Positions 1-64,000 of a stretch of 64,000 nt of DNA are shown one piece after another (the stretch's first letter is position 1; each line of letters starts with the position of its first letter). The notes beneath the pieces were generated by a model, which searched no databases, had not been told where the DNA came from, and saw only the letters and a list, made by a program, of their open reading frames with translations. A program made the translations under genes and the position numbers. The stretch is from Methanomassiliicoccales archaeon (GTDB lineage Archaea > Thermoplasmatota > Thermoplasmata > Methanomassiliicoccales > JACIVX01), in the NCBI GenBank assembly GCA_038850735.1, contig JAWCLO010000003.1, forward strand, positions 1-64,000. Reading direction: 5' to 3'.

Positions 1-320
1 TTGACCTGAAGGACGCTAAGGGAGCATTGATCAGAGTTGTCGGTGGTCCTGACATGACTGTTGCAGAGGCTCAAAGAGCAGCGGAGATCGTCACAAATAG
101 CGTCAATGAAAGAGCAAGAATAATCTGGGGTTGCTCAATCGAACCTGAGCTGAAGGGTACAATAAAAGTCTTGCTCATTGTAACTGGTGCAAGATCTAAA
201 TATATGCTCGGTCGAAGCGATTACGATTATGAGGATAAGCTGGTTGATGAATTGGCACCTAGATCAAGGGGAAAATCTCGTCGCATAGAGGACGACGACG
301 GGATTGATTTCGTGCGTTGA
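1..320 (+). CDS. ftsZ: Cell division protein FtsZ, C-terminal part (5' end outside window)
   Basis: This is the C-terminal end of a tubulin-like GTPase that forms the division ring. The reading frame is open from base 3, starting DLKDAKGALI, and runs to a TGA at 318-320. The visible segment, with GGPDMTVAEAQ, an IIWGCSIEPELKG block and a VLLIVTGA strand, matches the end of the FtsZ C-terminal domain, followed by a short charged tail (KSRRIEDDDG). The GTP-binding N-terminal domain lies upstream of the window. The gene converges on the minus-strand gene that follows, with about 70 bases between them. CetZ is less likely because the ISR-like IWGCSI segment is FtsZ-like. Confidence 0.85.
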   Translation, partial: DLKDAKGALIRVVGGPDMTVAEAQRAAEIVTNSVNERARIIWGCSIEPELKGTIKVLLIVTGARSKYMLGRSDYDYEDKLVDELAPRSRGKSRRIEDDDGIDFVR

Positions 321-390
321 GCGCGGGGGCAGTCCGAGTCTGCGTTGGGGTAAATCGAAGAAAAATATAATGGATGGGATGAACAAATAA

Positions 391-2331
391 TTAGAATTCA
401 AAGGCGGAGTTGCCAAAGCTGAGGACAGGACAAGGTTCGATGCACTTCCCGCAGTGAGAGCATCTGTCGGGAACAATTCGAATGTGGTCTTGTTCGAGCG
501 TGAGTGCACCCCTCTCGCATCTTGCGATGCATACTCCGCAACCGACGCATTCCATGGCCTTGACCACTGCTTGGCGCACCCTCTCGACATTTTTTTCAAT
601 TTCCTGAGGTGTCTCTCCCTTGGCAATCAGCGCACCTTCTTTAGTAATGATGATATCCTTTACCTGGCAGTATCCGCTTCTGGGATCGATGGTTACTTCC
701 CCCACCATGTTAAGGGAATTGCATACTTTTTCGAAGTCCAGCGTCTTGCTGAACAACCCTTCCACGCTGAAGCCCTTAACACATGGCGAATATCCTTTTT
801 GCAAAATCAATGTGAGACCCCTTTCACCCTTTCTAATGGTATCAACATCCTTTATGCTGGAATGATCCAAAACGTATCCTTTTCCGGCCTTGTCCAACTC
901 TTCGATGATAGACTTTGGAGTTCTCTTCCATCGCCACAGTCCGAATTCGACCCACTTATCACTGAATCCTCTTTCTGATGCGTATCTCTTAAGATAATCT
1001 TCCCAGACTTGATACGCGCTACAATATTTCTTGACGATTTCGAGTTCTGAAAGATCAGAGGCTGGACATAGATAACATCCTATTCTATCCAACCCCCTCT
1101 CGTACCATATATTGTAGGGTATATTCTTTGAAAAAAGATATAGCCATACATGAAGAGATGTCCAGTCTTGAATAGGGGATGCACCAATTTGACCTGGAGT
1201 CCACGGGTTTTTCCACACACGATTCTTCTCAGCTCTGCTTTCAGATTCATATCTTCTTTGGCCGATGAACGCAAGAACACCGCCAGGAAAATGTTCCTTG
1301 ATCGCTTTCACAGTTGGTCCGAGCTTATTTGTTTTGCAACACCATCTGTAATCCCTTCCAGGTGGACCAAACAGCTCTAGATGACCATAAAAGGCATTCT
1401 CTGGGGCTCTCTTGAGAATCAATGGCAGATCGAGTTTTTCTGAAATTTCATGAATATGTTCGATCGTTTCTTCAAATTCCAAACCTGTATCAATGAAAAA
1501 TATAGGAAATCTGTAACCTGCATCTAGTGTAAGCAAAAGCGTGGCGAGACTATCTTTTCCACCAGAAAAGGAAACTACACATGGAAGATCGTATTTCTTA
1601 ACAAGCTTCCTGATGAATTGTACTGCTTCGTCTACTCTTCTCTTCATTACTTCCTCATTGGCACGCAAGGCAGTTGACCAATCAGCAGAGCACTTCTTCG
1701 CAGAGGGCTCTTTAGGGGTTTCAGCCCATCGAACCTTCACTGCGACCCCTTTTCTTCTTGCCCTCATATCATCGGTCGTCATGCGTGCGATTCCAACGGC
1801 AAAAGCTCGATGATCCTCCGTTGTAACAATAATCTCATCGCCCACTTCGATATCATTTGAACACGACAGTACACCTGGCGCCATAACATTTGCATGGTTA
1901 TTGACGACATTCTTCACTACGCCTTCATCCGCAACAACTAATCCGCGCACTGCAACACGAGCTAGCACACGTGCACCCGACATTCTAAGTATGAACTTCC
2001 ATCCAACGCCAATATCATATCGAAGTGAGCCAACGATTTCACCGTTTACTATTATTTCATCCATTCTGTCTATCGCCGGTATCTTGTTTAACAATATCAA
2101 CGAATTTGAAGGAATAAGATGCTGGCTACAACCAGTTCCAAACTGATTATCCACGATATCTGAAATTTTTGCAATATCTGCCATAAAGGCTGGTCGAATG
2201 TCACCCGGTGGAGTAATCCTCATTGGACTAGTTTGTCCGCCACAAATTCCACATTTCTCGTTTTCGAGAACTGGAACATTACATTGATAACACCATCGAA
2301 GACAGATCTTACCGAGATGAACTACGCCCAC
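391..2331 (-). CDS. PAPS reductase-family protein with zinc ribbon, PUA and ferredoxin domains
   Basis: This is a 646-residue multidomain protein. In order: an N-terminal zinc ribbon (C14, C17, C27, C30), a PUA-like RNA-binding domain (about 128-202), a PP-loop ATPase of the PAPS reductase family (SGGKDS at 256-261), and two 4Fe-4S clusters near the C-terminus (CVGCGVCIARC and CSHCGKCIEPC). Related proteins occur in methanogens and other archaea and are usually annotated as phosphoadenosine phosphosulfate reductase. The PUA and zinc-ribbon domains make tRNA or other RNA thiolation at least as plausible as sulfate assimilation, which is inference. The start is GTG with no good ribosome site. 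An A/T-rich TATA-like element at about 2354-2367 suggests a leaderless transcript. The gene is divergent from the aminotransferase. Confidence 0.8.
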   Translation of the reverse strand: MGVVHLGKICLRWCYQCNVPVLENEKCGICGGQTSPMRITPPGDIRPAFMADIAKISDIVDNQFGTGCSQHLIPSNSLILLNKIPAIDRMDEIIVNGEIVGSLRYDIGVGWKFILRMSGARVLARVAVRGLVVADEGVVKNVVNNHANVMAPGVLSCSNDIEVGDEIIVTTEDHRAFAVGIARMTTDDMRARRKGVAVKVRWAETPKEPSAKKCSADWSTALRANEEVMKRRVDEAVQFIRKLVKKYDLPCVVSFSGGKDSLATLLLTLDAGYRFPIFFIDTGLEFEETIEHIHEISEKLDLPLILKRAPENAFYGHLELFGPPGRDYRWCCKTNKLGPTVKAIKEHFPGGVLAFIGQRRYESESRAEKNRVWKNPWTPGQIGASPIQDWTSLHVWLYLFSKNIPYNIWYERGLDRIGCYLCPASDLSELEIVKKYCSAYQVWEDYLKRYASERGFSDKWVEFGLWRWKRTPKSIIEELDKAGKGYVLDHSSIKDVDTIRKGERGLTLILQKGYSPCVKGFSVEGLFSKTLDFEKVCNSLNMVGEVTIDPRSGYCQVKDIIITKEGALIAKGETPQEIEKNVERVRQAVVKAMECVGCGVCIARCERGALTLEQDHIRIVPDRCSHCGKCIEPCPVLSFGNSAFEF

Positions 2332-2435
2332 GGCACACCGAGCGTCGAAATTCGTATTAAAATATATCTAGAAAAATCGGAGCGATTGGTCTACAATTAA
2401 AAGATAAAATATATTCGAATTGTTTTTTCGTTACC

Positions 2436-3635
2436 GTGATCCGTGCGACCAAGAGAGCTTTATCATTAAGTTCTCCAATAAGAGACTTCCTTGTATATGC
2501 AAGGCAGCTCGAGGCAAAAGGCATTAATGTTCTAAAGCTAAATATTGGCGATCCAAACAAATTCGATTTCGAAACGCCGAGGCATATTCGAGACGCACTT
2601 TGCCGAGCCGTGGAAATATGCGATAACGGGTATGCTGACGCCGAAGGAATAAAGGAGCTTAGAAATGCTATAGCAGAAAAGGAGCGAGAGAAAAACGGCA
2701 TCGATCTCAACCCCGAAGATATTGCTATTACAACTGGAGTAACTGAAGCTATACAAGCAGTAGTGGCTGCGGCGATAGACCCTGGTGAGGAATTGTTGTT
2801 GCCAGGACCCGGCTATCCCACATATTCCGAGTACGTCGCCTTCTTTGACGGCGTTCCTGTACCTTACAGAAAAGATGAGGAAAGTGATTGGCAGCCTGAT
2901 CTCGACGATATGAGAAAGAAAATCACTGAGAAGACCAAAGGGATTGTTGTCATAAACCCGAACAATCCAACAGGTGCCGTGTACTCCGAGAAAACACTCA
3001 GGGCGATCGTGGACTTGGCTGGGGAATACAACCTTTTCCTCATCACCGATGAAATATATGATCTCATGTCATTTGATGCGATTCATTATTCTCCCAGCAC
3101 TCTTTCTTCAGATGTTCCGACGATCATACTCAATGGATTTTCAAAGATTAATCTCTTACCTGGCTGGAGACTTGGATACATCGCATTTCGGGACGCTTAT
3201 GACCAGTTAGAAGAAATCAAGTCAGCTGTAATGCGCCAGCTGAGACTGCGATTATCAGCAAATCAGCCTTGTCAATATGCAATGTTGGAGGCATTGAAGG
3301 GACCTAAAGATTACGTGGAGGAAACAAATCGGAAGTTGAAGGAGAGGGCAACGTATTCGTATAAGAGAATCAATGAAATTGATGGGTTAAGTACCACGAA
3401 GCCAAAGGGGGCATTCTATATTTTTCCAAAGATCGAGTCAAATGTTTGGAAAACCGATAGGGATTTTGTGCTCGATGTTCTTCTCAACGCGCACATTCTG
3501 CTAGCTCCTGGTTCCGGATTTTGCAAGACTTATGGCGTCAATCACTTCCGTGCCGTATTTCTCCCAAGTATAGAGATTCTCTCCGAGGCGTTTGATAGGT
3601 TAGAGGGGTTCATGCGGGATCGAACGAAGCATTGA
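2436..3635 (+). CDS. Pyridoxal-phosphate aminotransferase, class I/II
   Basis: This is a 399-residue fold-type I aminotransferase of the AspC/AlaT-like archaeal group. Visible signatures are the N-terminal LNIGDPN segment, the PGPGYPTY loop, the NPNNPTGAVY block that contacts the cofactor, DEIYDLM, and the Schiff-base lysine in NGFSKINLLPGWRLGY. The likely substrate is alanine, aspartate or an aromatic amino acid with 2-oxoglutarate, but sequence alone does not decide. The start is GTG at 2436, preceded by an A/T-rich TATA-like element around 2400-2412. The gene is monocistronic or leads into the small Cys-rich gene about 90 bases downstream. Confidence 0.9.
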   Translation: MIRATKRALSLSSPIRDFLVYARQLEAKGINVLKLNIGDPNKFDFETPRHIRDALCRAVEICDNGYADAEGIKELRNAIAEKEREKNGIDLNPEDIAITTGVTEAIQAVVAAAIDPGEELLLPGPGYPTYSEYVAFFDGVPVPYRKDEESDWQPDLDDMRKKITEKTKGIVVINPNNPTGAVYSEKTLRAIVDLAGEYNLFLITDEIYDLMSFDAIHYSPSTLSSDVPTIILNGFSKINLLPGWRLGYIAFRDAYDQLEEIKSAVMRQLRLRLSANQPCQYAMLEALKGPKDYVEETNRKLKERATYSYKRINEIDGLSTTKPKGAFYIFPKIESNVWKTDRDFVLDVLLNAHILLAPGSGFCKTYGVNHFRAVFLPSIEILSEAFDRLEGFMRDRTKH

Positions 3636-3725
3636 AAGATCCGCTTCGGAAACATATCTAATGATGGTATAGGGTCATTGAACGATTGAAAAGATTATTA
3701 ATGCGTAAAGCTAAGCTGATATTTG

Positions 3726-3959
3726 ATGTGGGTAAGCGGCTGCGGGTATGCATGCGAAATTTGTGCTTATAGAAAAAATGGAAAATGTCTCGGATGTTCA
3801 CCAGATAATAAGCAAGCCTCGCTTTGCATACTTTATTCATGCTTTGAATCGAAAGGCTACGATACTTGTCTTCAATGCGACAAGAGGCTCGAATGCGGGA
3901 GGTACAGTCTGGCACTAAAGCAGTGTCCAGTGAGACGTTCGCTTGTTGGATACTGGTGA
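3726..3959 (+). CDS. Small cysteine-rich protein (DUF3795-like)
   Basis: This 77-residue protein has about ten cysteines in pairs: CGYACEIC, KCLGC, a single C before ILYSC, then CLQC and C before GRY. The pattern resembles the DUF3795 family, small cysteine-rich proteins of anaerobes presumed to bind metal or an Fe-S cluster. No function is known. The ATG at 3726 is used here; a TTG one codon upstream is also possible. The gene ends four bases before the 3' end of the convergent glutamate synthase gene. Confidence 0.6.
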   Translation: MWVSGCGYACEICAYRKNGKCLGCSPDNKQASLCILYSCFESKGYDTCLQCDKRLECGRYSLALKQCPVRRSLVGYW

Positions 3960-3963
3960 AGGA

Positions 3964-5520
3964 TCAATAATCGAACGTTTCCCATGTGCTAGGAAACGCT
4001 TTTTCTAGCCCTGCGAGCTTCACGCCAGTGATCGCTGCCGTGTTCAAATCGATTGCTCTAAGGTCCTCGGGCGATATGGTTTCAAGGCAGTCGTGACCTG
4101 ATAACATTGCAAGCGTCTTGAACTCCTCAGCGCATGCATGGATGAAATTGACAAGCCGATTTGATGCTGATTCAATATCGATGCACGCACGAAATCGTGT
4201 TTCTTGAGTCGCCAGTCCATAGTGACATGCTCCTTTATGGCACATCATGCACGCTCTGCATCCGAGTGCTATTTCCGCAGCTGCACCGAATCCCACCGCA
4301 TCTGCGCCAAGTGCAATTGCCTTGAACGCATCAGCGCCATCCCTGATACCGCCTAGAGCAATGAGTTTCACCTTTTTCTTAAGGCCCAAATCTTTAAGAG
4401 CTTTTGCCGCCTGCCTAATGCAGGCAATTGTTGGAATACCTGCGTGCTGCGTTACTACTTCAGGTGAGGCTCCTGTACCTCCAACCATGCCATCGATCGA
4501 GATTGCATCTACTCCAGCTTCTGCAGCTATGCGGGCATCATCATAAGGACGACTTGGACCTAACTTGATAAGGATTGGTTTTTCATAATTTGTCAAATCC
4601 CGTAGGATTTCTACAAGTTTTGCAAGATCCTTTGGGTTGCTCATATCATAATGTCTGCATGGAGACAGAGCATCTGTTCCGACAGGTAGCCCCCTTATTC
4701 TTGCGATGTCTTGGGTAACCTTATCACCTAGCAAATGACCACCCATACCAGGTTTGGCTCCTTGTCCGATCTTTATTTCGATTGCGTCACCAGACCTTAG
4801 ATAGTCCACGGAAACTCCCCACCTTCCTGTCGAGAATTGAACGGCTAGGTAACCACCAGGATTCCACTTTTTGATACCCTTTCTGTATGATTCTTCATCG
4901 GAATAACCGTGGGCAAGAAGAGCCTCGCCTGGAAACATCCCCCCTTCACCAGTATTCGCGAGAATTCCTAGTTTTGCCGCAGCAACAGATAACGCCATTT
5001 TTCCCTCTCTGGAGATTGCTCCATATGACATGGCGGCAAATACAAATGGATATCTTAATTTGATTGGATTGGTGCAAGTTTCTTGACCTATGACAACCTC
5101 GTATTGAAAATTTTCTCTATATTTATCCTTGGGGGGTCTTGAAGCTAGTTGTGATGGGACGACAACGAGACCATCAAAATGCGGAATTGAGCCCATTGTG
5201 CCATATCCTCGAATCTCATACTCTCCCGTTTCTGCTTTTTTGTGAATTTCCTCGACTGTTTGAACAGTCCATATACCCTTTGAGATGATCTCTGGTGTGA
5301 CTGCTCTTACATATATGCAACTATTCGGACATCCTTTTTCCATGCAGATTCTGCAGCCAACACACGCAAGTTCGTTTGCGATAAAGACTCTTCCTTTTTC
5401 ATCCCTTGCGAAGACGCCTCTTTCACAAGCGTCGATACAAGCACCGCATTTCCATGGTTGCTGCCAACTCCTGCACCTTTCCTTTTCAATCGTGACCCAA
5501 TAATGTCCAACAAGCGTCAA
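3964..5520 (-). CDS. Archaeal glutamate synthase FMN domain with N-terminal ferredoxin (GltB2-like)
   Basis: This 518-residue protein is the FMN and 3Fe-4S domain of glutamate synthase as a separate subunit. It reduces 2-iminoglutarate, formed from 2-oxoglutarate and ammonia, to glutamate. The N-terminus has a double ferredoxin module (CGACIDAC and CVGCRICMEKGC). Typical blocks follow: AAMSYGAISREG, NTGEGG, IGQGAKPGMGG, SIDGMVGGTGASP, and the cluster ligands in GCRACMMCHKGAC (C-x5-C-x4-C). It is the last gene of the operon and starts with TTG overlapping the GltB3 stop by 4 bases. The GltB1 glutamine amidotransferase domain is absent here and nowhere else in the window. Electrons presumably arrive through the ferredoxin module from the Hdr/FrhB proteins encoded upstream. 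Confidence 0.88.
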   Translation of the reverse strand: MTLVGHYWVTIEKERCRSWQQPWKCGACIDACERGVFARDEKGRVFIANELACVGCRICMEKGCPNSCIYVRAVTPEIISKGIWTVQTVEEIHKKAETGEYEIRGYGTMGSIPHFDGLVVVPSQLASRPPKDKYRENFQYEVVIGQETCTNPIKLRYPFVFAAMSYGAISREGKMALSVAAAKLGILANTGEGGMFPGEALLAHGYSDEESYRKGIKKWNPGGYLAVQFSTGRWGVSVDYLRSGDAIEIKIGQGAKPGMGGHLLGDKVTQDIARIRGLPVGTDALSPCRHYDMSNPKDLAKLVEILRDLTNYEKPILIKLGPSRPYDDARIAAEAGVDAISIDGMVGGTGASPEVVTQHAGIPTIACIRQAAKALKDLGLKKKVKLIALGGIRDGADAFKAIALGADAVGFGAAAEIALGCRACMMCHKGACHYGLATQETRFRACIDIESASNRLVNFIHACAEEFKTLAMLSGHDCLETISPEDLRAIDLNTAAITGVKLAGLEKAFPSTWETFDY

Positions 5521-6218
5521 GGTTCATCATCTCCCTTCGAAACCGTTTTCTTTTCTCCGTAAAACGGTCTCAACGAGGCAGGTACAATCTTCTTGAAGGA
5601 ACGCGGATTGAGAGTGAGTCCTTCGTATTGAAGGACTGAATTTATTTTGTCGATATCAGCTGATCTAAGTCTGTCCTGCTTTGCATTGTGACCGAGACCT
5701 TCGTATGAGCCGATGATATAAATGCCACCTCGAATAATGTAATCACCCAGTGCATTGCCAGCATTTCCGAGCACGAAAATGTCACCTCCAACCATATATG
5801 TGCCTGTATTATCTCCTATATCTCCATCAATGATTATTGTTGCACCTTTGTTCATAGCTCCGAGGAAATCCCCCGCCGATCCCTTGATTCTCAACTCCCC
5901 CCCGCAGCAATAGACAGCAGCATAATCGCCTGCGTTCCCAGAAATCTCGATTCGGCCTGATGTCATCCCATCTCCAAGGTATTTTCCTGTCGAACCTGAA
6001 ACGTAGAGCCTGCAGCCTGAGTTCAGCATCCCGAAATAATCTCCGACATCACAATGGACCTTTATCTTTCCGAAATCCAATCCTGCACAAAGACCATTGA
6101 TATGAGAGGCATTAATCATTTCAATTTCATGAGACTGGTTTATGAGTTCTCGCACCTTTCTATTTGCTTCTTTCAAAGTAAGACCACTGCAATCTAACAC
6201 ATTCGACAATTCTTTCAT
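5517..6218 (-). CDS. Glutamate synthase GXGXG-domain subunit (GltB3-like)
   Basis: This 233-residue protein is a right-handed beta-helix built from repeats ending in G-x-x-G-x-x-x-G, for example VSGSTGKYLGDGM, ISGNAGDYAA, IKGSAGDFLGAM, IDGDIGDNTG and VLGNAGNALGDY. This is the GXGXG domain shared by the glutamate synthase C-terminal domain and formylmethanofuran dehydrogenase subunit C. Next to a GltB2 gene it is best read as GltB3, which forms the structural core of the enzyme. The ATG overlaps the stop of the FrhB-like gene by 4 bases (ATGA), and its own stop overlaps the GltB2 start. An FwdC assignment is unlikely, as no other fwd/fmd genes are near. Confidence 0.87.
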   Translation of the reverse strand: MKELSNVLDCSGLTLKEANRKVRELINQSHEIEMINASHINGLCAGLDFGKIKVHCDVGDYFGMLNSGCRLYVSGSTGKYLGDGMTSGRIEISGNAGDYAAVYCCGGELRIKGSAGDFLGAMNKGATIIIDGDIGDNTGTYMVGGDIFVLGNAGNALGDYIIRGGIYIIGSYEGLGHNAKQDRLRSADIDKINSVLQYEGLTLNPRSFKKIVPASLRPFYGEKKTVSKGDDEP

Positions 6219-7345
6219 CCCCCAGAAAGCTGCGCAAAACGTCTCATGGCCTCAGCCCTTTTCTCAGGGTCCGAGAGCCCTTGAAGCATAAGGAGGAGTT
6301 CCTCATCATAGAGTTGCGATCTTTTTCTTTTCTGCTTGTTTCGCTTAGCGATGTACAATTGATTTGTATTCACGCTTTTTGTGATTTCAAGTCGCCCCAT
6401 TTGGAGCGCTCTCGTGAGGACACTCTCACCAGCAGAGTTTCTTGTGATTACAGTGCAATATCCGTATCTTGAACCAGTATAACCAATGGAGATGTCGGCA
6501 GACTCTGCGAGGTAATCTGTGCAGCGTGCGCAACCACTTCTCAGGAATTTTTGGGTATTCGTTAAAGAGATCTCTCTAACAGTTCCATCTCTTAGTGTTA
6601 TCGTCAAGACTTCTTCGGCGCCTGTTCTATCCATTATAGCAATGTTTCTCGGTGAAATTCCCATCTCGTTCTCGATAATCTCTGAAACCAGATTGTGAGT
6701 ACATACCCCCCAGCAAAACCTTCCAATAAGGATGCGAAGAGATTTTCCATAGATATCGAGTGCCTTCATTCTTGACCGTTGGATCAGTCGTGCTGCATCT
6801 ATTACGCAAGGTGCACCCACCAGAGCAATCTTTCGCAAGGATTTTTCGTATACGGCTTCATTGAGGCTTGACAATGTGGGCGACCATATGAATTGATGGG
6901 CAGCGCATTCATAGATCTCCTCTTCCGATGTGACGATCCTTGAAAAGGGTTGCCACGTCCATTTATCAACATCAGTTACGATAGCACCATCGATAAAACC
7001 GCTGCTCAGGGCGCTCGCGAGAAGTTGATTCAGCACGTCGCTTAATAAATCTCCATATTTACTACGCGGCGTTGTTGTTGGCGGTCTGGCGGAAACGACT
7101 GAGATCATCTTGCCTTCTCCCCATTCTTTTAGCCGAGGGCACACCTCAGCGCAATACGCCTCACAACCGAAACAAGGATCGACGCTAGCAGTCGCTAGAC
7201 CGAATTTCTTTGTTATTCGCTTGTGATCTGGATTCTGTTCGTCTTGAGGAAAAAATAAGACTCCTCTAGAACAACATGAAACACAAGCACCACATCCCGT
7301 ACACCTTCCGAGACTCCAGACATACGTCTCGAGTTGCTTTGACAT
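6215..7345 (-). CDS. FrhB/FpoF-family F420-dependent oxidoreductase subunit
   Basis: This 376-residue iron-sulfur flavoprotein belongs to the coenzyme F420 hydrogenase/dehydrogenase beta-subunit family. It starts with a CTGCGACVSCC cluster motif and a second Cys group (PCFGCEAYCAEVCP). It then carries the FrhB N- and C-terminal domains, including CVIDAARLIQRS, RFCWGVC and GCARCTDY. Family members bind FAD and exchange electrons between F420 and Fe-S partners; some accept other donors. It is the second gene of the Hdr-glutamate synthase operon. The ATG at 7345 lies in TGATG with the HdrA stop; a TTG at 7348 is the alternative. The likely role is to feed F420H2 electrons to the HdrA fusion or take them from it. 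Confidence 0.85.
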   Translation of the reverse strand: MSKQLETYVWSLGRCTGCGACVSCCSRGVLFFPQDEQNPDHKRITKKFGLATASVDPCFGCEAYCAEVCPRLKEWGEGKMISVVSARPPTTTPRSKYGDLLSDVLNQLLASALSSGFIDGAIVTDVDKWTWQPFSRIVTSEEEIYECAAHQFIWSPTLSSLNEAVYEKSLRKIALVGAPCVIDAARLIQRSRMKALDIYGKSLRILIGRFCWGVCTHNLVSEIIENEMGISPRNIAIMDRTGAEEVLTITLRDGTVREISLTNTQKFLRSGCARCTDYLAESADISIGYTGSRYGYCTVITRNSAGESVLTRALQMGRLEITKSVNTNQLYIAKRNKQKRKRSQLYDEELLLMLQGLSDPEKRAEAMRRFAQLSGG

Positions 7346-10300
7346 CAAGTCACACCCCTTTCAATAGTATGAATCCCTTTTGTAATCAAACCAGTTCGAA
7401 GAGGGTTTGGACCAAGATTTCTCAAAAGCTCAACGAATTCCTGAATTGATTCAGCAAATTTTCTGCCCTCAGAAGCTGAAATCCATTCAACTCGCAAACG
7501 CCTCGAGTCAAAATGATAATCCTCGATCATTCTCTTGAGATTATCAACTTTCTTCTTCATCAGCTGATTTCCAATTATGTAATGGCAGTCTCCAGGATGA
7601 CAAGCCCCGATAAATACACCGTCTGCACCCTTGAGAAATGCGTAGAGAATGTGGAATGGATCAACCCTTCCGCTACACATGACTCTGATCGGAAGTAAAT
7701 CCGGTGGATATTGAAATCTGCTTACTCCTGCATTATCAGCTCCAGCATATGCGCACCAATGGCAGAGAAAGGCTATGCCCCGGACCTCATCCGCGCTTGG
7801 TTCCGAGAGCGCTGCATCTATTTGTGAGAGGATTTGATCGCTAGTGAAATTGTGAATGGATATGGCCCTTGATGGGCACGTGGATGCGCAAGCACCGCAG
7901 CCCTTGCAGGTGAGCTGGTTCACTTCTGCCAGTAGAAATTGATTTCTAATTTTCATTTCTATAGCATTATAGGGGCAAGCTTCGATGCATCTAGCGCACC
8001 CTGTGCAGATATCTTGGTCAACAGCGGCGATCGTGGGATCGCGAACGATTGCAGTTTTTGTTAGGATTTCAAGGGCTCGTGATGCAGCTGCCAGACCATC
8101 GCGTATGGATTCTGAAATGCCCTTTGGAAATTGAGCTGCCCCAGCGACAAAAATGCCATCAACTGAAAAATCAACTGGACGGAGTTTTGGATGGGCTTCC
8201 ATGAAGAAACCATCTTCAGACAGCGGAATCTTTAGTAGTTCTGATATGAGCTTGTTATCGTTTCTTTGTACGAGAGGCTGAGAAAGGACTACGAGGTCTG
8301 TGTGGATGAGGATCTCTTGGTCACCGTCGATGTCTTTTACTTTCACGCCTAACTTTCCGACTCTATCAATTCGCGGTGGTTCCTCTTCGCTAAACCTGAT
8401 AAAGCGGATTCCCATTTCACAAGCTTCTTTATAATGCTTCTCACAAAAACCATTTATCCTAATATCTCTGTAAAGTACGTAGGCATTGGACGAAGGGAAA
8501 GATCTTTTAAGTTCTATAAGATCCCTTAATGCGACTTCACAGCATATCTGAGAGCAGTACGTTCTCCCATCGCTTTCTCTTACTCCCACGCAAAGAATCT
8601 GAACAATATTTTTCCCCTCTAGATTTTCCTCAACAAGCATCTTTTCAAATTCTAGCTGGGTCACGATTCGATCATCTACCCCATACTCATAAAAACCAAA
8701 AGGTTGCAGAATTTCAGCGCCGGTTGCCACTATGATAACGCCTGCATCTATGATTCTTTCTCCTGAGATCAACCCTTCATCTAACTTTCCGCGTCCCAAT
8801 TTAACTACAAAATGTCCGACAGAACCGTCAACTGCGGCGATTGAAGTTGATGTGAGTATTTCGATATTTTTGCATGACAAAACCGCATCTGTCAGCCTTT
8901 TTACAAATTCATGAGAAAACGTTCCATCTAAATCTTTCAAATATGTGTCTTTCTGGTTCCCTCCTAACGAGGGTGTTTTTTCAACAAGGTGTACGGGAAA
9001 GCCCCTAGACGCGAGCGATAAGGCTGCGCTCATTCCGGCAATTCCCCCACCAATGACGACGGCCGAACGAATGACATCGCTTCTTATCTGCTTCAAAGGT
9101 CTAGCAAGCGAGATACTTGCCACCCCCATTCTCACGAGATGCTTCGCTTTCTCTGTTGCCTTCTGGCAATCCTTCTGATGTACCCAACTATCCAGTTCCC
9201 TAATACTCACAAGGTTGACAAGATTTCTGTTAAGACCTGCCTTGTAGCAGGTATCCTGGAAAAGCTGCAGGTGGCTTCTGGGACTGCATGCAGCGATGAG
9301 TACTCTATTCAATTTCATTGTTTTAATGGCTTTCTGGACTGCAATTTGATTTTCCTGTGAGCAAGCATACATACACTTTTCTGCATGGACAACGTTGGGA
9401 AGCGTCGAAGCATATTTGACGACCTGATCCACGTCAACAACTGCACCGATATTCATTCCGCAGCTACAGGCGAACACACCAATCCTTGGATTACCTTGTT
9501 CTGAGATACTTCCTATCTCCTCATCATCTTCTGTTCTAACATTCAAAATTGCTTTGTGAGCGAGCGTCGAACCAATGGCAATAGCATCCCTTACTGTGCG
9601 TGAAATATCCTCTGGCATTTTTGCGCAGCCGCAAGCATAAACGTGTTCATTCGAAGTTTTAAGTCCGTTTGAATCTGATGTCTGAATGAATCCATTCTCG
9701 TCTAATTGGATCCGCAGCAATTCAGCGAGTTTTTCCAAACCAGATTCTGGGACGATTGGAGGACAGAGCACTAGAATATCAAGTGTTACGGTCGAAATGC
9801 TATCAGTCTGCCTATCATGATATGTGACATAGATGCATTGGTCCTCGTCCTCTTCTATATTTCCTATCAGTGATTGGATGTACTGTATTCCATATTCATC
9901 CTTTGCTCTTTTTAAGAAATCATCATTCCCCTTGCCAAGTGTTCTCAGATCGTTATAAAAAACAAGAATTTCGCTTTCAGGAAGGTGCTCCCGTGTTAGT
10001 ATTGCTTCCTTGGTGGAATACATGCAGCATATTTTTGAGCAGTATGGTTTGCAGGACTCAGTCCGTGAACCTGCGCATTGCACAAAACCGATCTTCAGCG
10101 GAACTCTCCCATCAGAAGGTCTCGCGACGGCTCCTTTTGTAGGACCAGACGCGCTGAGGATTCTCTCATATTGAAGAGAGGTCACAACATTCCGGAATCG
10201 ACCATATCCGTACCTTTGAAGGTATTTTCCTGTATAGATATCGAACCCAGTCGCAAGAATGATATCATGAGCTTGGATTTCTACATGTTCATCTTTATCG

Positions 10301-10845
10301 TCAAATTTAACGGCATTTGCAGGGCACCTCTTCTCACACGCACCGCATGTTCCTTTTATTATCTTCAAACAGTGTTGTGTATCGATGGTTGCCACTCTTG
10401 GGACGGCCTGCGGAAATGGGATATATATTGCCGATCTTTCACTAAGTCCTTCATTAAATTCGTCTGTCACATGTTTCTGAGGACAGACTGTTGAACAGAT
10501 TCCACAACCGGTGCATCTACTTAGGTCGACGTAACGTGCTTTCTTGTTAATGGTCACAAGAAATCCATCATCGTTTTCCTTCACATCCTCTATTTCTGAA
10601 TAGCTAAGAAGATGAATTCGCGGGTTTCTTGCTACCTCCACCATCTTCGGAGCAAGAATGCATATTGAACAATCAAGTGTCGGAAAGGTCTTGTCTAATT
10701 GAGCCATTCTGCCGCCTATGGATGGTTTTCGTTCAACGAGATATACCTCATATCCCTGATCAGCAAGTTCTAAGGCGCAAGAAATTCCTGCAATCCCCCC
10801 TCCGATAACTAGAATGCTGTTTGTTTCACTTTTCATGTTTACCAC
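7345..10845 (-). CDS. HdrA-HdrA-MvhD fusion (heterodisulfide reductase-type flavoprotein)
   Basis: This 1166-residue fusion holds two HdrA modules and a C-terminal MvhD domain. Module 1 (about 10-440) has a Rossmann FAD site (IGGGIAG at 14-20), a ferredoxin motif at 111-121, Cys at 159/167/170/174 and a Cys-rich loop at 257-274. Module 2 begins with an HdrA N-terminal domain (about 455-585), then a second FAD site (598-604), a Cys loop at 752-769 and two 4Fe-4S motifs (947-957, 980-990). MvhD spans about 1022-1145 with Cys 1028, 1031, 1057, 1082 and 1087. HdrA is the electron-bifurcating FAD subunit in methanogens, and MvhD couples it to a hydrogenase or dehydrogenase. No hdrB or hdrC is present. 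The start is GTG 10845 or ATG 10836. It is the first gene of the operon. Confidence 0.9.
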   Translation of the reverse strand: MVNMKSETNSILVIGGGIAGISCALELADQGYEVYLVERKPSIGGRMAQLDKTFPTLDCSICILAPKMVEVARNPRIHLLSYSEIEDVKENDDGFLVTINKKARYVDLSRCTGCGICSTVCPQKHVTDEFNEGLSERSAIYIPFPQAVPRVATIDTQHCLKIIKGTCGACEKRCPANAVKFDDKDEHVEIQAHDIILATGFDIYTGKYLQRYGYGRFRNVVTSLQYERILSASGPTKGAVARPSDGRVPLKIGFVQCAGSRTESCKPYCSKICCMYSTKEAILTREHLPESEILVFYNDLRTLGKGNDDFLKRAKDEYGIQYIQSLIGNIEEDEDQCIYVTYHDRQTDSISTVTLDILVLCPPIVPESGLEKLAELLRIQLDENGFIQTSDSNGLKTSNEHVYACGCAKMPEDISRTVRDAIAIGSTLAHKAILNVRTEDDEEIGSISEQGNPRIGVFACSCGMNIGAVVDVDQVVKYASTLPNVVHAEKCMYACSQENQIAVQKAIKTMKLNRVLIAACSPRSHLQLFQDTCYKAGLNRNLVNLVSIRELDSWVHQKDCQKATEKAKHLVRMGVASISLARPLKQIRSDVIRSAVVIGGGIAGMSAALSLASRGFPVHLVEKTPSLGGNQKDTYLKDLDGTFSHEFVKRLTDAVLSCKNIEILTSTSIAAVDGSVGHFVVKLGRGKLDEGLISGERIIDAGVIIVATGAEILQPFGFYEYGVDDRIVTQLEFEKMLVEENLEGKNIVQILCVGVRESDGRTYCSQICCEVALRDLIELKRSFPSSNAYVLYRDIRINGFCEKHYKEACEMGIRFIRFSEEEPPRIDRVGKLGVKVKDIDGDQEILIHTDLVVLSQPLVQRNDNKLISELLKIPLSEDGFFMEAHPKLRPVDFSVDGIFVAGAAQFPKGISESIRDGLAAASRALEILTKTAIVRDPTIAAVDQDICTGCARCIEACPYNAIEMKIRNQFLLAEVNQLTCKGCGACASTCPSRAISIHNFTSDQILSQIDAALSEPSADEVRGIAFLCHWCAYAGADNAGVSRFQYPPDLLPIRVMCSGRVDPFHILYAFLKGADGVFIGACHPGDCHYIIGNQLMKKKVDNLKRMIEDYHFDSRRLRVEWISASEGRKFAESIQEFVELLRNLGPNPLRTGLITKGIHTIERGVT

Positions 10846-10870
10846 ACTTCGGGAGGCTACCCTCCGAAGT
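10846..10870 (-). promoter_or_regulatory. Leader hairpin before the HdrA-glutamate synthase operon
   Basis: This is a near-perfect inverted repeat of 11 and 10 bases with a four-base loop and one bulged base: arm 10846-10856, loop 10857-10860, arm 10861-10870. In the minus-strand RNA it ends on the base just before the GTG start codon at 10845. One arm holds GGAGG and the other its complement, so folding would hide the only Shine-Dalgarno-like sequence. This suggests control of translation initiation, or a protein-binding site. The function is inference. Confidence 0.5.
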
Positions 10871-10949
10871 TCGCATCTAATCGATCAATATTTTATACTT
10901 TCGGACCACCCAGACATAAATTATCATGGAAAAAATATAGCAGAAAAAT

Positions 10950-10960
10950 ATTTATATAAA
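10950..10960 (-). promoter_or_regulatory. TATA box of the HdrA-FrhB-GltB operon
   Basis: The minus strand reads TTTATATAAAT, a good archaeal TATA box. Transcription would start about 25 bases downstream, near 10925, giving a leader of roughly 80-90 nt that includes the hairpin at 10846-10870. The next gene upstream on the same strand, ribH, ends at 11051, so this promoter separates the two operons. Confidence 0.6.
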
Positions 10961-11050
10961 ATTCAGAACTTCGGTCAAATCAAGGAATTCATGCTACGAA
11001 ATTTATTTGTTCTGTTCCGAAAATCTGATAAAAATTGTTAGGCAAGAAGT

Positions 11051-12381
<1,331 letters not shown>

Positions 12382-12385
<4 letters not shown>

Positions 12386-13089
12386 CGGGACCACGCACCA
12401 GAGTGCCACGCACGGATAATATCTTTCCCTTCCAGAAATACTAGGTCATTACTTTTTGCATAGTCAATTGCCATGTCCTTTCGCAGAGCATTTCCATCAT
12501 CGCCCATCATCTCGCAAATTGTTGCGGTAGGTGTGAGGTTCGCCATAACCATTATTGCGGTGGCGAGCTCAGTATGGCCAAATCTTGAGACCAAAAGGTC
12601 CTTTCTCGCATTCAACAAATACACATGACCAGGTGATCTAAAAAGGTGTCCGAATTCTTCCTTGGCCCATCCATTCTCTGCAGTCAACGCCCGCCTGGCA
12701 AATTTAGCAAACTCCGATATGGTAAGTGCCCTGTCTCTGTCGGTTATTCCCGTGAATGTTTTGCGGTGGTTGATAGTTATCGAAAATGCTGATTTTGTAT
12801 CATACGGAATATCGTTTGGACTGAGTTTCGATAGAATAGGATAACGGCTTGAAATATCACTGAAAATATCAGCAAGATACGGTATTCCTATAATCTCTCG
12901 AATATCATTATGTACTGTGGTACAGATGAGACCGCCAGCATCTTTTCTTAGTGTTCTTATGATATCTGGATTAATCATTTCAGAGGCTACAACCATGTCT
13001 GTTTCTCTTTCTCTGTCATCGGAGTCGTAGATCAGAATGATTTTCCCATTTCGAAGATCTTCGAGCGCCCTGCTGATCTTTTCAAACAT
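12382..13089 (-). CDS. ribB: 3,4-dihydroxy-2-butanone 4-phosphate synthase
   Basis: This 235-residue enzyme makes the four-carbon precursor of riboflavin from ribulose 5-phosphate. It carries the acidic DSDDRERETDMV active-site loop, DAGGLICTTVH, the TGITDRDRALTI block, and RSPGHVYLL before HTELATAI. All are hallmarks of RibB, here without a GTP cyclohydrolase II fusion, as in other archaea. The Met at 13089 is preferred over one at 13110, because the TATA-like element at about 13120-13129 puts the transcript start near 13098. It is the first gene of the flavin operon, behind a palindrome. Confidence 0.93.
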
Positions 13090-13136
13090 TGCAAATCGGA
13101 TTGATCGCATATCAAGAAACTATATTATCTCTTTTG

Positions 13137-13160
13137 TAATTACCAATTATTTGGTAATTA
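13137..13160. promoter_or_regulatory. Perfect 10-bp palindromic operator candidate before ribB
   Basis: This is a perfect inverted repeat of ten bases around TTAT (core AATTACCAA / TTGGTAATT). It lies just upstream of the TATA-like element of the ribB-ribL-ribC-ribH operon and on the far side of the divergent pgi/pmi gene. Archaeal flavin operons are known to be controlled by RbkR, a DNA-binding riboflavin kinase. This palindrome is a natural candidate for such a site, though I cannot compare it with known operators here. Confidence 0.55.
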
Positions 13161-13295
13161 AAACTCAAACTGACGCTAATGCCAGTGTACTGTTTATAAC
13201 ATTCCTGCGCTTTGTCGACAATCCTTATGCAGATTTTTCAAGTTATCAAGGCCATAATATGGCTAATCTTGATAGATTTTGGAGAATTTCTTGTG

Positions 13296-14444
13296 ATGGA
13301 CATTCAGGAAGAAATTCAAGATCGTTTCCAAGAATGTGACTACAATAGCAGGGTAAATACGGGGAAAAGTATTACCTTTCATACGATGTCTTCGCTTGAC
13401 GATATCGATTTCATTAAGTCGGTGGATAGATCGGGCATCGGACAACATCTGTTGAGTTTCCCTGAGCAGATAATTGATATCGCGGATAAATGCCAATACG
13501 AAGCGACAGAGAAAGACGAAATCTGCATTTGTGGTCTCGGAGGCTCTGCAATTGCTGGGGAAATATTGGCGGAGTATCTTCATGATATTTGCAAATGTAG
13601 ATTTTCAGTGGAGAGATCACCATTCCTCCCGAAATGGGCAGGAAGACGAACACTCGTCATTGCAGTGAGCTACTCAGGTAATACGATCGAAACACTGGCC
13701 GCATTTGAGAACGCTTTGAAGCGCAAATGCGACGTTGTATGCATCACCTCGGGAGGGAAACTGAAAGAACTTGCGTTGGCTTCGAGGACTCAGCTTATAG
13801 AGGTGCCCGGAGGTCTCATGCCGAGAGTTGCAATTGGATATCTTTTGGGTGCCACCGCCTATGTAATCGAGAAAGTTGCATCTGTGTCTTTAATCTCAGA
13901 AATAAAAACAAAAGCGAAAAACCTCGATGCTTTCATCGCTGAGTTATCACCGCAAAATCCTGAGAGTTCGAATCCAGCGAAGATCCTCGCTAGAAGAATT
14001 CTTGGATATGTGCCTGTGATTTACTCTCAGCGCGGACTAAGAGCGTTGGGTACTCGTTGGCAGAATCAAATTAATGAGAATGCCAAGATGCTTGCTTTTT
14101 CTGGCGAGATCCCTGAGATGGGTCATAATCAGATTGTCGGATGGCTTGAGAGTAGTTCCGTTCTCAACTTCCTCCCGATATTCTTGCGATGGTCTTTTCA
14201 AGATCCAGTTATCTCAAAGGTCCAGGACACGATAATTGCGATGTTTGCTGAGAAGGAATTGAAACCGCTTATTGTGGATATCACCGGTAATGATGCGATG
14301 GATTGCATTCTAAAAGGAGTGGCTCTTGGCGATTTCATTAGCTATTACCTGGCAATTCTGAAAGGAATCGATCCCTCGCCTGTTAACTCAATCGAAGAAC
14401 TGAAAAGGAAATCGCTTATGAAATTGCATGAAGCTTATCGATGA
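13296..14444 (+). CDS. Bifunctional phosphoglucose/phosphomannose isomerase
   Basis: This 382-residue archaeal enzyme interconverts glucose 6-phosphate or mannose 6-phosphate with fructose 6-phosphate. It has two SIS domains with ICGLGGSAIAGEIL, VSYSGNTIETL, and PGGLMPRVAIGYLLG, plus NENAKMLAFSGEIPEMGHNQIVG split across the active site with its Glu and His. The start is taken at the ATG at 13296 (MDIQEEIQDRF), with GGAG upstream. The frame is open further upstream to a TTG at 13212, but that stretch is hydrophobic and unlike the family. The gene stands alone, divergent from the flavin operon. Confidence 0.9.
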   Translation: MDIQEEIQDRFQECDYNSRVNTGKSITFHTMSSLDDIDFIKSVDRSGIGQHLLSFPEQIIDIADKCQYEATEKDEICICGLGGSAIAGEILAEYLHDICKCRFSVERSPFLPKWAGRRTLVIAVSYSGNTIETLAAFENALKRKCDVVCITSGGKLKELALASRTQLIEVPGGLMPRVAIGYLLGATAYVIEKVASVSLISEIKTKAKNLDAFIAELSPQNPESSNPAKILARRILGYVPVIYSQRGLRALGTRWQNQINENAKMLAFSGEIPEMGHNQIVGWLESSSVLNFLPIFLRWSFQDPVISKVQDTIIAMFAEKELKPLIVDITGNDAMDCILKGVALGDFISYYLAILKGIDPSPVNSIEELKRKSLMKLHEAYR

Positions 14445-14526
14445 GCTATTTTCAATTAATGAGGCACCGTGCTAATTATTACCAATATTTTTTTATCGGA
14501 TATCCATTATCTCGTGTCGTGACCTC

Positions 14527-15804
14527 ATGAAAGAAGATGCTTTCTGGATACGCGAACAGGTAAAGGCACACAGCAAATGGTTCGAAGAGTCGCTACCCAT
14601 GATCGCTTCGGAAAACGTACTTAGTCCACTGGCTCAGGAAATGATGATTTCTGACTTTCATGGCAGATATGCTGAGGGATTGCCTGGAAAAAGATACTAT
14701 CAGGGTAACGAGTTTGTCGACCGAGTCGAAATAAAGTCTATGGAGATCGCAAAGCGGCTTTTCCGCTGCTCTTTTGTCGATGTTAGGCCCGTGTCCGGTA
14801 CAGTGGCAAATCTTGCTGTTATCTATGCACTAACAAATCACGGCGACTTGATTTCAACATGCGCGCTTGCGAATGGTGCACACATTTCGATGGCGCCGTT
14901 TGGTGCCGTCGGTTTGAGAGGTCTCAGGAGCATTGAATATCCGTGGAATATTGAAGATATGAACATCGACGTTGATGGAACGAGAAGGCTACTTCTAGAA
15001 AAAAAGCCTGTAGTTGCCCAGTTCGGTCTCTCTCTCTTTCTGTTTCCAGCACCTCTGAAGGAACTGAGGGATGTTTTTGAGGAAATAGGATGCGTTGTAT
15101 GGTATGATGGCGCTCATGTGCTCGGTTTGATCGCTGGCGGTGAATTTCAAGATCCACTTCGAGAAGGCGCCCATATCATCACTGCGAGTACGCACAAAAC
15201 ATTCCCCGGTCCTAATCATGGGATTATTCTTGCTGATGGGATCTCAGAGGATATTGCAAGAAGACTGCGAAGATCGGTATTTCCAGGCGTTACAAGCAGC
15301 CATCACCTTCATGCAATGGCCGCACTTGGAATCACGCTTGCCGAAGAGGAAGTTTTTGGGAAAGATTATGCCAGGCAAACAATCAGAAATGCAAAGGCCC
15401 TAGGTCAAGCACTATACGAACTCGGTCTCGATGTACTATGTCCTCATCTTGATTTTACGGAGTCTCATACAATTGCTGTAAATGTGTCTGAGTACGGTGG
15501 CGGAGAAGTTGTGGCGAAGAATCTTGAATTAGCTAATATCATTACAAATAAGAACCTGCTGCCACGCGATGAGAGCCCATCGAAACCAAGCGGTATCAGA
15601 TTGGGGACGCAGGAGCTTACGAGAGTTGGCATGAAGGAAGCTGAAATGAAGGAAATCGCGCGCCTCATATGGAAAGTCGTTGTGAAAGAAGCCAAACCCG
15701 AGGTTGTAAAATCGGACGTTATCGAACTTAAGAAGCAGTTTACAAAAGTCCATTACTGTTTTGGGGAGGATCATGAGGCATACGCCTATCGCGAACTGAT
15801 CTAA
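14527..15804 (+). CDS. glyA: Serine hydroxymethyltransferase
   Basis: This 425-residue PLP enzyme converts serine and a tetrahydropterin to glycine and the methylene-pterin. Visible blocks are MIASENVLSPLAQEMM, RYAEGLPGKRYYQG, VSGTVANLAV, and the cofactor lysine in STHKTFPGPNHG. Length and insert pattern match archaeal GlyA. The pterin may be folate or methanopterin; a FolC-like gene at 48.3 kb slightly favours folate. The ATG at 14527 follows an A/T-rich TATA-like stretch (14484-14496). Its 3' end overlaps the convergent ncsA-like gene by 4 bases. Confidence 0.92.
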   Translation: MKEDAFWIREQVKAHSKWFEESLPMIASENVLSPLAQEMMISDFHGRYAEGLPGKRYYQGNEFVDRVEIKSMEIAKRLFRCSFVDVRPVSGTVANLAVIYALTNHGDLISTCALANGAHISMAPFGAVGLRGLRSIEYPWNIEDMNIDVDGTRRLLLEKKPVVAQFGLSLFLFPAPLKELRDVFEEIGCVVWYDGAHVLGLIAGGEFQDPLREGAHIITASTHKTFPGPNHGIILADGISEDIARRLRRSVFPGVTSSHHLHAMAALGITLAEEEVFGKDYARQTIRNAKALGQALYELGLDVLCPHLDFTESHTIAVNVSEYGGGEVVAKNLELANIITNKNLLPRDESPSKPSGIRLGTQELTRVGMKEAEMKEIARLIWKVVVKEAKPEVVKSDVIELKKQFTKVHYCFGEDHEAYAYRELI

Positions 15805-16721
15805 TTCTTCTTTTCTTTCATCTCTTCAAGCAGTTCGCACGCCATGCAGCGACTTCCAATCGTAGGTTCTCCACATGCGCAAACGTTCATAGATGCGGGA
15901 GGATGCAAATCTCGGAGGGCTGGAAGTATAGAATCGTAGCTTGAAAGGATTGCATGCCTTGTTCCTGGAGATCTATCCTCCAGCTTATTGATGATACTTC
16001 TATATTCATTTCTCAACGCGGCATCAGCATATGGACACTCATTGTCTGAAAAGGGCAGATCTTTGAGCATAGCATAGAGGTAGACTTCTTTCTCTGGAAT
16101 AGATCTAAGAGGTTGAATGCGAGGTATGAGGCCGGGTTGAATTTTCACATGAGGCCCTAGTCGCGCTAATCTTTCAACGTCTCCTCTGGTAAAATTCATT
16201 AATATTGACTGGACTGTGTCGTCTAGATTCAATCCAGTAGCAATGGCGTTGACACCATTAATTTTTGCAATCCTATTCATGCATCGCCTTCTCAGAACAC
16301 CGCAGTATGAGCATGGGGTTCTTTTCCGCGCTGTTTTTGCAATTTCATCAAGCGTAATGTCGAATTCGTCTCTAAAGGAAACGACAAAATGCGGAACTTC
16401 GAGAACGGTCGTGAGTTCTTTAGCTTTCGCGAGGGTAAGAGGTCTATATTCACTGATCCCCTCATCCACCGATATTGCACTTAACCTGATGTTCTTTCTC
16501 GCTCGCAAAATTTCACTCATGATATATAGCGCCACTGAGCTATCCTTGCCTCCAGATAGTGCAACCGAAATATGGCTCACTTTGTCAAGGTCGATCTGGC
16601 GTCTAACCTCACTTCTGGCTCTCTTTTCAACAAACTCCAGGAAATGAGTTTTGCATAAATGAGTTCCATTATAACGGACGAATGTAACCGCTGATCTTCC
16701 GCACTTCGAACAATTGGCCAC
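15801..16721 (-). CDS. tRNA 2-thiouridine synthetase, NcsA/TtuA family
   Basis: This 306-residue PP-loop ATPase activates a tRNA uridine for sulfur transfer. In order: an N-terminal zinc site (CSKCGRSAV with CKTHF), the PP-loop SGGKDSSVALYI near residue 56, a catalytic Cys/Fe-S region (CSYCGVLRRRCMN), GLNLDDTVQSIL, DNECPYA, and a C-terminal zinc knuckle (CACGEP with CMAC). The family includes archaeal NcsA (s2U34) and TtuA (s2T54), and I do not separate them. A TTTTTAAA element at about 16741-16748, some 20-27 bases before the start, suggests a leaderless mRNA. Confidence 0.87.
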   Translation of the reverse strand: MANCSKCGRSAVTFVRYNGTHLCKTHFLEFVEKRARSEVRRQIDLDKVSHISVALSGGKDSSVALYIMSEILRARKNIRLSAISVDEGISEYRPLTLAKAKELTTVLEVPHFVVSFRDEFDITLDEIAKTARKRTPCSYCGVLRRRCMNRIAKINGVNAIATGLNLDDTVQSILMNFTRGDVERLARLGPHVKIQPGLIPRIQPLRSIPEKEVYLYAMLKDLPFSDNECPYADAALRNEYRSIINKLEDRSPGTRHAILSSYDSILPALRDLHPPASMNVCACGEPTIGSRCMACELLEEMKEKKN

Positions 16722-16814
16722 AGCAAGTCAAGTGACGTCGACTTTAAAAATTTTCCCAATTTCATTATAAACTGCCCAATCGAAAAGAGTAGAGAATGCT
16801 TTGCAATGGATTAG

Positions 16815-16835
16815 TATATGAAATGGTTTCATATA
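16815..16835. repeat. Perfect 9-bp inverted repeat
   Basis: TATATGAAA is followed by TGG and TTTCATATA. It lies about 95-115 bases upstream of the ncsA-like start, too far for a core promoter element of that gene. It could be a regulator site or the end of an untranslated RNA. Confidence 0.55.
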
Positions 16836-16876
16836 TCCGGAGCGACTGAGAATAAATTACTTGTTTTTCTTCACAC

Positions 16877-16968
16877 CAAGGTGCAAAGGTAGTAAGCAAA
16901 TTCAATCCCCTTTATTATGACTTTGGCTATTTGAAAGTGGGATTTGCGAACCTTTGCTTCAGCACTTG
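16877..16968. ncRNA. Possible structured RNA or hairpin element
   Basis: Three nested complementary segments can pair: CAAG(G)TGC at 16877-16884 with GCACTTG at 16962-16968, AAAGGT at 16885-16890 with ACCTTT at 16950-16955, and GCAAAT at 16896-16901 with ATTTGC at 16942-16947. CCCC/TTT against AAAG/GGG may extend the stem inside. The layout looks like a bulged hairpin of about 90 nt. No covariation or expression evidence is available, so this is a hypothesis only. Confidence 0.3.
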
Positions 16969-17199
16969 TACACTTATTGTGAAATGAATTCAACAAAAAC
17001 TGGATGCTTTATTATCATCAGCAGAAGCCCTCGTTACAACCCTCCATACTCAACGACTGTTGATATTTAAACGGCCTAAAAGGAGTCGACCGCAAAAATT
17101 CTTTTTAATTGAAATTGTTGATTTACGAGGTAGTGAGTTATAAAAACCCTTGCAAAAGTATTAGTTTGTGTAGGATATTTTTTTGAAATTGGGACTTTG

Positions 17200-18162
17200 A
17201 TGAAAGAAATTTGGATTGAAAAGTATCGTCCGAGATCGCTCAGGGATGTCATAGGTCAAAAGGAAATCGTTGAACGGCTTCAGTCCTATTGTGATTCTGG
17301 AAACGTTCCTCATCTCCTATTCGCCGGACCCGCAGGGACAGGAAAAACGACTTGTGCTATCGCGCTTGCAAAGGAGTTGTTTGGCGAATCATGGAAGGAG
17401 AACTTCATCGAACTTAATGCATCGGATGAAAGGGGGATTGAGGTTGTAAGAGGAAAAATCAAGGAATTTGCCCGTACGTCCCCCATCGGAAATGCGAATT
17501 TCAAGATCATTTTTCTTGACGAAGCTGATGCCCTTACCCCAGATGCGCAAGCAGCACTCAGAAGGACAATGGAGCGATACAGCAAAACATGTCGGTTCAT
17601 TCTTTCTTGCAATTATTCGTCCAAGATCATCGAGCCAATCCAATCGAGATGCGCGGTATTCAGATTCAGACCGCTACGGGAGGAAGACGTGAGGAAGTAC
17701 TTGAAGTACATCTCGAAGAACGAGAAAGTCAGAATCACGGAAGATGCCGTTGATGCAATTGCCCATATCGCACAAGGTGACATGCGAAAAGCAATCAATT
17801 CTCTTCAGGTCGCAGCATCAATTGACGATGAGGTAACAGTGGATGTCGTGTATCAGACAGCTGGTATGGCAAGACCCGAAGAAGTTCGACGATTATTGGA
17901 TACCGCTCTTTCTGGGGATTTCATGGAAGCGCGGAATATTCTTGATGAGTTGATGATTCGTTATGGGTTATCGGGCGAAGATATAATCAGGCAGATTCAT
18001 CGGACCTTCTTCGATCTTGAAATACCCGATATCGAGAAAGTTAAGCTTATCGATAAGACAGGCGAGATTGAGTTTAGGATCGTAGAGGGAAGCAACGAGA
18101 GGATTCAACTTGAAGCCCTCATCGCATATCTAGTGCTTGCGGGGAAGGCATCAAGATCATGA
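17200..18162 (+). CDS. rfcS: Replication factor C small subunit
   Basis: This 320-residue clamp-loader ATPase places the PCNA ring on DNA. It shows WIEKYRPRSL at the N-terminus, Walker A GPAGTGKTT, Walker B with FLDEADALT, sensor 1 SCNYSSKIIEPIQSRC with the SRC arginine finger, and GDMRKAINSLQ at sensor 2, then the C-terminal collar domain. The start is the ATG at 17200; a TTG immediately precedes it. The TTATAAAAA element at 17138-17146 would start a transcript near 17170. No intein is visible, unlike several archaeal rfcS genes. Confidence 0.95.
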   Translation: MKEIWIEKYRPRSLRDVIGQKEIVERLQSYCDSGNVPHLLFAGPAGTGKTTCAIALAKELFGESWKENFIELNASDERGIEVVRGKIKEFARTSPIGNANFKIIFLDEADALTPDAQAALRRTMERYSKTCRFILSCNYSSKIIEPIQSRCAVFRFRPLREEDVRKYLKYISKNEKVRITEDAVDAIAHIAQGDMRKAINSLQVAASIDDEVTVDVVYQTAGMARPEEVRRLLDTALSGDFMEARNILDELMIRYGLSGEDIIRQIHRTFFDLEIPDIEKVKLIDKTGEIEFRIVEGSNERIQLEALIAYLVLAGKASRS

Positions 18163-18529
18163 AGAAATTATGAAAAGTCCTCCTATTGATTGATTCGGAT
18201 TCAATGGAATATGATTCTAAAATGGTCATTGATATTATTTCTGGAGTTCATCACCCTTATGAATTTGTGATTTACTATAATGGAATTGCAACATTTTCTT
18301 TATGCCGTCTTGTACTGAGATAGGGAAGCAGCACAAGTTCAGACCTCAAATCTAGGATGCCATTTACCAGTGTAATAACAAATGAAAGGATCCAGCTAAA
18401 AGATTTCTAAGGGAAACTATTAAATAGACGTTTTTTCCCATTTTATTTCCGGTTTTCCTGCGCATAGGTGTCGCCCTTAGATTTGGGAATTTATTTATAT
18501 TACTTTCATATTCTTCGAGCAAGACCGTT
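18163..18529. other. Intergenic region with promoter of rpl40e
   Basis: About 370 bases separate rfcS from rpl40e. I see no convincing gene. The clearest element is TTATTTATATT at 18491-18501, a TATA box about 30-40 bases before the rpl40e start, implying a very short leader. A 39-codon open frame at 18204-18323 has no ribosome site and no recognisable features. Confidence 0.5.
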
Positions 18530-18682
18530 ATGGCACGATTCAAGGAAGCTGAAGAGAGGCTCTTAAACAAGAAAATATGCATGAAGTGCTATTCCCGCAA
18601 TGCGATCAAGGCCACGAGATGCAGGCGCTGTGGTTACAGTGGCCTCAGGATTAAGTCCAAGGAAAGCAAGAAGAAAGCCTGA
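18530..18682 (+). CDS. rpl40e: 50S ribosomal protein L40e
   Basis: This 50-residue basic zinc-ribbon protein is a component of the large ribosomal subunit. The translation starts [15 protein letters not shown] and has the zinc ligands CMKC and [10 protein letters not shown], ending in a Lys-rich tail (KSKESKKKA). Sequence and length are those of archaeal L40e. The ATG at 18530 lies about 30 bases from a TATA box, so the mRNA probably has almost no leader. It is easily missed by length cut-offs. Confidence 0.93.
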
Positions 18683-18869
18683 TGCTTTGATTTTTTGAGG
18701 ACTTATCTAAAAATATTTAAGATATAGAGGTCCGCGTTCGATTTAGCGCGTGAATCGTTTTGTCCGGAAAAAATCAAAATTATTTTTTGCTGGGGCAAGT
18801 TTTTTAGAGTTCACAACTAATCTGGTATGGTGGGCATCGGGTCGACGTTGCTCCCGGACGCAGGAGGCG

Positions 18870-19853
18870 GTGACGATAAAGAAAGTCCTTATTGCTGACG
18901 ATAACCCAGCAATTCTCGAAGTTGTATCTGAACTCGTATCGAATGCTGGCTATCAACCGCTTACTGCAACTGGGGGCAGAGAATGTCTTTCAAAAGTGGA
19001 GTCCGAGAAGCCGGATCTTATCCTTCTCGATATCACCATGCCAGATGTTGATGGCTGGAGCGTTTTGAGAGAATTGAAGCAAAAAGGGATTACCGAGAAA
19101 ACGAAGGTCATAATGCTAACAGCTGCAACTGACGTAAGTACTGACATTTTCGGTCTTCAGGATGTTGTCGCGGGCTACATTCGGAAACCCTTCAACAATA
19201 AGGATTTGGAAGGAAGGTTGAAATCCGTATTGGAAGCAACGCAGACAGTTCTCCCGACAGCGGGAGCTGGAGAAAGAAAGAAAGGCGTCGGTTTTCTTGC
19301 CAAGATAAAAGTAGGACGGCAAGTTCCAGATGGAATGGAAAAGCCAGCGAGCACTGCGATGCGATATGAATTGAAGAGAGGTTTCAGCTATTTGATCAAA
19401 GAGAAGAAACCGAAAAAATCATTCGAGATCTTTGTGGATCAAGTAATGCACAATATACAGGGTCTCTGCATTTCAAGGCAGCATCCCGAAATCATAAGAA
19501 AGACCTGGGGGCTGGAGAAAACCCCAATCATATGGTTAAGCAACCAGCTGGGGAAAGTTTACATTAATCCAACTAATATCAGCATTCTGAGCGATACTAT
19601 CATAAGATTTATAGAAAAGAGTGGAGACAGCGTCATACTCATTGACGGCATTGAGTTTCTTGTGATTAGCAATGATTTTAACAAAACACTGAGGATGATT
19701 CACCATGTCACAGAAGCTGTGATGGAGTTTAAATCTCGCTTAATACTTTCTGTGGATCCACGAGCTTTTGACACAAGGGAGCTTGCTCTTCTTGAAAGGA
19801 ATATGGAAATAATCGATGCAATGGAGGAGGAGGGTTTAAAACCTCTCAGGTGA
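18870..19853 (+). CDS. Response regulator receiver domain fused to DUF835
   Basis: The protein has about 327 residues from this start. The N-terminal receiver domain begins MTIKKVLIADD, with the phospho-acceptor Asp in LLDITMPDVDGW and the Lys in GYIRKPF. A short linker leads to a C-terminal DUF835 domain (about the last 150 residues), with GFSYLIKEKKPKKSFE, a WLSNQLG segment and IDGIEFLVISNDF. DUF835 proteins are common in Euryarchaeota and Thermoplasmatota sensory systems, function unknown. The GTG at 18870 gives a normal receiver start. The frame is open back to a GTG at 18750 close to a TATA-like element (18709-18720), so a longer leaderless form is possible. No kinase is nearby. Confidence 0.8.
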   Translation: MTIKKVLIADDNPAILEVVSELVSNAGYQPLTATGGRECLSKVESEKPDLILLDITMPDVDGWSVLRELKQKGITEKTKVIMLTAATDVSTDIFGLQDVVAGYIRKPFNNKDLEGRLKSVLEATQTVLPTAGAGERKKGVGFLAKIKVGRQVPDGMEKPASTAMRYELKRGFSYLIKEKKPKKSFEIFVDQVMHNIQGLCISRQHPEIIRKTWGLEKTPIIWLSNQLGKVYINPTNISILSDTIIRFIEKSGDSVILIDGIEFLVISNDFNKTLRMIHHVTEAVMEFKSRLILSVDPRAFDTRELALLERNMEIIDAMEEEGLKPLR

Positions 19854-19899
19854 TGAATCTCGTTCAGGATTCTAATAATACCTCTAACGGAGGAAGAGC

Positions 19900-21183
19900 A
19901 TGTCGGATACAAGAATTGTGAATGTTGAGGCGAGAGAGATTCTCGATTCTAGGGGAAACCCTACAATTGAAGTTGAAGTAAAGACCAAGAGTTCGATAGG
20001 AAGGGCTGCAGCCCCGTCAGGGGCGTCGACTGGAATTTACGAAGCCATCGAGCTAAGGGACGGAGGACTCCGATACGGCGGAAAAGGCGTCTTAAAGGCC
20101 GTCGAAAATGTGAACTGCATAGTTCGCCCAAAGCTGGAGGGGATGGATGCAGCTTCGCAGGGGGAGATTGACCAGGTACTGCTGGAATTGGATGGCACGA
20201 AAAATAAGTCTCGTTTGGGAGCCAACGCAATAACGGCAGTCTCTATGGCGTGTGCTAAGGCAGGTGCCGCTGCATTGGGGAAGGAACTGTATGACCATCT
20301 TGGAAAGGGCAATCCATTATTGCCTGTGCCGTTCATGAACGTAATAAATGGAGGTAAACACGCTGGAGGCAAGTTACGATTCCAAGAATTCATGATTGCT
20401 CCTGCGGGTATGAAGTGTTTTTCCGAAGCGTTGAGAGCAGGAGCAGAGGTTTATCAATCTCTGCGCTCTCTGCTCAAAAAGGAGTATGGACCAGCAGCAA
20501 TTAATGTTGGAGACGAGGGAGGTTTTGTTCCCCAAATCAATACAACATATCAAGCGCTCGACATTCTCGTGAGGGCGATCGAAATGGCAGGTTATTCTCC
20601 TGGAAAGGAAGTCTATCTCGCACTCGATCCAGCTGCAAGTGAGTTCTTTGATTCTGGTACATACAGTTTCGATGACAAGAAATATGATGAAAACGAAATC
20701 ATCGATTTCTATGTATCGCTGGTTTCATCCTACCCCATTCTCAGTCTTGAGGACCCAGTAGAAGAGAACTCATTCGATGCAATGGCAGAACTTACTCGCA
20801 GAATCGGAAATTCAATCCAGATCGTAGGAGACGATATTTTTGTCACAAATTCAGAGCGCCTTCGCAAGGGAATAGACAAAGGTGCTGGTAACGCACTTCT
20901 GCTGAAGGTTAATCAGGTGGGTACGCTCACGGAATCGTTCGAAGCGGCAGATCTTGCGTTTCGCTCTGGGTACAACGTGATGGTCAGTCATCGTTCTGGT
21001 GAGACTGAGGACACGACGATCGCAGATATTGCGGTTGCTCTCGGGTGCGGGCAGATAAAAACTGGTGCTCCCGCTAGAGGAGAAAGGACGGCTAAATACA
21101 ACCGCCTTCTGCTCATCGAGCGCATTTCAGGGTCAAAGACTAAATTTCCCGGAGTAGAAGCAATCAAGAAAAGGAGTTCATGA
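19900..21183 (+). CDS. eno: Enolase
   Basis: This 427-residue glycolytic enzyme interconverts 2-phosphoglycerate and phosphoenolpyruvate. Family blocks include AREILDSRGNPTIEVEV, the GASTGIYEAIELRD loop, INGGKHAGGKLRFQEFMI, NVGDEGGFVP with catalytic Glu, the Mg ligands in ALDPAASEF, LEDPVEEN and GDDIFVTN, and LLKVNQVGTLTE with SHRSGETEDT. Length is normal. GGAGGAAG lies before the ATG at 19900. The following pncA-pncB pair is about 60 bases downstream and could share the transcript. Confidence 0.97.
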   Translation: MSDTRIVNVEAREILDSRGNPTIEVEVKTKSSIGRAAAPSGASTGIYEAIELRDGGLRYGGKGVLKAVENVNCIVRPKLEGMDAASQGEIDQVLLELDGTKNKSRLGANAITAVSMACAKAGAAALGKELYDHLGKGNPLLPVPFMNVINGGKHAGGKLRFQEFMIAPAGMKCFSEALRAGAEVYQSLRSLLKKEYGPAAINVGDEGGFVPQINTTYQALDILVRAIEMAGYSPGKEVYLALDPAASEFFDSGTYSFDDKKYDENEIIDFYVSLVSSYPILSLEDPVEENSFDAMAELTRRIGNSIQIVGDDIFVTNSERLRKGIDKGAGNALLLKVNQVGTLTESFEAADLAFRSGYNVMVSHRSGETEDTTIADIAVALGCGQIKTGAPARGERTAKYNRLLLIERISGSKTKFPGVEAIKKRSS

Positions 21184-21241
21184 TGGAAGAGTGCGAAAAA
21201 TGTATTAAGATTCATCGTTCATTAGTATTTTGGGTGATGCT

Positions 21242-21772
21242 GTGAAGAGAGCGATTGTAGTCGTTGATATGATTAATGATTTTGTTTATGGGAAATTCGG
21301 CAGCGAACGGGCAAGGGGAATAGTGTCATCTGTTTCTACGCTTGTTGACACGGCCCGAAAGAGGGGAGACCTCATTGTATTTACAAGAGATGCGCATTCG
21401 AGTTCCGATCCAGAGTTGGAAATATGGGGTGACCACGCCATGAAGGGGACGGCAGGATCCGAAATTATTCCAGATCTCAAAGTGAAAGAAGGTGATCATG
21501 TTATAGAAAAAACGACGTATAGTTCATTTTTCAATACAAACCTTGATGAAGTGCTTAAGAAGCACGGTATCAAAGAAGTTGTGATCGTAGGTGTGACTAC
21601 GGATATTTGCGTGCGGCATACTGCGGCTGACGCCTTCTTCAGGGGTTACAAGATAGTGATACCGAAAGAATGTGTTCAAACAATTTCTGACGAGATCCAG
21701 GATAGAGCGCTCGATGAAATGAAGCGTCTTTACAAAGCTAGGATCGAAGAATTAAGCAAGGTGATATCCTGA
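21242..21772 (+). CDS. Nicotinamidase (isochorismatase-family cysteine hydrolase)
   Basis: This 176-residue amidohydrolase turns nicotinamide into nicotinate for NAD salvage. The catalytic triad is visible: Asp in VVDMINDFVYG, the Lys near the KTTYSSFFNT segment, and Cys in VTTDICVRHTA with the preceding cis-peptide VGVTTD. The GTG at 21242 (MKRAIVVVD) is chosen since GGGTGAT lies three bases before it; a TTG four codons upstream is less likely. It overlaps the start of the nicotinate phosphoribosyltransferase gene, which acts next in the pathway and supports nicotinamidase over other isochorismatase-fold enzymes. Confidence 0.85.
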   Translation: MKRAIVVVDMINDFVYGKFGSERARGIVSSVSTLVDTARKRGDLIVFTRDAHSSSDPELEIWGDHAMKGTAGSEIIPDLKVKEGDHVIEKTTYSSFFNTNLDEVLKKHGIKEVVIVGVTTDICVRHTAADAFFRGYKIVIPKECVQTISDEIQDRALDEMKRLYKARIEELSKVIS

Positions 21773-22959
21773 AAAGGTTTTTTTCGGCATCGGATGAACA
21801 GATACTCGAGGGACTCACTACAGACGTTTATTTTACGAGAACGATCGAAGTTCTTAGGGCAAAAGGAATGATGGGCCAACAGGCATTATCTGAATTCACT
21901 ACCGGAGATCTTCCGAACAATTGGAAGTGGGGAGTTTTCTGTGGATTGGAAGAAGTTGTCAGGTTGATGGAGGGAAAAAATATTGATCTTTGGGGCCTGC
22001 CCGAAGGAACCGTTTTCCGCGCGCGAACCGCGAGAGGTATCAAGGTACCGGTTCTTACAGTCAATGGCTCTTATTCTGAATACTGCATTTACGAAACACC
22101 AATGCTCGGTATGATGTGCCATTCAAGTGGCATTGCAACAATGGCAGCGAGATGTAAGAAAGCTGCTGGTAATAAGCTGGTTATTTCTTTTGGGATTAGG
22201 CGCATGCACCCTTCGATTTGTCCTGTGATCGATAGGGCGGCATTCATAGGCGGATGCGATGCGGTTTCATCGCTCTTAGGAGCTCAGACGATTGGTGAAA
22301 AGCCTCGCGGAACTATGCCTCATGCACTTATAATCATGTTCGGTGATCAGAAAGCGGCATTTATGGCCTTCGATGAGGTTGTTGATAAGGATATCCCTCG
22401 TGTTGCTTTGATTGATACATATTCAGATGAGAAACAAGAAGCAATTATGGCCTGCGAGGCTGTAAAGAATTTGTGGGGCGTGCGACTTGACACGCCCGGT
22501 TCAAGAAAGGGATCATTTCAAGAGCTGATCAGAGAGGTCAGGTGGGAAATGGACATCAGAGGGTATAAACATGTCAGAATTATTGTATCTGGAGGGATTG
22601 ATGAAAAGGTTATTCCTTCGCTTGTCGAAGCTGGTGCGGATGGATTCGGTGTTGGAACAAGCATCAGCAATGCTAGAACTATAGATTTTGCCATGGATAT
22701 TGTTGAAAAGGACGGTCAACCGGTCGCAAAGCGCGGCAAATTTGGTGGAAGAAAATACCTCTTCAGATGTGATGGCTGCCTGGAGTATGAGGTATCACTC
22801 TCAAGAGACGACGTACCTCGGTGCAGTAAATGTCAGAGCGAAATGCGACTTGCGGAGATTCCAATCATTTCTGGTGGAAAAAGGGTTTACGAAGAAAGAA
22901 CACCAAGAGAAATACGAGCTTACGTTCTCAAACAGCTTGAAAAAGTCGAAGTAGATTGA
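21769..22959 (+). CDS. Nicotinate phosphoribosyltransferase (probable CTG start)
   Basis: This enzyme of about 396 residues makes nicotinate mononucleotide from nicotinate and PRPP. Core signatures are FSFGIRRMHPSICPVIDR-like residues (here SFGIRRMHPSICP), GTMPHALI, IDTYSDEKQEA, RLDTPGSRKG and VSGGIDE, then a C-terminal zinc ribbon (CDGCLEYEV with CSKCQ). The first ATG is at 21868, but the frame upstream encodes SASDEQILEGL and TTDVYFTRTIEVL, the conserved N-terminus known from Thermoplasma. No ATG, GTG or TTG is there. A CTG at 21769 overlaps the nicotinamidase stop (CTGA) and follows GGTGAT by three bases, the same spacing as in the nicotinamidase gene. Confidence 0.88.
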   Translation: MKRFFSASDEQILEGLTTDVYFTRTIEVLRAKGMMGQQALSEFTTGDLPNNWKWGVFCGLEEVVRLMEGKNIDLWGLPEGTVFRARTARGIKVPVLTVNGSYSEYCIYETPMLGMMCHSSGIATMAARCKKAAGNKLVISFGIRRMHPSICPVIDRAAFIGGCDAVSSLLGAQTIGEKPRGTMPHALIIMFGDQKAAFMAFDEVVDKDIPRVALIDTYSDEKQEAIMACEAVKNLWGVRLDTPGSRKGSFQELIREVRWEMDIRGYKHVRIIVSGGIDEKVIPSLVEAGADGFGVGTSISNARTIDFAMDIVEKDGQPVAKRGKFGGRKYLFRCDGCLEYEVSLSRDDVPRCSKCQSEMRLAEIPIISGGKRVYEERTPREIRAYVLKQLEKVEVD

Positions 22960-22980
22960 TATAGTTGAGGGTTTTGATAC

Positions 22981-23430
22981 ATGGACGAAGGCGAATTCGA
23001 AGTCTGCATAGAACTCATTGACGACTATAAATTCCGCGCTACTTTTTGCTCACCTAAAATCCAGGATTTGGTTCTTGATGAGCCTAAACCGCTCGGGAGT
23101 GGAGAGTATCCAAACGCCGGGAAATTGCTTGCTGCAGCTATTGGAAACTGCCTATGTGCAAGTCTCGCCTTCTGTCTGAGAAAAGCGAAGGCTGAAGTGA
23201 AGTCTCTTACCGGCAGGGTATACACGACAATGGAGCGCAATGCGAAGGGGAGGTTGCGTCTTACTCGAATTCGTGTTGAAATTATTCCGGAAGTTGACAG
23301 TTTTGAGAAGCTCAAACACTGTGCCGACATATTCGAAGATTTTTGTATTGTTACCCAAAGTGTGAAAAATGGAATTCCAATCGAGGTAAAATTCAAGGCA
23401 TCTTCTGATGAAGGTAAAAATACTCATTAA
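22981..23430 (+). CDS. OsmC-family peroxiredoxin-like protein
   Basis: This 149-residue protein has the OsmC/Ohr fold. The two redox cysteines appear in the expected contexts: AAAIGNCLCASLAFCL in the long helix and FEDFCIVTQSVKNGIP near the C-terminus. Family members reduce organic hydroperoxides with a thiol donor; several archaeal ones are uncharacterised. It follows the nicotinate phosphoribosyltransferase gene by about 20 bases and may be cotranscribed. Its 3' end overlaps the convergent nucleotidyltransferase-fold gene by 38 bases. Confidence 0.82.
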   Translation: MDEGEFEVCIELIDDYKFRATFCSPKIQDLVLDEPKPLGSGEYPNAGKLLAAAIGNCLCASLAFCLRKAKAEVKSLTGRVYTTMERNAKGRLRLTRIRVEIIPEVDSFEKLKHCADIFEDFCIVTQSVKNGIPIEVKFKASSDEGKNTH

Positions 23431-23842
23431 GTTTAGTTTTCCAGTCTTTTTCATTCTCGCTCCATATTCTGAGGTACAAATCAAGATCCATTGTTAAGTC
23501 TCTCTTGAATTCTTCCAAAGAGGGGCATATTGAAAGATCTAACGTTCGCTCTGAATTCTTTTTTAGACATGCCCTCAGTCTTGAAGGTGATCTTCTCAGT
23601 GCACTCAATTTCCATTTCGGTCGTCCCTTAGCATCTAAATATTCGTATTTTTTCGCAGTCTTGTTTGAATCGTAAATCAACAGAATATCGATATCTCGAG
23701 GATTTTCCTTGCACTTCAAAAAACTGCCGAACAAGTACACTTCCTTGATATGCATTGGAAGATCATCATTTTCGATTTTCGTCATAATCCTTTCGAGTTT
23801 CTTATATAGCCATTCACGCCTTGATGAATGCATACCTTGCAT
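23393..23842 (-). CDS. Nucleotidyltransferase-fold protein
   Basis: This 149-residue protein has the polymerase-beta-like nucleotidyltransferase core: VYLFGSFLKCKENPRDIDILLIYD, with the GS motif and two acidic residues (D-x-D). The third acidic position may be in RTLDLSI. The C-terminal half is rich in Arg, Lys and aromatic residues. Such minimal enzymes may adenylylate a partner or act as antitoxins with HEPN proteins, but no HEPN gene is adjacent. The specific role is unknown. A Met three codons in (MHSSRREW) is an alternative start. Confidence 0.7.
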   Translation of the reverse strand: MQGMHSSRREWLYKKLERIMTKIENDDLPMHIKEVYLFGSFLKCKENPRDIDILLIYDSNKTAKKYEYLDAKGRPKWKLSALRRSPSRLRACLKKNSERTLDLSICPSLEEFKRDLTMDLDLYLRIWSENEKDWKTKLNEYFYLHQKMP

Positions 23843-23958
23843 GAATCGCCTACATAATAATATAGCAAAGGCATCAAATAAATTCTCTTTCCTGTAATCG
23901 GTCTCGCAAAACTTCGCCGGAATTCAAAATTATTAATCTCTTTCATTGGAATTACTTC

Positions 23959-24405
23959 ATGATGATCGATGAAAAAGACCGGGCAATTCTCGAAGAGTTG
24001 AAAAAAGATGCAAGGCGAACAACTAAGGAGATCTCTAGGGCAGTCAATATGCCAAGGGCAACCGTTCATGAAAGAATAAAAAAGATGTATGAGAAAGGCA
24101 TCATCAAGGAATTCACCGCAGTGCCAGATTATGTGAAGTTAGGCGAACCAATACTTGTATTCATTCTTGTTTCGTTTATACCGAATCCAAAGATTTCACA
24201 AAGAGAGGTTGCCCAGCAAATAGCAGATTTACCTGGAGTGACGGAAGTCCATTTGATATCGGGCGAATACGACATTCTTCTTAAGATAAGGGGAAAATCA
24301 ATGGAAGACATAGGTTCATTGGTTATCGATAGGTTAAGGCAAATTGAAGGGGTGGGGAGAACGATGACATGCGCAGCATTTGCAACGGTGAAAGAAAGAA
24401 TATGA
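23959..24405 (+). CDS. Lrp/AsnC-family transcriptional regulator
   Basis: This 148-residue protein has an N-terminal winged helix (DEKDRAILEELKKDARR, MPRATVHERIKKM) and a C-terminal RAM ligand-binding domain (LPGVTEVHLISGEYDILLKI). It is a full-length archaeal Lrp-type regulator that would bind DNA as an octamer or dimer, possibly responding to an amino acid. Neighbours do not show its target. An A/T-rich element before the start (around 23929-23938) may be its promoter. Confidence 0.9.
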   Translation: MMIDEKDRAILEELKKDARRTTKEISRAVNMPRATVHERIKKMYEKGIIKEFTAVPDYVKLGEPILVFILVSFIPNPKISQREVAQQIADLPGVTEVHLISGEYDILLKIRGKSMEDIGSLVIDRLRQIEGVGRTMTCAAFATVKERI

Positions 24406-24653
24406 AACTCTTTGTAGGATGTGATTGATCAACATCTATTTATGCAGGACAGTTACAGCTACACGTGCCAGTGAAAGTAGGTCTTGAACTGGATTAACAT
24501 CAAGAAATGCAGAATTGAGTTCGTTAAGGAAACTTTTAAGTCGGAAATTAGGATATTGTTAGATGTCATTTGGTTGCAGCCCTAGATTGCCGGGTCATTT
24601 TCACAGGACGAAATAGACTGCGGCTGGGTGCTGGACCTGGGGGGACGGATATA

Positions 24654-25031
24654 ATGATGAACTATGATAGGTTAGCTGTAGCTATCACTGCTCATCAAAA
24701 CAAAGAAAAGTATCAATCCATCGATGAAGCGAAGTCTCGCTGTAGCTCAGATTATACGGAGACTGAAATTCGCGAATCGAAAAATTGGGTCTCTGGCAGT
24801 ACCTGTGGCAAAAGAGTTTTGCAGGATTCGGAAAGCATTTTTGGCTCATTTTCAAAGAAAAAAATATTGTGCCACTGCGGCTCGATTGCAGACATCGATT
24901 TATCGATTGTTCGTTTGAAATCACGTTTAGGTAAAGAGATCGAGTGTATTGCTTGCAGAAATCAGAGAATTGCGAGGGAGATTGAGTCGTTAGAAGCTCA
25001 TTTTTCTGGGCAAAATGACGAACACTGGTAA
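24654..25031 (+). CDS. Small putative zinc-binding protein, unknown function
   Basis: This is a possible 125-residue protein. Its C-terminal half has CHCG and CIAC pairs spaced about 30 residues apart, suggesting a zinc ribbon, in an acidic and Lys-rich background ending in IESLEAHFSG. A GGGGGG ribosome site at 24639-24644 precedes the ATG at 24654; a second ATG follows directly. The frame is open further upstream to a TTG at 24570, but without support. I do not recognise the family. If it is not a gene, about 770 bases before the CoA-transferase operon would be non-coding. Confidence 0.42.
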   Translation: MMNYDRLAVAITAHQNKEKYQSIDEAKSRCSSDYTETEIRESKNWVSGSTCGKRVLQDSESIFGSFSKKKILCHCGSIADIDLSIVRLKSRLGKEIECIACRNQRIAREIESLEAHFSGQNDEHW

Positions 25032-25118
25032 TCCCCACTCATTTGTCTCGATGGAATCAATTCAGCCTCAGCAAGAATTTCATAATTTCCCTGATATGAT
25101 GTTTTTTTTGAAGGAAAT

Positions 25119-25128
25119 CTTTATAACT
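25119..25128 (+). promoter_or_regulatory. TATA box of the CoA-transferase-fold / acyl-CoA synthetase operon
   Basis: CTTTATAACT lies about 50-60 bases before the ATG at 25178, in an A/T-rich stretch following a T-run. Transcription would start near 25150. It is the only good promoter candidate before the four closely spaced genes up to 29091. Confidence 0.45.
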
Positions 25129-25177
25129 AAAGTATTTTTGTCTAATTTTTCAATCATTTGGCTTGGAGCGATCAATC

Positions 25178-26110
25178 ATGGGAATTTTTGTAGATCGTAA
25201 TAAGTTGACCACATTAAGGGAGGCCGCTAAAATCATTCAGGACGGAGATATGGTGGCTTTTGGCGGCGGACTTTGCTTAAGAGAACCTATAGCAATGATT
25301 CATGAACTCATTCGCCAAAAGCGCCGTAATCTTCACATTGTCGGTACAGCGCATGGATTCGACGTAGATCTTGCTTGTGGCGGTGGAATTGTCGGTGCGG
25401 TTGAAGAAACACATGTGAGCTTCGAACAGGACTTCGGCTTGGCCCCCAATTATCGTCGTGCATGCGAAAGCGGCATCGTAAAAATTCGTGAAAGTTGCTG
25501 TAATACGATCATCAATCAGCTACGCGCTGCTGAATTTGGAATGCCCTTCGTTCCGATGAGAAGCATAAAGGGTAGCGACGAGATGAAATTTCATCCAGAG
25601 TACAAAGAATTCATTGATCCCTACAGTGGCAAGAAAGTGGTGCTCGTGCCAGCACTTGAACCAGACGTTGCACTCATTCACGTCAATAAAGCCGATGTGC
25701 ATGGTAACGTCAAACTTGAGCCGCCATATGTAGCTGACGTACTTTTTATGAGGGCATCAAAGAAGGTCATTGTGACTGCCGAGGAGATCATATCGGAAGA
25801 AGAAATGAGAAGGATTGGACCTACGGTGCCATATTATGAAATTACTTCGGTAGTCCATGTTCCTTTTGGTGCTCATCCAACCAGTTGTTATCCATACTAC
25901 GCGTATGATCGATCTCACATAGCTGAATACATAAGGTTGGCAAGCGCTGGTCCGGAAGTTTTTAGTAATGAGTATCTTGAGAAATACATCTATGGAATAA
26001 GCGATCATTCGGAATATATCCAAAGAGTTGGTGGTGAAGCTAAGATGAGAAGGCTGGCCTCATGGAGGGAGAGTCCAGAGAAGTGGATGGAGTTGTTTAC
26101 CTATGAGTAA
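25178..26110 (+). CDS. CoA-transferase-family alpha subunit (GctA/IpdA-like)
   Basis: This 310-residue protein is the alpha half of a class I CoA-transferase fold. It has VAFGGGLCLREPIAMIHEL at the N-terminus, ACGGGIVGAVEETHVSFEQ, the LAPNYRRACESG segment and HVNKADVHGNVKLEPP near the C-terminus. Homologues include glutaconate CoA-transferase subunit A and IpdA, a ring-opening hydrolase of steroid catabolism. The start at 25178 (MGIFVDRNKL) is used; the frame is open slightly upstream. Its stop overlaps the next gene by 8 bases, so the two subunits are made together. The partner lacks the transferase Glu. Confidence 0.8.
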   Translation: MGIFVDRNKLTTLREAAKIIQDGDMVAFGGGLCLREPIAMIHELIRQKRRNLHIVGTAHGFDVDLACGGGIVGAVEETHVSFEQDFGLAPNYRRACESGIVKIRESCCNTIINQLRAAEFGMPFVPMRSIKGSDEMKFHPEYKEFIDPYSGKKVVLVPALEPDVALIHVNKADVHGNVKLEPPYVADVLFMRASKKVIVTAEEIISEEEMRRIGPTVPYYEITSVVHVPFGAHPTSCYPYYAYDRSHIAEYIRLASAGPEVFSNEYLEKYIYGISDHSEYIQRVGGEAKMRRLASWRESPEKWMELFTYE

Positions 26111-26945
26111 CGGTTTTGAAGTTGGAATTGACGAGCTCTTTGTGGTGAATGTGGCAAGAACGATCAAGGATCGAACAACCGTCTTTCACGGCGTCTCTTC
26201 ACCTATTCCAATGGTTGCGATGTATTTTGCAAAACTCACGCATGCAAAAGACATGGTATACTTTGGAGGGGTTTCAAGCGCTGTTGACCCTAATCCACCA
26301 TTTTTACCCTACACAACAAACGATTGGGTAATGATTCAGGGAAGAACTGCTATGGTCACCGTAGACAAGATTTTTGATCTTGCTCAAAGAGGCGAACTTG
26401 ATCGCTCATTTTTCAGTGGTGCCCAGATCGACAAGTACGGAAACCAAAATGTGAGTTTGATAGGAACCCCCGATAAATGCAAGATAAAGTTCCCCGGTGG
26501 CGCCGGTGGCTGCAATTTATCCGCTGATTGTGTAAATTATACTATCTGGACAACTCGACATCGTGTGCAGAAAAAAAAGGATAGGATCATTTATACGCTA
26601 GTGGATAAATGTGATTTTATCACAAATATTGGACACATCACGCCATATGGCACGAGAAAGGATCTTGATCTTGTCGGAAATGGTCCAGATTGGGTTGTAA
26701 CGGAGCTGGGTGTCTTTGATTTCGATCCAGATACAAAGATCATGCGACTGCGCTATCTCTATCCCGATACGACGGTTGATACGATTTTGGAAAATACACA
26801 ATTCCGTCCAGTCATACACCCTGAGGTAAGGGTCATGGACATGCCTACCCCCGAGGAAGTCGAACTTATTCGAAAAATTGACCCACTTAAAGTGAGGCAG
26901 CTTGAATTTCAGTCTGAGGAGCTTAAGAGAAAATTCGTCCTATGA
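26103..26945 (+). CDS. CoA-transferase-family beta subunit lacking catalytic Glu (IpdB-like)
   Basis: This 280-residue beta subunit aligns by eye with glutaconate CoA-transferase subunit B: FFSGAQIDKYGNQNVSLIG, KFPGGAGGC and LDLVGNGPDWVVTELGVF correspond clearly. In true transferases the covalent CoA-thioester Glu sits in an ESG motif after THA/YAP-type residues. Here the equivalent strand reads MVYFGGVSS, with Gly instead of Glu. The pair is therefore unlikely to be a CoA transferase. Hydrolase or lyase action on a cyclic or unsaturated acyl-CoA, as in IpdAB or AibAB, is the better guess. Acyl-CoA synthetase genes follow 20 bases downstream. Confidence 0.78.
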   Translation: MSNGFEVGIDELFVVNVARTIKDRTTVFHGVSSPIPMVAMYFAKLTHAKDMVYFGGVSSAVDPNPPFLPYTTNDWVMIQGRTAMVTVDKIFDLAQRGELDRSFFSGAQIDKYGNQNVSLIGTPDKCKIKFPGGAGGCNLSADCVNYTIWTTRHRVQKKKDRIIYTLVDKCDFITNIGHITPYGTRKDLDLVGNGPDWVVTELGVFDFDPDTKIMRLRYLYPDTTVDTILENTQFRPVIHPEVRVMDMPTPEEVELIRKIDPLKVRQLEFQSEELKRKFVL

Positions 26946-26965
26946 TGTGAAGGGGTGTCTAGCTT

Positions 26966-28381
26966 ATGAAGGATCAGAGAATCGATGCGATTTTCAATCC
27001 CAAATCAGTCGCGCTCATCGGAGCTTCAAGCAAGGAAGGTAAAATGGGATACGTGTTCGCCAAGAACATCACAGGAGGCTATCAAGGAAAAATATACATG
27101 GTCAACCCATCAGAAGACCAAATCTTTGGATACAAGTGTTATCCCGATGTCAAATCGGTTCCAGATAAGATTGATCTCGCCGTAATCGTTATCCCTGCAA
27201 AGGCTGTGCCAAAAGTCATGGAGGAGCTTGCTCAGAAAGGGACAAGGGCTGCAGTTGTGATTACTGCGGGATTCAGCGAAGCAGGACCAGAAGGCAAGAA
27301 GCTTGAAGAGGATATGATGGAAGCAGCGAATAAAGGGAATATTAAGGTGGTAGGACCGAATTGTTTTGGAATTTACAATTGCAACATCGGACTGAATGCC
27401 TCTCTTGGTGTTGGAACACCGCCGCGAGGTGGGGATATATCATTTGTAACCCAATCTGGCGCCTACGGAATGGCGATTTTCGCATCTGCACTTGATCATC
27501 ACATGAAGTTCGCCAAAATCATGGCGCACGGCAACAAAGCAGGCATCGAAGATTACGAAATTCTAAGGTACTTGGGCGATGATGATGAAACGAGGGTTAT
27601 TTGCCTATTCCTCGAATCGGTTAATAAGGGAAGAGAATTCTTTGAGGAGGCAAAAAGAATAACGCCAAAGAAACCCATCGTGGCGACAAAAACAGGAAGG
27701 ACTGCTGGAGCGGCGAGAGCTGCAGCTTCACACACTGCAGCACTGGCAGGATCATTTACAGCGTATAAAGCGGCCTTCAAGCAGTCAGGGATCATTTTCG
27801 CAAGAAATGGTATTGACCTTATTAATATCGCAAAGGGGCTTGATTGGCAACCACTACCGAAGGGGCCTCGTGTTGGCATCATAACAAATTCTGGCGGAAC
27901 GGGAGTGGAATTGGCAGATCTTTGCGAAGAGGAAGGTCTCATCATTCCAGAGTTGACCGAAGAAACTCAGCGCAAGATTCGGGAATTAATACCTCCATAT
28001 GCGAGCGCAAAGAATCCTATTGATATGACGCCAATATGGCCTAGGTTCGTCGAACTCTATTCTCAACTTATCAAGATACTTTATGAATCGGATGAAGTTG
28101 ACATTATAATTCCAATCATACTTCAGCGTGCGGCAATGATGCCAGAAGTTTGCAAAGCAGTTGCGGACAGAGTCAATGAGTGTCTTCGATCAGGATTGGA
28201 GAAACCCACCTATGTTTGCTGGGTGTCTGTCAGAAATGCTCTTGAAAACATGGATTATCTTCAAAAAAGCAGCGTCCCGTGCTTTGACTGGCCTGAAAGA
28301 ACAGCAAGGGCGGTGGGCGCAATCTATGAGTATGTTCAATTCCTGCAGCGCAGGAGAATCCACATCCACAAGGAGGCTTAG
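26966..28381 (+). CDS. ADP-forming acyl-CoA synthetase, alpha subunit
   Basis: This 471-residue protein is homologous to the alpha subunit of ADP-forming acetyl-CoA synthetase, which makes ATP from an acyl-CoA, ADP and phosphate. It has an N-terminal CoA-binding Rossmann domain (FNPKSVALIGASS, VNPSE), VGPNCFGIYN, and SQSGAYGMAIF. The phospho-histidine lies in RAAASHTAALAGS. The ATG at 26966 follows AAGGGGTG. The ATP-grasp beta subunit follows after two bases, so the operon encodes the full enzyme. Substrate is unknown; the preceding CoA genes suggest an organic acid released from an unusual acyl-CoA. Confidence 0.88.
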   Translation: MKDQRIDAIFNPKSVALIGASSKEGKMGYVFAKNITGGYQGKIYMVNPSEDQIFGYKCYPDVKSVPDKIDLAVIVIPAKAVPKVMEELAQKGTRAAVVITAGFSEAGPEGKKLEEDMMEAANKGNIKVVGPNCFGIYNCNIGLNASLGVGTPPRGGDISFVTQSGAYGMAIFASALDHHMKFAKIMAHGNKAGIEDYEILRYLGDDDETRVICLFLESVNKGREFFEEAKRITPKKPIVATKTGRTAGAARAAASHTAALAGSFTAYKAAFKQSGIIFARNGIDLINIAKGLDWQPLPKGPRVGIITNSGGTGVELADLCEEEGLIIPELTEETQRKIRELIPPYASAKNPIDMTPIWPRFVELYSQLIKILYESDEVDIIIPIILQRAAMMPEVCKAVADRVNECLRSGLEKPTYVCWVSVRNALENMDYLQKSSVPCFDWPERTARAVGAIYEYVQFLQRRRIHIHKEA

Positions 28382-28383
28382 CT

Positions 28384-29091
28384 TTGAAAGCCGAAGCAGC
28401 GCGATTGATAAGGAATGTGCTTGACGAAGGAAGAACGATTCTTTTGGAGCACGAGGCTAAGGCGGTTCTGGAATCATATGGTATTCCCTCAACTAAAGAG
28501 ATCTTGTGCAAGAATGTTGAAGAAGCAATACAGGCAGCTGAGCTGATCGGATATCCGGTTGTGATGAAAATAGTGTCCCCCCAGATCGTCCACAAGACGG
28601 AATTTGGAGGGGTGAAACTGAATATTCGTTCGACCGAAGATGTGAAGTCATCGTTCGAAGACATGATTTCGAGAATTAAAAGGACGCTTGGAAATTTTGA
28701 CTTTCGAGGGGTTCTGATTTCTGAGACCAGCAGAGGTCATGAACTGATAGTAGGATCAATGAAGGATCCTCAATTTGGCCAGATGATTATGCTTGGCACG
28801 GGTGGAGTCAACGTTGAGGTTTTCAAGGACGTATCGTATCGATTAGCGCCGGTGGATGAAATTGACGCACTCGAAATGCTTTCGGAGCTGAAAGGTAAGC
28901 GTTTGCTCGACGGCTATAGAGGGATGGAGAAGGCAAATATTGATGCAATAGTGTCGATGTTAATAAATGTCTCGCACATTCTCGTTGATTTCAGTGAAAT
29001 ATACGAAATGGATCTTAATCCTGTTTTTGCAAACTCAAAGGGCGTAGTGGTGGCGGATGCAAGGATAATTTTGAGTAAGGATACATCCTAA
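28384..29091 (+). CDS. ADP-forming acyl-CoA synthetase, beta (ATP-grasp) subunit
   Basis: This 235-residue ATP-grasp subunit binds ADP/ATP and receives the phosphate from the alpha subunit histidine. Visible blocks are EHEAKAVLESYGIP, PVVMKIVSPQIVHKTEFGGV, HELIVGSMKDPQFGQMI with GTGGVNVEVF, and the C-terminal EMDLNPVF. Length matches the separate beta subunits of archaeal ACD. It begins with TTG at 28384, two bases after the alpha stop. It is the last gene of the operon; about 130 bases follow before the methyltransferase cluster. Confidence 0.88.
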   Translation: MKAEAARLIRNVLDEGRTILLEHEAKAVLESYGIPSTKEILCKNVEEAIQAAELIGYPVVMKIVSPQIVHKTEFGGVKLNIRSTEDVKSSFEDMISRIKRTLGNFDFRGVLISETSRGHELIVGSMKDPQFGQMIMLGTGGVNVEVFKDVSYRLAPVDEIDALEMLSELKGKRLLDGYRGMEKANIDAIVSMLINVSHILVDFSEIYEMDLNPVFANSKGVVVADARIILSKDTS

Positions 29092-29165
29092 CTTCTTCTA
29101 CTAATTTCGTTATTCGCCATTATTTTTTCAAAAATGACTAAATGCGATGTGATTTTTGAAGCAAG

Positions 29166-29176
29166 TATATATAAAG
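29166..29176 (+). promoter_or_regulatory. TATA box of the methyltransferase cluster
   Basis: TATATATAAAG lies 44-54 bases before the ATG at 29220, among the best TATA matches in the window. A transcript would start near 29200. A strong GGGGGG ribosome site lies before the start codon at about 29202-29209. Confidence 0.6.
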
Positions 29177-29219
29177 TAGTTAAGAGTATAAAAAATAACA
29201 TAGGGGGGTTTGGTCAAAA

Positions 29220-30272
29220 ATGGAAATGACACCTATGCAGAGGTTTGAAGCGGCCCTGAATTTTGAGACGCCCGATTATGTCCCTGTATCGCTTTTTGGC
29301 GGAATTTTTGAAGTGCATTTTGTACCGGGAATGGATGTTGTAAGGTACGGTACAAGCGGTGCGAACATGGCAAAGGCTCATATCGCCTTCTATGAGCACG
29401 TTGGAGGGGACACAATCTACTGTCTTTCAGACATGGGGCTGATCGTTCAGGGTTGGGGAGTAAGAATGAAGCTTCCGGCAGAGCCTGATATTCACATGGC
29501 TCTTGGGAAGTTTCCTGTGAAGGAACCTGGTGATTGGGAGAAGCTAGAGCCACTAGACCCAAAAGTAGACGGAAGGATGAGATTGTATCTGGATGCTTGT
29601 GCAATATGCAGTGAAAAGTATGGTGATAGAGTACCTATTGGCGTGTCTATGCCGAGTCCTTTAACAACGACAACACACGTATGTTCAATGGAAGACACGC
29701 TTATGCATATGATTACAGATCCTGACGCTCTAAAAAAAGGTCTTAAGGCAATTACAGAGACCGTGGCAGCTTTTATCAATGCCTGTGTTGATAATGGTGC
29801 ATATTTTGCTGGTTATCTTACGACGCGCGCGAGCAAGGAAATTACCACCGTTGAACAATACAGAGAGTTTGGGGCGCCATACGACGAAGAGGTCTTCAAG
29901 AAAACCCCAGCAATGGTTCATGTACCGCATATCTGTGGCGTAGAGCCAATGTTTGAGATAATTGATGATTACAGGAGAAAATTCAAAAATGTCAAGGCCA
30001 TCTCATGGTGGGACAGAGGTGCGAAGCCAAATCTATCAGAAGCCAAGGCCACTTATGGCAAGCATCTTGCACTTATGGCAGGGATCGATCATACGAATAC
30101 CCTTGTAACGGGAACGCCTGATGATGTTGCAGCTGAAATCAAGGACGCCTGCGAGAAGGCAAAGCATGGAAGCGGTTTCGTTCTTGCTCCTGGTTGTGAA
30201 GTTTCTCCAAAGACTCCTTGGCACAATATGCGAGCGGCTATCAATGCGGCAAGAAGGTATGGAAAGTACTAG
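29220..30272 (+). CDS. UroD-family corrinoid methyltransferase (MtoB/MtbA-like), copy 1
   Basis: This 350-residue TIM-barrel protein belongs to the uroporphyrinogen decarboxylase superfamily, in the branch of cobalamin-dependent methyltransferases (MtaA, MtbA, CmuA, MtvB/MtoB). The zinc ligands of that branch are present: His and Cys in VPHICGVEP and Cys in LAPGCEVSP. The corrinoid protein gene follows after about 120 bases, and a paralogue sharing KEPxDWEKLxPLDPxVDGR and THVCxME blocks lies beyond it. It could take a methyl group from a substrate or pass it from the corrinoid to an acceptor; sequence does not decide. A true UroD is excluded by the metal site. Confidence 0.83.
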   Translation: MEMTPMQRFEAALNFETPDYVPVSLFGGIFEVHFVPGMDVVRYGTSGANMAKAHIAFYEHVGGDTIYCLSDMGLIVQGWGVRMKLPAEPDIHMALGKFPVKEPGDWEKLEPLDPKVDGRMRLYLDACAICSEKYGDRVPIGVSMPSPLTTTTHVCSMEDTLMHMITDPDALKKGLKAITETVAAFINACVDNGAYFAGYLTTRASKEITTVEQYREFGAPYDEEVFKKTPAMVHVPHICGVEPMFEIIDDYRRKFKNVKAISWWDRGAKPNLSEAKATYGKHLALMAGIDHTNTLVTGTPDDVAAEIKDACEKAKHGSGFVLAPGCEVSPKTPWHNMRAAINAARRYGKY

Positions 30273-30391
30273 GAGCGCAAGAAACTCTTTCATTTTTCTA
30301 TATTTGTAAGCCACCAGAACGAAGCATTGGAAATTGAATATGTATTGAGTTGCGAGGATGCGATCGAATTGGGATAAGGCGGTGTAATGTG

Positions 30392-31054
30392 ATGAATGAA
30401 GATCAATATAAAATGGCATATGAATGTGTCGTTAATGGAAAGGTTGGGGAAGCCCAGAAGATCGGCGAGATGCTGAAAGCAGCTGGGATAGACAGTAAAG
30501 AGGTTGGAAAGGTTCTAATCGATGCGATGAATGTTGTTGGTCATAAATATAGAGAAAGAGAAATAGCGCTGCCTCAATTGATATTAGCCACACACTCATT
30601 TAAAAAGATGTTGCTACCATATGTGATGGAGACAAAAGGCGAAGCTGGTACGGTGGTCATTGGCGTGGCGCAAAATGATATTCATGACATTGGAAAGAAC
30701 CTTGTTGTTGGAATGTTGCAGGTATATGGCTACAAGGTTCATGATTTGGGAAAGGATGTGCCACTCGACAAATTCATTGAGGCCGCAAAACAACACAATG
30801 CAAATATCGTAGGAGCGGGAACGCTTTTGACAGCAACGATGCCAGAGCTCGAGGTTATTCTCACTAAGTTGAAGGATGCCGGCTTGAAAGAGAAAGTAAA
30901 GTACATGGTGGGAGGTGCACCTGTCACCGTCACATTTGCCAAGAGAATAGGAGCTGATGGCTACGCTGCGGACGCAGTCTTAGCCGTTGAGATGGTTTCA
31001 GAATTGATGAAAGGCAATCAGTGCTATCTCGCAGCTCGGCAGGACAAGGACTGA
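30392..31054 (+). CDS. Corrinoid (methyl-carrier) protein, MtoC/MttC-like
   Basis: This 220-residue protein has a four-helix N-terminal cap and a C-terminal B12-binding Rossmann domain. The cobalt ligand histidine is in NDIHDIGKNLV (D-x-H-x-x-G), followed by VGAGTLLTATMPE and the MVGGAPVT loop. It carries the methyl group on cobalt between two methyltransferases. The start is the ATG at 30392 (MNEDQYKMAYEC); the frame is open about 14 codons upstream. Its stop lies about 30 bases before the second methyltransferase start, and the two flanking UroD-family genes are its evident partners. Confidence 0.9.
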   Translation: MNEDQYKMAYECVVNGKVGEAQKIGEMLKAAGIDSKEVGKVLIDAMNVVGHKYREREIALPQLILATHSFKKMLLPYVMETKGEAGTVVIGVAQNDIHDIGKNLVVGMLQVYGYKVHDLGKDVPLDKFIEAAKQHNANIVGAGTLLTATMPELEVILTKLKDAGLKEKVKYMVGGAPVTVTFAKRIGADGYAADAVLAVEMVSELMKGNQCYLAARQDKD

Positions 31055-31086
31055 AATTGATACTAATGTGTGGAGTGGAACCTCTT

Positions 31087-32127
31087 ATGAATTCAAGAAA
31101 CAGGGTACATGCTGCCCTTGCGATGGAGTCTCCCGATCGCATTCCAGTATGCGGCATGGGTTGGACGATTGGGGCAATTGCTGGAAAATATCCAACAAAA
31201 GAATATGCACAAAATGGCGAGAAGATGGCCAAAGGGCAAATTGCGTTTTGGGAATCAACCGGTGTGGACATACTAAATCCCACATCTGATATGGGACAAT
31301 TAGCAGAGGGGTGGGGTGTGAGAATGCGATATGAAGCCGACCTAACACCAATGCTCCATGAATTTGCGGTGAAGGAACCTGAAGATTGGGAAAAATTGAA
31401 ACCACTAGATCCCAGGGTTGATGGGAGAATGCATGTTACTATAAAAGCCGTAGATATGATCAGAAAATCTCTCGGAGACAAAGTCGCCATCATGCCTTAC
31501 GTTCCCAGTCCATTGACATCCGCAACTCATGTTTGCAATATGGAACAGGTTATGATGGATATACTTCTCAATCCCGATTTACTCCACGTGGGATTGAAAA
31601 CTATGTCCGAAACCATCATTGCTTATATGGATGAGATCATCGATGCTGGGGCAGATGGTGCTCTTTTTGCTACCACGCGAGCATCTGGTGAAATCACAAC
31701 TATAGACCAGTATAAGGAATTTGGCGAGAAGTATGATCGCCTAGTTCTCTCTTCGGTGAAAAAGCAAGATGGTCTAAATATTTTGCATGTCTGCGGTGTG
31801 GAACCTCATTTTTCACTACTTGCTGAGTATAAAAATGCAAACGGAATAAACTGGTGGGATAGAGGAAGTACTCTTGATCTGGCAACAGCAAAGAGAGAAT
31901 ATGGAAGCAGGGTATGCCTTGTTGGTGGTGTCGATCAAACAACCACGCTGATACTCGAAGATTCTCATTCAGTTGAGCAGGAATCGAAAGATGCCATCGA
32001 TAAAGGATTTGCAGACGGCAGAGGTATGATACTCTCGCCTGGTTGTGAAATTTCGCCGAATACTCCCTTGGAAAATATCAAAGCCATGGTAAGGGCGGCT
32101 GAATTGTATGGAAGGAGAAAAAATTGA
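31087..32127 (+). CDS. UroD-family corrinoid methyltransferase (MtoB/MtbA-like), copy 2
   Basis: This 346-residue paralogue of the protein at 29220 keeps the zinc ligands (ILHVCGVEP and LSPGCEISP). The two share long blocks over their whole length, such as EGWGVRM, SPLTxxTHVC and TTRASxEITT, so they come from a duplication. Substrate pocket residues differ, which would allow one to act on the methyl donor and the other on the acceptor. The ATG at 31087 (MNSRNRVHAAL) aligns with the start of copy 1 and follows GGAG. Earlier in-frame starts overlap the corrinoid gene. Confidence 0.82.
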   Translation: MNSRNRVHAALAMESPDRIPVCGMGWTIGAIAGKYPTKEYAQNGEKMAKGQIAFWESTGVDILNPTSDMGQLAEGWGVRMRYEADLTPMLHEFAVKEPEDWEKLKPLDPRVDGRMHVTIKAVDMIRKSLGDKVAIMPYVPSPLTSATHVCNMEQVMMDILLNPDLLHVGLKTMSETIIAYMDEIIDAGADGALFATTRASGEITTIDQYKEFGEKYDRLVLSSVKKQDGLNILHVCGVEPHFSLLAEYKNANGINWWDRGSTLDLATAKREYGSRVCLVGGVDQTTTLILEDSHSVEQESKDAIDKGFADGRGMILSPGCEISPNTPLENIKAMVRAAELYGRRKN

Positions 32128-32159
32128 ATCATTCATGAAGGGAAGGAGGATTGGTGTTG

Positions 32160-33806
32160 ATGAGTAATAAGAAAGGAACTGATTGTCTAGGCATCTCTCT
32201 TGATGCTGCGATACTAAACGCCACGGTGATCACCGTGGATGATAAAATGTCAAAGGCGGAAGCCGTGGGTATACTCAACGGTCGAATCGCCGCCGTTGGA
32301 ACCAATGAAGAAATAAAGCCAATGATTGGAAAAAATACCAAGGTGATAGACGCCAAAGGAAAAACTGTCGTTCCGGGCTTCCATGATTCGCATATGCATC
32401 CACTGCTCGTAGGTCATTTTGCGAGAGGTGTGCATCTTACTGACGTCAAAGATATACCAGAAATGCTTGAACGGATAAAGGAAAAGGTAAAGGAAACGCC
32501 GAAAGGTGAGATGGTTCTGGGGTTTGGGTGGAATCAAGAACGCATGGCAGAAAGACGTTACCCAACAAGATGGGAAGTAGATAGCGTGGCACCCGATCAT
32601 CCCGTGTTTCTTATTCACTGGAATGCGCACATTTACCTAATCAATACCATGCTCATGAAGCAGAAAGGAATTACGCGTGACACGCCTGATCCGCCAGGAG
32701 GAACTATTGTTAAAGATGAGAAGGGTGAACCAACGGGTGTGTTGCTTGAAAATGCGATTGATCTCATAGCCCCCGGTTTTCTCGAAACAGGTGCTGGCTT
32801 GTTCAGTTACGAGCAAAGCAAGGCAGCCCTGAAGTTTTGCGTAGATAGAGCTGCAGAATGGGGTCTTACCTCAATTGTTGACATACTTGCTGGTGATGCG
32901 CAGGTGAAAGCATACCAAGAGCTTGAAGCAGAGGGTAATTTGCCCGTTCGCGTTAACTTCTATCTTGGCTACCAGTATTTGGATTACCTCATCAAGACGG
33001 GTATAATGAGCGGTTTTGGGACTAGCAAGGTCAGACTGGCAGGGGCGAAAATGATCGTTGACGGATCGCTAAGTAGTCACACTGCCGCATTGAGATTACC
33101 GTATGTTGATATGCCAGAAACAAAGGGAGTCATGCGGGTTGAGCCCGAAGAGATTCATGCTTTCGTGGATAAAGCGACCAAACATGGAATTAGAGTAGAT
33201 ATTCATGCTTTAGGCGATGCCGCTATTGAAACTGTTCTGAAAATATTCCGCGAAACGCTTGGGAAATATAAAGTCAGAGATCCGAGATTTAAGATCAGTC
33301 ACTGCATAATACATGCACCAGATCTCATCAGGCAATTCAAGGAAATGAATATAATTGCCAACGTTCAACCCGTATTTGTAATGAAAGGCCAACATTGGAT
33401 ACCGAGACTCGTTGGCCCAGAAAGGGAAAAGTATGCTCATCCTTACAGATCGATGATGGAGGCCGGCATCCACATGTGTTCAGGAACAGATGCACCCATA
33501 GAGACGATGAACCCGATTATGAATATATATGCGGCTGCAGTGCGGAAAGATCCGCAAGGTGTTCCAGAAGGTGGATGGCATCCAGAGCAGTGTGTGCCTG
33601 TGGAGCAAGCATTACGAATGGTGACCATTGAAGGAGCGTACGCAACAGGGGAAGAAAAGGTTAAAGGATCCATTGAAGTAGGAAAATACGCTGATCTTGT
33701 GATACTAACCGACAACCCTCTTGAAGTCAAGCCAGACGACATCAAGAATATCAAAGTGCTTCTCACGATGGTTGGTGGCGATGTAGTATATTCGAAAATG
33801 GCATAG
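32160..33806 (+). CDS. Amidohydrolase family 3 (YtcJ/NfdA-like)
   Basis: This metal-dependent hydrolase of about 548 residues has an amidohydrolase TIM barrel. Ligands are visible in PGFHDSHMHP, DIHALGDAAIE, SHCIIHAP and GTDAPIETMNP; the flanking beta-sandwich (GRIAAVGTNEEI and GKYADLVILTDN) is present at both ends. Relatives hydrolyse N-substituted formamides, imides or esters, and many are unassigned. The ATG at 32160 lies ten bases after AGGAGG. The gene follows the second methyltransferase by about 30 bases, so it is probably in the same operon and may release or trim the substrate. Confidence 0.82.
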   Translation: MSNKKGTDCLGISLDAAILNATVITVDDKMSKAEAVGILNGRIAAVGTNEEIKPMIGKNTKVIDAKGKTVVPGFHDSHMHPLLVGHFARGVHLTDVKDIPEMLERIKEKVKETPKGEMVLGFGWNQERMAERRYPTRWEVDSVAPDHPVFLIHWNAHIYLINTMLMKQKGITRDTPDPPGGTIVKDEKGEPTGVLLENAIDLIAPGFLETGAGLFSYEQSKAALKFCVDRAAEWGLTSIVDILAGDAQVKAYQELEAEGNLPVRVNFYLGYQYLDYLIKTGIMSGFGTSKVRLAGAKMIVDGSLSSHTAALRLPYVDMPETKGVMRVEPEEIHAFVDKATKHGIRVDIHALGDAAIETVLKIFRETLGKYKVRDPRFKISHCIIHAPDLIRQFKEMNIIANVQPVFVMKGQHWIPRLVGPEREKYAHPYRSMMEAGIHMCSGTDAPIETMNPIMNIYAAAVRKDPQGVPEGGWHPEQCVPVEQALRMVTIEGAYATGEEKVKGSIEVGKYADLVILTDNPLEVKPDDIKNIKVLLTMVGGDVVYSKMA

Positions 33807-33927
33807 AGGGCTCATACATGAGCGAAAATGTCGTGTTTCCTAAATTCCGAATTTGAACCGACGTAAGGAAGCAAAATTATATGGGTTAAGTGTCAAGTTC
33901 TGGAAAGAAAACAGACGGAGGATATAA

Positions 33928-35271
33928 ATGTCAGAGGAGAAGCTTAACCGAATTTCAATCGTCGTTGAGCCACCAGGTCCAAAAGCAAAAGAAATTATCG
34001 AAAGAGACAAAAAGTATCTGGCTACAACAAACAAAGTTATACCTGTTGTCGCAAAGCGGGGTCAGGGATCCTATGTGGAGGATGTTGATGGAAATGTCTA
34101 TCTTGATTTTCAGTCTGGAATAGCCGTCAACAATACGGGACATTGCCATCCAAAGGTCGTGGAAGCTGTACGGAGGCAGGTCGGAGAGCTTATCCATTTT
34201 CCTGGTATACTTCTTTCTCAAAATATCGAAGGCGAAGTGGCTAAAAAATTAAACGAAATTACACCAGGAGATTTCGTGAAAAAGGTCTACTTCATGTGTA
34301 GCGGTGCTGGCGCAATTGACTCAGCTATAAAGGTTGCAAGATGGGCAACTGGAAGACCAAGGAACATAGCATTTATTGGTGCCTTTCATGGAAAATCCAT
34401 TGGAGCGTTGAGTCTCACGGCAAGCAGGACCGCTTATCGGAAAGGATTTTTCCCAGAAATGCCAGGGGTTCTGCATGTACCATTTGCTTATTGCTATAGG
34501 TGCCCGTACAAAATGTCGTACCCAGAATGTGATATTTACTGTGCCAAGATCCTTGATGAACTTTACCTCCAAAAGTTTATTCCACCTGAAGAGGTTGCTG
34601 CAATATTTGTCGAACCAATCCAGGGCGAAGGTGGTTATATAGTCCCTCCGCTTCCCTGGATGAAGGAGATAAAGAAAATTTGTGAAAAATATGGAATTCT
34701 CTTTGTTGCCGATGAAGTTCAATCTGGATTTGGAAGAACGGGCAAGTGGTTTGCGATTGAGCACTTCGATGTAGTCCCTGATATCATGGTTGTGGCAAAA
34801 GGAATCGCTTCTGGTCTGCCAATGAGTGCATGCATTTTCAATGAGAAGTACGATATCAAACAGCCTGGTGCTCATGCTACGACATTTGGCGGCAACCCTG
34901 TTACCTGTGCTGCTGCCCTTGCGACAATCGAAGCAATCGAAGAGGAAGGTATGCTGGAAAACGCAACAAAGCAAGGGACTTACATGCTGAAGCGTTTGAA
35001 TGAAATGAAAGAGAATTACGAAATCCTAGGCGATGTGCGCGGCATAGGGCTTATGACAGCTATCGAAATCGTGAAGGACAAGAAATCAAAAGCACCAGCT
35101 CCTGATGAACGCAATAAGATATGCATCGATGCAATGAAGAGAGGGCTTCTCATATTGTTCTGCGGTCCAAGCAGTATACGAATCATTCCGCCACTGAATA
35201 TTAAGAGAGAAGAGATTGATATTGCGATGGAGATTGTGGATCAGTTGTTAAAGGAAAACGACAAACGCTAG
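33928..35271 (+). CDS. Class III aminotransferase (4-aminobutyrate aminotransferase-like)
   Basis: This 447-residue PLP enzyme has FQSGIAVNNTGHCHP, FMCSGAGAIDSAIK, FHGKSIGALSLT, the cofactor Asp in VADEVQSGFGRTG and the Schiff-base lysine in VVAKGIASGLP. A Cys-rich insert (CYRCPYKMSYPECDIYC) occurs in archaeal relatives, including broad-specificity racemases and omega-aminotransferases of Thermococcales. The substrate is an amino acid, omega-amino acid or diamine, undecided. A GGAGGATATAA ribosome site precedes the ATG. It ends the methyltransferase cluster and is followed by T-runs. Confidence 0.87.
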   Translation: MSEEKLNRISIVVEPPGPKAKEIIERDKKYLATTNKVIPVVAKRGQGSYVEDVDGNVYLDFQSGIAVNNTGHCHPKVVEAVRRQVGELIHFPGILLSQNIEGEVAKKLNEITPGDFVKKVYFMCSGAGAIDSAIKVARWATGRPRNIAFIGAFHGKSIGALSLTASRTAYRKGFFPEMPGVLHVPFAYCYRCPYKMSYPECDIYCAKILDELYLQKFIPPEEVAAIFVEPIQGEGGYIVPPLPWMKEIKKICEKYGILFVADEVQSGFGRTGKWFAIEHFDVVPDIMVVAKGIASGLPMSACIFNEKYDIKQPGAHATTFGGNPVTCAAALATIEAIEEEGMLENATKQGTYMLKRLNEMKENYEILGDVRGIGLMTAIEIVKDKKSKAPAPDERNKICIDAMKRGLLILFCGPSSIRIIPPLNIKREEIDIAMEIVDQLLKENDKR

Positions 35272-35272
35272 T

Positions 35273-35306
35273 TTTTTTCTAAAAACTTTATTTCTTTTTT
35301 TCGATT
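35273..35306 (+). terminator. Poly-T terminator after the aminotransferase
   Basis: Two T-runs of seven bases (about 35273-35279 and 35298-35304) follow the stop codon directly. T-rich runs of this kind end archaeal transcripts. The next gene is on the opposite strand and ends about 180 bases further on. Confidence 0.5.
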
Positions 35307-35486
35307 ATCGTTAATGACGAGAATTTCCATTTTTGAATTCATATAAGCGCATCGAATATAATCATCAAAATACTCATTCATTTAATAAGCTGATAACGAC
35401 TGGAGAATGTCGAACAATCATCTCAAATAAGTCGCTTTATGAAAAAGGGAATGAAATGGAAGAGAGGCAAAATCTATGATTATGGC

Positions 35487-37250
35487 TTAATGGATTGGTG
35501 GAATGCCATCTTTGTTCCATCCCCTAGCTTCGTAATACTCGTCAAGCATCTTCTCCAGATCCTCCCTCACCACAACATGCATTCTGGAAGATCCATCTAT
35601 AAAGGGAACTTCATGGAAGACTCTGGGGAGAGAGTCATCTTTTCTACTAATGCCTTCTCTGGTGCTAAATCTCCTGGCGTTATCAACTGCCCTTGCACCC
35701 GCAAACTGAATTTCGTCTGTAGATATTGAAATGCCGGTTGCAAATGTATAGAGTTTCGCCAAATCATCCCACTCATAAGCATCTCTGACGAAGCAGCACA
35801 CGACTGCTGAGTCAATTATCGCCAGCTTATCCTCAAGACCCTTAACATATCTACCTTTTCCTGAAACTGAAAACCTATCAGAGATTCCCCTCATTTCGTA
35901 TGCATAGGCAGTTGATCTGAGATGATCGGCACCTCTGACTCCAACTGCATATGAAAGTGCCATGCCATTATATCCCCGAGGGTCGTACCCTGGCGGTTCG
36001 AGTCCTTTTACATGCACAGCGATGTCTTCGAGAGACAAAACTTCAGAAGCCCTTTTGACTCCTTCTGCCAGCGTGTTGCCAAGACCTTCTCTATTCGAGA
36101 TCATGTTGAGCAGTCTGAGCACAACTTCATCATCACCAAACTTTATGGAAAACTCTGTATTGAGACGTCCCATTTCATAGGCACGCATAGCAAATCCGAT
36201 CACATTCCCAGCAGTGATTGTATCGAGACCTAATTCATCGCACAATTCATTGATTTTTGCAATAGATTTGATGTCTGCAATTTCGCAAAGTCCGCCGAAG
36301 GCAAAAATGGTCTCATACTCTGGCCCTTCCACAACTGTTCCTTTGTATTTTCCGTCTTTTACAGATGACATTTTACCACAAGCTACTGGGCAATTCCAGC
36401 ATGCTTTATTCTTATCTAGTATCTCCTTTTCCATCGCCGGTGCATTTATCCGCAAATAGGATTCAAAAAATCCCTTTTGCCAGTAGTGAGTAGGGAATGC
36501 ACCTAGTGCGTTTTGATTGTTCACCATAACAGGTGTTCCGTACTTTGTCAGAGGCCCATCTTTTGGAATCCGATCTAGTACTTCTTTCACGACAGAGTTG
36601 AATTTTTCTTCGTCAGCAACTTCGATTTCTCGAGAGCCGAAAAAGGCGATGGCCTTGACTTTTTTGGATCCGAGAACCGCCCCCGCTCCAGCCCTCCCCA
36701 GCTGCCTATATTTGTCATTAGATATACAAGCAAACTTAACAAGCTTCTCACCAGCCGGGCCAATAGTCATGACTTTAGCTTTTGGCTCGCCCATATCCTT
36801 GCGAACGGCCTCCTCAGTTTCTATCGTTGATTTTCCCCAAAGACTGCTAGCGTCATGAATCTCGACGTTGTTATCTACAACAGTAATGTAAACCGGTGAT
36901 GAAGATTTACCACGAATAATAACAGCATCATATCCTGCTTTCTTTATTTGAGGTCCCAGGTGCCCTCCAGAATAAGATTCACCCCATATCCCAGTAAGAG
37001 GTGACTTAAAAAAAGCTCCGTATCTGTTTGAAGTAGGTGCGCGCGTTCCAGTCAACGGTCCTACCGCAAACACAATCGTGTTCTCCGGAGAGAGTGGATC
37101 TATATGCGTTGGGACTTCATCCAAAAGAATCTTTGCACCAAGCCCCTTTCCGCCAATACACTCTTTCGCAATTTTCTTATCTAATCTCTCTGCCTTTGTC
37201 GAATTCTGCTCTAAATCTATCCTTAAAATCTTGCCGGCATAACCCCCCAT
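35487..37250 (-). CDS. Aldehyde ferredoxin oxidoreductase (tungsten/molybdenum)
   Basis: This 587-residue enzyme oxidises aldehydes to acids with ferredoxin as acceptor, using a bis-pterin tungsten or molybdenum cofactor and a 4Fe-4S cluster. The N-terminus MGGYAGKILRIDL is typical. AGPLTGTRAP-like (VGPLTGTRAPTSNRY), GGHLGPQIKKAGYD and LGRAGAGAVLGSKK bind the pterin, and CWNCPVACGKM holds the cluster with a later Cys (VVCCFVRD). The start at 37250 is chosen because the open frame upstream to 37487 has no family similarity. It lies 61 bases after the RACo-like gene, in one operon with it. Confidence 0.9.
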   Translation of the reverse strand: MGGYAGKILRIDLEQNSTKAERLDKKIAKECIGGKGLGAKILLDEVPTHIDPLSPENTIVFAVGPLTGTRAPTSNRYGAFFKSPLTGIWGESYSGGHLGPQIKKAGYDAVIIRGKSSSPVYITVVDNNVEIHDASSLWGKSTIETEEAVRKDMGEPKAKVMTIGPAGEKLVKFACISNDKYRQLGRAGAGAVLGSKKVKAIAFFGSREIEVADEEKFNSVVKEVLDRIPKDGPLTKYGTPVMVNNQNALGAFPTHYWQKGFFESYLRINAPAMEKEILDKNKACWNCPVACGKMSSVKDGKYKGTVVEGPEYETIFAFGGLCEIADIKSIAKINELCDELGLDTITAGNVIGFAMRAYEMGRLNTEFSIKFGDDEVVLRLLNMISNREGLGNTLAEGVKRASEVLSLEDIAVHVKGLEPPGYDPRGYNGMALSYAVGVRGADHLRSTAYAYEMRGISDRFSVSGKGRYVKGLEDKLAIIDSAVVCCFVRDAYEWDDLAKLYTFATGISISTDEIQFAGARAVDNARRFSTREGISRKDDSLPRVFHEVPFIDGSSRMHVVVREDLEKMLDEYYEARGWNKDGIPPIH

Positions 37251-37311
37251 AATAGCACTCCCTGACGCAAATCTGAATAAGGATATTGTGACCATTAGAT
37301 TATATTTTCCT

Positions 37312-39213
37312 TCATCGACCACCAGTAATTTCCGGTTTAAACGAAAAATCTCTTTTCCCTGTGGAAATCTCGGAAGATGCGATGGGGAATCTGGTAAGGT
37401 CATTGTGCGGGAAATAAAGGGCTGAATAGAATGCTTCTTCGAAATCGGGTTGCGCGGCAAGTTCGATGTACTCGACCTTTCTTGCAATTTCCTCAGCTTT
37501 TTTTCTCATTTCATTGTTGAGGAGTGCCATCTTTGCCCCAGAGCCTGCCGCATTTCCAATACTAACTATGTGATCTAGTGGTACCTCTGGAAAAATGCCA
37601 ATCATTCTCGCATTTGCTGGGTCTATATAATTCCCAAAGGCACCGGCCAAAAGAATCTCGTCAATTTCTTTGTCAGAAATTCCAGACATTTTCATTAAAA
37701 TTTCCGTTCCAGCGTACATGGCAGCCTTCGCAAATTGGATTTGCAAGACATCGTTCTGTGTAATAACTATTGGCTCTTTAACTGCCGTTTCGTCTTCAAA
37801 AGCGACGATGAAATAAGATTCTCCATTTTGGACACCAATCCTGGGAGAATCGATTTCCTCCATTATTCTTCCAGATCTGTCTATGATCCCTAACCGCACC
37901 ATTTCAGCTATTGCATCAACAATACCAGATCCGCATATACCTCGGGGTTTTGTATTTCCTATAACACTGTACTTCACTCCCAGGTTCTCTGTGATTTTGA
38001 CATGATCTATTGCTCCTCTTGCTCCTCTCATGCCAAACCTTAGGCACCCGCCTTCAAACGCAGGCCCCGCTGCACACGACGCACTGATTATTCTTCCAGG
38101 TGTGATGACTGAAATCTCTCCATTGGTTCCAATATCAATAGCCAGGCGATTATATTGACTTTCATCGGCACGAACCGCAAGCAATACCCCAACATGATCA
38201 GCACCGACGAATCCGCCGATATTTGGAAGCGAATAAACGTATCCTTCCTCATTTATTTCAACGCCGGCGACTTTCGCTTTCTCTTCGAGGCTACGTGCAA
38301 CAACGGGAATATATGGTGAAAAGGCAAATGATTGAACCTCCAATCCCCAAAACAAATGGTGCATGACGGTATTTCCAACAATGACTACCTCGTATATTTC
38401 GTCCCTTTTTATTCCTGCTAATGTAGCGCATCTATTTATCAAATCGTTTATGCATGACACTATCTGATTTCTGAGAATTTCGACTCCTTCTTCCCGTTCA
38501 AGTCTGAACGTAATTCGGGATATCACATCATCGCCATATTTGATCTGCGGATTCATGTCAGATTCTACTGCAAGTTCCCTTCCATCGACGAGATCAATGA
38601 GATATGCAACCACTGTTGTTGTTCCAATATCGACTGCAATACCGTAAACGCCTTCATTCTTCTCAGTAAGCCCGAGTATTTCATCGTGTCTTAATACAAT
38701 ATGTGCCTCTGAATTTTTTCGCAAGTAGTCTGGAAGAAGAGACAATATTTTCAGAGGAATATGAAGAAATCCCCCGATTTGCTTTATCGAATTCTTCAAG
38801 CGTTCGAAATCAGGCAATGGGAAATCAATTGTAGGAGGCGGAACTTGAATAGTAATTTTCTTGACTGTAGGATCCGTATCTACATGTGCAAAAGATTTCA
38901 CAAGAATGATCTGCTCCTTCTTTTCATACTCCTCAGGAATGTCAATGACTAAATCATCCTCAACAATGAGTTTGCATGCGAGCCTAACCCCTCTCATGAG
39001 GTCATTTTTAGAAATGAATTTCGCATCTTCTTGAGAAATCGGTGCATCTTTTGTTGTCACAACGACACGGCATCTTCCACAAGAGCCACGACCGCCACAG
39101 ACTGATTCAATTGGAACGCCAGCACGCATCGCAATTTCAAACAGGCTCTCTCCAGGTTTATCCACTTCGACAATTTTTCCAGTAGGCTCAAATCGTACTC
39201 TTATCATTTCCAT
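37312..39213 (-). CDS. RACo-like corrinoid-activating ASKHA ATPase with 2Fe-2S domain
   Basis: This 633-residue protein has an N-terminal plant-type 2Fe-2S ferredoxin domain (CGGRGSCGRC and a later Cys in RLACK). A linker follows, then a large actin-like ATPase domain with two phosphate motifs (DIGTTTVVAYLIDL and AIDIGTNGEIS). This is the layout of RACo/MtvD-type activators that reduce inactive Co(II) corrinoids to Co(I) with ATP. RamA of methanogens instead carries C-terminal 4Fe-4S clusters, which are absent here. The ATG at 39213 follows the Lrp stop by four bases. The corrinoid protein at 30.4 kb is the obvious client. Confidence 0.88.
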   Translation of the reverse strand: MEMIRVRFEPTGKIVEVDKPGESLFEIAMRAGVPIESVCGGRGSCGRCRVVVTTKDAPISQEDAKFISKNDLMRGVRLACKLIVEDDLVIDIPEEYEKKEQIILVKSFAHVDTDPTVKKITIQVPPPTIDFPLPDFERLKNSIKQIGGFLHIPLKILSLLPDYLRKNSEAHIVLRHDEILGLTEKNEGVYGIAVDIGTTTVVAYLIDLVDGRELAVESDMNPQIKYGDDVISRITFRLEREEGVEILRNQIVSCINDLINRCATLAGIKRDEIYEVVIVGNTVMHHLFWGLEVQSFAFSPYIPVVARSLEEKAKVAGVEINEEGYVYSLPNIGGFVGADHVGVLLAVRADESQYNRLAIDIGTNGEISVITPGRIISASCAAGPAFEGGCLRFGMRGARGAIDHVKITENLGVKYSVIGNTKPRGICGSGIVDAIAEMVRLGIIDRSGRIMEEIDSPRIGVQNGESYFIVAFEDETAVKEPIVITQNDVLQIQFAKAAMYAGTEILMKMSGISDKEIDEILLAGAFGNYIDPANARMIGIFPEVPLDHIVSIGNAAGSGAKMALLNNEMRKKAEEIARKVEYIELAAQPDFEEAFYSALYFPHNDLTRFPIASSEISTGKRDFSFKPEITGGR

Positions 39214-39217
39214 CAAG

Positions 39218-39679
39218 TCAGTAGTAGTGTCTGTAGATGCTATAGATCTCGGTGATCTGGCTGATTTCGTATCCTGAAAAGCAACGGTTACTTATGATCA
39301 GCTCTCTGATGAGTTTCTCTGCCTCTCTTGGATTCTCGGCATGAAAAAGAAGAATTGCGCTAAAGGCACCAATTGCAGTGAAAACCTGTATCGTAGCTGG
39401 ATGGTTCTTCAATTCCCTGAGTATACGTTCCTGATCATGGGAAGAGAGACCCGTATCGAATTTTAATACGACCGAATAGATCAAATCCCCCAAACGATCA
39501 TAATAAATCAAGTTGGCTTTTTGAAGGATCTTAAGTTCCCTCAATCTTTCAATTCTATATCCCACGGATCTGCTAGTCATCCCCATTTTTTCGGCTATTT
39601 TCTCATAAGTCCACTCAGGATGATTTGCAAGCATCTTTAGAAGTTCCTTGTCCTTATCATCAAGGATTTCGCGCCCCAT
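39218..39679 (-). CDS. Lrp/AsnC-family regulator of the RACo operon
   Basis: This 153-residue protein has an N-terminal winged helix (LDDKDKELLKMLANHPEW, MTSRSVGYRIERLREL) and a RAM-like C-terminal half. AGGTG lies about seven bases before the ATG. It is the first gene of the three-gene unit Lrp - RACo-like - aldehyde ferredoxin oxidoreductase, with only four bases to the second gene. A self-regulated operon sensing a methylotrophic or amino-acid signal is plausible but not shown. Confidence 0.85.
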   Translation of the reverse strand: MGREILDDKDKELLKMLANHPEWTYEKIAEKMGMTSRSVGYRIERLRELKILQKANLIYYDRLGDLIYSVVLKFDTGLSSHDQERILRELKNHPATIQVFTAIGAFSAILLFHAENPREAEKLIRELIISNRCFSGYEISQITEIYSIYRHYY

Positions 39680-40060
39680 TTAAACACCTAGTTCCTCGGA
39701 ATTTTTTACATGCATAACCTTTCAAATAAAAGTTGCTATCATTTTTGCCATTTGATTTCGGAATAAGTGAAACAGTCTGGGTTGGATTGTTACTTCAAAA
39801 ACGGTTCCATTTAAACCAACCGCACTAACGCTCATTTTTTTTTACATGATATCCTAACTTTCAAAGAACCTTGGAACTCCTATGTGCAACGATTGTTTTT
39901 TTTAAGAAATGATATTTATTGCAAGAGGAGAGTTTTCTTCCAAATATCGTAGCGAAAAGAAATTATCGATAGTGTGTCCGGATTTGTGGCAATATTTATT
40001 AACATGGTGTATGGTAATTGCCCATAAGTGAAACCAGTAGCATGAAGACGGGTGTCAAAG
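39680..40060. other. Divergent intergenic region, no gene seen
   Basis: About 380 bases between the Lrp-type regulator and the CobW-like gene. It is A/T-rich with T-runs at about 39835-39843 and 39895-39902. AATATTTATTA at 39991-40001 is a TATA candidate for the CobW-like gene. A CTTTTATTTG on the minus strand near 39720-39730 may serve the regulator. I see no RNA gene. Confidence 0.45.
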
Positions 40061-40669
40061 ATGGAGCTGATTGTCATCGCGGGATTTCTGGGATCAGGAA
40101 AAACAACACTTATCCTGGCAACCGTGTCAAAGATAATTGAACGAACAGGCAAGAAAATCGTCATAATTGTCAACGATTTTGGAAAAATTGGGATTGATGG
40201 CAAAATTATGGAAAAATATGGTCTTCGGGTTCAGGAACTTGCAAGCGGATGCATATGTTGTACGCTTGGTCCTGATTTTATCAGCACTTTGAAAACGGTG
40301 GCTACCCAATTCGAGCCAGATATCATAATTGTCGAACCGACAGGTATCGCAGACCCGCAAGCTATTTTGAACTCTCTCGAGATGTATAATGGTCCACCGA
40401 TCTGCAAAGTTCTAACTGTTGTCATAGTAGATGCCATTCGATTTTCAGTAATAATCAAAGCACTTGAAAGACCATTTAGAGCCCAAATCCGAGCTGCAGG
40501 ACTTGTCCTTATCAATAAAATTGACGAAATTGAAAATGAGGAAGCGATTCGGGAAATGGAATCTAGAATTAAGGAATTTGGATCAAGTAGTCCCATAATT
40601 CCTGTATCGGCCACTGAAGGAACAAATCTCGATAGTGTTGTGGATTTTATGGTGGTGGGTACATGCTAA
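40061..40669 (+). CDS. CobW/HypB-family GTPase, short form
   Basis: This 202-residue G3E-family P-loop GTPase has Walker A in IAGFLGSGKTTLI, the metal-binding GCICCTL motif of CobW-type metallochaperones, EPTGIADP, and the guanine-specificity NKID. The usual CobW C-terminal domain is missing; the frame ends just after the GTPase core. The following gene, overlapping by 7 bases, encodes a His-rich protein that may supply the missing metal-handling part. The ATG at 40061 is used. Likely role: insertion of cobalt, nickel or zinc into a target enzyme. Confidence 0.83.
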   Translation: MELIVIAGFLGSGKTTLILATVSKIIERTGKKIVIIVNDFGKIGIDGKIMEKYGLRVQELASGCICCTLGPDFISTLKTVATQFEPDIIIVEPTGIADPQAILNSLEMYNGPPICKVLTVVIVDAIRFSVIIKALERPFRAQIRAAGLVLINKIDEIENEEAIREMESRIKEFGSSSPIIPVSATEGTNLDSVVDFMVVGTC

Positions 40670-41112
40670 CGCCTGATTTTTCTGCATATGCAGCAAGAGT
40701 TCTTATCACGGCAAAAATTCCAAAATCAGGAGCGGAGGTTGAGGATCTTATCAAAGGAATTATGTCGAAATGTGTGGTAGAATGTGTTGATGCTGGTGCG
40801 ACACTTATTGGCCATGCTAAGTGCATCGCAGAGTCAGATAACGGGAATTTCATGGCGTGTAGTATCACAAGCAATGATGGAAAAATCAGCTGCAGAGGGG
40901 TACTCCAGGGTGAAATTAGGAAGGTGAGTCTTGTCATCAACATTCTGCTATATGGCTTGAAAAGGGCAGAAATTGAGAGAATATTTGAGACGATCCTTCG
41001 GGAAAGAATCGGCCCCAGGGAGTTTGCCGTAGTTATTGAAGATATTGATGTACACGACCATGAACATCATGAAGAAAATCACGAGCATTCGCACGATCAT
41101 GAAACGGCGTAA
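40663..41112 (+). CDS. Hypothetical protein with His-rich C-terminal tail
   Basis: I do not recognise this 149-residue protein. The first 120 residues form a mixed alpha/beta domain containing Cys in KCVVECVDAG, GHAKC, MACSI and ISCRG. The last 20 residues are almost all His, Asp and Glu (HDHEHHEENHEHSHDHE), a classic metal-binding tail as in HypB or SlyD. It overlaps the CobW-like GTPase gene by 7 bases and is surely co-translated. The inferred role is a metal store or delivery subunit for the GTPase. Confidence 0.7.
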   Translation: MLTPDFSAYAARVLITAKIPKSGAEVEDLIKGIMSKCVVECVDAGATLIGHAKCIAESDNGNFMACSITSNDGKISCRGVLQGEIRKVSLVINILLYGLKRAEIERIFETILRERIGPREFAVVIEDIDVHDHEHHEENHEHSHDHETA

Positions 41113-41329
41113 TTCTTATCTGGTGAGGTTCGCAGTTTTGAGAGATGGTGTTGGGATATATCCAGTCTTCGGAGATTCGCTCATCGGATTCCTTTTGAAT
41201 TTTGGAAATCTTTCTGGAGAAAATAATAAATAGGATAATTGAAGGTAGTCCCCCCTAGTAACATTCATCGAAACTCAGGGATTATGTCAACATATCGAAT
41301 CCCTGAGCTCTCGATAAAGGGTTGATCGC

Positions 41330-42769
41330 ATGAAAACCGGAACAGGGGTGCAGGTTCTAAGAACAATGATCGGCAATCCTGTGACGAGGAAAATACTTTC
41401 AGGTATGAGCAAGTTCTGTGAGATCGATCAAAAGAATCGGCTAGAAGTGGCGCTCGAGCTTTACGTGGGAGCTAGAGAGGATGCCTGTGTTTTTTGCAGA
41501 GCTGCCGAAAAACCTCTAGCATCTGTTCTGAGGCGGGGTGCGAAGGCATTTGGCGTCACTGAAAATGAAATGAAAGCTCGCTTTAAGGATCCTTATTGGA
41601 GAAAGGGACTTGCCAATGTTATCAGTGGAATCGCCCGATTCGGCGTAAGGAGACCCTTTGTACCCGGGGCACCGTTCCAGGTGGTATGGGATGTGACATA
41701 CGCCTGCAATCTTCGGTGCCAGCATTGTTATGCAACAGCTGGTAAGGCCCAAGCAGATGAACTCAATCATGAAGAAGCTTTGGCTTTGGTGGATAAACTA
41801 GCAGCTATGGGCATACCAATTCTTGCTTTTTCGGGCGGTGAACCTCTCGTCCGAAAGGACATGCTCGAGTTAACAAGGCGGGCAGCCGACCACGGCATGT
41901 ATGTTTCAATTGCAACGAATGGGACGCTTATCACGCCAGAAAAAGCCAGGCAGATGAAAGAAGCGGGAGTACATTATTTGCAGATAAGCATTGATGGCGC
42001 TGACGCTGCAACGCATGACGGATTCAGAGGACTCAGAGGTGCATTTGATAAAACAATCGAAGGAGTGAAAAATGCCGTTGAACAAGATTTCTTCGTGAAT
42101 ATCTCAACAACGGTTACGAGGAGAAACCTGCATCAGATACCGGATATCATCGATCTTTGCGAAACACTCGGCGTGGATTGGTTCATGGCATACAATTTTG
42201 TTCCAACTGGCAGAGGCAGAATAATTGTGGAAAATGATCTCAGCCCGGAAGAGAGGGAAGAGCTTCTTAAGATGCTTTATGGCAAATTGAAGGAAGTAAA
42301 ATGTGAACTTCTAACAACTGCGCCTCAGTATGCACGAGTGGCACTGCAGAGTTGCGGAGAAAATGGAAAGATTGTTGTACCCACGCATTTCTACAATCCT
42401 GAGGTGGAAGGGAATCTGTTCAATCTGACGGAGTTTATCGGCGGTTGTGGGGCTGGAAGGTTTTATATGGCGATACGTGCGAACGGCGATATCGAGCCAT
42501 GTGTGTTTTTCCCGCTTAAGGTAGGCAATGTAAGAACTGATAATTTGGATGACATCTGGCTTAACAATAGGGTATTTGAGGATTTGAGAAACAAGGATCT
42601 TCTAAAAGGAAGCTGCGGATCCTGTGATTATCGGTATCATTGTGGCGGTTGCAGGGCGAGAGCATATAACTACTTTGGTGATTATTTGGCTCCTGATCCG
42701 GGATGTATCAATAATGTCGCTAGCTACAGAGAGCTTGTAGCCAGCATCCCGATCGCAGCAACAAAATAA
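41330..42769 (+). CDS. Radical SAM / SPASM-domain protein
   Basis: This 479-residue radical SAM enzyme has an N-terminal extension of about 110 residues with CVFC, then the cluster motif CNLRCQHCY, GGEPL, and ISIDGADAATHDGFRG. The C-terminal SPASM region has Cys in GGCGAGR, ANGDIEPCVFF and CGSCDYRYHCGGCRARAYN, enough for auxiliary 4Fe-4S clusters. Relatives act in haem/haem d1 side-chain chemistry (AhbD-like) or peptide modification (PqqE-like). The TIGR04076 protein encoded nine bases downstream is a frequent small partner type, with unknown function. No precursor peptide is apparent. Confidence 0.83.
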   Translation: MKTGTGVQVLRTMIGNPVTRKILSGMSKFCEIDQKNRLEVALELYVGAREDACVFCRAAEKPLASVLRRGAKAFGVTENEMKARFKDPYWRKGLANVISGIARFGVRRPFVPGAPFQVVWDVTYACNLRCQHCYATAGKAQADELNHEEALALVDKLAAMGIPILAFSGGEPLVRKDMLELTRRAADHGMYVSIATNGTLITPEKARQMKEAGVHYLQISIDGADAATHDGFRGLRGAFDKTIEGVKNAVEQDFFVNISTTVTRRNLHQIPDIIDLCETLGVDWFMAYNFVPTGRGRIIVENDLSPEEREELLKMLYGKLKEVKCELLTTAPQYARVALQSCGENGKIVVPTHFYNPEVEGNLFNLTEFIGGCGAGRFYMAIRANGDIEPCVFFPLKVGNVRTDNLDDIWLNNRVFEDLRNKDLLKGSCGSCDYRYHCGGCRARAYNYFGDYLAPDPGCINNVASYRELVASIPIAATK

Positions 42770-42778
42770 GGGTGTGGT

Positions 42779-43048
42779 ATGGCATACAATGTAAAAGTTG
42801 AAGTTGTAGGGATCGGTGGATCTGGAAGGTGCCCAATGGGAATCAAAGTAGGTGATACATTTGAATTCGGTGCATTCCCTCCACCAGGTCTCTGTGTTTG
42901 GGCTACTTACGTTATGATCCCCTTCGTTACGACGCTGAGATTCGGAGGGAATTTCAGAGAATTTGGAGAGGAGGACGGTGTAGTCCATTGTTGCTGCGTC
43001 GATCCAAAAAATCCCGTGATATTCAAGCTTTCGAGGATAATTGATTAG
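42779..43048 (+). CDS. TIGR04076-family small protein
   Basis: This 89-residue protein fits the TIGR04076 family: YNVKVEVVGIGG at the start, GRCPMGIKVGDTFEF, PPGLCVWATYVMIPFVTTLRFGG across the middle, and a CCCVDPKNPVIFKL ending. Conserved cysteines suggest a metal or Fe-S site. Function is unknown. It follows the radical SAM/SPASM gene after nine bases and is surely in the same operon. Its end overlaps the convergent topA by 4 bases. Confidence 0.75.
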   Translation: MAYNVKVEVVGIGGSGRCPMGIKVGDTFEFGAFPPPGLCVWATYVMIPFVTTLRFGGNFREFGEEDGVVHCCCVDPKNPVIFKLSRIID

Positions 43049-45354
43049 TCCTTGCTTTTCTTTTTCTTTGATGCACCAGAAATCTTCTTACCGTTTGATC
43101 TCTTGGAGGGACAATTCTGATTAAGACAAGTCTTTCTAGTGCGCTTCCCGATTTCAATCTCAATCATAGGTGACCCACAAATGTCGCATGCTGATTCCGA
43201 CGTCTTCACTTGACCTTTCTGTGGCAACGGAAATGTTTGATCGCAGTCTGGATAACCGCTGCAACCGAGAAAGCGTTTTCCTGAACTAGAATAAATCAAT
43301 CGCATAGATTTTCCGCATTTTGGGCATTTTGAAATGGAGTTCTTATTCTTATTGGTTATGCAATTGGGATCAATACAAATTATCTCTGGCTTTTGTCCTT
43401 TTCTTATAGTCTTAATTAGTGGCATTCCACACTCGTCGCATTTCGTACCTGTAGCTTCTATCGCAGCACCCTTTGGCTTCGAAAAGCTCGTCCTGCATTT
43501 CGGATACCCAGAGCACCCTATGAATTCACGGCCATCTTTCGATTTCAGTATCTTTAGTTTTCCGCCACACGCAGGACAGTCTCCAACACTCTTCTGCTCT
43601 TCGAGAGCTGATTTTATCTCATAGCCAATTTGTTCCTCATGTTTTTCCATAGTCTCCACAACATCGGAGAGCATATCTTGAGATTCGCGCACGACGTCCT
43701 CAAGCGAACTGTCACCGCCCGCAATTTCATCCATATCCTTTTCGAGGTGAGACGTCATCTTGCTATCTGTTATCATGTTGGCGTACTTTTCAAGAGCTTC
43801 TGCCACCGCAATGCCAGCTGGAGTAGGAATGAGATTGTTTCCACGAACGTAATTGCGCTCGTACAGCTTTTGTATGATCTCATGTCTCGTACTTTTTGTA
43901 CCCAAACCTAGACGCTCCATTTCCTGGATAAGCGTGCCTTGCGTATATCTGGGTGGCGGGCGAGTCTGCTTTTTATGAATCCCAATTTTCAAAATTTCTA
44001 CGCTTTGGCCAGATGCTAATTTTGGAATGAATGTTTCGACGATCTTATAATACGGGTAGTATTTCCTCCATCCCATTGAAACCAACTGGTATCCAAATGA
44101 ATCAAAGACTTCACCGTTGATGGATATTGAACACTTCGTGTTTCTGATCTTTGCAGGAGATGCAAGGGTAGCCAGGAAACGTCGCACGATCAGCTCGTAA
44201 ATCTTCCACTTTTCATCCTTAAGGGTTCTTTTCGTTGCTGCCTCCGTTGGATGTATTGGTGGGTGATCCGTCGCCTCCAATTTTCCCCTTGATGGAATGA
44301 TACGGTCCTGGCTCAATATCTCCTCTGCTTCTCTCTTGAAATCAGTTTCCTTGAGTTTTTCGAGAATCCCCCTTAGAGAAAGGGATTTCGGGTAGACGGT
44401 GTTATCAGTTCGTGGATATGAAATAAAGCCAGACGTATAGAGATCCTCGGCAATGCTCATAGCCCTGCTCGCAGTAATTCCGAGTCTGTTTGCTTCAGCG
44501 AGAAAAGTAGTTGTATTGAAAGGGGCAGGAGGATATTCGTTTTCTTCCTTTTCATCATAAGTAATCACCTTTCCTTCCGATGCGCCACGGCACTTTTCAA
44601 GCACACTCTTTGCTTCATCTTCATTCCAGAATGGATTTCTTTGATGATTTCCTGTAAACTCAGTCTCTTTACTTCGCAATGTGGCAGTAATATCCCAGTA
44701 TGGAGTCGGAACAAACTGTTCAATTTCCTTGTGCCTGTCAACAATGAGACTCAACGTCGGACTCTGCACCCTGCCTACCGAAAGAAAATTCTTTCCCATC
44801 TGGTTCGTGGCTTTAGAAATGAAGCGTGTTAGAGCCGCCCCCCAAGCAAGGTCTATAATCTGCCTGCACTCAGCAGATTCGGCAAGCTTTTCATCAGGAT
44901 CAACCAGCGATGAAAACGCCTTCTCTATCTCGCTTTTCGTGAGGGCACTAAATCTTGCTCTTCTGACTTTGTTTGGATCAATTGAAAGAAGCTTTACTGT
45001 TTCGAGTCCTATGAGTTCACCCTCTCTGTCGTAGTCTGTTGCTATTATTATCTGGTCAGCCTCTTTGGCTAATTCCTTGAGAGCCGAAACAATATTCCTT
45101 GCAATGATCTTTTTCCTGGGAACGGCATATATGAGATCTCTTATGTCGACCTTCCTCCAGTCATTGAGCTCATCTGGATAATCTAATTCCAAAATATGTC
45201 CTCTTAGACCAACAATGCAAATATCTTGCCCATTTCGTGATACCTGGAAAACAGGAGTTCCATACAGATTCTTTCGTGAATAAGACCCTTGGCCGAGTAT
45301 ACTTGCAATTCTAGCCGCCGCGTTGGTTTTCTCAGAGATAACAAGTATTTTCAT
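43045..45354 (-). CDS. topA: DNA topoisomerase I (type IA)
   Basis: This 769-residue enzyme relaxes negative supercoils through a single-strand break. The Toprim domain starts at MKILVISEKTNAAARIA and includes ATDYDREGELIG. The active-site tyrosine is in SGFISYPRTDN. LSVGRVQSPTL is the family signature. At the C-terminus are three zinc-finger repeats (CPACGGKL...CSGYPKC; a second plain CxxC pair; CPKCGKSM...CSGYPDC) and a short fourth. The ATG at 45354 is used rather than one five codons upstream. A reverse gyrase is excluded as there is no helicase domain. Confidence 0.93.
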   Translation of the reverse strand: MKILVISEKTNAAARIASILGQGSYSRKNLYGTPVFQVSRNGQDICIVGLRGHILELDYPDELNDWRKVDIRDLIYAVPRKKIIARNIVSALKELAKEADQIIIATDYDREGELIGLETVKLLSIDPNKVRRARFSALTKSEIEKAFSSLVDPDEKLAESAECRQIIDLAWGAALTRFISKATNQMGKNFLSVGRVQSPTLSLIVDRHKEIEQFVPTPYWDITATLRSKETEFTGNHQRNPFWNEDEAKSVLEKCRGASEGKVITYDEKEENEYPPAPFNTTTFLAEANRLGITASRAMSIAEDLYTSGFISYPRTDNTVYPKSLSLRGILEKLKETDFKREAEEILSQDRIIPSRGKLEATDHPPIHPTEAATKRTLKDEKWKIYELIVRRFLATLASPAKIRNTKCSISINGEVFDSFGYQLVSMGWRKYYPYYKIVETFIPKLASGQSVEILKIGIHKKQTRPPPRYTQGTLIQEMERLGLGTKSTRHEIIQKLYERNYVRGNNLIPTPAGIAVAEALEKYANMITDSKMTSHLEKDMDEIAGGDSSLEDVVRESQDMLSDVVETMEKHEEQIGYEIKSALEEQKSVGDCPACGGKLKILKSKDGREFIGCSGYPKCRTSFSKPKGAAIEATGTKCDECGMPLIKTIRKGQKPEIICIDPNCITNKNKNSISKCPKCGKSMRLIYSSSGKRFLGCSGYPDCDQTFPLPQKGQVKTSESACDICGSPMIEIEIGKRTRKTCLNQNCPSKRSNGKKISGASKKKKSKD

Positions 45355-45464
45355 CTGTCGCTCGCCCATTAAGAATAATGTATAAAATACTATGTTCTTT
45401 TGAAGAATCTAGTTTCGCAGAATTGCCAATCTGTTAGCATTGACTACTGAATTAATCAATAGGA

Positions 45465-45893
45465 TCAGTGACTATTCGCCTTTTCGAAGCGACCTGCCGT
45501 CATTGTCAGCTTCCCGTGCAGTACGCCACGCACACTACATAGTTCGTCTGCGAGCCCCTTGATATCTTTGACCTTTCCTCCGACGACCAGAACCTCCAGA
45601 CAACGATGAATATCAATATGTATATGCATAGATGATGAAATCTGAGAATGGTGAGCATGCTGGATTTCAAGCAATTTCTCTCTAACACCGCCCCTTTCGT
45701 GATCGTATACCAATGTAATCGTCCCAAAAGCATCAGAATTCTCATCGGCCCATATCTCTTCCACGAGGGCATTTCTGATAAGATCCCTTATGGCCTCACT
45801 CCGTGAAGGATATTTTTTCGCTCTTATTAGTTCATCGAATCTCTCGAGAAGTTCCGGTTCAAGCGAAACGCCAATTCTTGTTACGTTATCCAT
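45465..45893 (-). CDS. nikR: Nickel-responsive regulator NikR
   Basis: This 142-residue repressor has an N-terminal ribbon-helix-helix DNA-binding domain (VTRIGVSLEPELLERFDEL, YPSRSEAIRDLIR). Its C-terminal ACT-like domain carries the nickel ligands in HHSQISSSMHIHIDIHRCLE: one early His, HIH and the final Cys. NikR blocks nickel uptake genes when nickel is sufficient. Targets are not visible next to it; HypA and HypD lie 5 kb away. The start at 45893 (MDNVTRIG) is chosen; another Met four codons earlier exists. Confidence 0.9.
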   Translation of the reverse strand: MDNVTRIGVSLEPELLERFDELIRAKKYPSRSEAIRDLIRNALVEEIWADENSDAFGTITLVYDHERGGVREKLLEIQHAHHSQISSSMHIHIDIHRCLEVLVVGGKVKDIKGLADELCSVRGVLHGKLTMTAGRFEKANSH

Positions 45894-45944
45894 AACAATT
45901 GACATAAATCAGCTTGATATTCTTAAATGATTTCCTCTTCGAGT

Positions 45945-47348
45945 TCATTGGATCATACCAATCCTTTTCAAATAGAGACCTCTGTCATAGAGACATCGGA
46001 GGGCTTTTATAGCCCTAGATAGCGAATTGTATGCCGGGATTTTCTTTTGTTCAAAACGGCGAAGCATTGGCCGCGGAATACTACCGCCAATGCAACAAAC
46101 AATTGTCGGTTTTCCTCCCTTTCTTATTTTCTCCTCAGCAATATCGACAAGACCATTTGTGATCAGAGGAGGTTGTAGCTGCAATAACACGAGAACCGCA
46201 TCTACCCCATCTTCTGACTGGATGATTTCTAATACATCGCCATACATATCGTCTGTCACACTTCCAGTGAGATCGATAGGATTTTCAACTGAAGCATAAT
46301 ACTGCGTCTTTTCTTTTAACAATCTTTTCGCCCTTTCACTGATTTCAGCAAGCTTCATCCCAACCCCCTTATCTTTGGATTCGATGATGTCCGTTGCAAT
46401 AACTCCAAATCCGCCAGTACTGCTTACAATTGCAACGCGATCGCCTTTGATATGATCGAGATATGCAAGGGCCTTTGCCATATCAATCAATTCGACTTCA
46501 TCATAGGCTCTCTGAACTCCTATCTGCTTGAATACCCCAGTAACCAGCGCATCTGAACTGGATGCCATGGCACCCGTGTGAGACATTGCGGCCTTTGCTC
46601 CTTTTTCGGTAGAGCCTACTTTGATTGCCACAATTGGCTTGTGTGGCGTAATCTGTCTGCACAGTCGGATAAATTCCCTCCCGTCCGAAAAAGACTCTAA
46701 ATACATTGCTATCGACTTCGTTCGATCGTCCTGGGCAAAGTATTCCAAATAATCATTTTCGCTGAGGTCGACTTTGTTGCCAAGCCCCACACATGCGCGG
46801 ATTCCGACTCCCATATCCTCAGCCATTTCATAAAGACCACACATGATGGAACCGCTCTGGGAAATCAATGTGATTTCTCCATCAACGGGCCTTGGGCTTC
46901 GTTCCCTCGGGACAAATAGCGTGTCGAGCTTATTTCCCGTAACTATGATCCCCAATGTATTTGGGCCAACAAGTCGCGTATTTGAGCCTTTCAGGATTTC
47001 ACTTATTTTCCTTTCGAGGGCCTTCCCTTCTTCGCCGATTTCGCCGAACCCTGCGGCAACAGATATCACAAAAGGAACGCCCTTGCGAACACATTCCTCT
47101 ACGATCGAAGGGGTGATTTTTGCTGAGATTGCAAGTACTGCTAGGTCGACCACTTCTGGCAATTCCATGATGCTCTTGTAGGTCTTTATTCCGTTGATCT
47201 CAGCTTCATTGGGGTTGACTAAGTACAATCTGAAATTGCCGTCCATAAGGTTAATTAAAATCGTATTTCCTATTTTCCCAGGTCGACCCGAGGCGCCCAC
47301 GAGTGCGACACTCCTTGGATTGAACAACAAATCTAGCTGGCTAACCAT
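45945..47348 (-). CDS. ADP-forming acyl-CoA synthetase alpha subunit, second copy
   Basis: This 467-residue paralogue of the protein at 26966 shows FNPRSVALVGASGRPGKIG, VNPNEAEI, VGPNTLGI, SQSGSIMCGL, and the phospho-histidine in AAMSHTGAMASS. No ATP-grasp beta subunit is encoded next to it, so it may share the beta subunit at 28384 or pair with a distant one. Some archaea keep several alpha subunits with different acid specificities. It lies just before the divergent AsnB-like gene and about 40 bases upstream of nikR. Confidence 0.85.
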   Translation of the reverse strand: MVSQLDLLFNPRSVALVGASGRPGKIGNTILINLMDGNFRLYLVNPNEAEINGIKTYKSIMELPEVVDLAVLAISAKITPSIVEECVRKGVPFVISVAAGFGEIGEEGKALERKISEILKGSNTRLVGPNTLGIIVTGNKLDTLFVPRERSPRPVDGEITLISQSGSIMCGLYEMAEDMGVGIRACVGLGNKVDLSENDYLEYFAQDDRTKSIAMYLESFSDGREFIRLCRQITPHKPIVAIKVGSTEKGAKAAMSHTGAMASSSDALVTGVFKQIGVQRAYDEVELIDMAKALAYLDHIKGDRVAIVSSTGGFGVIATDIIESKDKGVGMKLAEISERAKRLLKEKTQYYASVENPIDLTGSVTDDMYGDVLEIIQSEDGVDAVLVLLQLQPPLITNGLVDIAEEKIRKGGKPTIVCCIGGSIPRPMLRRFEQKKIPAYNSLSRAIKALRCLYDRGLYLKRIGMIQ

Positions 47349-47457
47349 CAGCTCTGTGAATACTGCTCTTCTTTAAAACCTTTTCATAGAATTTTGTGTA
47401 TGCTATCTAAAGGAAGCATCAAAATCTCGGAAAAAAGAAGGAAATGTTACAATTGAG

Positions 47458-48318
47458 ATGCAATTCGAAACAAAAATATTGTTGATAAGATTCTTGTTTT
47501 CGGAAATGTACGAAGGCGATATAGAATCAGGATTGATCAATTGTATGAGCAGTATTCTTGAGAACCTTCTTTCTGGAAGGGAATGCGCGATCTTGTTTTC
47601 GGGAGGTTTGGACAGCTCAGTAATAGCCGCTCTTGCAGCGAAATGCTCCAATCCAATCCTTTACACGGTAGGTTTACATGAATCTCATGATATTCTTGCA
47701 GCGAGAAAATCATCCGTATTTTTGAATATCCCCTTGAGAGAAATTATCGTAACAGAAGATGAGATCGTTGATGCAATTCCTGTATTGGCGGATCTGATTT
47801 CTAGCCGCGATCCTGTTGTTATTTCGTACGAACTTCCGCTATACTTCGTAGCATCCAATGCAAGGGAATCCTTATTGGTTAGCGGCCAAGGAGCTGACGA
47901 GCTTTTCGCAGGATATAAGAGGTACGAATCGCTCTCGGGCCAAATGCTGTTGCAGCGCATGCAAGAGGATCTTAGCCGTCTATTAAGTGAGGGCGTTGAA
48001 ACTGAGAGGAAAATAGCAAGATTGTTTCATAAAGAGATTGTTCACCCCTACCTTGATGAGAAGTTCCTAGACTTCGTTCTGCAGATACCAATTGATGAAA
48101 GGATGAGGAATGGGGTTAGAAAGGGTCTTTTAAGGGAAGTTGCACGACGACTTGGACTGGGTGAAATTTCCAGTCTTGATAAAAAAGCCGCGCAATATGG
48201 TTCGGGCATAATGAAAACGATGAAGAAAGCGGCTCGTAAGCGGAAAATTCATTTAAAAGAACTCGTTGAGCAAAACTCAGATTCGAGGAAACAAAAAGTA
48301 ATGGAAAATAGTGCGTGA
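47458..48318 (+). CDS. Asparagine synthetase-like protein without glutaminase domain
   Basis: This 286-residue PP-loop ATPase corresponds to the synthetase half of AsnB: LFSGGLDSSVIAALAA, YTVGLHESHDILAARKS, VSGQGADELFAGYKRY, and a C-terminal helical part ending DKKAAQYGSGI. The N-terminal glutamine amidotransferase domain with Cys1 is absent and not encoded upstream. It could use free ammonia, take ammonia from another subunit, or catalyse another adenylation such as a beta-lactam-like or amide-forming step. It overlaps folC-like by a short stretch. Confidence 0.78.
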   Translation: MQFETKILLIRFLFSEMYEGDIESGLINCMSSILENLLSGRECAILFSGGLDSSVIAALAAKCSNPILYTVGLHESHDILAARKSSVFLNIPLREIIVTEDEIVDAIPVLADLISSRDPVVISYELPLYFVASNARESLLVSGQGADELFAGYKRYESLSGQMLLQRMQEDLSRLLSEGVETERKIARLFHKEIVHPYLDEKFLDFVLQIPIDERMRNGVRKGLLREVARRLGLGEISSLDKKAAQYGSGIMKTMKKAARKRKIHLKELVEQNSDSRKQKVMENSA

Positions 48319-48322
48319 TCAC

Positions 48323-49636
48323 ATGTCCTATCATGAGACGCTTGAATGGCTCTTCAGCCTTGAGAACATGGGCATAAAATTGGGTCTCGCAAATACACTT
48401 GAGCTATTGAAACGACTAGGAGATCCACACTCGAAATTCAGGACGATCCATGTTGCTGGAACAAAAGGAAAGGGATCAGTATGTGCCATGACATCGTCGA
48501 TCTTGCAAGAAGCAGGACTCAAGGTGGGATTGTATACTTCGCCACACATAGTGGATTTTCGTGAAAGAATCCAGATCAATGGAGTACCTATCTCTGAAAG
48601 CGAAATGCTGCGATTGGCGGAAGAGATAAGAGACATTGCAGAGGAAATGGCAAATTCGGATCCATTCAAGCGGCTGACCTTCTTTGAAATTACCACGGCA
48701 ATGGCATTTCTATATTTTGCGAATAGTAGTGTTGACGAAGCTGTCATTGAAGTAGGCATGGGAGGTCGCTTGGACGCCACGAACGTTATACATCCCGAGT
48801 GCTGTGCGATAACTCAGATTGGATTGGAGCATACCCAATACCTTGGCACTACGATCGAAAAGATTGCATATGAAAAGGCTGGGATAATCAAGCCATATGT
48901 CCCAGTCATCGCGGCAAATGGCACTGATGTCGCGATAAGGGTCATTGAGAATGTGTGTCTCGAAAAACATGCACCTTTGAGAATTGTGGGGCGAGACTTG
49001 GGGTATAACCTCATATCTGTTTCTCTAAGCGGCACAAACGTTGAGCTCGAGGGACTAGGAAAAGTGAAGATACCCCTTATAGGATCGTATCAGGCCATGA
49101 ATGCTGCAATTGCCTATGGGTGCATTGAGGAATTAATGAAAAGAGGCATGTGTATAGCAGAAGAGATCATCATTCGTGGCTTCGAGAATACCAAATGGCC
49201 GGGTCGTTTTGAAGTGGTTTCAGACTCGCCGATGGTGATTCTCGATGCAACCCATACTCCCGATGCAGCTGAAATAGTGGCAAAGGATCTAATGTGTCTG
49301 GCAACCGGACGCATCATTCTAGTACTTGGTGTCCTAAATGACAAGGATCTCGATGGTATCGCACGACATTTTGGAAAAGCAGCCCATATCGCAATAGCCA
49401 CATCGCCAAAAAGCAAGCGCGCATACGATGCATCTGCCGTTGCCGAGCACTTAGCTAAATACTGTTCTACTGTCCAAACCGTTGATAACGTTGGGGAGGC
49501 CGTTAGAAGAGCACTTACAATGGCATCGAAAAGAGATACAGTTTTCATTACTGGTTCGATTTATACTATCGGTGAGGCAAAGGTTTGGCTTGATTCTTAT
49601 GAAGCCAGTAATAGAAATAATAAACAAATTGTCTGA
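48323..49636 (+). CDS. folC: Folylpolyglutamate / dihydrofolate synthase family (FolC)
   Basis: This 437-residue Mur-ligase-fold enzyme adds glutamate to a pterin using ATP. The FolC signatures are LGDPHSKFRTIHVAGTKGKGS split over the P-loop, GLYTSPHIVDFRERI, FEITTAMAFLYF, GMGGRLDATNV, EHTQYLGTTIEKIAYEKAGI and the C-terminal ATHTPDAAE. The start is the ATG at 48323 (MSYHETLEW). Many archaea use methanopterin and lack FolC, so this suggests folate-type pterins; action on another pterin is possible. It overlaps the endonuclease III gene by 38 bases. Confidence 0.87.
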   Translation: MSYHETLEWLFSLENMGIKLGLANTLELLKRLGDPHSKFRTIHVAGTKGKGSVCAMTSSILQEAGLKVGLYTSPHIVDFRERIQINGVPISESEMLRLAEEIRDIAEEMANSDPFKRLTFFEITTAMAFLYFANSSVDEAVIEVGMGGRLDATNVIHPECCAITQIGLEHTQYLGTTIEKIAYEKAGIIKPYVPVIAANGTDVAIRVIENVCLEKHAPLRIVGRDLGYNLISVSLSGTNVELEGLGKVKIPLIGSYQAMNAAIAYGCIEELMKRGMCIAEEIIIRGFENTKWPGRFEVVSDSPMVILDATHTPDAAEIVAKDLMCLATGRIILVLGVLNDKDLDGIARHFGKAAHIAIATSPKSKRAYDASAVAEHLAKYCSTVQTVDNVGEAVRRALTMASKRDTVFITGSIYTIGEAKVWLDSYEASNRNNKQIV

Positions 49637-50258
49637 TCACTTACAGGAAAGGGCGTTTCCAGGTACTGCATATGGCACACCAAATGACTTTGAAAGAGAC
49701 CCATTCCGTGTCTTAATTTCTACGGTACTTTCCCATAGGACGAAAGATGAGAATACGCATGACGCTGCAAGTCGATTGTTCTCAAAATTTAGGGATGCAT
49801 CAGAGCTAGCTTCAGCTCAGTTAGAAGAAATCAGGGAATTGATTAAACCAGCTGGTTTTCCACAGGCAAAATCCAAAGCCATCAAAGAGATTGCAAAGAT
49901 TATCCACGAGAAGTACTCTGATCGCGTTCCCGATGAGATCGAAGAACTTCTAAAGCTTCCGATGGTTGGAAGAAAGACGGCCAATTGCGTTCTTGTTTAC
50001 GGATTCAATAAGGATGCCATCCCGGTCGATGTGCATGTTCACCGCATATCAAATAGAATAGGTCTTGTGAATACAAAGACGCCAGAAGAGACCGAGCTCT
50101 CTCTTACAAAGATAGTCCCAAAGGACCTATGGAAAGTCATAAACACGGTATTCATTGCCTTTGGAAAGAGAATATGTACACCAAGGAATCCGAAATGTGG
50201 TATCTGTCCAATAAGCCAATACTGCGATTATTTTGCAAACAAGAACGCCACAGAGTAA
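49599..50258 (+). CDS. nth: Endonuclease III
   Basis: This 219-residue DNA glycosylase/AP lyase removes oxidised pyrimidines. The helix-hairpin-helix LLKLPMVGRKTANCVL contains the catalytic Lys, VDVHVHRISNRIGL the catalytic Asp, and CTPRNPKCGICPISQYC (C-x6-C-x2-C-x5-C) the 4Fe-4S cluster. The start is taken at the ATG at 49599 (MKPVIEIINKL), inside the 3' end of folC. An earlier start would add about 39 unrelated residues. Confidence 0.93.
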   Translation: MKPVIEIINKLSDHLQERAFPGTAYGTPNDFERDPFRVLISTVLSHRTKDENTHDAASRLFSKFRDASELASAQLEEIRELIKPAGFPQAKSKAIKEIAKIIHEKYSDRVPDEIEELLKLPMVGRKTANCVLVYGFNKDAIPVDVHVHRISNRIGLVNTKTPEETELSLTKIVPKDLWKVINTVFIAFGKRICTPRNPKCGICPISQYCDYFANKNATE

Positions 50259-50279
50259 ATGCTTTCTCAGGATTTTATA

Positions 50280-50570
50280 CTAGACGCCAAGGCTTTCGTC
50301 AATTTTCTTACTCATCTCCTTTTCCAGCTCTATTTCTGCCTCCCATTGATCAAGGGTATCTAAAATTTCTTTAAGATGCTTGAGGCAGTCGATACAAATC
50401 CACCTATTGCCTATGTTCTTCATCGGTTTCTTCTTGTATCCGATCGTACCACATACCCAGCAGACATGCATGTCTTTTGTGCGATGTTCCACGTATGCCT
50501 CCATCTTTTTGCCTTCAACGATGGCTTCGAGCGTCAGCTCTTTCTTAGATTTCTTATTACTGGCATTCAT
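50280..50570 (-). CDS. Small zinc-finger protein, unknown function
   Basis: This 96-residue protein has one zinc ribbon, HVCWVCG and RWICIDCLKHL, between a Lys-rich N-terminus and an acidic coiled C-terminal helix (DQWEAEIELEKEMSKKID). I do not recognise a named family. It converges on nth with about 20 bases between the stops. The first Met is followed by Asn-Ala-Ser, typical of a processed N-terminus. Confidence 0.6.
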   Translation of the reverse strand: MNASNKKSKKELTLEAIVEGKKMEAYVEHRTKDMHVCWVCGTIGYKKKPMKNIGNRWICIDCLKHLKEILDTLDQWEAEIELEKEMSKKIDESLGV

Positions 50571-50922
50571 TTCGTGACGAAACTTTATATTATTTGCTAT
50601 ATAAGTAATATTCTAACAGGGTTTTTGAACCAGTTACGTTCTAGATATCGCACATTTTTCAACCAAGCCCTTTTCCGCTCTGCACATAAATCTCTTGAGA
50701 AAGCACTGAAAGAGCAAACCCAATCCTCAGAGGTTTAGATCTTACAGCAATAGAATTCTATAATATTCGAGCAGATGGTATCTATTACGATTTGAGATTT
50801 TTTCTTTCTTTGACTTTGTAAAGACTTATTTCTTGTAAAGTTCAAATATCGAAATACAGTAATTTTACCCGATCGGTAGCCTAAAAAAGTATTAATGAAA
50901 CAGTGTGTGTCATATTAGTAAA
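50571..50922. other. Intergenic region, promoters only
   Basis: About 350 A/T-rich bases between the zinc-finger gene and hypA. A TATA-like AAAAAGTATTAAT at about 50884-50895 lies 28-40 bases before the hypA ATG. The absence of a ribosome site there suggests leaderless translation. No RNA gene or clear NikR-type palindrome is seen. Confidence 0.45.
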
Positions 50923-51297
50923 ATGCACGAAGTCTCGGTAATGTCGAGCATCATTCGATGTGTTCTTGAAGAACTGAATCATTATCGTGTAAAAAGAGTT
51001 AAAGAGCTCAACATGGTTGTTGGTGAATTGACATTTCTAGGCGAGGATCAACTTCGTTTCGCATATGAAATCTTGACGAAGGGAACGTTGTTGGAAGGAG
51101 CGGAATTGATCATTGAAAAAGAAGAAGTCATCATTCGTTGTCCCGCCTGCGGTTTTGAAGGACCTGCAAATCGCATGACTGATGAATCCTTTCATTTCAT
51201 GACGCCAGTTTTAGCGTGCCCAATATGTAATAATCATGCGGAAATCGTTAAGGGAAAAAGTTGTAGCGTCACATCCATTCGGGTGGAGGAGTATTGA
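50923..51297 (+). CDS. hypA: Hydrogenase nickel incorporation protein HypA
   Basis: This 124-residue protein delivers nickel to [NiFe] hydrogenase. It begins MHEVSVMSSII, giving the nickel-binding Met-His-Glu terminus, and has the zinc site CPACGFEG with CPICNNHAE near the C-terminus. The start at 50923 preserves the MHE terminus; an upstream Met would abolish it. It overlaps hypD by one base (TGATG). HypB, HypC, HypE and HypF are not in the window. Confidence 0.93.
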   Translation: MHEVSVMSSIIRCVLEELNHYRVKRVKELNMVVGELTFLGEDQLRFAYEILTKGTLLEGAELIIEKEEVIIRCPACGFEGPANRMTDESFHFMTPVLACPICNNHAEIVKGKSCSVTSIRVEEY

Positions 51298-52367
51298 TGT
51301 TCAGATACAGAGACAGGGAGCTCGCGAAGCAAATAATCAGGAAAATTGCAGATCTAAAAGTTGAGGCAATGTTCATGCACGTTTGTGGTACTCACCAGGA
51401 TACCCTGGTTCGTTATGGCCTTCAATCTTTGCTGGAAGAGGTCGGGATCGAAATAAGGCAGGGACCAGGTTGCCCTGTCTGCGTGACTACAGCACGTGAA
51501 ATAGAGGAGGCCATGACGATTGCAAAGGCGGGAATTACACTCGCTGTCTTTGGCGATATCCTAGCCGTTCCAACTCCGAACGGATCTCTAGCAGATCTGA
51601 GGGCAGAGGGATGCGACATCAGAGTTGTTTATTCAATCGATGAGGCAGTGAAGATCGCCACCACAGGAAAGGAAGTGGTTTTCATGGCGATAGGTTTTGA
51701 AACGACCGCTCCAACGACGGCGTCAACAATATTTTCACAGCCACCACTGAACTTTTCTATTCTAAGTTCGCACAGATTGATCCCCCCTGCCCTCAGGACG
51801 ATTCTTGATATGGGTGAAATCAGGGTAAGTGGACTGATTCAGCCTGGTCATGTCAGCGCTATAATAGGTCTCAAGCAGTATGAGGACATAGCAAGACTAT
51901 ACAAGATCCCACAGGTCGTTGCTGGATTTGAACCTCTCGATTTACTGGTGGGCATCTACATGCTTGCGAAACAGGTCAAAGAAGGAACTTCAGCTGTAGA
52001 GAATGAATACTCTCGTGTTGTCCGACCTCAGGGCAACCAGAAGGCTCTCTCGCTTATTTCTGAGGTTTTCAAGACAGTTGATCGAGAATGGCGGGGATTC
52101 CCGATCATTTCCGAGAGTGCTCTTGAATTAAAGGATAAGTACGATGACTACAACGCTCGCAAAAAATATGAAAACATACTTGCGAATGTATCAACCGAAG
52201 AATTCATACTAGGATGCAGATGTGGAGAGGTTCTTCGCGGTCTGATGAAATCAAAAGAATGTCCTCTCTTTGGTAAGCAATGCACTCCAAAAAATCCATT
52301 GGGACCATGTATGGTGAGCAGGGAAGGTAGTTGTAATATCACATATCGGTATAGCCAGCAGGATTAA
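51297..52367 (+). CDS. hypD: Hydrogenase maturation protein HypD
   Basis: This 356-residue iron-sulfur protein assembles the Fe(CN)2CO unit with HypC. Family blocks are MFMHVCGTHQDTL, RQGPGCPVCVTT, AIGFETTAPTTA, SGLIQPGHVS, and the cluster region CRCGEVLRGL with CPLFGKQCTPKNPLGPCMVS. It starts with the ATG overlapping the hypA stop. With hypA it shows that the organism makes a [NiFe] hydrogenase. Confidence 0.95.
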   Translation: MFRYRDRELAKQIIRKIADLKVEAMFMHVCGTHQDTLVRYGLQSLLEEVGIEIRQGPGCPVCVTTAREIEEAMTIAKAGITLAVFGDILAVPTPNGSLADLRAEGCDIRVVYSIDEAVKIATTGKEVVFMAIGFETTAPTTASTIFSQPPLNFSILSSHRLIPPALRTILDMGEIRVSGLIQPGHVSAIIGLKQYEDIARLYKIPQVVAGFEPLDLLVGIYMLAKQVKEGTSAVENEYSRVVRPQGNQKALSLISEVFKTVDREWRGFPIISESALELKDKYDDYNARKKYENILANVSTEEFILGCRCGEVLRGLMKSKECPLFGKQCTPKNPLGPCMVSREGSCNITYRYSQQD

Positions 52368-52430
52368 GGAAATCAGATTGTAGTTCTCTTGTTTAATCAA
52401 TCGCAATCGATTCTCATTCAAATCTTGTCT

Positions 52431-53012
52431 TTAAGTGAGTTTCACTGTGACCATCTTGATTGACACGGCAGATGACCAGACGAGCAGGCAAATGACCGCA
52501 ACCGCTTCCGCCAATGGTATGCTTGTTAAGAAAACAAATACCAGTGAAATTGTTATCGCGATAAGTGTGAGCATTGAATAAAGTCTGCCGAAAATCGCGG
52601 ATTTATGAAGCGGTTTAATTAGGATTGCCAATGCCAGAAGTGCCAAGCCAAAAAACCCATAACTCGCAATGGTGTGATAAATACCTGTGGTTATTGGGAA
52701 TATGCCAACCCCTAGCAATGAGATAGCAGCGAAGAAGAAAACGTCTGTGCCTAACTTGCCCAATTTATCATTTTCGAATGAGATTCTCAGAGCAAAAACG
52801 AAGAGTATACTCAACAAAGCCTCGATAATCACACCACTGTTAAACAGATCACGGCCTGGACGATCGCCGCCCAGTTCGCTTAGAGTCTGTTCGCCAAGCA
52901 CCCAATTCGAATCTACATAGGCTGCACTTATCCACATAATCGAAAACACGAGGGCACCAATTAATCCGCAGAAAGCGCCGATTCTGAGCAACAGCTTCTT
53001 GATAGGCATCAA
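52431..53012 (-). CDS. DUF998-family membrane protein
   Basis: This 193-residue protein has about six predicted membrane helices (for example IGAFCGLIGALVFSIMWI, ALLSILFVFALRI, FFFAAISLLGVGIFPI, and the last near VAVICLLVWSSAVSI). Between helices one and two lies NWVLGEQTLSELGGD, a pattern typical of DUF998 proteins, with the polar loop outside. Function is unknown. It starts MMPIKK, with either Met possible, and converges on hypD with about 60 bases between them. Confidence 0.72.
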   Translation of the reverse strand: MMPIKKLLLRIGAFCGLIGALVFSIMWISAAYVDSNWVLGEQTLSELGGDRPGRDLFNSGVIIEALLSILFVFALRISFENDKLGKLGTDVFFFAAISLLGVGIFPITTGIYHTIASYGFFGLALLALAILIKPLHKSAIFGRLYSMLTLIAITISLVFVFLTSIPLAEAVAVICLLVWSSAVSIKMVTVKLT

Positions 53013-53222
53013 GATACTTAATATGCGGCAAATTTATCTAAATTTTGAACTCGCCATTATATACAAAATTCATAAATCATCAAAACTAGAAAATCAAAAA
53101 AAATTTGATAATGCCTCATCACGACTACTCAAGGGTCGAAGATCAGTTTGGTTATTGCACGCAGATTTCGCATTTTGTCTCCAAAAATTTAATAATCTGA
53201 TACAATTGGAGTTTAGGATAAT

Positions 53223-53705
53223 ATGGTAGAAATAAGGAATAGCGACGAACTCATATCCTATCTTCAAAGGGTGCTCGAAATCGAATCTGGATTTGAGCAA
53301 ATGTCCCAATGGGAATCATATATCAATGTAAAAAAAGATGAATTCAGGGATGTTATTTTCGGATTGATATCTGAATCAGAACAGCATAGGGCAATGGTTG
53401 AAGATCTCATTTCACGAGTGAAAAGGAGTACCGATCGTCCATTGCCTCCGATAAAACCAAGAGAATTTGTTTTCAAGAATAAGACTGAATTAGAAATTAT
53501 GATGGAACTCTCGAAATACGAAAAACTAGCTTATGATCTATATAAGAACATACTCGAGGCATTGAAACGTTCCGATGTGAAGAACCTAATCGCAGAAAAG
53601 GACGTTGGGCACTTTTTTGCAACTTTGAATAGTTTAGTAAACGACGAGTCCGAACACCAGTCAAGGATAGCTCGGTATGTCGGGATGATTGAAAGAATTC
53701 GTTGA
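53223..53705 (+). CDS. Ferritin-like / rubrerythrin-like four-helix protein
   Basis: This 160-residue all-helical protein has spaced carboxylate and His pairs: ESEQHRAMVEDL (ExxH) in the first half, EKLAYDLYKN, and DESEHQSRIARY (ExxH) near the end. These match the helix pattern of ferritin-like di-iron proteins. The rubredoxin domain of rubrerythrin is missing. A protective or metal-storage role is likely but not certain. TATATACAAAA at about 53057-53067 may be the promoter. Confidence 0.6.
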   Translation: MVEIRNSDELISYLQRVLEIESGFEQMSQWESYINVKKDEFRDVIFGLISESEQHRAMVEDLISRVKRSTDRPLPPIKPREFVFKNKTELEIMMELSKYEKLAYDLYKNILEALKRSDVKNLIAEKDVGHFFATLNSLVNDESEHQSRIARYVGMIERIR

Positions 53706-53779
53706 ACCTACGTAAGATTCATGAATCTTTCATCATCTCGAGCATCGACCAAAAGTCGTTTTCAATTCAAATAAAGGTC

Positions 53780-55708
53780 TTAGCTCAGAGGCATGTAGAC
53801 AAAGTAAGTGTCGCCTTCGCACCGTGTCTCGACCTTCAGCCCTGTTTTATAAAAGAGGTTCAGCATGCGTCTATTGTCAGCGAAGACTTCTGCGGTGAAG
53901 GCCTTTATTCCTCTCTCCCTACCAATTCTAATAAGCATGTTCATGAGGAATGATCCAATGCCTCTGTTCTGCCAATCATCCCGAACTACCAGTGCGACCT
54001 CAGCAGTGTTTGTCTTCTTATCTAGACCATATCTTCCGACACCAATAATTTCCGTTCTTTCCTTCTCTCTAATCACTGCTACGATCGCCATGCGCGTATC
54101 GTAATCGATGTTTACGAAATGTTGCAGCTCTCTGTGAGGCATCGCCAACTTAGGTCCCATGAATCTTTGATAAACAGTTTCTTCGGAGAACGAATAGAAG
54201 AGGTCTTTCATCATCCCTTCATCTGTTGGCTTTATCGGTCGGAAGAAAACCTGCACGTCGCCAAAGGACTTATAGGTTTCGTATTCTGCGGGATAAGGCA
54301 TTCCCTGATACGGAACTTCTGATTGATCGAGGAAAAGATATCGGTGAAATTTCGCAGCCGCAAGAAGCTCTTTTCTAAACTTTGGATGTGCGATATTTAT
54401 CAATGCAAGTGCCCTCTGCATGATGCTCTTGCCATGCAGCTCGGCCACACCGTATTCTGTTACTACATAATGCACATCTCCTCGCGTAGTCGTTACACCA
54501 GCTCCTTCGGATAATCTTGGTACAATTCTTGAAACCCTTCCGTTCTGCGCAGTTGATGGCAGAGCAATGATCGGTTTCCCGCCTTTAGATCTGGCCGCTC
54601 CACGCATAAAATCCACCTGCCCACCCAAACCAGAGTAAAACATGTAGCCCAGTTGATCGGCGCAAACCTGGCCAGTCAAATCGACCTCGAGCGCAGAGTT
54701 GATCGCCACCATTTTTTCGTGTTTTCCAATGAGGCAGGGATCGTTTGTGTAATTGGAGGGATGGAATTCAATAACTGGATTGTTGTCAATAAAGTCGTAG
54801 AGTCTTCTCGTGCCCATGCAAAAGGAAGCAACAATCTTTCCTTTATGTATCGTTTTCTTTTTCCCAGTAATGACGCCGGATTCTACAAGATCGATAATCC
54901 CATCTGAAAACATTTCGGTATGAACTCCCAAATCTTTCTTATCTCTCAAATGCCTAAGAACCGCATCAGGAATCGAACCATATCCTGTTTGAATCGTCGC
55001 ACCATTTTCAACTAACTCAGCAACGAATTTCCCAATGCGGTCAATCTCTTCCGGCGTACCCCCGTCGTCGGCACGCCATTCGAGTAGTGGTTCATTTGCC
55101 TCGACAATATAATCGATATCGGAGATGTGAATGAAGCTGTCCCCCAACACTCTCGGCATGTAGGAGTTGATCTGAGCCACAATTCTATCAGCATGCTCGG
55201 CTGCACTCTTTGTGATATCAACTGATACTCCAAGACTGCAATATCCATGTTCATCAGGAGGAGACACCTGAATGAGCGCTACATCAATTGGTATTCTTCC
55301 AGATTCAAGTAACCTCGGTATCTCTGAGAGGTATATAGGTGTGTAATCAGATCGACCTTCGTTGACAGCATTTCTGACATTAGGACCGATAAAGAACGCA
55401 TTAAGTCTAAATTTGTCTGTGAACCGCTCCTCCTGATACGGTGTCAAACCAAGAGAGATCGTTTGAATGAATTCGTTGTCGGCAAGATGATCAGCCCTTT
55501 CAATGAGCGCTTTAAGTAGGGTTTGTGGCTCTCCGCAACCAGTACCTATAAAAATCCTCTCTCCGCGTTCGATGCACTCCACGGCCTCAGACGCTGACTT
55601 TAATTTTTCTTTCCACCTCTCCCTCCAATCTTTCACGATCGCCGTATCTCGGAACCCCCTTTGTTCTCCATTTTTTGAGTTTTCTAATACTCTGTCATAT
55701 AAGCTCAC
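53780..55708 (-). CDS. CoA transferase/hydrolase fused to a GNAT acetyltransferase
   Basis: This 642-residue fusion has two parts. Residues 1-480 are an acetyl-CoA hydrolase / 4-hydroxybutyrate CoA-transferase, with IGTGCGEPQTLLKAL, ISPPDEHG-like QVSPPDEHGYCSLG, and the catalytic Glu in GVHTEMFSDGIIDL. About 490-642 is a GNAT domain with VALVVRDDWQNRGIGSFLM, the acetyl-CoA loop, and TAEVFADNRRMLNLFYKTG. The same fusion is known in some anaerobic bacteria. It follows acs on the same strand by 50 bases. The GNAT part may acetylate the Acs lysine, coupling thioester chemistry to control of Acs. Confidence 0.85.
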   Translation of the reverse strand: MSLYDRVLENSKNGEQRGFRDTAIVKDWRERWKEKLKSASEAVECIERGERIFIGTGCGEPQTLLKALIERADHLADNEFIQTISLGLTPYQEERFTDKFRLNAFFIGPNVRNAVNEGRSDYTPIYLSEIPRLLESGRIPIDVALIQVSPPDEHGYCSLGVSVDITKSAAEHADRIVAQINSYMPRVLGDSFIHISDIDYIVEANEPLLEWRADDGGTPEEIDRIGKFVAELVENGATIQTGYGSIPDAVLRHLRDKKDLGVHTEMFSDGIIDLVESGVITGKKKTIHKGKIVASFCMGTRRLYDFIDNNPVIEFHPSNYTNDPCLIGKHEKMVAINSALEVDLTGQVCADQLGYMFYSGLGGQVDFMRGAARSKGGKPIIALPSTAQNGRVSRIVPRLSEGAGVTTTRGDVHYVVTEYGVAELHGKSIMQRALALINIAHPKFRKELLAAAKFHRYLFLDQSEVPYQGMPYPAEYETYKSFGDVQVFFRPIKPTDEGMMKDLFYSFSEETVYQRFMGPKLAMPHRELQHFVNIDYDTRMAIVAVIREKERTEIIGVGRYGLDKKTNTAEVALVVRDDWQNRGIGSFLMNMLIRIGRERGIKAFTAEVFADNRRMLNLFYKTGLKVETRCEGDTYFVYMPLS

Positions 55709-55758
55709 TATCTTATACTAGATCGTAAACCACTTAATTCATGTATCAAGGCTGGATT

Positions 55759-57675
55759 TCATTCAACGCGTGCACTCTTGATTTCTAGTATTCTCTTGAT
55801 TTCATCTATTGCTGCGGGATCTTCGATAGTTGATGTATCGCCAGGCTGTTGGCCCGCAATCACAGCTTTTATAACTCTCCTCATGATCTTTCCGCTTCTG
55901 GTCTTCGGGAGTTTGCTCACAAATGCGATATCGCGCATGACGACCACAGCGCCCATATTCTTTCTTATGAGCTCTTTGAGTTCTGATCTAATACGGTCAC
56001 CTGGAGTTTTTCCAGGTTTAAGAACCACCAAGGCGAAGGCCACCTCACCCCTGAGTTCATCAGGAACGCCAACAACTGCAGCTTCAGCCACGTCGGGATG
56101 CATAAGCAGAACTGATTCAATTTCTATAGTCCCGACCCTGTGCGCCGAGATCTTGATAATTTCATCGAACCTTCCGACGAACCAGAAATAGCCATTTTCG
56201 TCTCTTGAAGCACCGTCTCCGGTGTAGTAACAGCCTGGAATGCGTGACCAGTAATCGCGCTTATATCTTTGGGGATCATTCCATATAGTAGGCGTTAGGC
56301 CAGGAAACGGTCTTCGGATTACAAAATTGCCTTCAGTGCCAGGCGGTAGCGATCGCCCCTGATCATCAACCACATCCGCATCTATGCCTGGAAGTGCAAT
56401 GCAAGCTGAACCTGGCAGAATTGGAAGCGTCGCGATACCTACGGGATTTCCCACAATGGGGCCACTTGTCTCAGTTTGCCACATGTGATCAATGACAGGA
56501 ATTCTGCCATCAAAGACCTTGTTTGCCAACCATTCATACGCTGGTGGATTGAGGACTTCTCCCGCGCACACGATAAGTCGAATGCTACTAAGATCATGCT
56601 TCTTCGGCCACTCTTCTCCGTGCTGCATCAAGGCCCTCACACCAGTTGGCGAAATCCACATCTGTGTAACACGATTTCTCTCAACGATATCCCACCACAC
56701 ATCTGGAGTAGGATAGTCTGGAACACCTTCATACATGATTGTGCTGCAGCCGGTGAGAAGAGGACCGTAGACAACATAGCTATGACCAACAATCCAACCG
56801 ATGTCTGAGGTTGACCACCATACATCTGTCTCCTTCAAGTCATAGACCCATTTACCCATCGCGTAAACATATACTTGGTAGCTGCCATGCGGTTGAACAG
56901 TTCCTTTAGGCTTTGCCATAGTGCCTGATGTATACAAAATAAAAGCTAGTTCGTCAGCCTTCATTGGAACTACGCTCGAATCAGAGCCTTTTCCCAAATC
57001 AATTGCATCCTCCCAGAGAATATCCCTGCCGATGGTCATGGGAACGTCTTCTTTCTCTCTTTTGAAAACTACTATCTTTTTCACGCCCTTCGCTTCTTTC
57101 AGCGCTAGATCCACGGTCTCCTTGAGAGGAATCCGCTTTCCCCTTCTATATCCAACATCTGCGGTAATCACAATCTCAGAACCTGCATCAGAGATCCTCT
57201 CTGCAAGGGCCCCGTATCCAAAGCCCCCAAAAACTACAGAATGTATTGCTCCTATTCTCAGAGTTGCCAACATCGCTACTATTGCCTCTGGGATCATCGG
57301 CATATATATGGTAACTCTGTCACCTTTCTTCACTCCCAGAGCGCGAAGCGCTCTGGCAAATCTCTCAACCTCAAACAAAAGCTGATTGTATGTTAAAACA
57401 CGGGTGCAACCTCCCTCGCCACTTTCCCAAATGATAGCTGCGCGGTTACCACACCCCCTTTTTACATGATAATCGAGGCAATTGTAAGAAATATTCGTTA
57501 CGCCCCCTGAGAACCATCGAAATGAGTCGTTGAGTTTCTCAAAGACCTTGTCCCATGGCTTGAACCAATACAGTTCCTTCGCAATTTCACCCCAAAAATT
57601 CTCAGGATCATCGAGAGCCCGCCGAAGCATCCACCTTAAATGAGGAGGATATTGAATTAACGCTTTCCCTTCCAT
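55759..57675 (-). CDS. acs: Acetyl-CoA synthetase, AMP-forming
   Basis: This 638-residue enzyme activates acetate or a similar acid to the CoA thioester through an adenylate. Blocks seen: WFSGGVTNISYNCLDYH, LAFILYTSGTMAKPKGTVQ (P-loop), WWSTSDIGWIVGHSY, TGDGASRDENGYFWF, GRFDEIIKISAHRVG, and the lysine in PKTRSGKIMRRV, which is the site acetylated by Pat-type enzymes in bacteria. A GGGGGTG ribosome site lies before the ATG, and an inverted repeat at 57695-57713 lies beyond it. It probably forms an operon with the GNAT fusion gene. Confidence 0.92.
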   Translation of the reverse strand: MEGKALIQYPPHLRWMLRRALDDPENFWGEIAKELYWFKPWDKVFEKLNDSFRWFSGGVTNISYNCLDYHVKRGCGNRAAIIWESGEGGCTRVLTYNQLLFEVERFARALRALGVKKGDRVTIYMPMIPEAIVAMLATLRIGAIHSVVFGGFGYGALAERISDAGSEIVITADVGYRRGKRIPLKETVDLALKEAKGVKKIVVFKREKEDVPMTIGRDILWEDAIDLGKGSDSSVVPMKADELAFILYTSGTMAKPKGTVQPHGSYQVYVYAMGKWVYDLKETDVWWSTSDIGWIVGHSYVVYGPLLTGCSTIMYEGVPDYPTPDVWWDIVERNRVTQMWISPTGVRALMQHGEEWPKKHDLSSIRLIVCAGEVLNPPAYEWLANKVFDGRIPVIDHMWQTETSGPIVGNPVGIATLPILPGSACIALPGIDADVVDDQGRSLPPGTEGNFVIRRPFPGLTPTIWNDPQRYKRDYWSRIPGCYYTGDGASRDENGYFWFVGRFDEIIKISAHRVGTIEIESVLLMHPDVAEAAVVGVPDELRGEVAFALVVLKPGKTPGDRIRSELKELIRKNMGAVVVMRDIAFVSKLPKTRSGKIMRRVIKAVIAGQQPGDTSTIEDPAAIDEIKRILEIKSARVE

Positions 57676-57694
57676 TAAGCACCCCCATTAGTGG

Positions 57695-57713
57695 TTGAAT
57701 TGATTGGATTCAA
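57695..57713. repeat. Inverted repeat in the acs promoter region
   Basis: TTGAAT, seven bases, ATTCAA. It lies 20-38 bases before the acs start, just past the ribosome site. Its position within the leader or core promoter suggests a repressor site. With only six bases per arm, chance occurrence is quite possible. Confidence 0.35.
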
Positions 57714-57839
57714 TTGTTAAATAATTTGTTAATAACTACTTCAGTATCTACTTTGGAATGCAGGAAATAGATCAATATGAAATTCAAAGGAAAAAAAGAA
57801 GGTTTAGAAAGGCAAAAATTCGCCGTTCAAAAAAATCAA

Positions 57840-57992
57840 TCAGTACCTGCTCCGCCTTGCAGGGCGGTGGTTCTGATAGCAATCGCGGCAGTAGACAGGT
57901 CGCCCCTCTGTCGGCTTAAAAGGAACTTCGCATTCCTTACCGCAGTCAGAGCAAACAGCCTTGTGCATCTCGCGCGGTTGCCTGCTATACAT
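57840..57992 (-). CDS. Small CxxC zinc-ribbon protein
   Basis: A 50-residue protein read from the minus strand: MYSRQPREMHKAVCSDCGK at the start, then CEVPFKPTEGRPVYCRDCY and a basic tail (NHRPARRSRY). The two pairs (CSDCGKEC and CRDC) form a treble-clef or ribbon zinc site. Near-identical small proteins are widespread in archaea and some bacteria, without known function. The ATG at 57992 follows a perfect GGAGGTGA (58001-58008) by eight bases, the strongest ribosome site in the window. That suggests high expression. A structured leader lies upstream. Confidence 0.88.
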   Translation of the reverse strand: MYSRQPREMHKAVCSDCGKECEVPFKPTEGRPVYCRDCYQNHRPARRSRY

Positions 57993-58021
57993 CGTCTGGT
58001 TCACCTCCGTTTACTTATTTC

Positions 58022-58097
58022 CTAAACTCCCCTCACTTTGGTGAACCAAACGTCTCCTACGACTCTCATGCTTCACCAACTGAGGTATTCAGTTTAG
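58022..58097. promoter_or_regulatory. Structured leader or hairpin upstream of the zinc-ribbon gene
   Basis: Three nested complementary blocks: CTAAACT (58022-58028) with AGTTTAG (58091-58097), CCTCA (58031-58035) with TGAGG (58081-58085), and TTGGTGAA (58038-58045) with TTCACCAA (58072-58079). The loop is about 26 bases. The element lies 30-105 bases before the zinc-ribbon start. It may be a 5' leader structure, an operator set, or a small RNA. Confidence 0.45.
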
Positions 58098-58260
58098 TAA
58101 TCATCGTGACGCACTATGACTATTTAGTATTTTTGCCTGAATTTGTGCTTCGACGATCAAGATTTTTATGGGATATTATTCTGTGGATCTTCCCATTTGG
58201 AAGTATTGTTCGGCCAGCAAAAGACTCAATGATGAAATTCCAGCATCATGATCTTCAAGC

Positions 58261-59016
58261 ATGTGCACTTCCCAAGTCGAGCATATCCTTTTCCGAAGCA
58301 GGTCAAAAATTAAGAATAATGCTTTAAGTAAGAAGGAAGTGTTATCGAATGTGATTCTAAAATATTCGGAGGAAATTCGCAATCGATTTCCATTGTTAAG
58401 TGTTCTTATTGAGGAGTTGGGCGGCCTCATCGTTGCCAAGTATTCGGAAGAACTAGAAAATTTCAAGAAGTCAGTTTTCCAAGAAGTGGTAAATGAATAC
58501 GATATCGATGGATTGAAAGAGAGACCGCTTTTTAGAGCATATCGAGACTTTTTTTGGGCTATTGGAATCGATCCAACGAAAACCAGACCTTCATCCGAAG
58601 CACTGATCAGGAGAATATTGCAAAACGGACGTATTCCTCTCATAAATACGCTGGTAGACGCGTACAACCTCGCCTCAATCAAATCTGGAATCCCGCTGGC
58701 CGCTTTTGATAAAAGGAAAATTGAAGGTGAACTCCAAATGAGATTTGCAAAGAAGGATGAGAAGTTTCTGGGAATAGGAATGAAGATGCCCATCGAATTA
58801 AACGGAAATGAAATCGTTATCACGGATTCGAGAAAAGTAATTGCCGTCTATCCCTATCGGGATTCAGAATCTACCAAAGTGACCGAAAATACGGAGGAGA
58901 TCGTACTGATGATATGTGGCGTGCCAGGAATCAGCGAAGACTTTCTTGAAAATGCAAGGAGAATCGCTGTAGAATATATCGGACGTTTTTGCGGTAAATC
59001 GATTCAGCGCGCTTGA
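58261..59016 (+). CDS. B3/B4 domain protein (phenylalanyl-tRNA synthetase beta-like editing fold)
   Basis: This protein of up to 251 residues has a B3/B4 domain as in bacterial PheT and free-standing COG3382 proteins. Blocks are RPLFRAYRDFFWAIGIDPTKTRPS, EALIRRILQNGRIPLINTLVDAYNLAS, and a C-terminal LMICGVPGIS with ENARRIAVEYI. Free-standing versions may edit mischarged tRNA or bind a modified amino acid; roles are unproven. The start is uncertain: the ATG at 58261, or a GTG at about 58339. It precedes tRNA-Gly on the opposite strand. Confidence 0.75.
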   Translation: MCTSQVEHILFRSRSKIKNNALSKKEVLSNVILKYSEEIRNRFPLLSVLIEELGGLIVAKYSEELENFKKSVFQEVVNEYDIDGLKERPLFRAYRDFFWAIGIDPTKTRPSSEALIRRILQNGRIPLINTLVDAYNLASIKSGIPLAAFDKRKIEGELQMRFAKKDEKFLGIGMKMPIELNGNEIVITDSRKVIAVYPYRDSESTKVTENTEEIVLMICGVPGISEDFLENARRIAVEYIGRFCGKSIQRA

Positions 59017-59208
59017 TACAGAGTAAAATAATCGATGTGAGGGTAACATTCGTTGATTTCTACCTCAATTTACTGTTTTTCATATCCAAACATGCTCTAA
59101 TACCAGTAGGGGGATTGGCTTATCTTCAGATGAAAGAATTGCTCACTAGTACGCTCAAAAAATTAATCATCATTCATGATAGAAAAAGATGCGACGGAAA
59201 ATGATCAG

Positions 59209-59281
59209 TGCGGGCGTCGGGATTCGAACCCGAGTTTTAAGCTTGGCAAGCTTAAGTGATAACCAGCTACACTACGCCCGC
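59209..59281 (-). tRNA. tRNA-Gly (anticodon GCC)
   Basis: This 73-base tRNA is read from the minus strand. The acceptor stem is GCGGGCG with CGCCCGC and discriminator A. The anticodon arm is TAAGC - TTGCCAA - GCTTA, giving GCC for glycine. The T-arm has GGTTCGAATCC. The 3' CCA is not encoded, usual for archaea. There is no intron. Confidence 0.95.
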
Positions 59282-59410
59282 TTTTGAACACTTTCCTCTG
59301 AACGCAATGACCGAATATAAATTTTGTTTTTTCTTATCACGCTAATACTGGCGATATCGCAGTGTTTAATTAATGCTATAAATATCATTTATCTCGATAA
59401 AGTGAAATCA

Positions 59411-60841
59411 ATGCAAAATGGCTTCAAAAAATTGGGTTTGATTGATGAAATATTGAAAGCCATCGATAAGACTGGCTTTCTTGAACCGACGCCGGTGCAA
59501 ACGGCAGCTATCCCAGTATTGCTAGAAGGAAAGGATGCCGTCGTGCAAGCGCAAACAGGTACTGGTAAGACTGCAGCATTTTCGATTCCGCTTATTCAAC
59601 ATATTGTTTCTCTCAAGAAAACTCCTGGAAGCATAGGTAGGCCGATTGCTCTGGTTCTAGTTCCGACACGGGAATTAGCTATCCAGGTATCTGAGGAAAT
59701 GGCTAAATTGGCTGAATATGCTGGTATATCATCTTTCCCGGTATATGGTGGTCAATCTATTGATTTACAGATTGAACAACTGCGCAAGGGAATAGAAGTA
59801 GTGGTTGGAACGCCTGGTAGGATAATTGATCATGTTAAACGCGGGACACTTAAAACCAACGGCGTGCGCTTTCTTGTTCTTGATGAAGCCGACCGAATGC
59901 TGGATATGGGCTTTATCGATGACATTGAGTTCATTGTCAATCGCCTTCCGAGAAACCGACATACGTCTCTTTTTTCAGCAACGATCCCCGAGGGAATTAT
60001 GAAATTAGTAGCAAAGCATATGAATAACCCAGTAACACTGAAAGTAAGCGAAGATGAACTTACGCTACCTTCCACCAAACAAATCTACTTTAATGTGGGA
60101 AGGAAGAATAAGGTTTGGGCACTCTGTCGCGTTCTCGACAAAGAAAAGCCTAAAGCAATCATATTCTGCCAAACCAAGAAGATGGTTGATATGCTTTACA
60201 ACCGTCTCAAATCATATGGTTATCCAGTAGAGGCGATTCATGGAGACCTTTCGCAAGCAAAAAGAGAAAAAGTCATTCAGGATTTTAGAAAAGGAGCAGT
60301 TAAGATACTTGTAGCTACAGATGTTGCTGCAAGAGGGCTTGACATAGAAGATGTGAACCTCGTGATCAATTACGACATCCCCGAAAGTCCCGAATGGTAC
60401 GTTCATCGCATAGGAAGAACTGGGCGGGCAGGAAAAATTGGAAAAGCTATCACTTTCGTGAGCTCTCATGAACAAGAAATCCTCGAAGACATCGAGAAAT
60501 TCGGCAAGACAAGAATCGAAAAAGGTGAGGTACCAGAAACAGGCAGGAAGGACGTCGTCAAGAAAGTATGGGATTTCGATGAATATCAGGATATTTTCGG
60601 GATGGTCAAGATAAAAATAAGAGCAGGGAGAAAAGATGGGCTACGGATTAATGATCTAATTAATATGATCATTTCAAGCGCAAAAATCAGAGAGATTTTG
60701 ATTGGAGTGGTTGATATAGGAGAGGAAGAAACAGTTTTCGAAGTTCACAAGGATGTTGCATTTAGTGTAATAAAAGCGTTAGAGAGGACTACCTACAAAG
60801 GAAAGGAGCTGCGACCGCAACCAGTTATGAGATCTTTATAA
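59411..60841 (+). CDS. DEAD-box RNA helicase with C-terminal RNA-binding domain
   Basis: This 476-residue ATP-dependent RNA helicase shows the motifs AQTGTGKTAAFS, PTRELAIQ, VLDEADRMLDMG, SATI, VATDVAARGLDIEDVN and HRIGRTGRAG. After the core, a domain of about 90 residues (MVKIKIRAGRKDGLRINDL, then VGVVDIGEEETVFEVH-like) resembles the DbpA/CsdA RNA-binding domain. It likely acts in ribosome assembly or cold-type RNA unwinding. The ATG at 59411 (MQNGFKKLGL) is used; the open frame upstream is hydrophobic and not family-like. Confidence 0.92.
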   Translation: MQNGFKKLGLIDEILKAIDKTGFLEPTPVQTAAIPVLLEGKDAVVQAQTGTGKTAAFSIPLIQHIVSLKKTPGSIGRPIALVLVPTRELAIQVSEEMAKLAEYAGISSFPVYGGQSIDLQIEQLRKGIEVVVGTPGRIIDHVKRGTLKTNGVRFLVLDEADRMLDMGFIDDIEFIVNRLPRNRHTSLFSATIPEGIMKLVAKHMNNPVTLKVSEDELTLPSTKQIYFNVGRKNKVWALCRVLDKEKPKAIIFCQTKKMVDMLYNRLKSYGYPVEAIHGDLSQAKREKVIQDFRKGAVKILVATDVAARGLDIEDVNLVINYDIPESPEWYVHRIGRTGRAGKIGKAITFVSSHEQEILEDIEKFGKTRIEKGEVPETGRKDVVKKVWDFDEYQDIFGMVKIKIRAGRKDGLRINDLINMIISSAKIREILIGVVDIGEEETVFEVHKDVAFSVIKALERTTYKGKELRPQPVMRSL

Positions 60842-60851
60842 ACATTAGTCC

Positions 60852-63473
60852 TTACTGTCTAACAGCCACCAACACACTGCCTATCTGTAGTGTATCAACT
60901 TCGAATCCTTCAAGCATGAGTTTCTTTTCAACATCTATCATGTCTTTCTCAATATTTGCGACGCTGCCATCCGATAAGACCACCTTCAATTCGCCTTTTG
61001 TAATCGCTTCAAAAATCTCGTTGCTATTGAGTTGATTAATGACCGACATGATTTCTTTTGCTTTTTCCCTAAATCTAGGCCCTATTTTTGATTTGTTTGG
61101 TCTGATACCAACAATGATTTCCTCGATCTTCGCATCCCCTACCATTTTCAGCTCCTTCGCTCTCACCGTTTCCATGATATCATCTTTGCATTCTGAAAGA
61201 ATGTCCACGCCTTCTCCGATGAGCTCAACCATGCCAAGAGGCTGATTGAGTGCAAGTCCCTTCTCTGATTTCCACGATCTGATCGCACTGATAATTTCTT
61301 TTGCAAGTTCCCCTTTTTTCTCCTCAACCTCGTCCACGAACAACGGCTCCGGCCATGATGAGATGTGGATACTCTCGTCGCCCTCATATTTCTTGAAGTT
61401 TGTTTGGTAGACCTCCTCAGTAACATGCGGAAGGAACGGCGCGAACATTTTCATTATACCCAGGCAAACTGTATACAGCGCGTATCTGGCACCGGCATCA
61501 TTTTCATTTGAAGTCCGGTATTTGACCATTTCAATGTAATGATCCGCAAATTCATGCCATGCGAACTGCTCAATTTCACGAACCGCCTTGTCAAATGCGT
61601 AATTATCGCAGTATTCCGTTACCATCTTCACGACGCGGCTATATTTGGATAGAATCCATCTATCCACTGTTCTCAGTTCTCCGCATATAGGTTTCTCCTT
61701 GATGATGCTGCCGACAAACTTACCCATGTTCCAGAGCTTATTACAAAGCCTTCCCCCGTGTATCACGTCTTTTTCCCTAAACGCATTGTCTTCCCCGAGG
61801 GAACACGTACAGGCATAATACCTCAATGCATCTGCTCCATTTCTCTCGAGAATAGGCATAGGATCAATGACGTTCCCCTTTGATGCATGCATTGGTGTAC
61901 CATCTGGTGCCATGATGAATCCGTGTATCATGATTTCGTTCCAAGGCCTCTCTCCAACAAGCAGCAATTCACGAAGTATCGTGTAGAACGCCCACGTCCT
62001 TATTATATCGTGTGACTGGGGTCTGAGCGACATGGGATAAAGTTTCCTAAATTTCTCCTCATCTCTCATCCAGAATGTGTTGTACAGAGGCGAGATGCTC
62101 GAATCCATCCACGTGTCAAAAACGTCTTCGCATCCCTTCAATGCTCCCCCACACCTAGGACACTTCTCAACAGGCGGTGGATCTACCGTCGGATCAACAT
62201 AGCAATCTTCCTCTCGGGCAGGAACGACTTCCCCGCATTCTACGCATTCCCACACTGGTATTGGCGTTGCAAAGTACCTCTGTCTGGATATCACCCAGTC
62301 CCATTCCAGCGAGTTTATCCAGTCTTTCAACCTGACTTTCATGAATTCGGGGAACCATCTGATCTCATCGGCTTTTGCTAATACTTCCTCCTTGAAGTCC
62401 AGTGTTTTGAGAAACCATTGGGGAATCTGCAAAAACTCTATAGGTTCGTGGCATCGCCAACAAGTTCCAACATTCTGTTCGATTTCAATTTGTTTGACGA
62501 GGAGACCCGCATTCTTCAGGTCTTCTAATATGCGCTTTCTAGCCTCCTTTATCTTGAGGCCTGCGTAAGGACCGGCAATCTCAGTCATACGTCCCTGCTC
62601 ATCGATCCCCTTTTCCAGCGATAAGCCATACTTCATCACCCACTCTAGATCATCCTTGTCGCCGATCGTGCAAATCATGACAACACCAGATCCAAAATGC
62701 GGATCGACTTTTGGGTCTGCGATAATTTTGACTTGTTTTTCGTAAATTGGAGTAAGAAGAGTTTTCCCGATGAGTGCCTTGTATTTCTCATCGTCAGGAT
62801 GTACCGCTACTATCTGGCATGTACAGATTAATTCTGGTCTCGTAGTTGCAATGATTACAAAATCATCAGAATCCTTGATCTTAAATTTGATGAAATTGAG
62901 GAAGGTCTTATTGCTTTCATACTCAACTTCAGCATCAGCAAGAGCTGTGATGCATCTTGGGCACCAGTTCACAGGGAATGTACCCTTATACACGAGCCCC
63001 TTCTTCAACATTCTGAGAAACGATATCTGGGTGATTCTCCTGTAGTACGGAGCGTCCGTCTGATAATAAATTGTTGGATCCATACAAGTGCCCAGGATCT
63101 CAAATTGCCTTGTCATTTCACCGATAAAGCTTTCAGCATAATTCTTGCATAGCTTGATGTACTCTTGTCTTGGAATGGATAACTTCGTGATGCCATATTC
63201 TTTTTCTACCTTAACTTCCGTTGGCGTGCCGTTAACATCGAAACACAGCGGGAAGAAAACATTGTAGCCTCTCATTCTCCTATATCTAGCTGCAAAATCG
63301 ATAAGCGAATAGCCTGTGGCATGGCCCAGGTGGAGAGCGCCAGATGTGTATCTGGGTGGATTATCGATACTGAAGACCGGCTTTGCTGAAGAAAAATCGA
63401 AGTGGTAAATGCCCCATTCCTTCCACTTTTTTTGCCACTTCCTTTCCGTAGGCACGGGATCGTACTGATTCAT
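60852..63473 (-). CDS. valS: Valyl-tRNA synthetase
   Basis: This 873-residue class I synthetase charges tRNA-Val and edits threonine. The HIGH motif is LHLGHATGYS, followed by FAARYRRMRGYNVFFP and FDVNGTPTEVKVEKE. The editing domain starts around TTRPELICTCQIVAVHP. The zinc-like CVECGE and CPRCGG pairs are present. The second motif, usually KMSKS, reads MHASKGNVIDP, with Ala in place of the second Lys. The anticodon-binding helix bundle and a beta-rich C-terminus follow. It converges on the helicase gene. Confidence 0.9.
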   Translation of the reverse strand: MNQYDPVPTERKWQKKWKEWGIYHFDFSSAKPVFSIDNPPRYTSGALHLGHATGYSLIDFAARYRRMRGYNVFFPLCFDVNGTPTEVKVEKEYGITKLSIPRQEYIKLCKNYAESFIGEMTRQFEILGTCMDPTIYYQTDAPYYRRITQISFLRMLKKGLVYKGTFPVNWCPRCITALADAEVEYESNKTFLNFIKFKIKDSDDFVIIATTRPELICTCQIVAVHPDDEKYKALIGKTLLTPIYEKQVKIIADPKVDPHFGSGVVMICTIGDKDDLEWVMKYGLSLEKGIDEQGRMTEIAGPYAGLKIKEARKRILEDLKNAGLLVKQIEIEQNVGTCWRCHEPIEFLQIPQWFLKTLDFKEEVLAKADEIRWFPEFMKVRLKDWINSLEWDWVISRQRYFATPIPVWECVECGEVVPAREEDCYVDPTVDPPPVEKCPRCGGALKGCEDVFDTWMDSSISPLYNTFWMRDEEKFRKLYPMSLRPQSHDIIRTWAFYTILRELLLVGERPWNEIMIHGFIMAPDGTPMHASKGNVIDPMPILERNGADALRYYACTCSLGEDNAFREKDVIHGGRLCNKLWNMGKFVGSIIKEKPICGELRTVDRWILSKYSRVVKMVTEYCDNYAFDKAVREIEQFAWHEFADHYIEMVKYRTSNENDAGARYALYTVCLGIMKMFAPFLPHVTEEVYQTNFKKYEGDESIHISSWPEPLFVDEVEEKKGELAKEIISAIRSWKSEKGLALNQPLGMVELIGEGVDILSECKDDIMETVRAKELKMVGDAKIEEIIVGIRPNKSKIGPRFREKAKEIMSVINQLNSNEIFEAITKGELKVVLSDGSVANIEKDMIDVEKKLMLEGFEVDTLQIGSVLVAVRQ

Positions 63474-63523
63474 AGGAAGGGGAAATAAGATGGGCGCACT
63501 AAAAAAGATTGCCCTGACTTCTA

Positions 63524-64000
63524 TCAGGAAGAATACTGCTTCCTCTTTCTCTGGTCTATCGCCTCTTCCTTTGACTCTCTGACCTTATTCGAAAGGGTAT
63601 GCATAAGTGATATTGTTGCCTTCATGAGGTTCCATTCCGTTGATTTAGCAACAAAGATCCTCTCTGCGGTAATCAAGCGTGCATTCAGACTGTACTTCGC
63701 AACATTGCCCGCTTCGTTATATTTTGACACATGGAGTGTGAATAATAGAGGTTTCGTTATCTTGGCAATCTTCTTCAGCTCTCTTTCGATTTCTTCGTCC
63801 ATTACATCGAGAGAAAGACGATCCTCGTCTTCCAAACCCGTTATCTGCACATATACCATTTCTCTAGCCCTGAACGAAGCCACGAGTTCCACGATGTCGT
63901 AGGTTGTAACAATCCCTTTAAGTTTCTCATCCTCCACGATAGGCAGCGTGGATATTCTATTGTCCAGCATGATTCTTATCGCTTCTTCGAGCGTGGTTCG
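63524..64000 (-). CDS. CBS-domain protein with C-terminal hibernation-factor-like domain (5' end outside window)
   Basis: The frame is open to the window edge; 159 codons of the 3' part are visible. It starts within a CBS domain (LEEAIRIMLDNRISTLPIVEDEKLKGIVTTYD split around the Leu-Pro turn). The C-terminal segment (TKPLLFTLHVSKYNE, NVAKYSLNARLIT, WNLMKATISLMHTL) resembles the beta-alpha core of ribosome hibernation factors. CBS domains bind adenosine nucleotides. Archaeal CBS proteins that bind ribosomes are known, so a nucleotide-sensing ribosome-inactivating factor is a reasonable guess. valS is about 50 bases downstream. Confidence 0.6.
   Translation of the reverse strand, partial: RTTLEEAIRIMLDNRISTLPIVEDEKLKGIVTTYDIVELVASFRAREMVYVQITGLEDEDRLSLDVMDEEIERELKKIAKITKPLLFTLHVSKYNEAGNVAKYSLNARLITAERIFVAKSTEWNLMKATISLMHTLSNKVRESKEEAIDQRKRKQYSS

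Follow-up and report, generated by a model that had tools for sequence, protein, structure and literature searches.

A conserved four-gene module that places an HdrA-HdrA-MvhD fusion beside glutamate synthase subunits in Methanomassiliicoccales

The window analysed here is the stretch of 64,000 nucleotides from position 1 to 64,000 of contig JAWCLO010000003.1 (GCA_038850735.1, Methanomassiliicoccales archaeon). Its minus strand carries, from 10845 down to 3964, genes for an HdrA-HdrA-MvhD fusion, an FrhB-like protein, GltB3 and GltB2, in that order. These four overlapping genes had been described in an initial annotation; the ORFs were found at the coordinates below, Pfam and NCBIfam agree on their identity, and every junction within the set is either a 4-base overlap or TGATG. 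Such junctions suggest coupled translation of the four genes, but they do not fix a translation ratio, as had been claimed. The features are as follows:

10837..10965, minus strand: leader with a TATA-like box, the box TGTCTGGnTnnTCCGAAA and a small hairpin ahead of the start
7345..10845, minus strand: HdrA-HdrA-MvhD fusion, 1166 aa from GTG (Pfam/NCBIfam, structure alignments, motif scan)
9556..10845, minus strand: HdrA unit 1, residues 1-430 (alignment to 5odc_A, motif scan)
7792..9492, minus strand: HdrA unit 2, residues 452-1018 (structure alignment, motif scan)
7393..7782, minus strand: MvhD domain, residues 1022-1151 (PF02662 FlpD/MvhD, E 2e-48; solved MvhD chains, E ~1e-41)
6215..7348, minus strand: FrhB-like Fe-S protein with an N-terminal 2[4Fe-4S] domain (FrhB_FdhB_C, E 4e-31; motif comparison)
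5517..6218, minus strand: GltB3, the GXGXG beta-helix subunit (PF01493, 67.9 bits, E 1e-18; alignment)
3964..5520, minus strand: GltB2, FMN glutamate synthase domain (PF01645 Glu_synthase, E 1e-108; alignment to 1llw)

For the fusion, relatives favour a start at the ATG at 10836 over the GTG call at 10845, and the leader box is common to three relatives. The same four-gene order was found in 6 of 147 Methanomassiliicoccales genomes from three families (this genome and five others), and in one of them, G253, the order is kept with unrelated flanks; the linkage is therefore under selection. For distribution beyond the phylum, a single contig scan with the weak patterns SWQQPWK and CGACIDxC returned one true relative, OWC_0007. 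Synonymous sites were saturated, so no dN/dS ratio was obtained, and the AlphaFold2 models of FrhB and GltB2 (mean pLDDT 47 and 54, respectively) were too poor for use.

The HdrA fusion scores 1095 bits for HdrA2 (NCBIfam) and comprises two FAD (thioredoxin-reductase-like) units, ferredoxin domains and, at the C-terminus, MvhD, the electron-entry domain of Hdr-type bifurcating complexes. Unit 1 has an inserted ferredoxin domain and no N-terminal HdrA domain. Its residues E227 and K279 align with the bifurcation residues E356 and K409 of solved HdrA (5odc_A), and C62 is the equivalent of Cys197, while the second cluster of the inserted ferredoxin domain has an altered spacing (C159-x7-C167-x2-C170-x3-C174). 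Unit 2 has the N-terminal HdrA domain, the second FAD domain and a C-terminal 2[4Fe-4S] ferredoxin. It lacks Cys197 and retains the glutamate (E734), and the K409 position is occupied by R774; across module members this position is R or K, with R in most. The HdrB/HdrC heterodisulfide site was not present at the locus in any relative read.

The FrhB-like protein retains 4 + 8 Fe-S cysteines in all six module copies. The sites for FAD and F420 were compared as defined for FrhB (GGxVT; GKGK turn; small S-V loop; PMC3591093), and both the GGxVT and the GKGK turn motifs are lost from all six copies, whereas both are kept in four solved FrhB-type chains (three FrhB and one ethanotroph zeta subunit). 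Related FrhB-family proteins of the phylum also retain the FAD glycine motif. With its cysteines kept and these motifs gone, the protein looks like a flavin-less wire. FrhB-family proteins occur in six of the 147 Methanomassiliicoccales genomes, all six being module carriers, and the copy analysed here is the sole family member of this genome. The remaining matches of the FrhB profile in the phylum are unrelated FrhB proteins at ~23-29% identity, whose available short flanks contain neither Glt nor Hdr neighbours. Furthermore, F420 synthesis genes were not found over cut-off: CofE in this genome, CofD in any of 8 genomes and CofH in any of 147. This agrees with reports that F420 synthesis is missing from Methanomassiliicoccales (PMC5011839, PMC10658910). 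The earlier proposal that F420(H2) is a substrate of the module was rejected as unlikely on these two grounds.

GltB2 begins with a 2[4Fe-4S] ferredoxin domain that carries an extra RSWQQPWK segment. Module copies form a clade of their own, apart from the canonical copies (support 100/100), with about 36-42% identity to canonical GltB2 and 42% to the copy in the same genome; the canonical stretch P-H-H-D-I is replaced by C-R-H-Y-D. In the alignment to 1llw, E192, K256 and R276 are the equivalents of E903, K972 and R992, which are invariant across module copies, and all three Fe-S cysteines known from ferredoxin-dependent glutamate synthase are retained (C421, C427 and C432). H262 replaces Q978, as it does in canonical archaeal copies. 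The roles of these residues in 2-oxoglutarate, FMN and Fe-S binding are taken here to be those of their equivalents in 1ofd/1llw, and on that alignment the FMN/2-oxoglutarate site is intact. Taken with conservation of the block in three families and a bifurcation-competent HdrA FAD domain, this upholds the idea of a dedicated Hdr-Glt electron-transfer unit. An in-frame TGA that seemed to be present in some canonical-like GltB2 matches is the terminal stop.

In all relatives read through, the module locus lacks GltB1. The initial annotation had noted GltB1, HdrB and HdrC as missing, which is correct at the locus, but the genome encodes them elsewhere. A complete gltB1-gltB2-gltB3 operon lies on another contig (L019 7448-10912; gltB1 at C2:55447-56592) and contains the genome's single GATase_2 match over cut-off, ruling out an organism devoid of GltB1. 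The absence of hdrBC likewise holds at the locus alone, since hdrABC is present elsewhere, along with mvhADG, glutamate dehydrogenase and several further HdrA-MvhD units. A gltB1 gene and a normal NADPH/ferredoxin donor at another locus, purifying with GltB2/B3, had been named as evidence against the earlier proposal; half of this holds, in that a gltB1 gene was found, but its operon also encodes a GltB2 and a GltB3. Because the genome has gltB1-gltB2-gltB3, glutamate dehydrogenase, hdrABC and mvhADG, the module is read as an extra complex and not as the cell's glutamate synthase.

The reading tentatively favoured, though it may well be wrong, is that the four proteins form one soluble, F420-independent electron-bifurcating complex (confurcating in reverse) in which GltB2 replaces HdrC/HdrB. 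HdrA would be an internal pseudo-dimer, and electron pairs entering via the MvhD domain would be split at its first FAD, the donor probably being the MvhAG hydrogenase encoded in the same genome. One branch would lead to ferredoxin via the inserted ferredoxin domain. The other would follow a chain of iron-sulfur clusters to the GltB2/GltB3 FMN, at which 2-oxoglutarate and free ammonium would be interconverted with glutamate in place of the heterodisulfide reaction. GltB2, with its own ferredoxin domain, would stand in for HdrC/HdrB, and the FrhB-like protein would serve as an iron-sulfur wire or scaffold joining the two halves. The retained bifurcation residues and Cys197 of unit 1, the six-genome gene order, the separate GltB2 clade with its catalytic equivalents, the FrhB pattern, the missing Cof genes and the presence of mvhADG are all consistent with such a complex. 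The Hdr design is also known to accept other modules, as in the solved Hdr-Fdh-Fwd complex and the MetFV-Hdr-MvhD precedent (PMC12054007, PMC9012536). Against it, the host already has gltB1B2B3 and glutamate dehydrogenase and so no obvious need of a further enzyme that forms glutamate, no ammonia channel is evident without GltB1, the K409 position of unit 2 varies, and the odd second cluster of the inserted domain means that ferredoxin may not be the partner. A related formulation is somewhat less probable, namely a flavin-based bifurcating glutamate dehydrogenase/synthase with an HdrA-MvhD core, 2-oxoglutarate plus ammonium as the high-potential partner and an FrhB protein turned into a flavin-less Fe-S connector in methanogens that lack F420.

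Two other readings are unlikely. The complex might be catabolic: glutamate derived from amino acids by transamination would be oxidised to 2-oxoglutarate and ammonium, and the resulting high-potential electrons would be confurcated with those of reduced ferredoxin, yielding H2 or some other mid-potential reductant. In the family, the convergent neighbour of the module (window 2436-3635; L050, L058) encodes a PRK08363-type alanine aminotransferase, genes for ADP-forming acyl-CoA ligase and CoA-transferase lie in the window, and in G253 the module lies next to a pair of CoA-transferase genes. Gene neighbourhood is weak evidence, however, and glutamate oxidation at ~-0.12 V requires low H2 pressure or confurcation. 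Marginally less probable is that there is no bifurcation and that HdrA-MvhD and FrhB do no more than carry electrons to GltB2 from hydrogenase or ferredoxin, giving an H2- or ferredoxin-driven glutamate synthase. Loss of the unit 2 lysine in most members and the altered inserted ferredoxin domain would fit, but both published bifurcation residues are present in unit 1 and a large two-FAD HdrA would be costly for a simple line. It is improbable that the substrate of GltB2/GltB3 is a different 2-oxo acid or, cf. N-methylglutamate synthase, an N-substituted glutamate; the missing GltB1, the divergence of the clade and the C-R-H-Y-D stretch point that way, while the invariant E903, K972 and R992 equivalents do not. 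Recruitment of the canonical GltB1, by which the complex would be a conventional glutamine-dependent enzyme save for its unusual donor, is very improbable: the gene is available, but its own operon supplies its presumed binding partners and module GltB2 is a distant paralogue. Least probable of all is an F420H2-dependent glutamate synthase or bifurcase of the FGltS type. Other methanogens and ANME-1 do have FrhB-GltB pairs for which F420-dependent glutamate synthase activity is predicted (PMC3448663, PMC3087415, PMC9012536), F420 uptake is possible in principle and fluorescence is reported for M. luminyensis B10 cultures (PMC5011839), but the missing Cof genes and the motifs lost here but kept in solved chains and, for the FAD glycine motif, in phylum relatives argue against it.

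The claim that no enzyme of this make-up has been described stands for the combination, which was not found in the literature searched, but not for its parts. The putative F420-linked glutamate synthases FGltS(I) and FGltS(II) and the ANME-1 FrhB10-GltS clusters, already proposed (PMC3448663, PMC3087415, PMC9012536), also encode an FrhB-family protein with glutamate synthase subunits; the module differs in adding HdrA-HdrA-MvhD, lacking GltB1, having lost the FrhB motifs and residing in a host without F420 synthesis genes. HdrA-HdrA-MvhD fusions are likewise known. With the group made up of the HdrABC-MvhADG and HdrABC-FdhAB-Fwd bifurcating complexes and type II HdrA (class A3+MVH; PMC12054007), the module shares HdrA bifurcation residues, ferredoxin domains, MvhD and the two-FAD pseudo-dimer with complementary Cys197, but its locus has a glutamate synthase unit in place of HdrB/HdrC. 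Moorella MetFV-HdrABC-MvhD resembles it in a fused two-unit HdrA with MvhD and a non-methanogenic catalytic unit, but has MetF where the module has GltB2, retains HdrBC and has NADH as suggested donor (PMC9012536). Desulfobacterium autotrophicum HdrL, grouped here with type III HdrA, has an MvhD neighbour and was earlier labelled an 'Hdr-glutamate synthase fusion', but its glutamate synthase part is GltD-like (an NAD(P)H flavoprotein), unlike the catalytic GltB2/GltB3 of the module (PMC2702500, PMC12054007). The canonical archaeal GltB1-GltB2-GltB3 of the same genome has homologous GltB2 and GltB3, but includes the glutaminase subunit and lacks an Hdr or FrhB partner. What looks new, judging by gene content, is the joining of HdrA-MvhD to a GltB2/GltB3 catalytic unit, with neither GltB1 nor HdrBC, via an apparently flavin-less FrhB.

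This four-gene set in a rare methanogen group suggests an undescribed link between amino-acid chemistry and energy metabolism. If the favoured complex exists, Hdr-type bifurcation would extend from methanogenesis and C1 chemistry into amino-acid metabolism, and glutamate formation could help to fund low-potential ferredoxin, or ferredoxin could drive glutamate oxidation. The FrhB-like protein would clearly exemplify how a subunit of an F420 enzyme can outlast the loss of F420 from its host by serving as an iron-sulfur wire, and would urge caution in calling FrhB homologues F420 enzymes on the strength of similarity alone. With four proteins, the module is a compact target for expression and structural work. 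As for the couples themselves, 2-oxoglutarate plus ammonium/glutamate lies at about -0.12 V, near heterodisulfide at -0.14 V.

The four overlapping minus-strand genes described in the initial annotation (an HdrA-HdrA-MvhD fusion, an FrhB-like protein, GltB3 and GltB2) are present, each junction overlaps and the identity of all four is backed by family models. The host genome is archaeal, 1.66 Mb, 98% complete and contains mcrA; the nearest named relative at the module locus is OWC_0007, a Methanomassiliicoccales MAG, which places the host in that order. The features concerned are:

Window 10845 to 3964, minus strand: four-gene module
First module gene, minus strand: HdrA-HdrA-MvhD protein, 1166 residues
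Second module gene, minus strand: FrhB-like protein, 377 residues, with an N-terminal 2[4Fe-4S] domain
Third and fourth module genes, minus strand: GltB3, then GltB2
Window 11051-13110, minus strand: riboflavin/FAD synthesis genes, directly upstream of the flavoprotein operon
C2:55447-58911, on another contig of the window genome: complete canonical gltB1-gltB2-gltB3 operon

Riboflavin/FAD genes also lie upstream of the module in G223 and partly in G376, two other carriers. The leaders of three relatives (window 10837-10965, minus strand; L050 2845-2975; L058 105-240) share a box, TGTCTGGnTnnTCCGAAA, and a hairpin directly before the HdrA start, the arms of which vary in sequence while pairing is kept. 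No Rfam family matched the module leader, and these elements could be a regulator site plus leader hairpin.

The initial annotation proposed a search for co-occurrence, and the four genes were found together in six genomes from three families (labels as assigned by the tool), with identical content and order in G223, G301, OWC_0007, G253 and G376. Contig ends cut HdrA and GltB2 in G301; in G376 (64% complete) HdrA is in two frames and GltB2 is truncated by the contig end; in G253 the flanking genes are entirely different. Identity to the window proteins is 72-84% for GltB2, 56-81% for FrhB, 55-69% for HdrA and 45-60% for GltB3. A profile search of 147 genomes of the order found an FrhB-family protein in the six carriers only, and the module GltB2 orthologue was likewise confined to carriers in a class-wide sample (n=300), so the three components of the module (Hdr, FrhB and Glt) occur together as a single block. 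The claim that no enzyme of this make-up had been described holds in part: FrhB-GltB pairings (PMC3448663, PMC3087415, PMC9012536), HdrA-HdrA-MvhD fusions (PMC12054007) and Hdr-GltD-type fusions (PMC2702500, PMC12054007) are known, but no report of HdrA coupled to a catalytic GltB2/GltB3 unit was found in the full-text literature searched.

The synthase domain of module GltB2 aligns to ferredoxin-dependent glutamate synthase (1llw). Positions matching the functional residues E903, K972 and R992 of that enzyme are kept, as are the Fe-S cluster cysteines C421, C427 and C432. Module GltB2 copies form one clade (100/100), separate from canonical copies. The reported absence of GltB1, hdrB and hdrC is true of the module locus but not of the genome, in which the suggested search for gltB1 recovered the canonical operon and hdrC-hdrB lie in a cluster on contig C1. 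A glutamate dehydrogenase family gene is also present. The module thus comes on top of the usual means of making glutamate. Elsewhere in the order, family f2 (L032, L035, L040 and related loci) encodes a stand-alone GltB2-type FMN domain behind an N-terminal rubredoxin-like domain, with neither GltB1 nor GltB3 in the flanks examined, so glutaminase-less use of this domain is not unique to the module. This protein may be the nearest relative of module GltB2 (weak support, 84/68).

Compared with solved HdrA chains, the fusion begins with an FAD unit that contains an inserted ferredoxin domain; the HdrA N-terminal domain follows, then the second FAD unit, the C-terminal ferredoxin and finally MvhD. 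The first unit lacks the N-terminal domain and keeps Cys197 (C62) as well as E356 and K409 (E227 and K279), marker residues for bifurcation (PMC12054007); the second has the N-terminal domain, lacks Cys197 and carries R at the K409 position (K in G253). This complementary pattern matches the account by Chadwick et al. of fused HdrA and the Moorella MetFV-Hdr complex (PMC9012536). Because the same architecture is published and occurs elsewhere in the window genome as separate genes (434 + 614 aa + MvhD) and as HdrA of 1009 or 1002 aa with MvhD, the fusion is of a known type, class A3+MVH, and not new in itself; specific to the module is the second cluster of the inserted ferredoxin domain, spaced C-x7-C-x2-C-x3-C. 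A large Hdr cluster with four HdrA units (G000:C1, about 253-273 kb; L104, L111) reads hdrA-hdrC-hdrB-mvhD-hdrA(1009 aa)-mvhD-hdrD-like-hdrA split in two genes-mvhD-hdrA(1002 aa)-mvhD-mvhG-mvhA, the 1002-aa HdrA adjoining mvhG and mvhA. In the bacterium Dethiosulfatarculus sandiegensis, a two-unit HdrA-MvhD of like layout (L063 7214-11161; 40% identity over 1181 positions) is interrupted by a frame change or stop.

The 2-oxoglutarate + ammonium/glutamate couple lies at about -0.12 V and heterodisulfide at about -0.14 V, with H2 at about -0.41 V and ferredoxin at about -0.5 V. Given the first two potentials, the glutamate couple can occupy the place of heterodisulfide in HdrABC-MvhADG. GltB2's own 2[4Fe-4S] domain would then play an HdrC-like role and its FMN site an HdrB-like one. 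The FrhB protein adds three further clusters and no recognisable cofactor site. Most simply, the module is read as encoding a bifurcating or confurcating complex in which the FrhB protein would act as a wire. Reaction direction, donor and substrate are what we infer for the module, and it could instead run in a catabolic direction, oxidising glutamate: an alanine aminotransferase gene lies downstream and convergent in the window, which also holds ADP-forming acyl-CoA ligase genes, and a CoA-transferase pair adjoins the module in G253.

F420(H2) handling by the FrhB-like protein, as initially proposed, is unlikely. Its eight N-terminal cysteines and four FrhB cluster cysteines (C181, C212, C273, C276) are invariant, but in all six module proteins SDVLNQ or VDVINH, with two inserted residues, stands in place of GGxVT, the glycine-rich sequence that opens the FAD pyrophosphate helix. 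The GKGK turn, which has been assigned to F420 (PMC3591093), has given way to an R[ST]-rich sequence, and YT, YA or DL occupies the position of the S209-V210 loop. In the same alignment, GGxVT and GKGK are both kept in three FrhB chains, as they are in the F420-reducing zeta subunit of an ethanotroph (8riu; PMC11493965). Of these two motifs, the one for FAD sets the module proteins apart more clearly, because most remoter FrhB-family proteins of the phylum also lack GKGK whereas nearly all keep a GGxVT-type motif (two deviate at an alignment gap). CofE was not found in the window genome, nor CofD there, in two other carriers or in five other genomes, and CofH had no match over the cut-off in any genome of the order. 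Published work likewise places F420 synthesis outside Methanomassiliicoccales (PMC5011839, PMC10658910), except for fluorescence reported for M. luminyensis B10, and the window genome encodes no FrhB besides that of the module. F420 could instead be taken up by the host and not made.

Elsewhere in the window, a CoA-transferase family gene pair (no NCBIfam name) precedes the acyl-CoA ligase alpha and beta genes (25163-29091); the similar pair in G253 is at L051 467-2231. A corrinoid methyltransferase cluster (29220-39216) encodes two MtaA/CmuA-type methyltransferases, a B12-binding protein and a RACo-type activator, with amidohydrolase and class III aminotransferase genes lying between its members.
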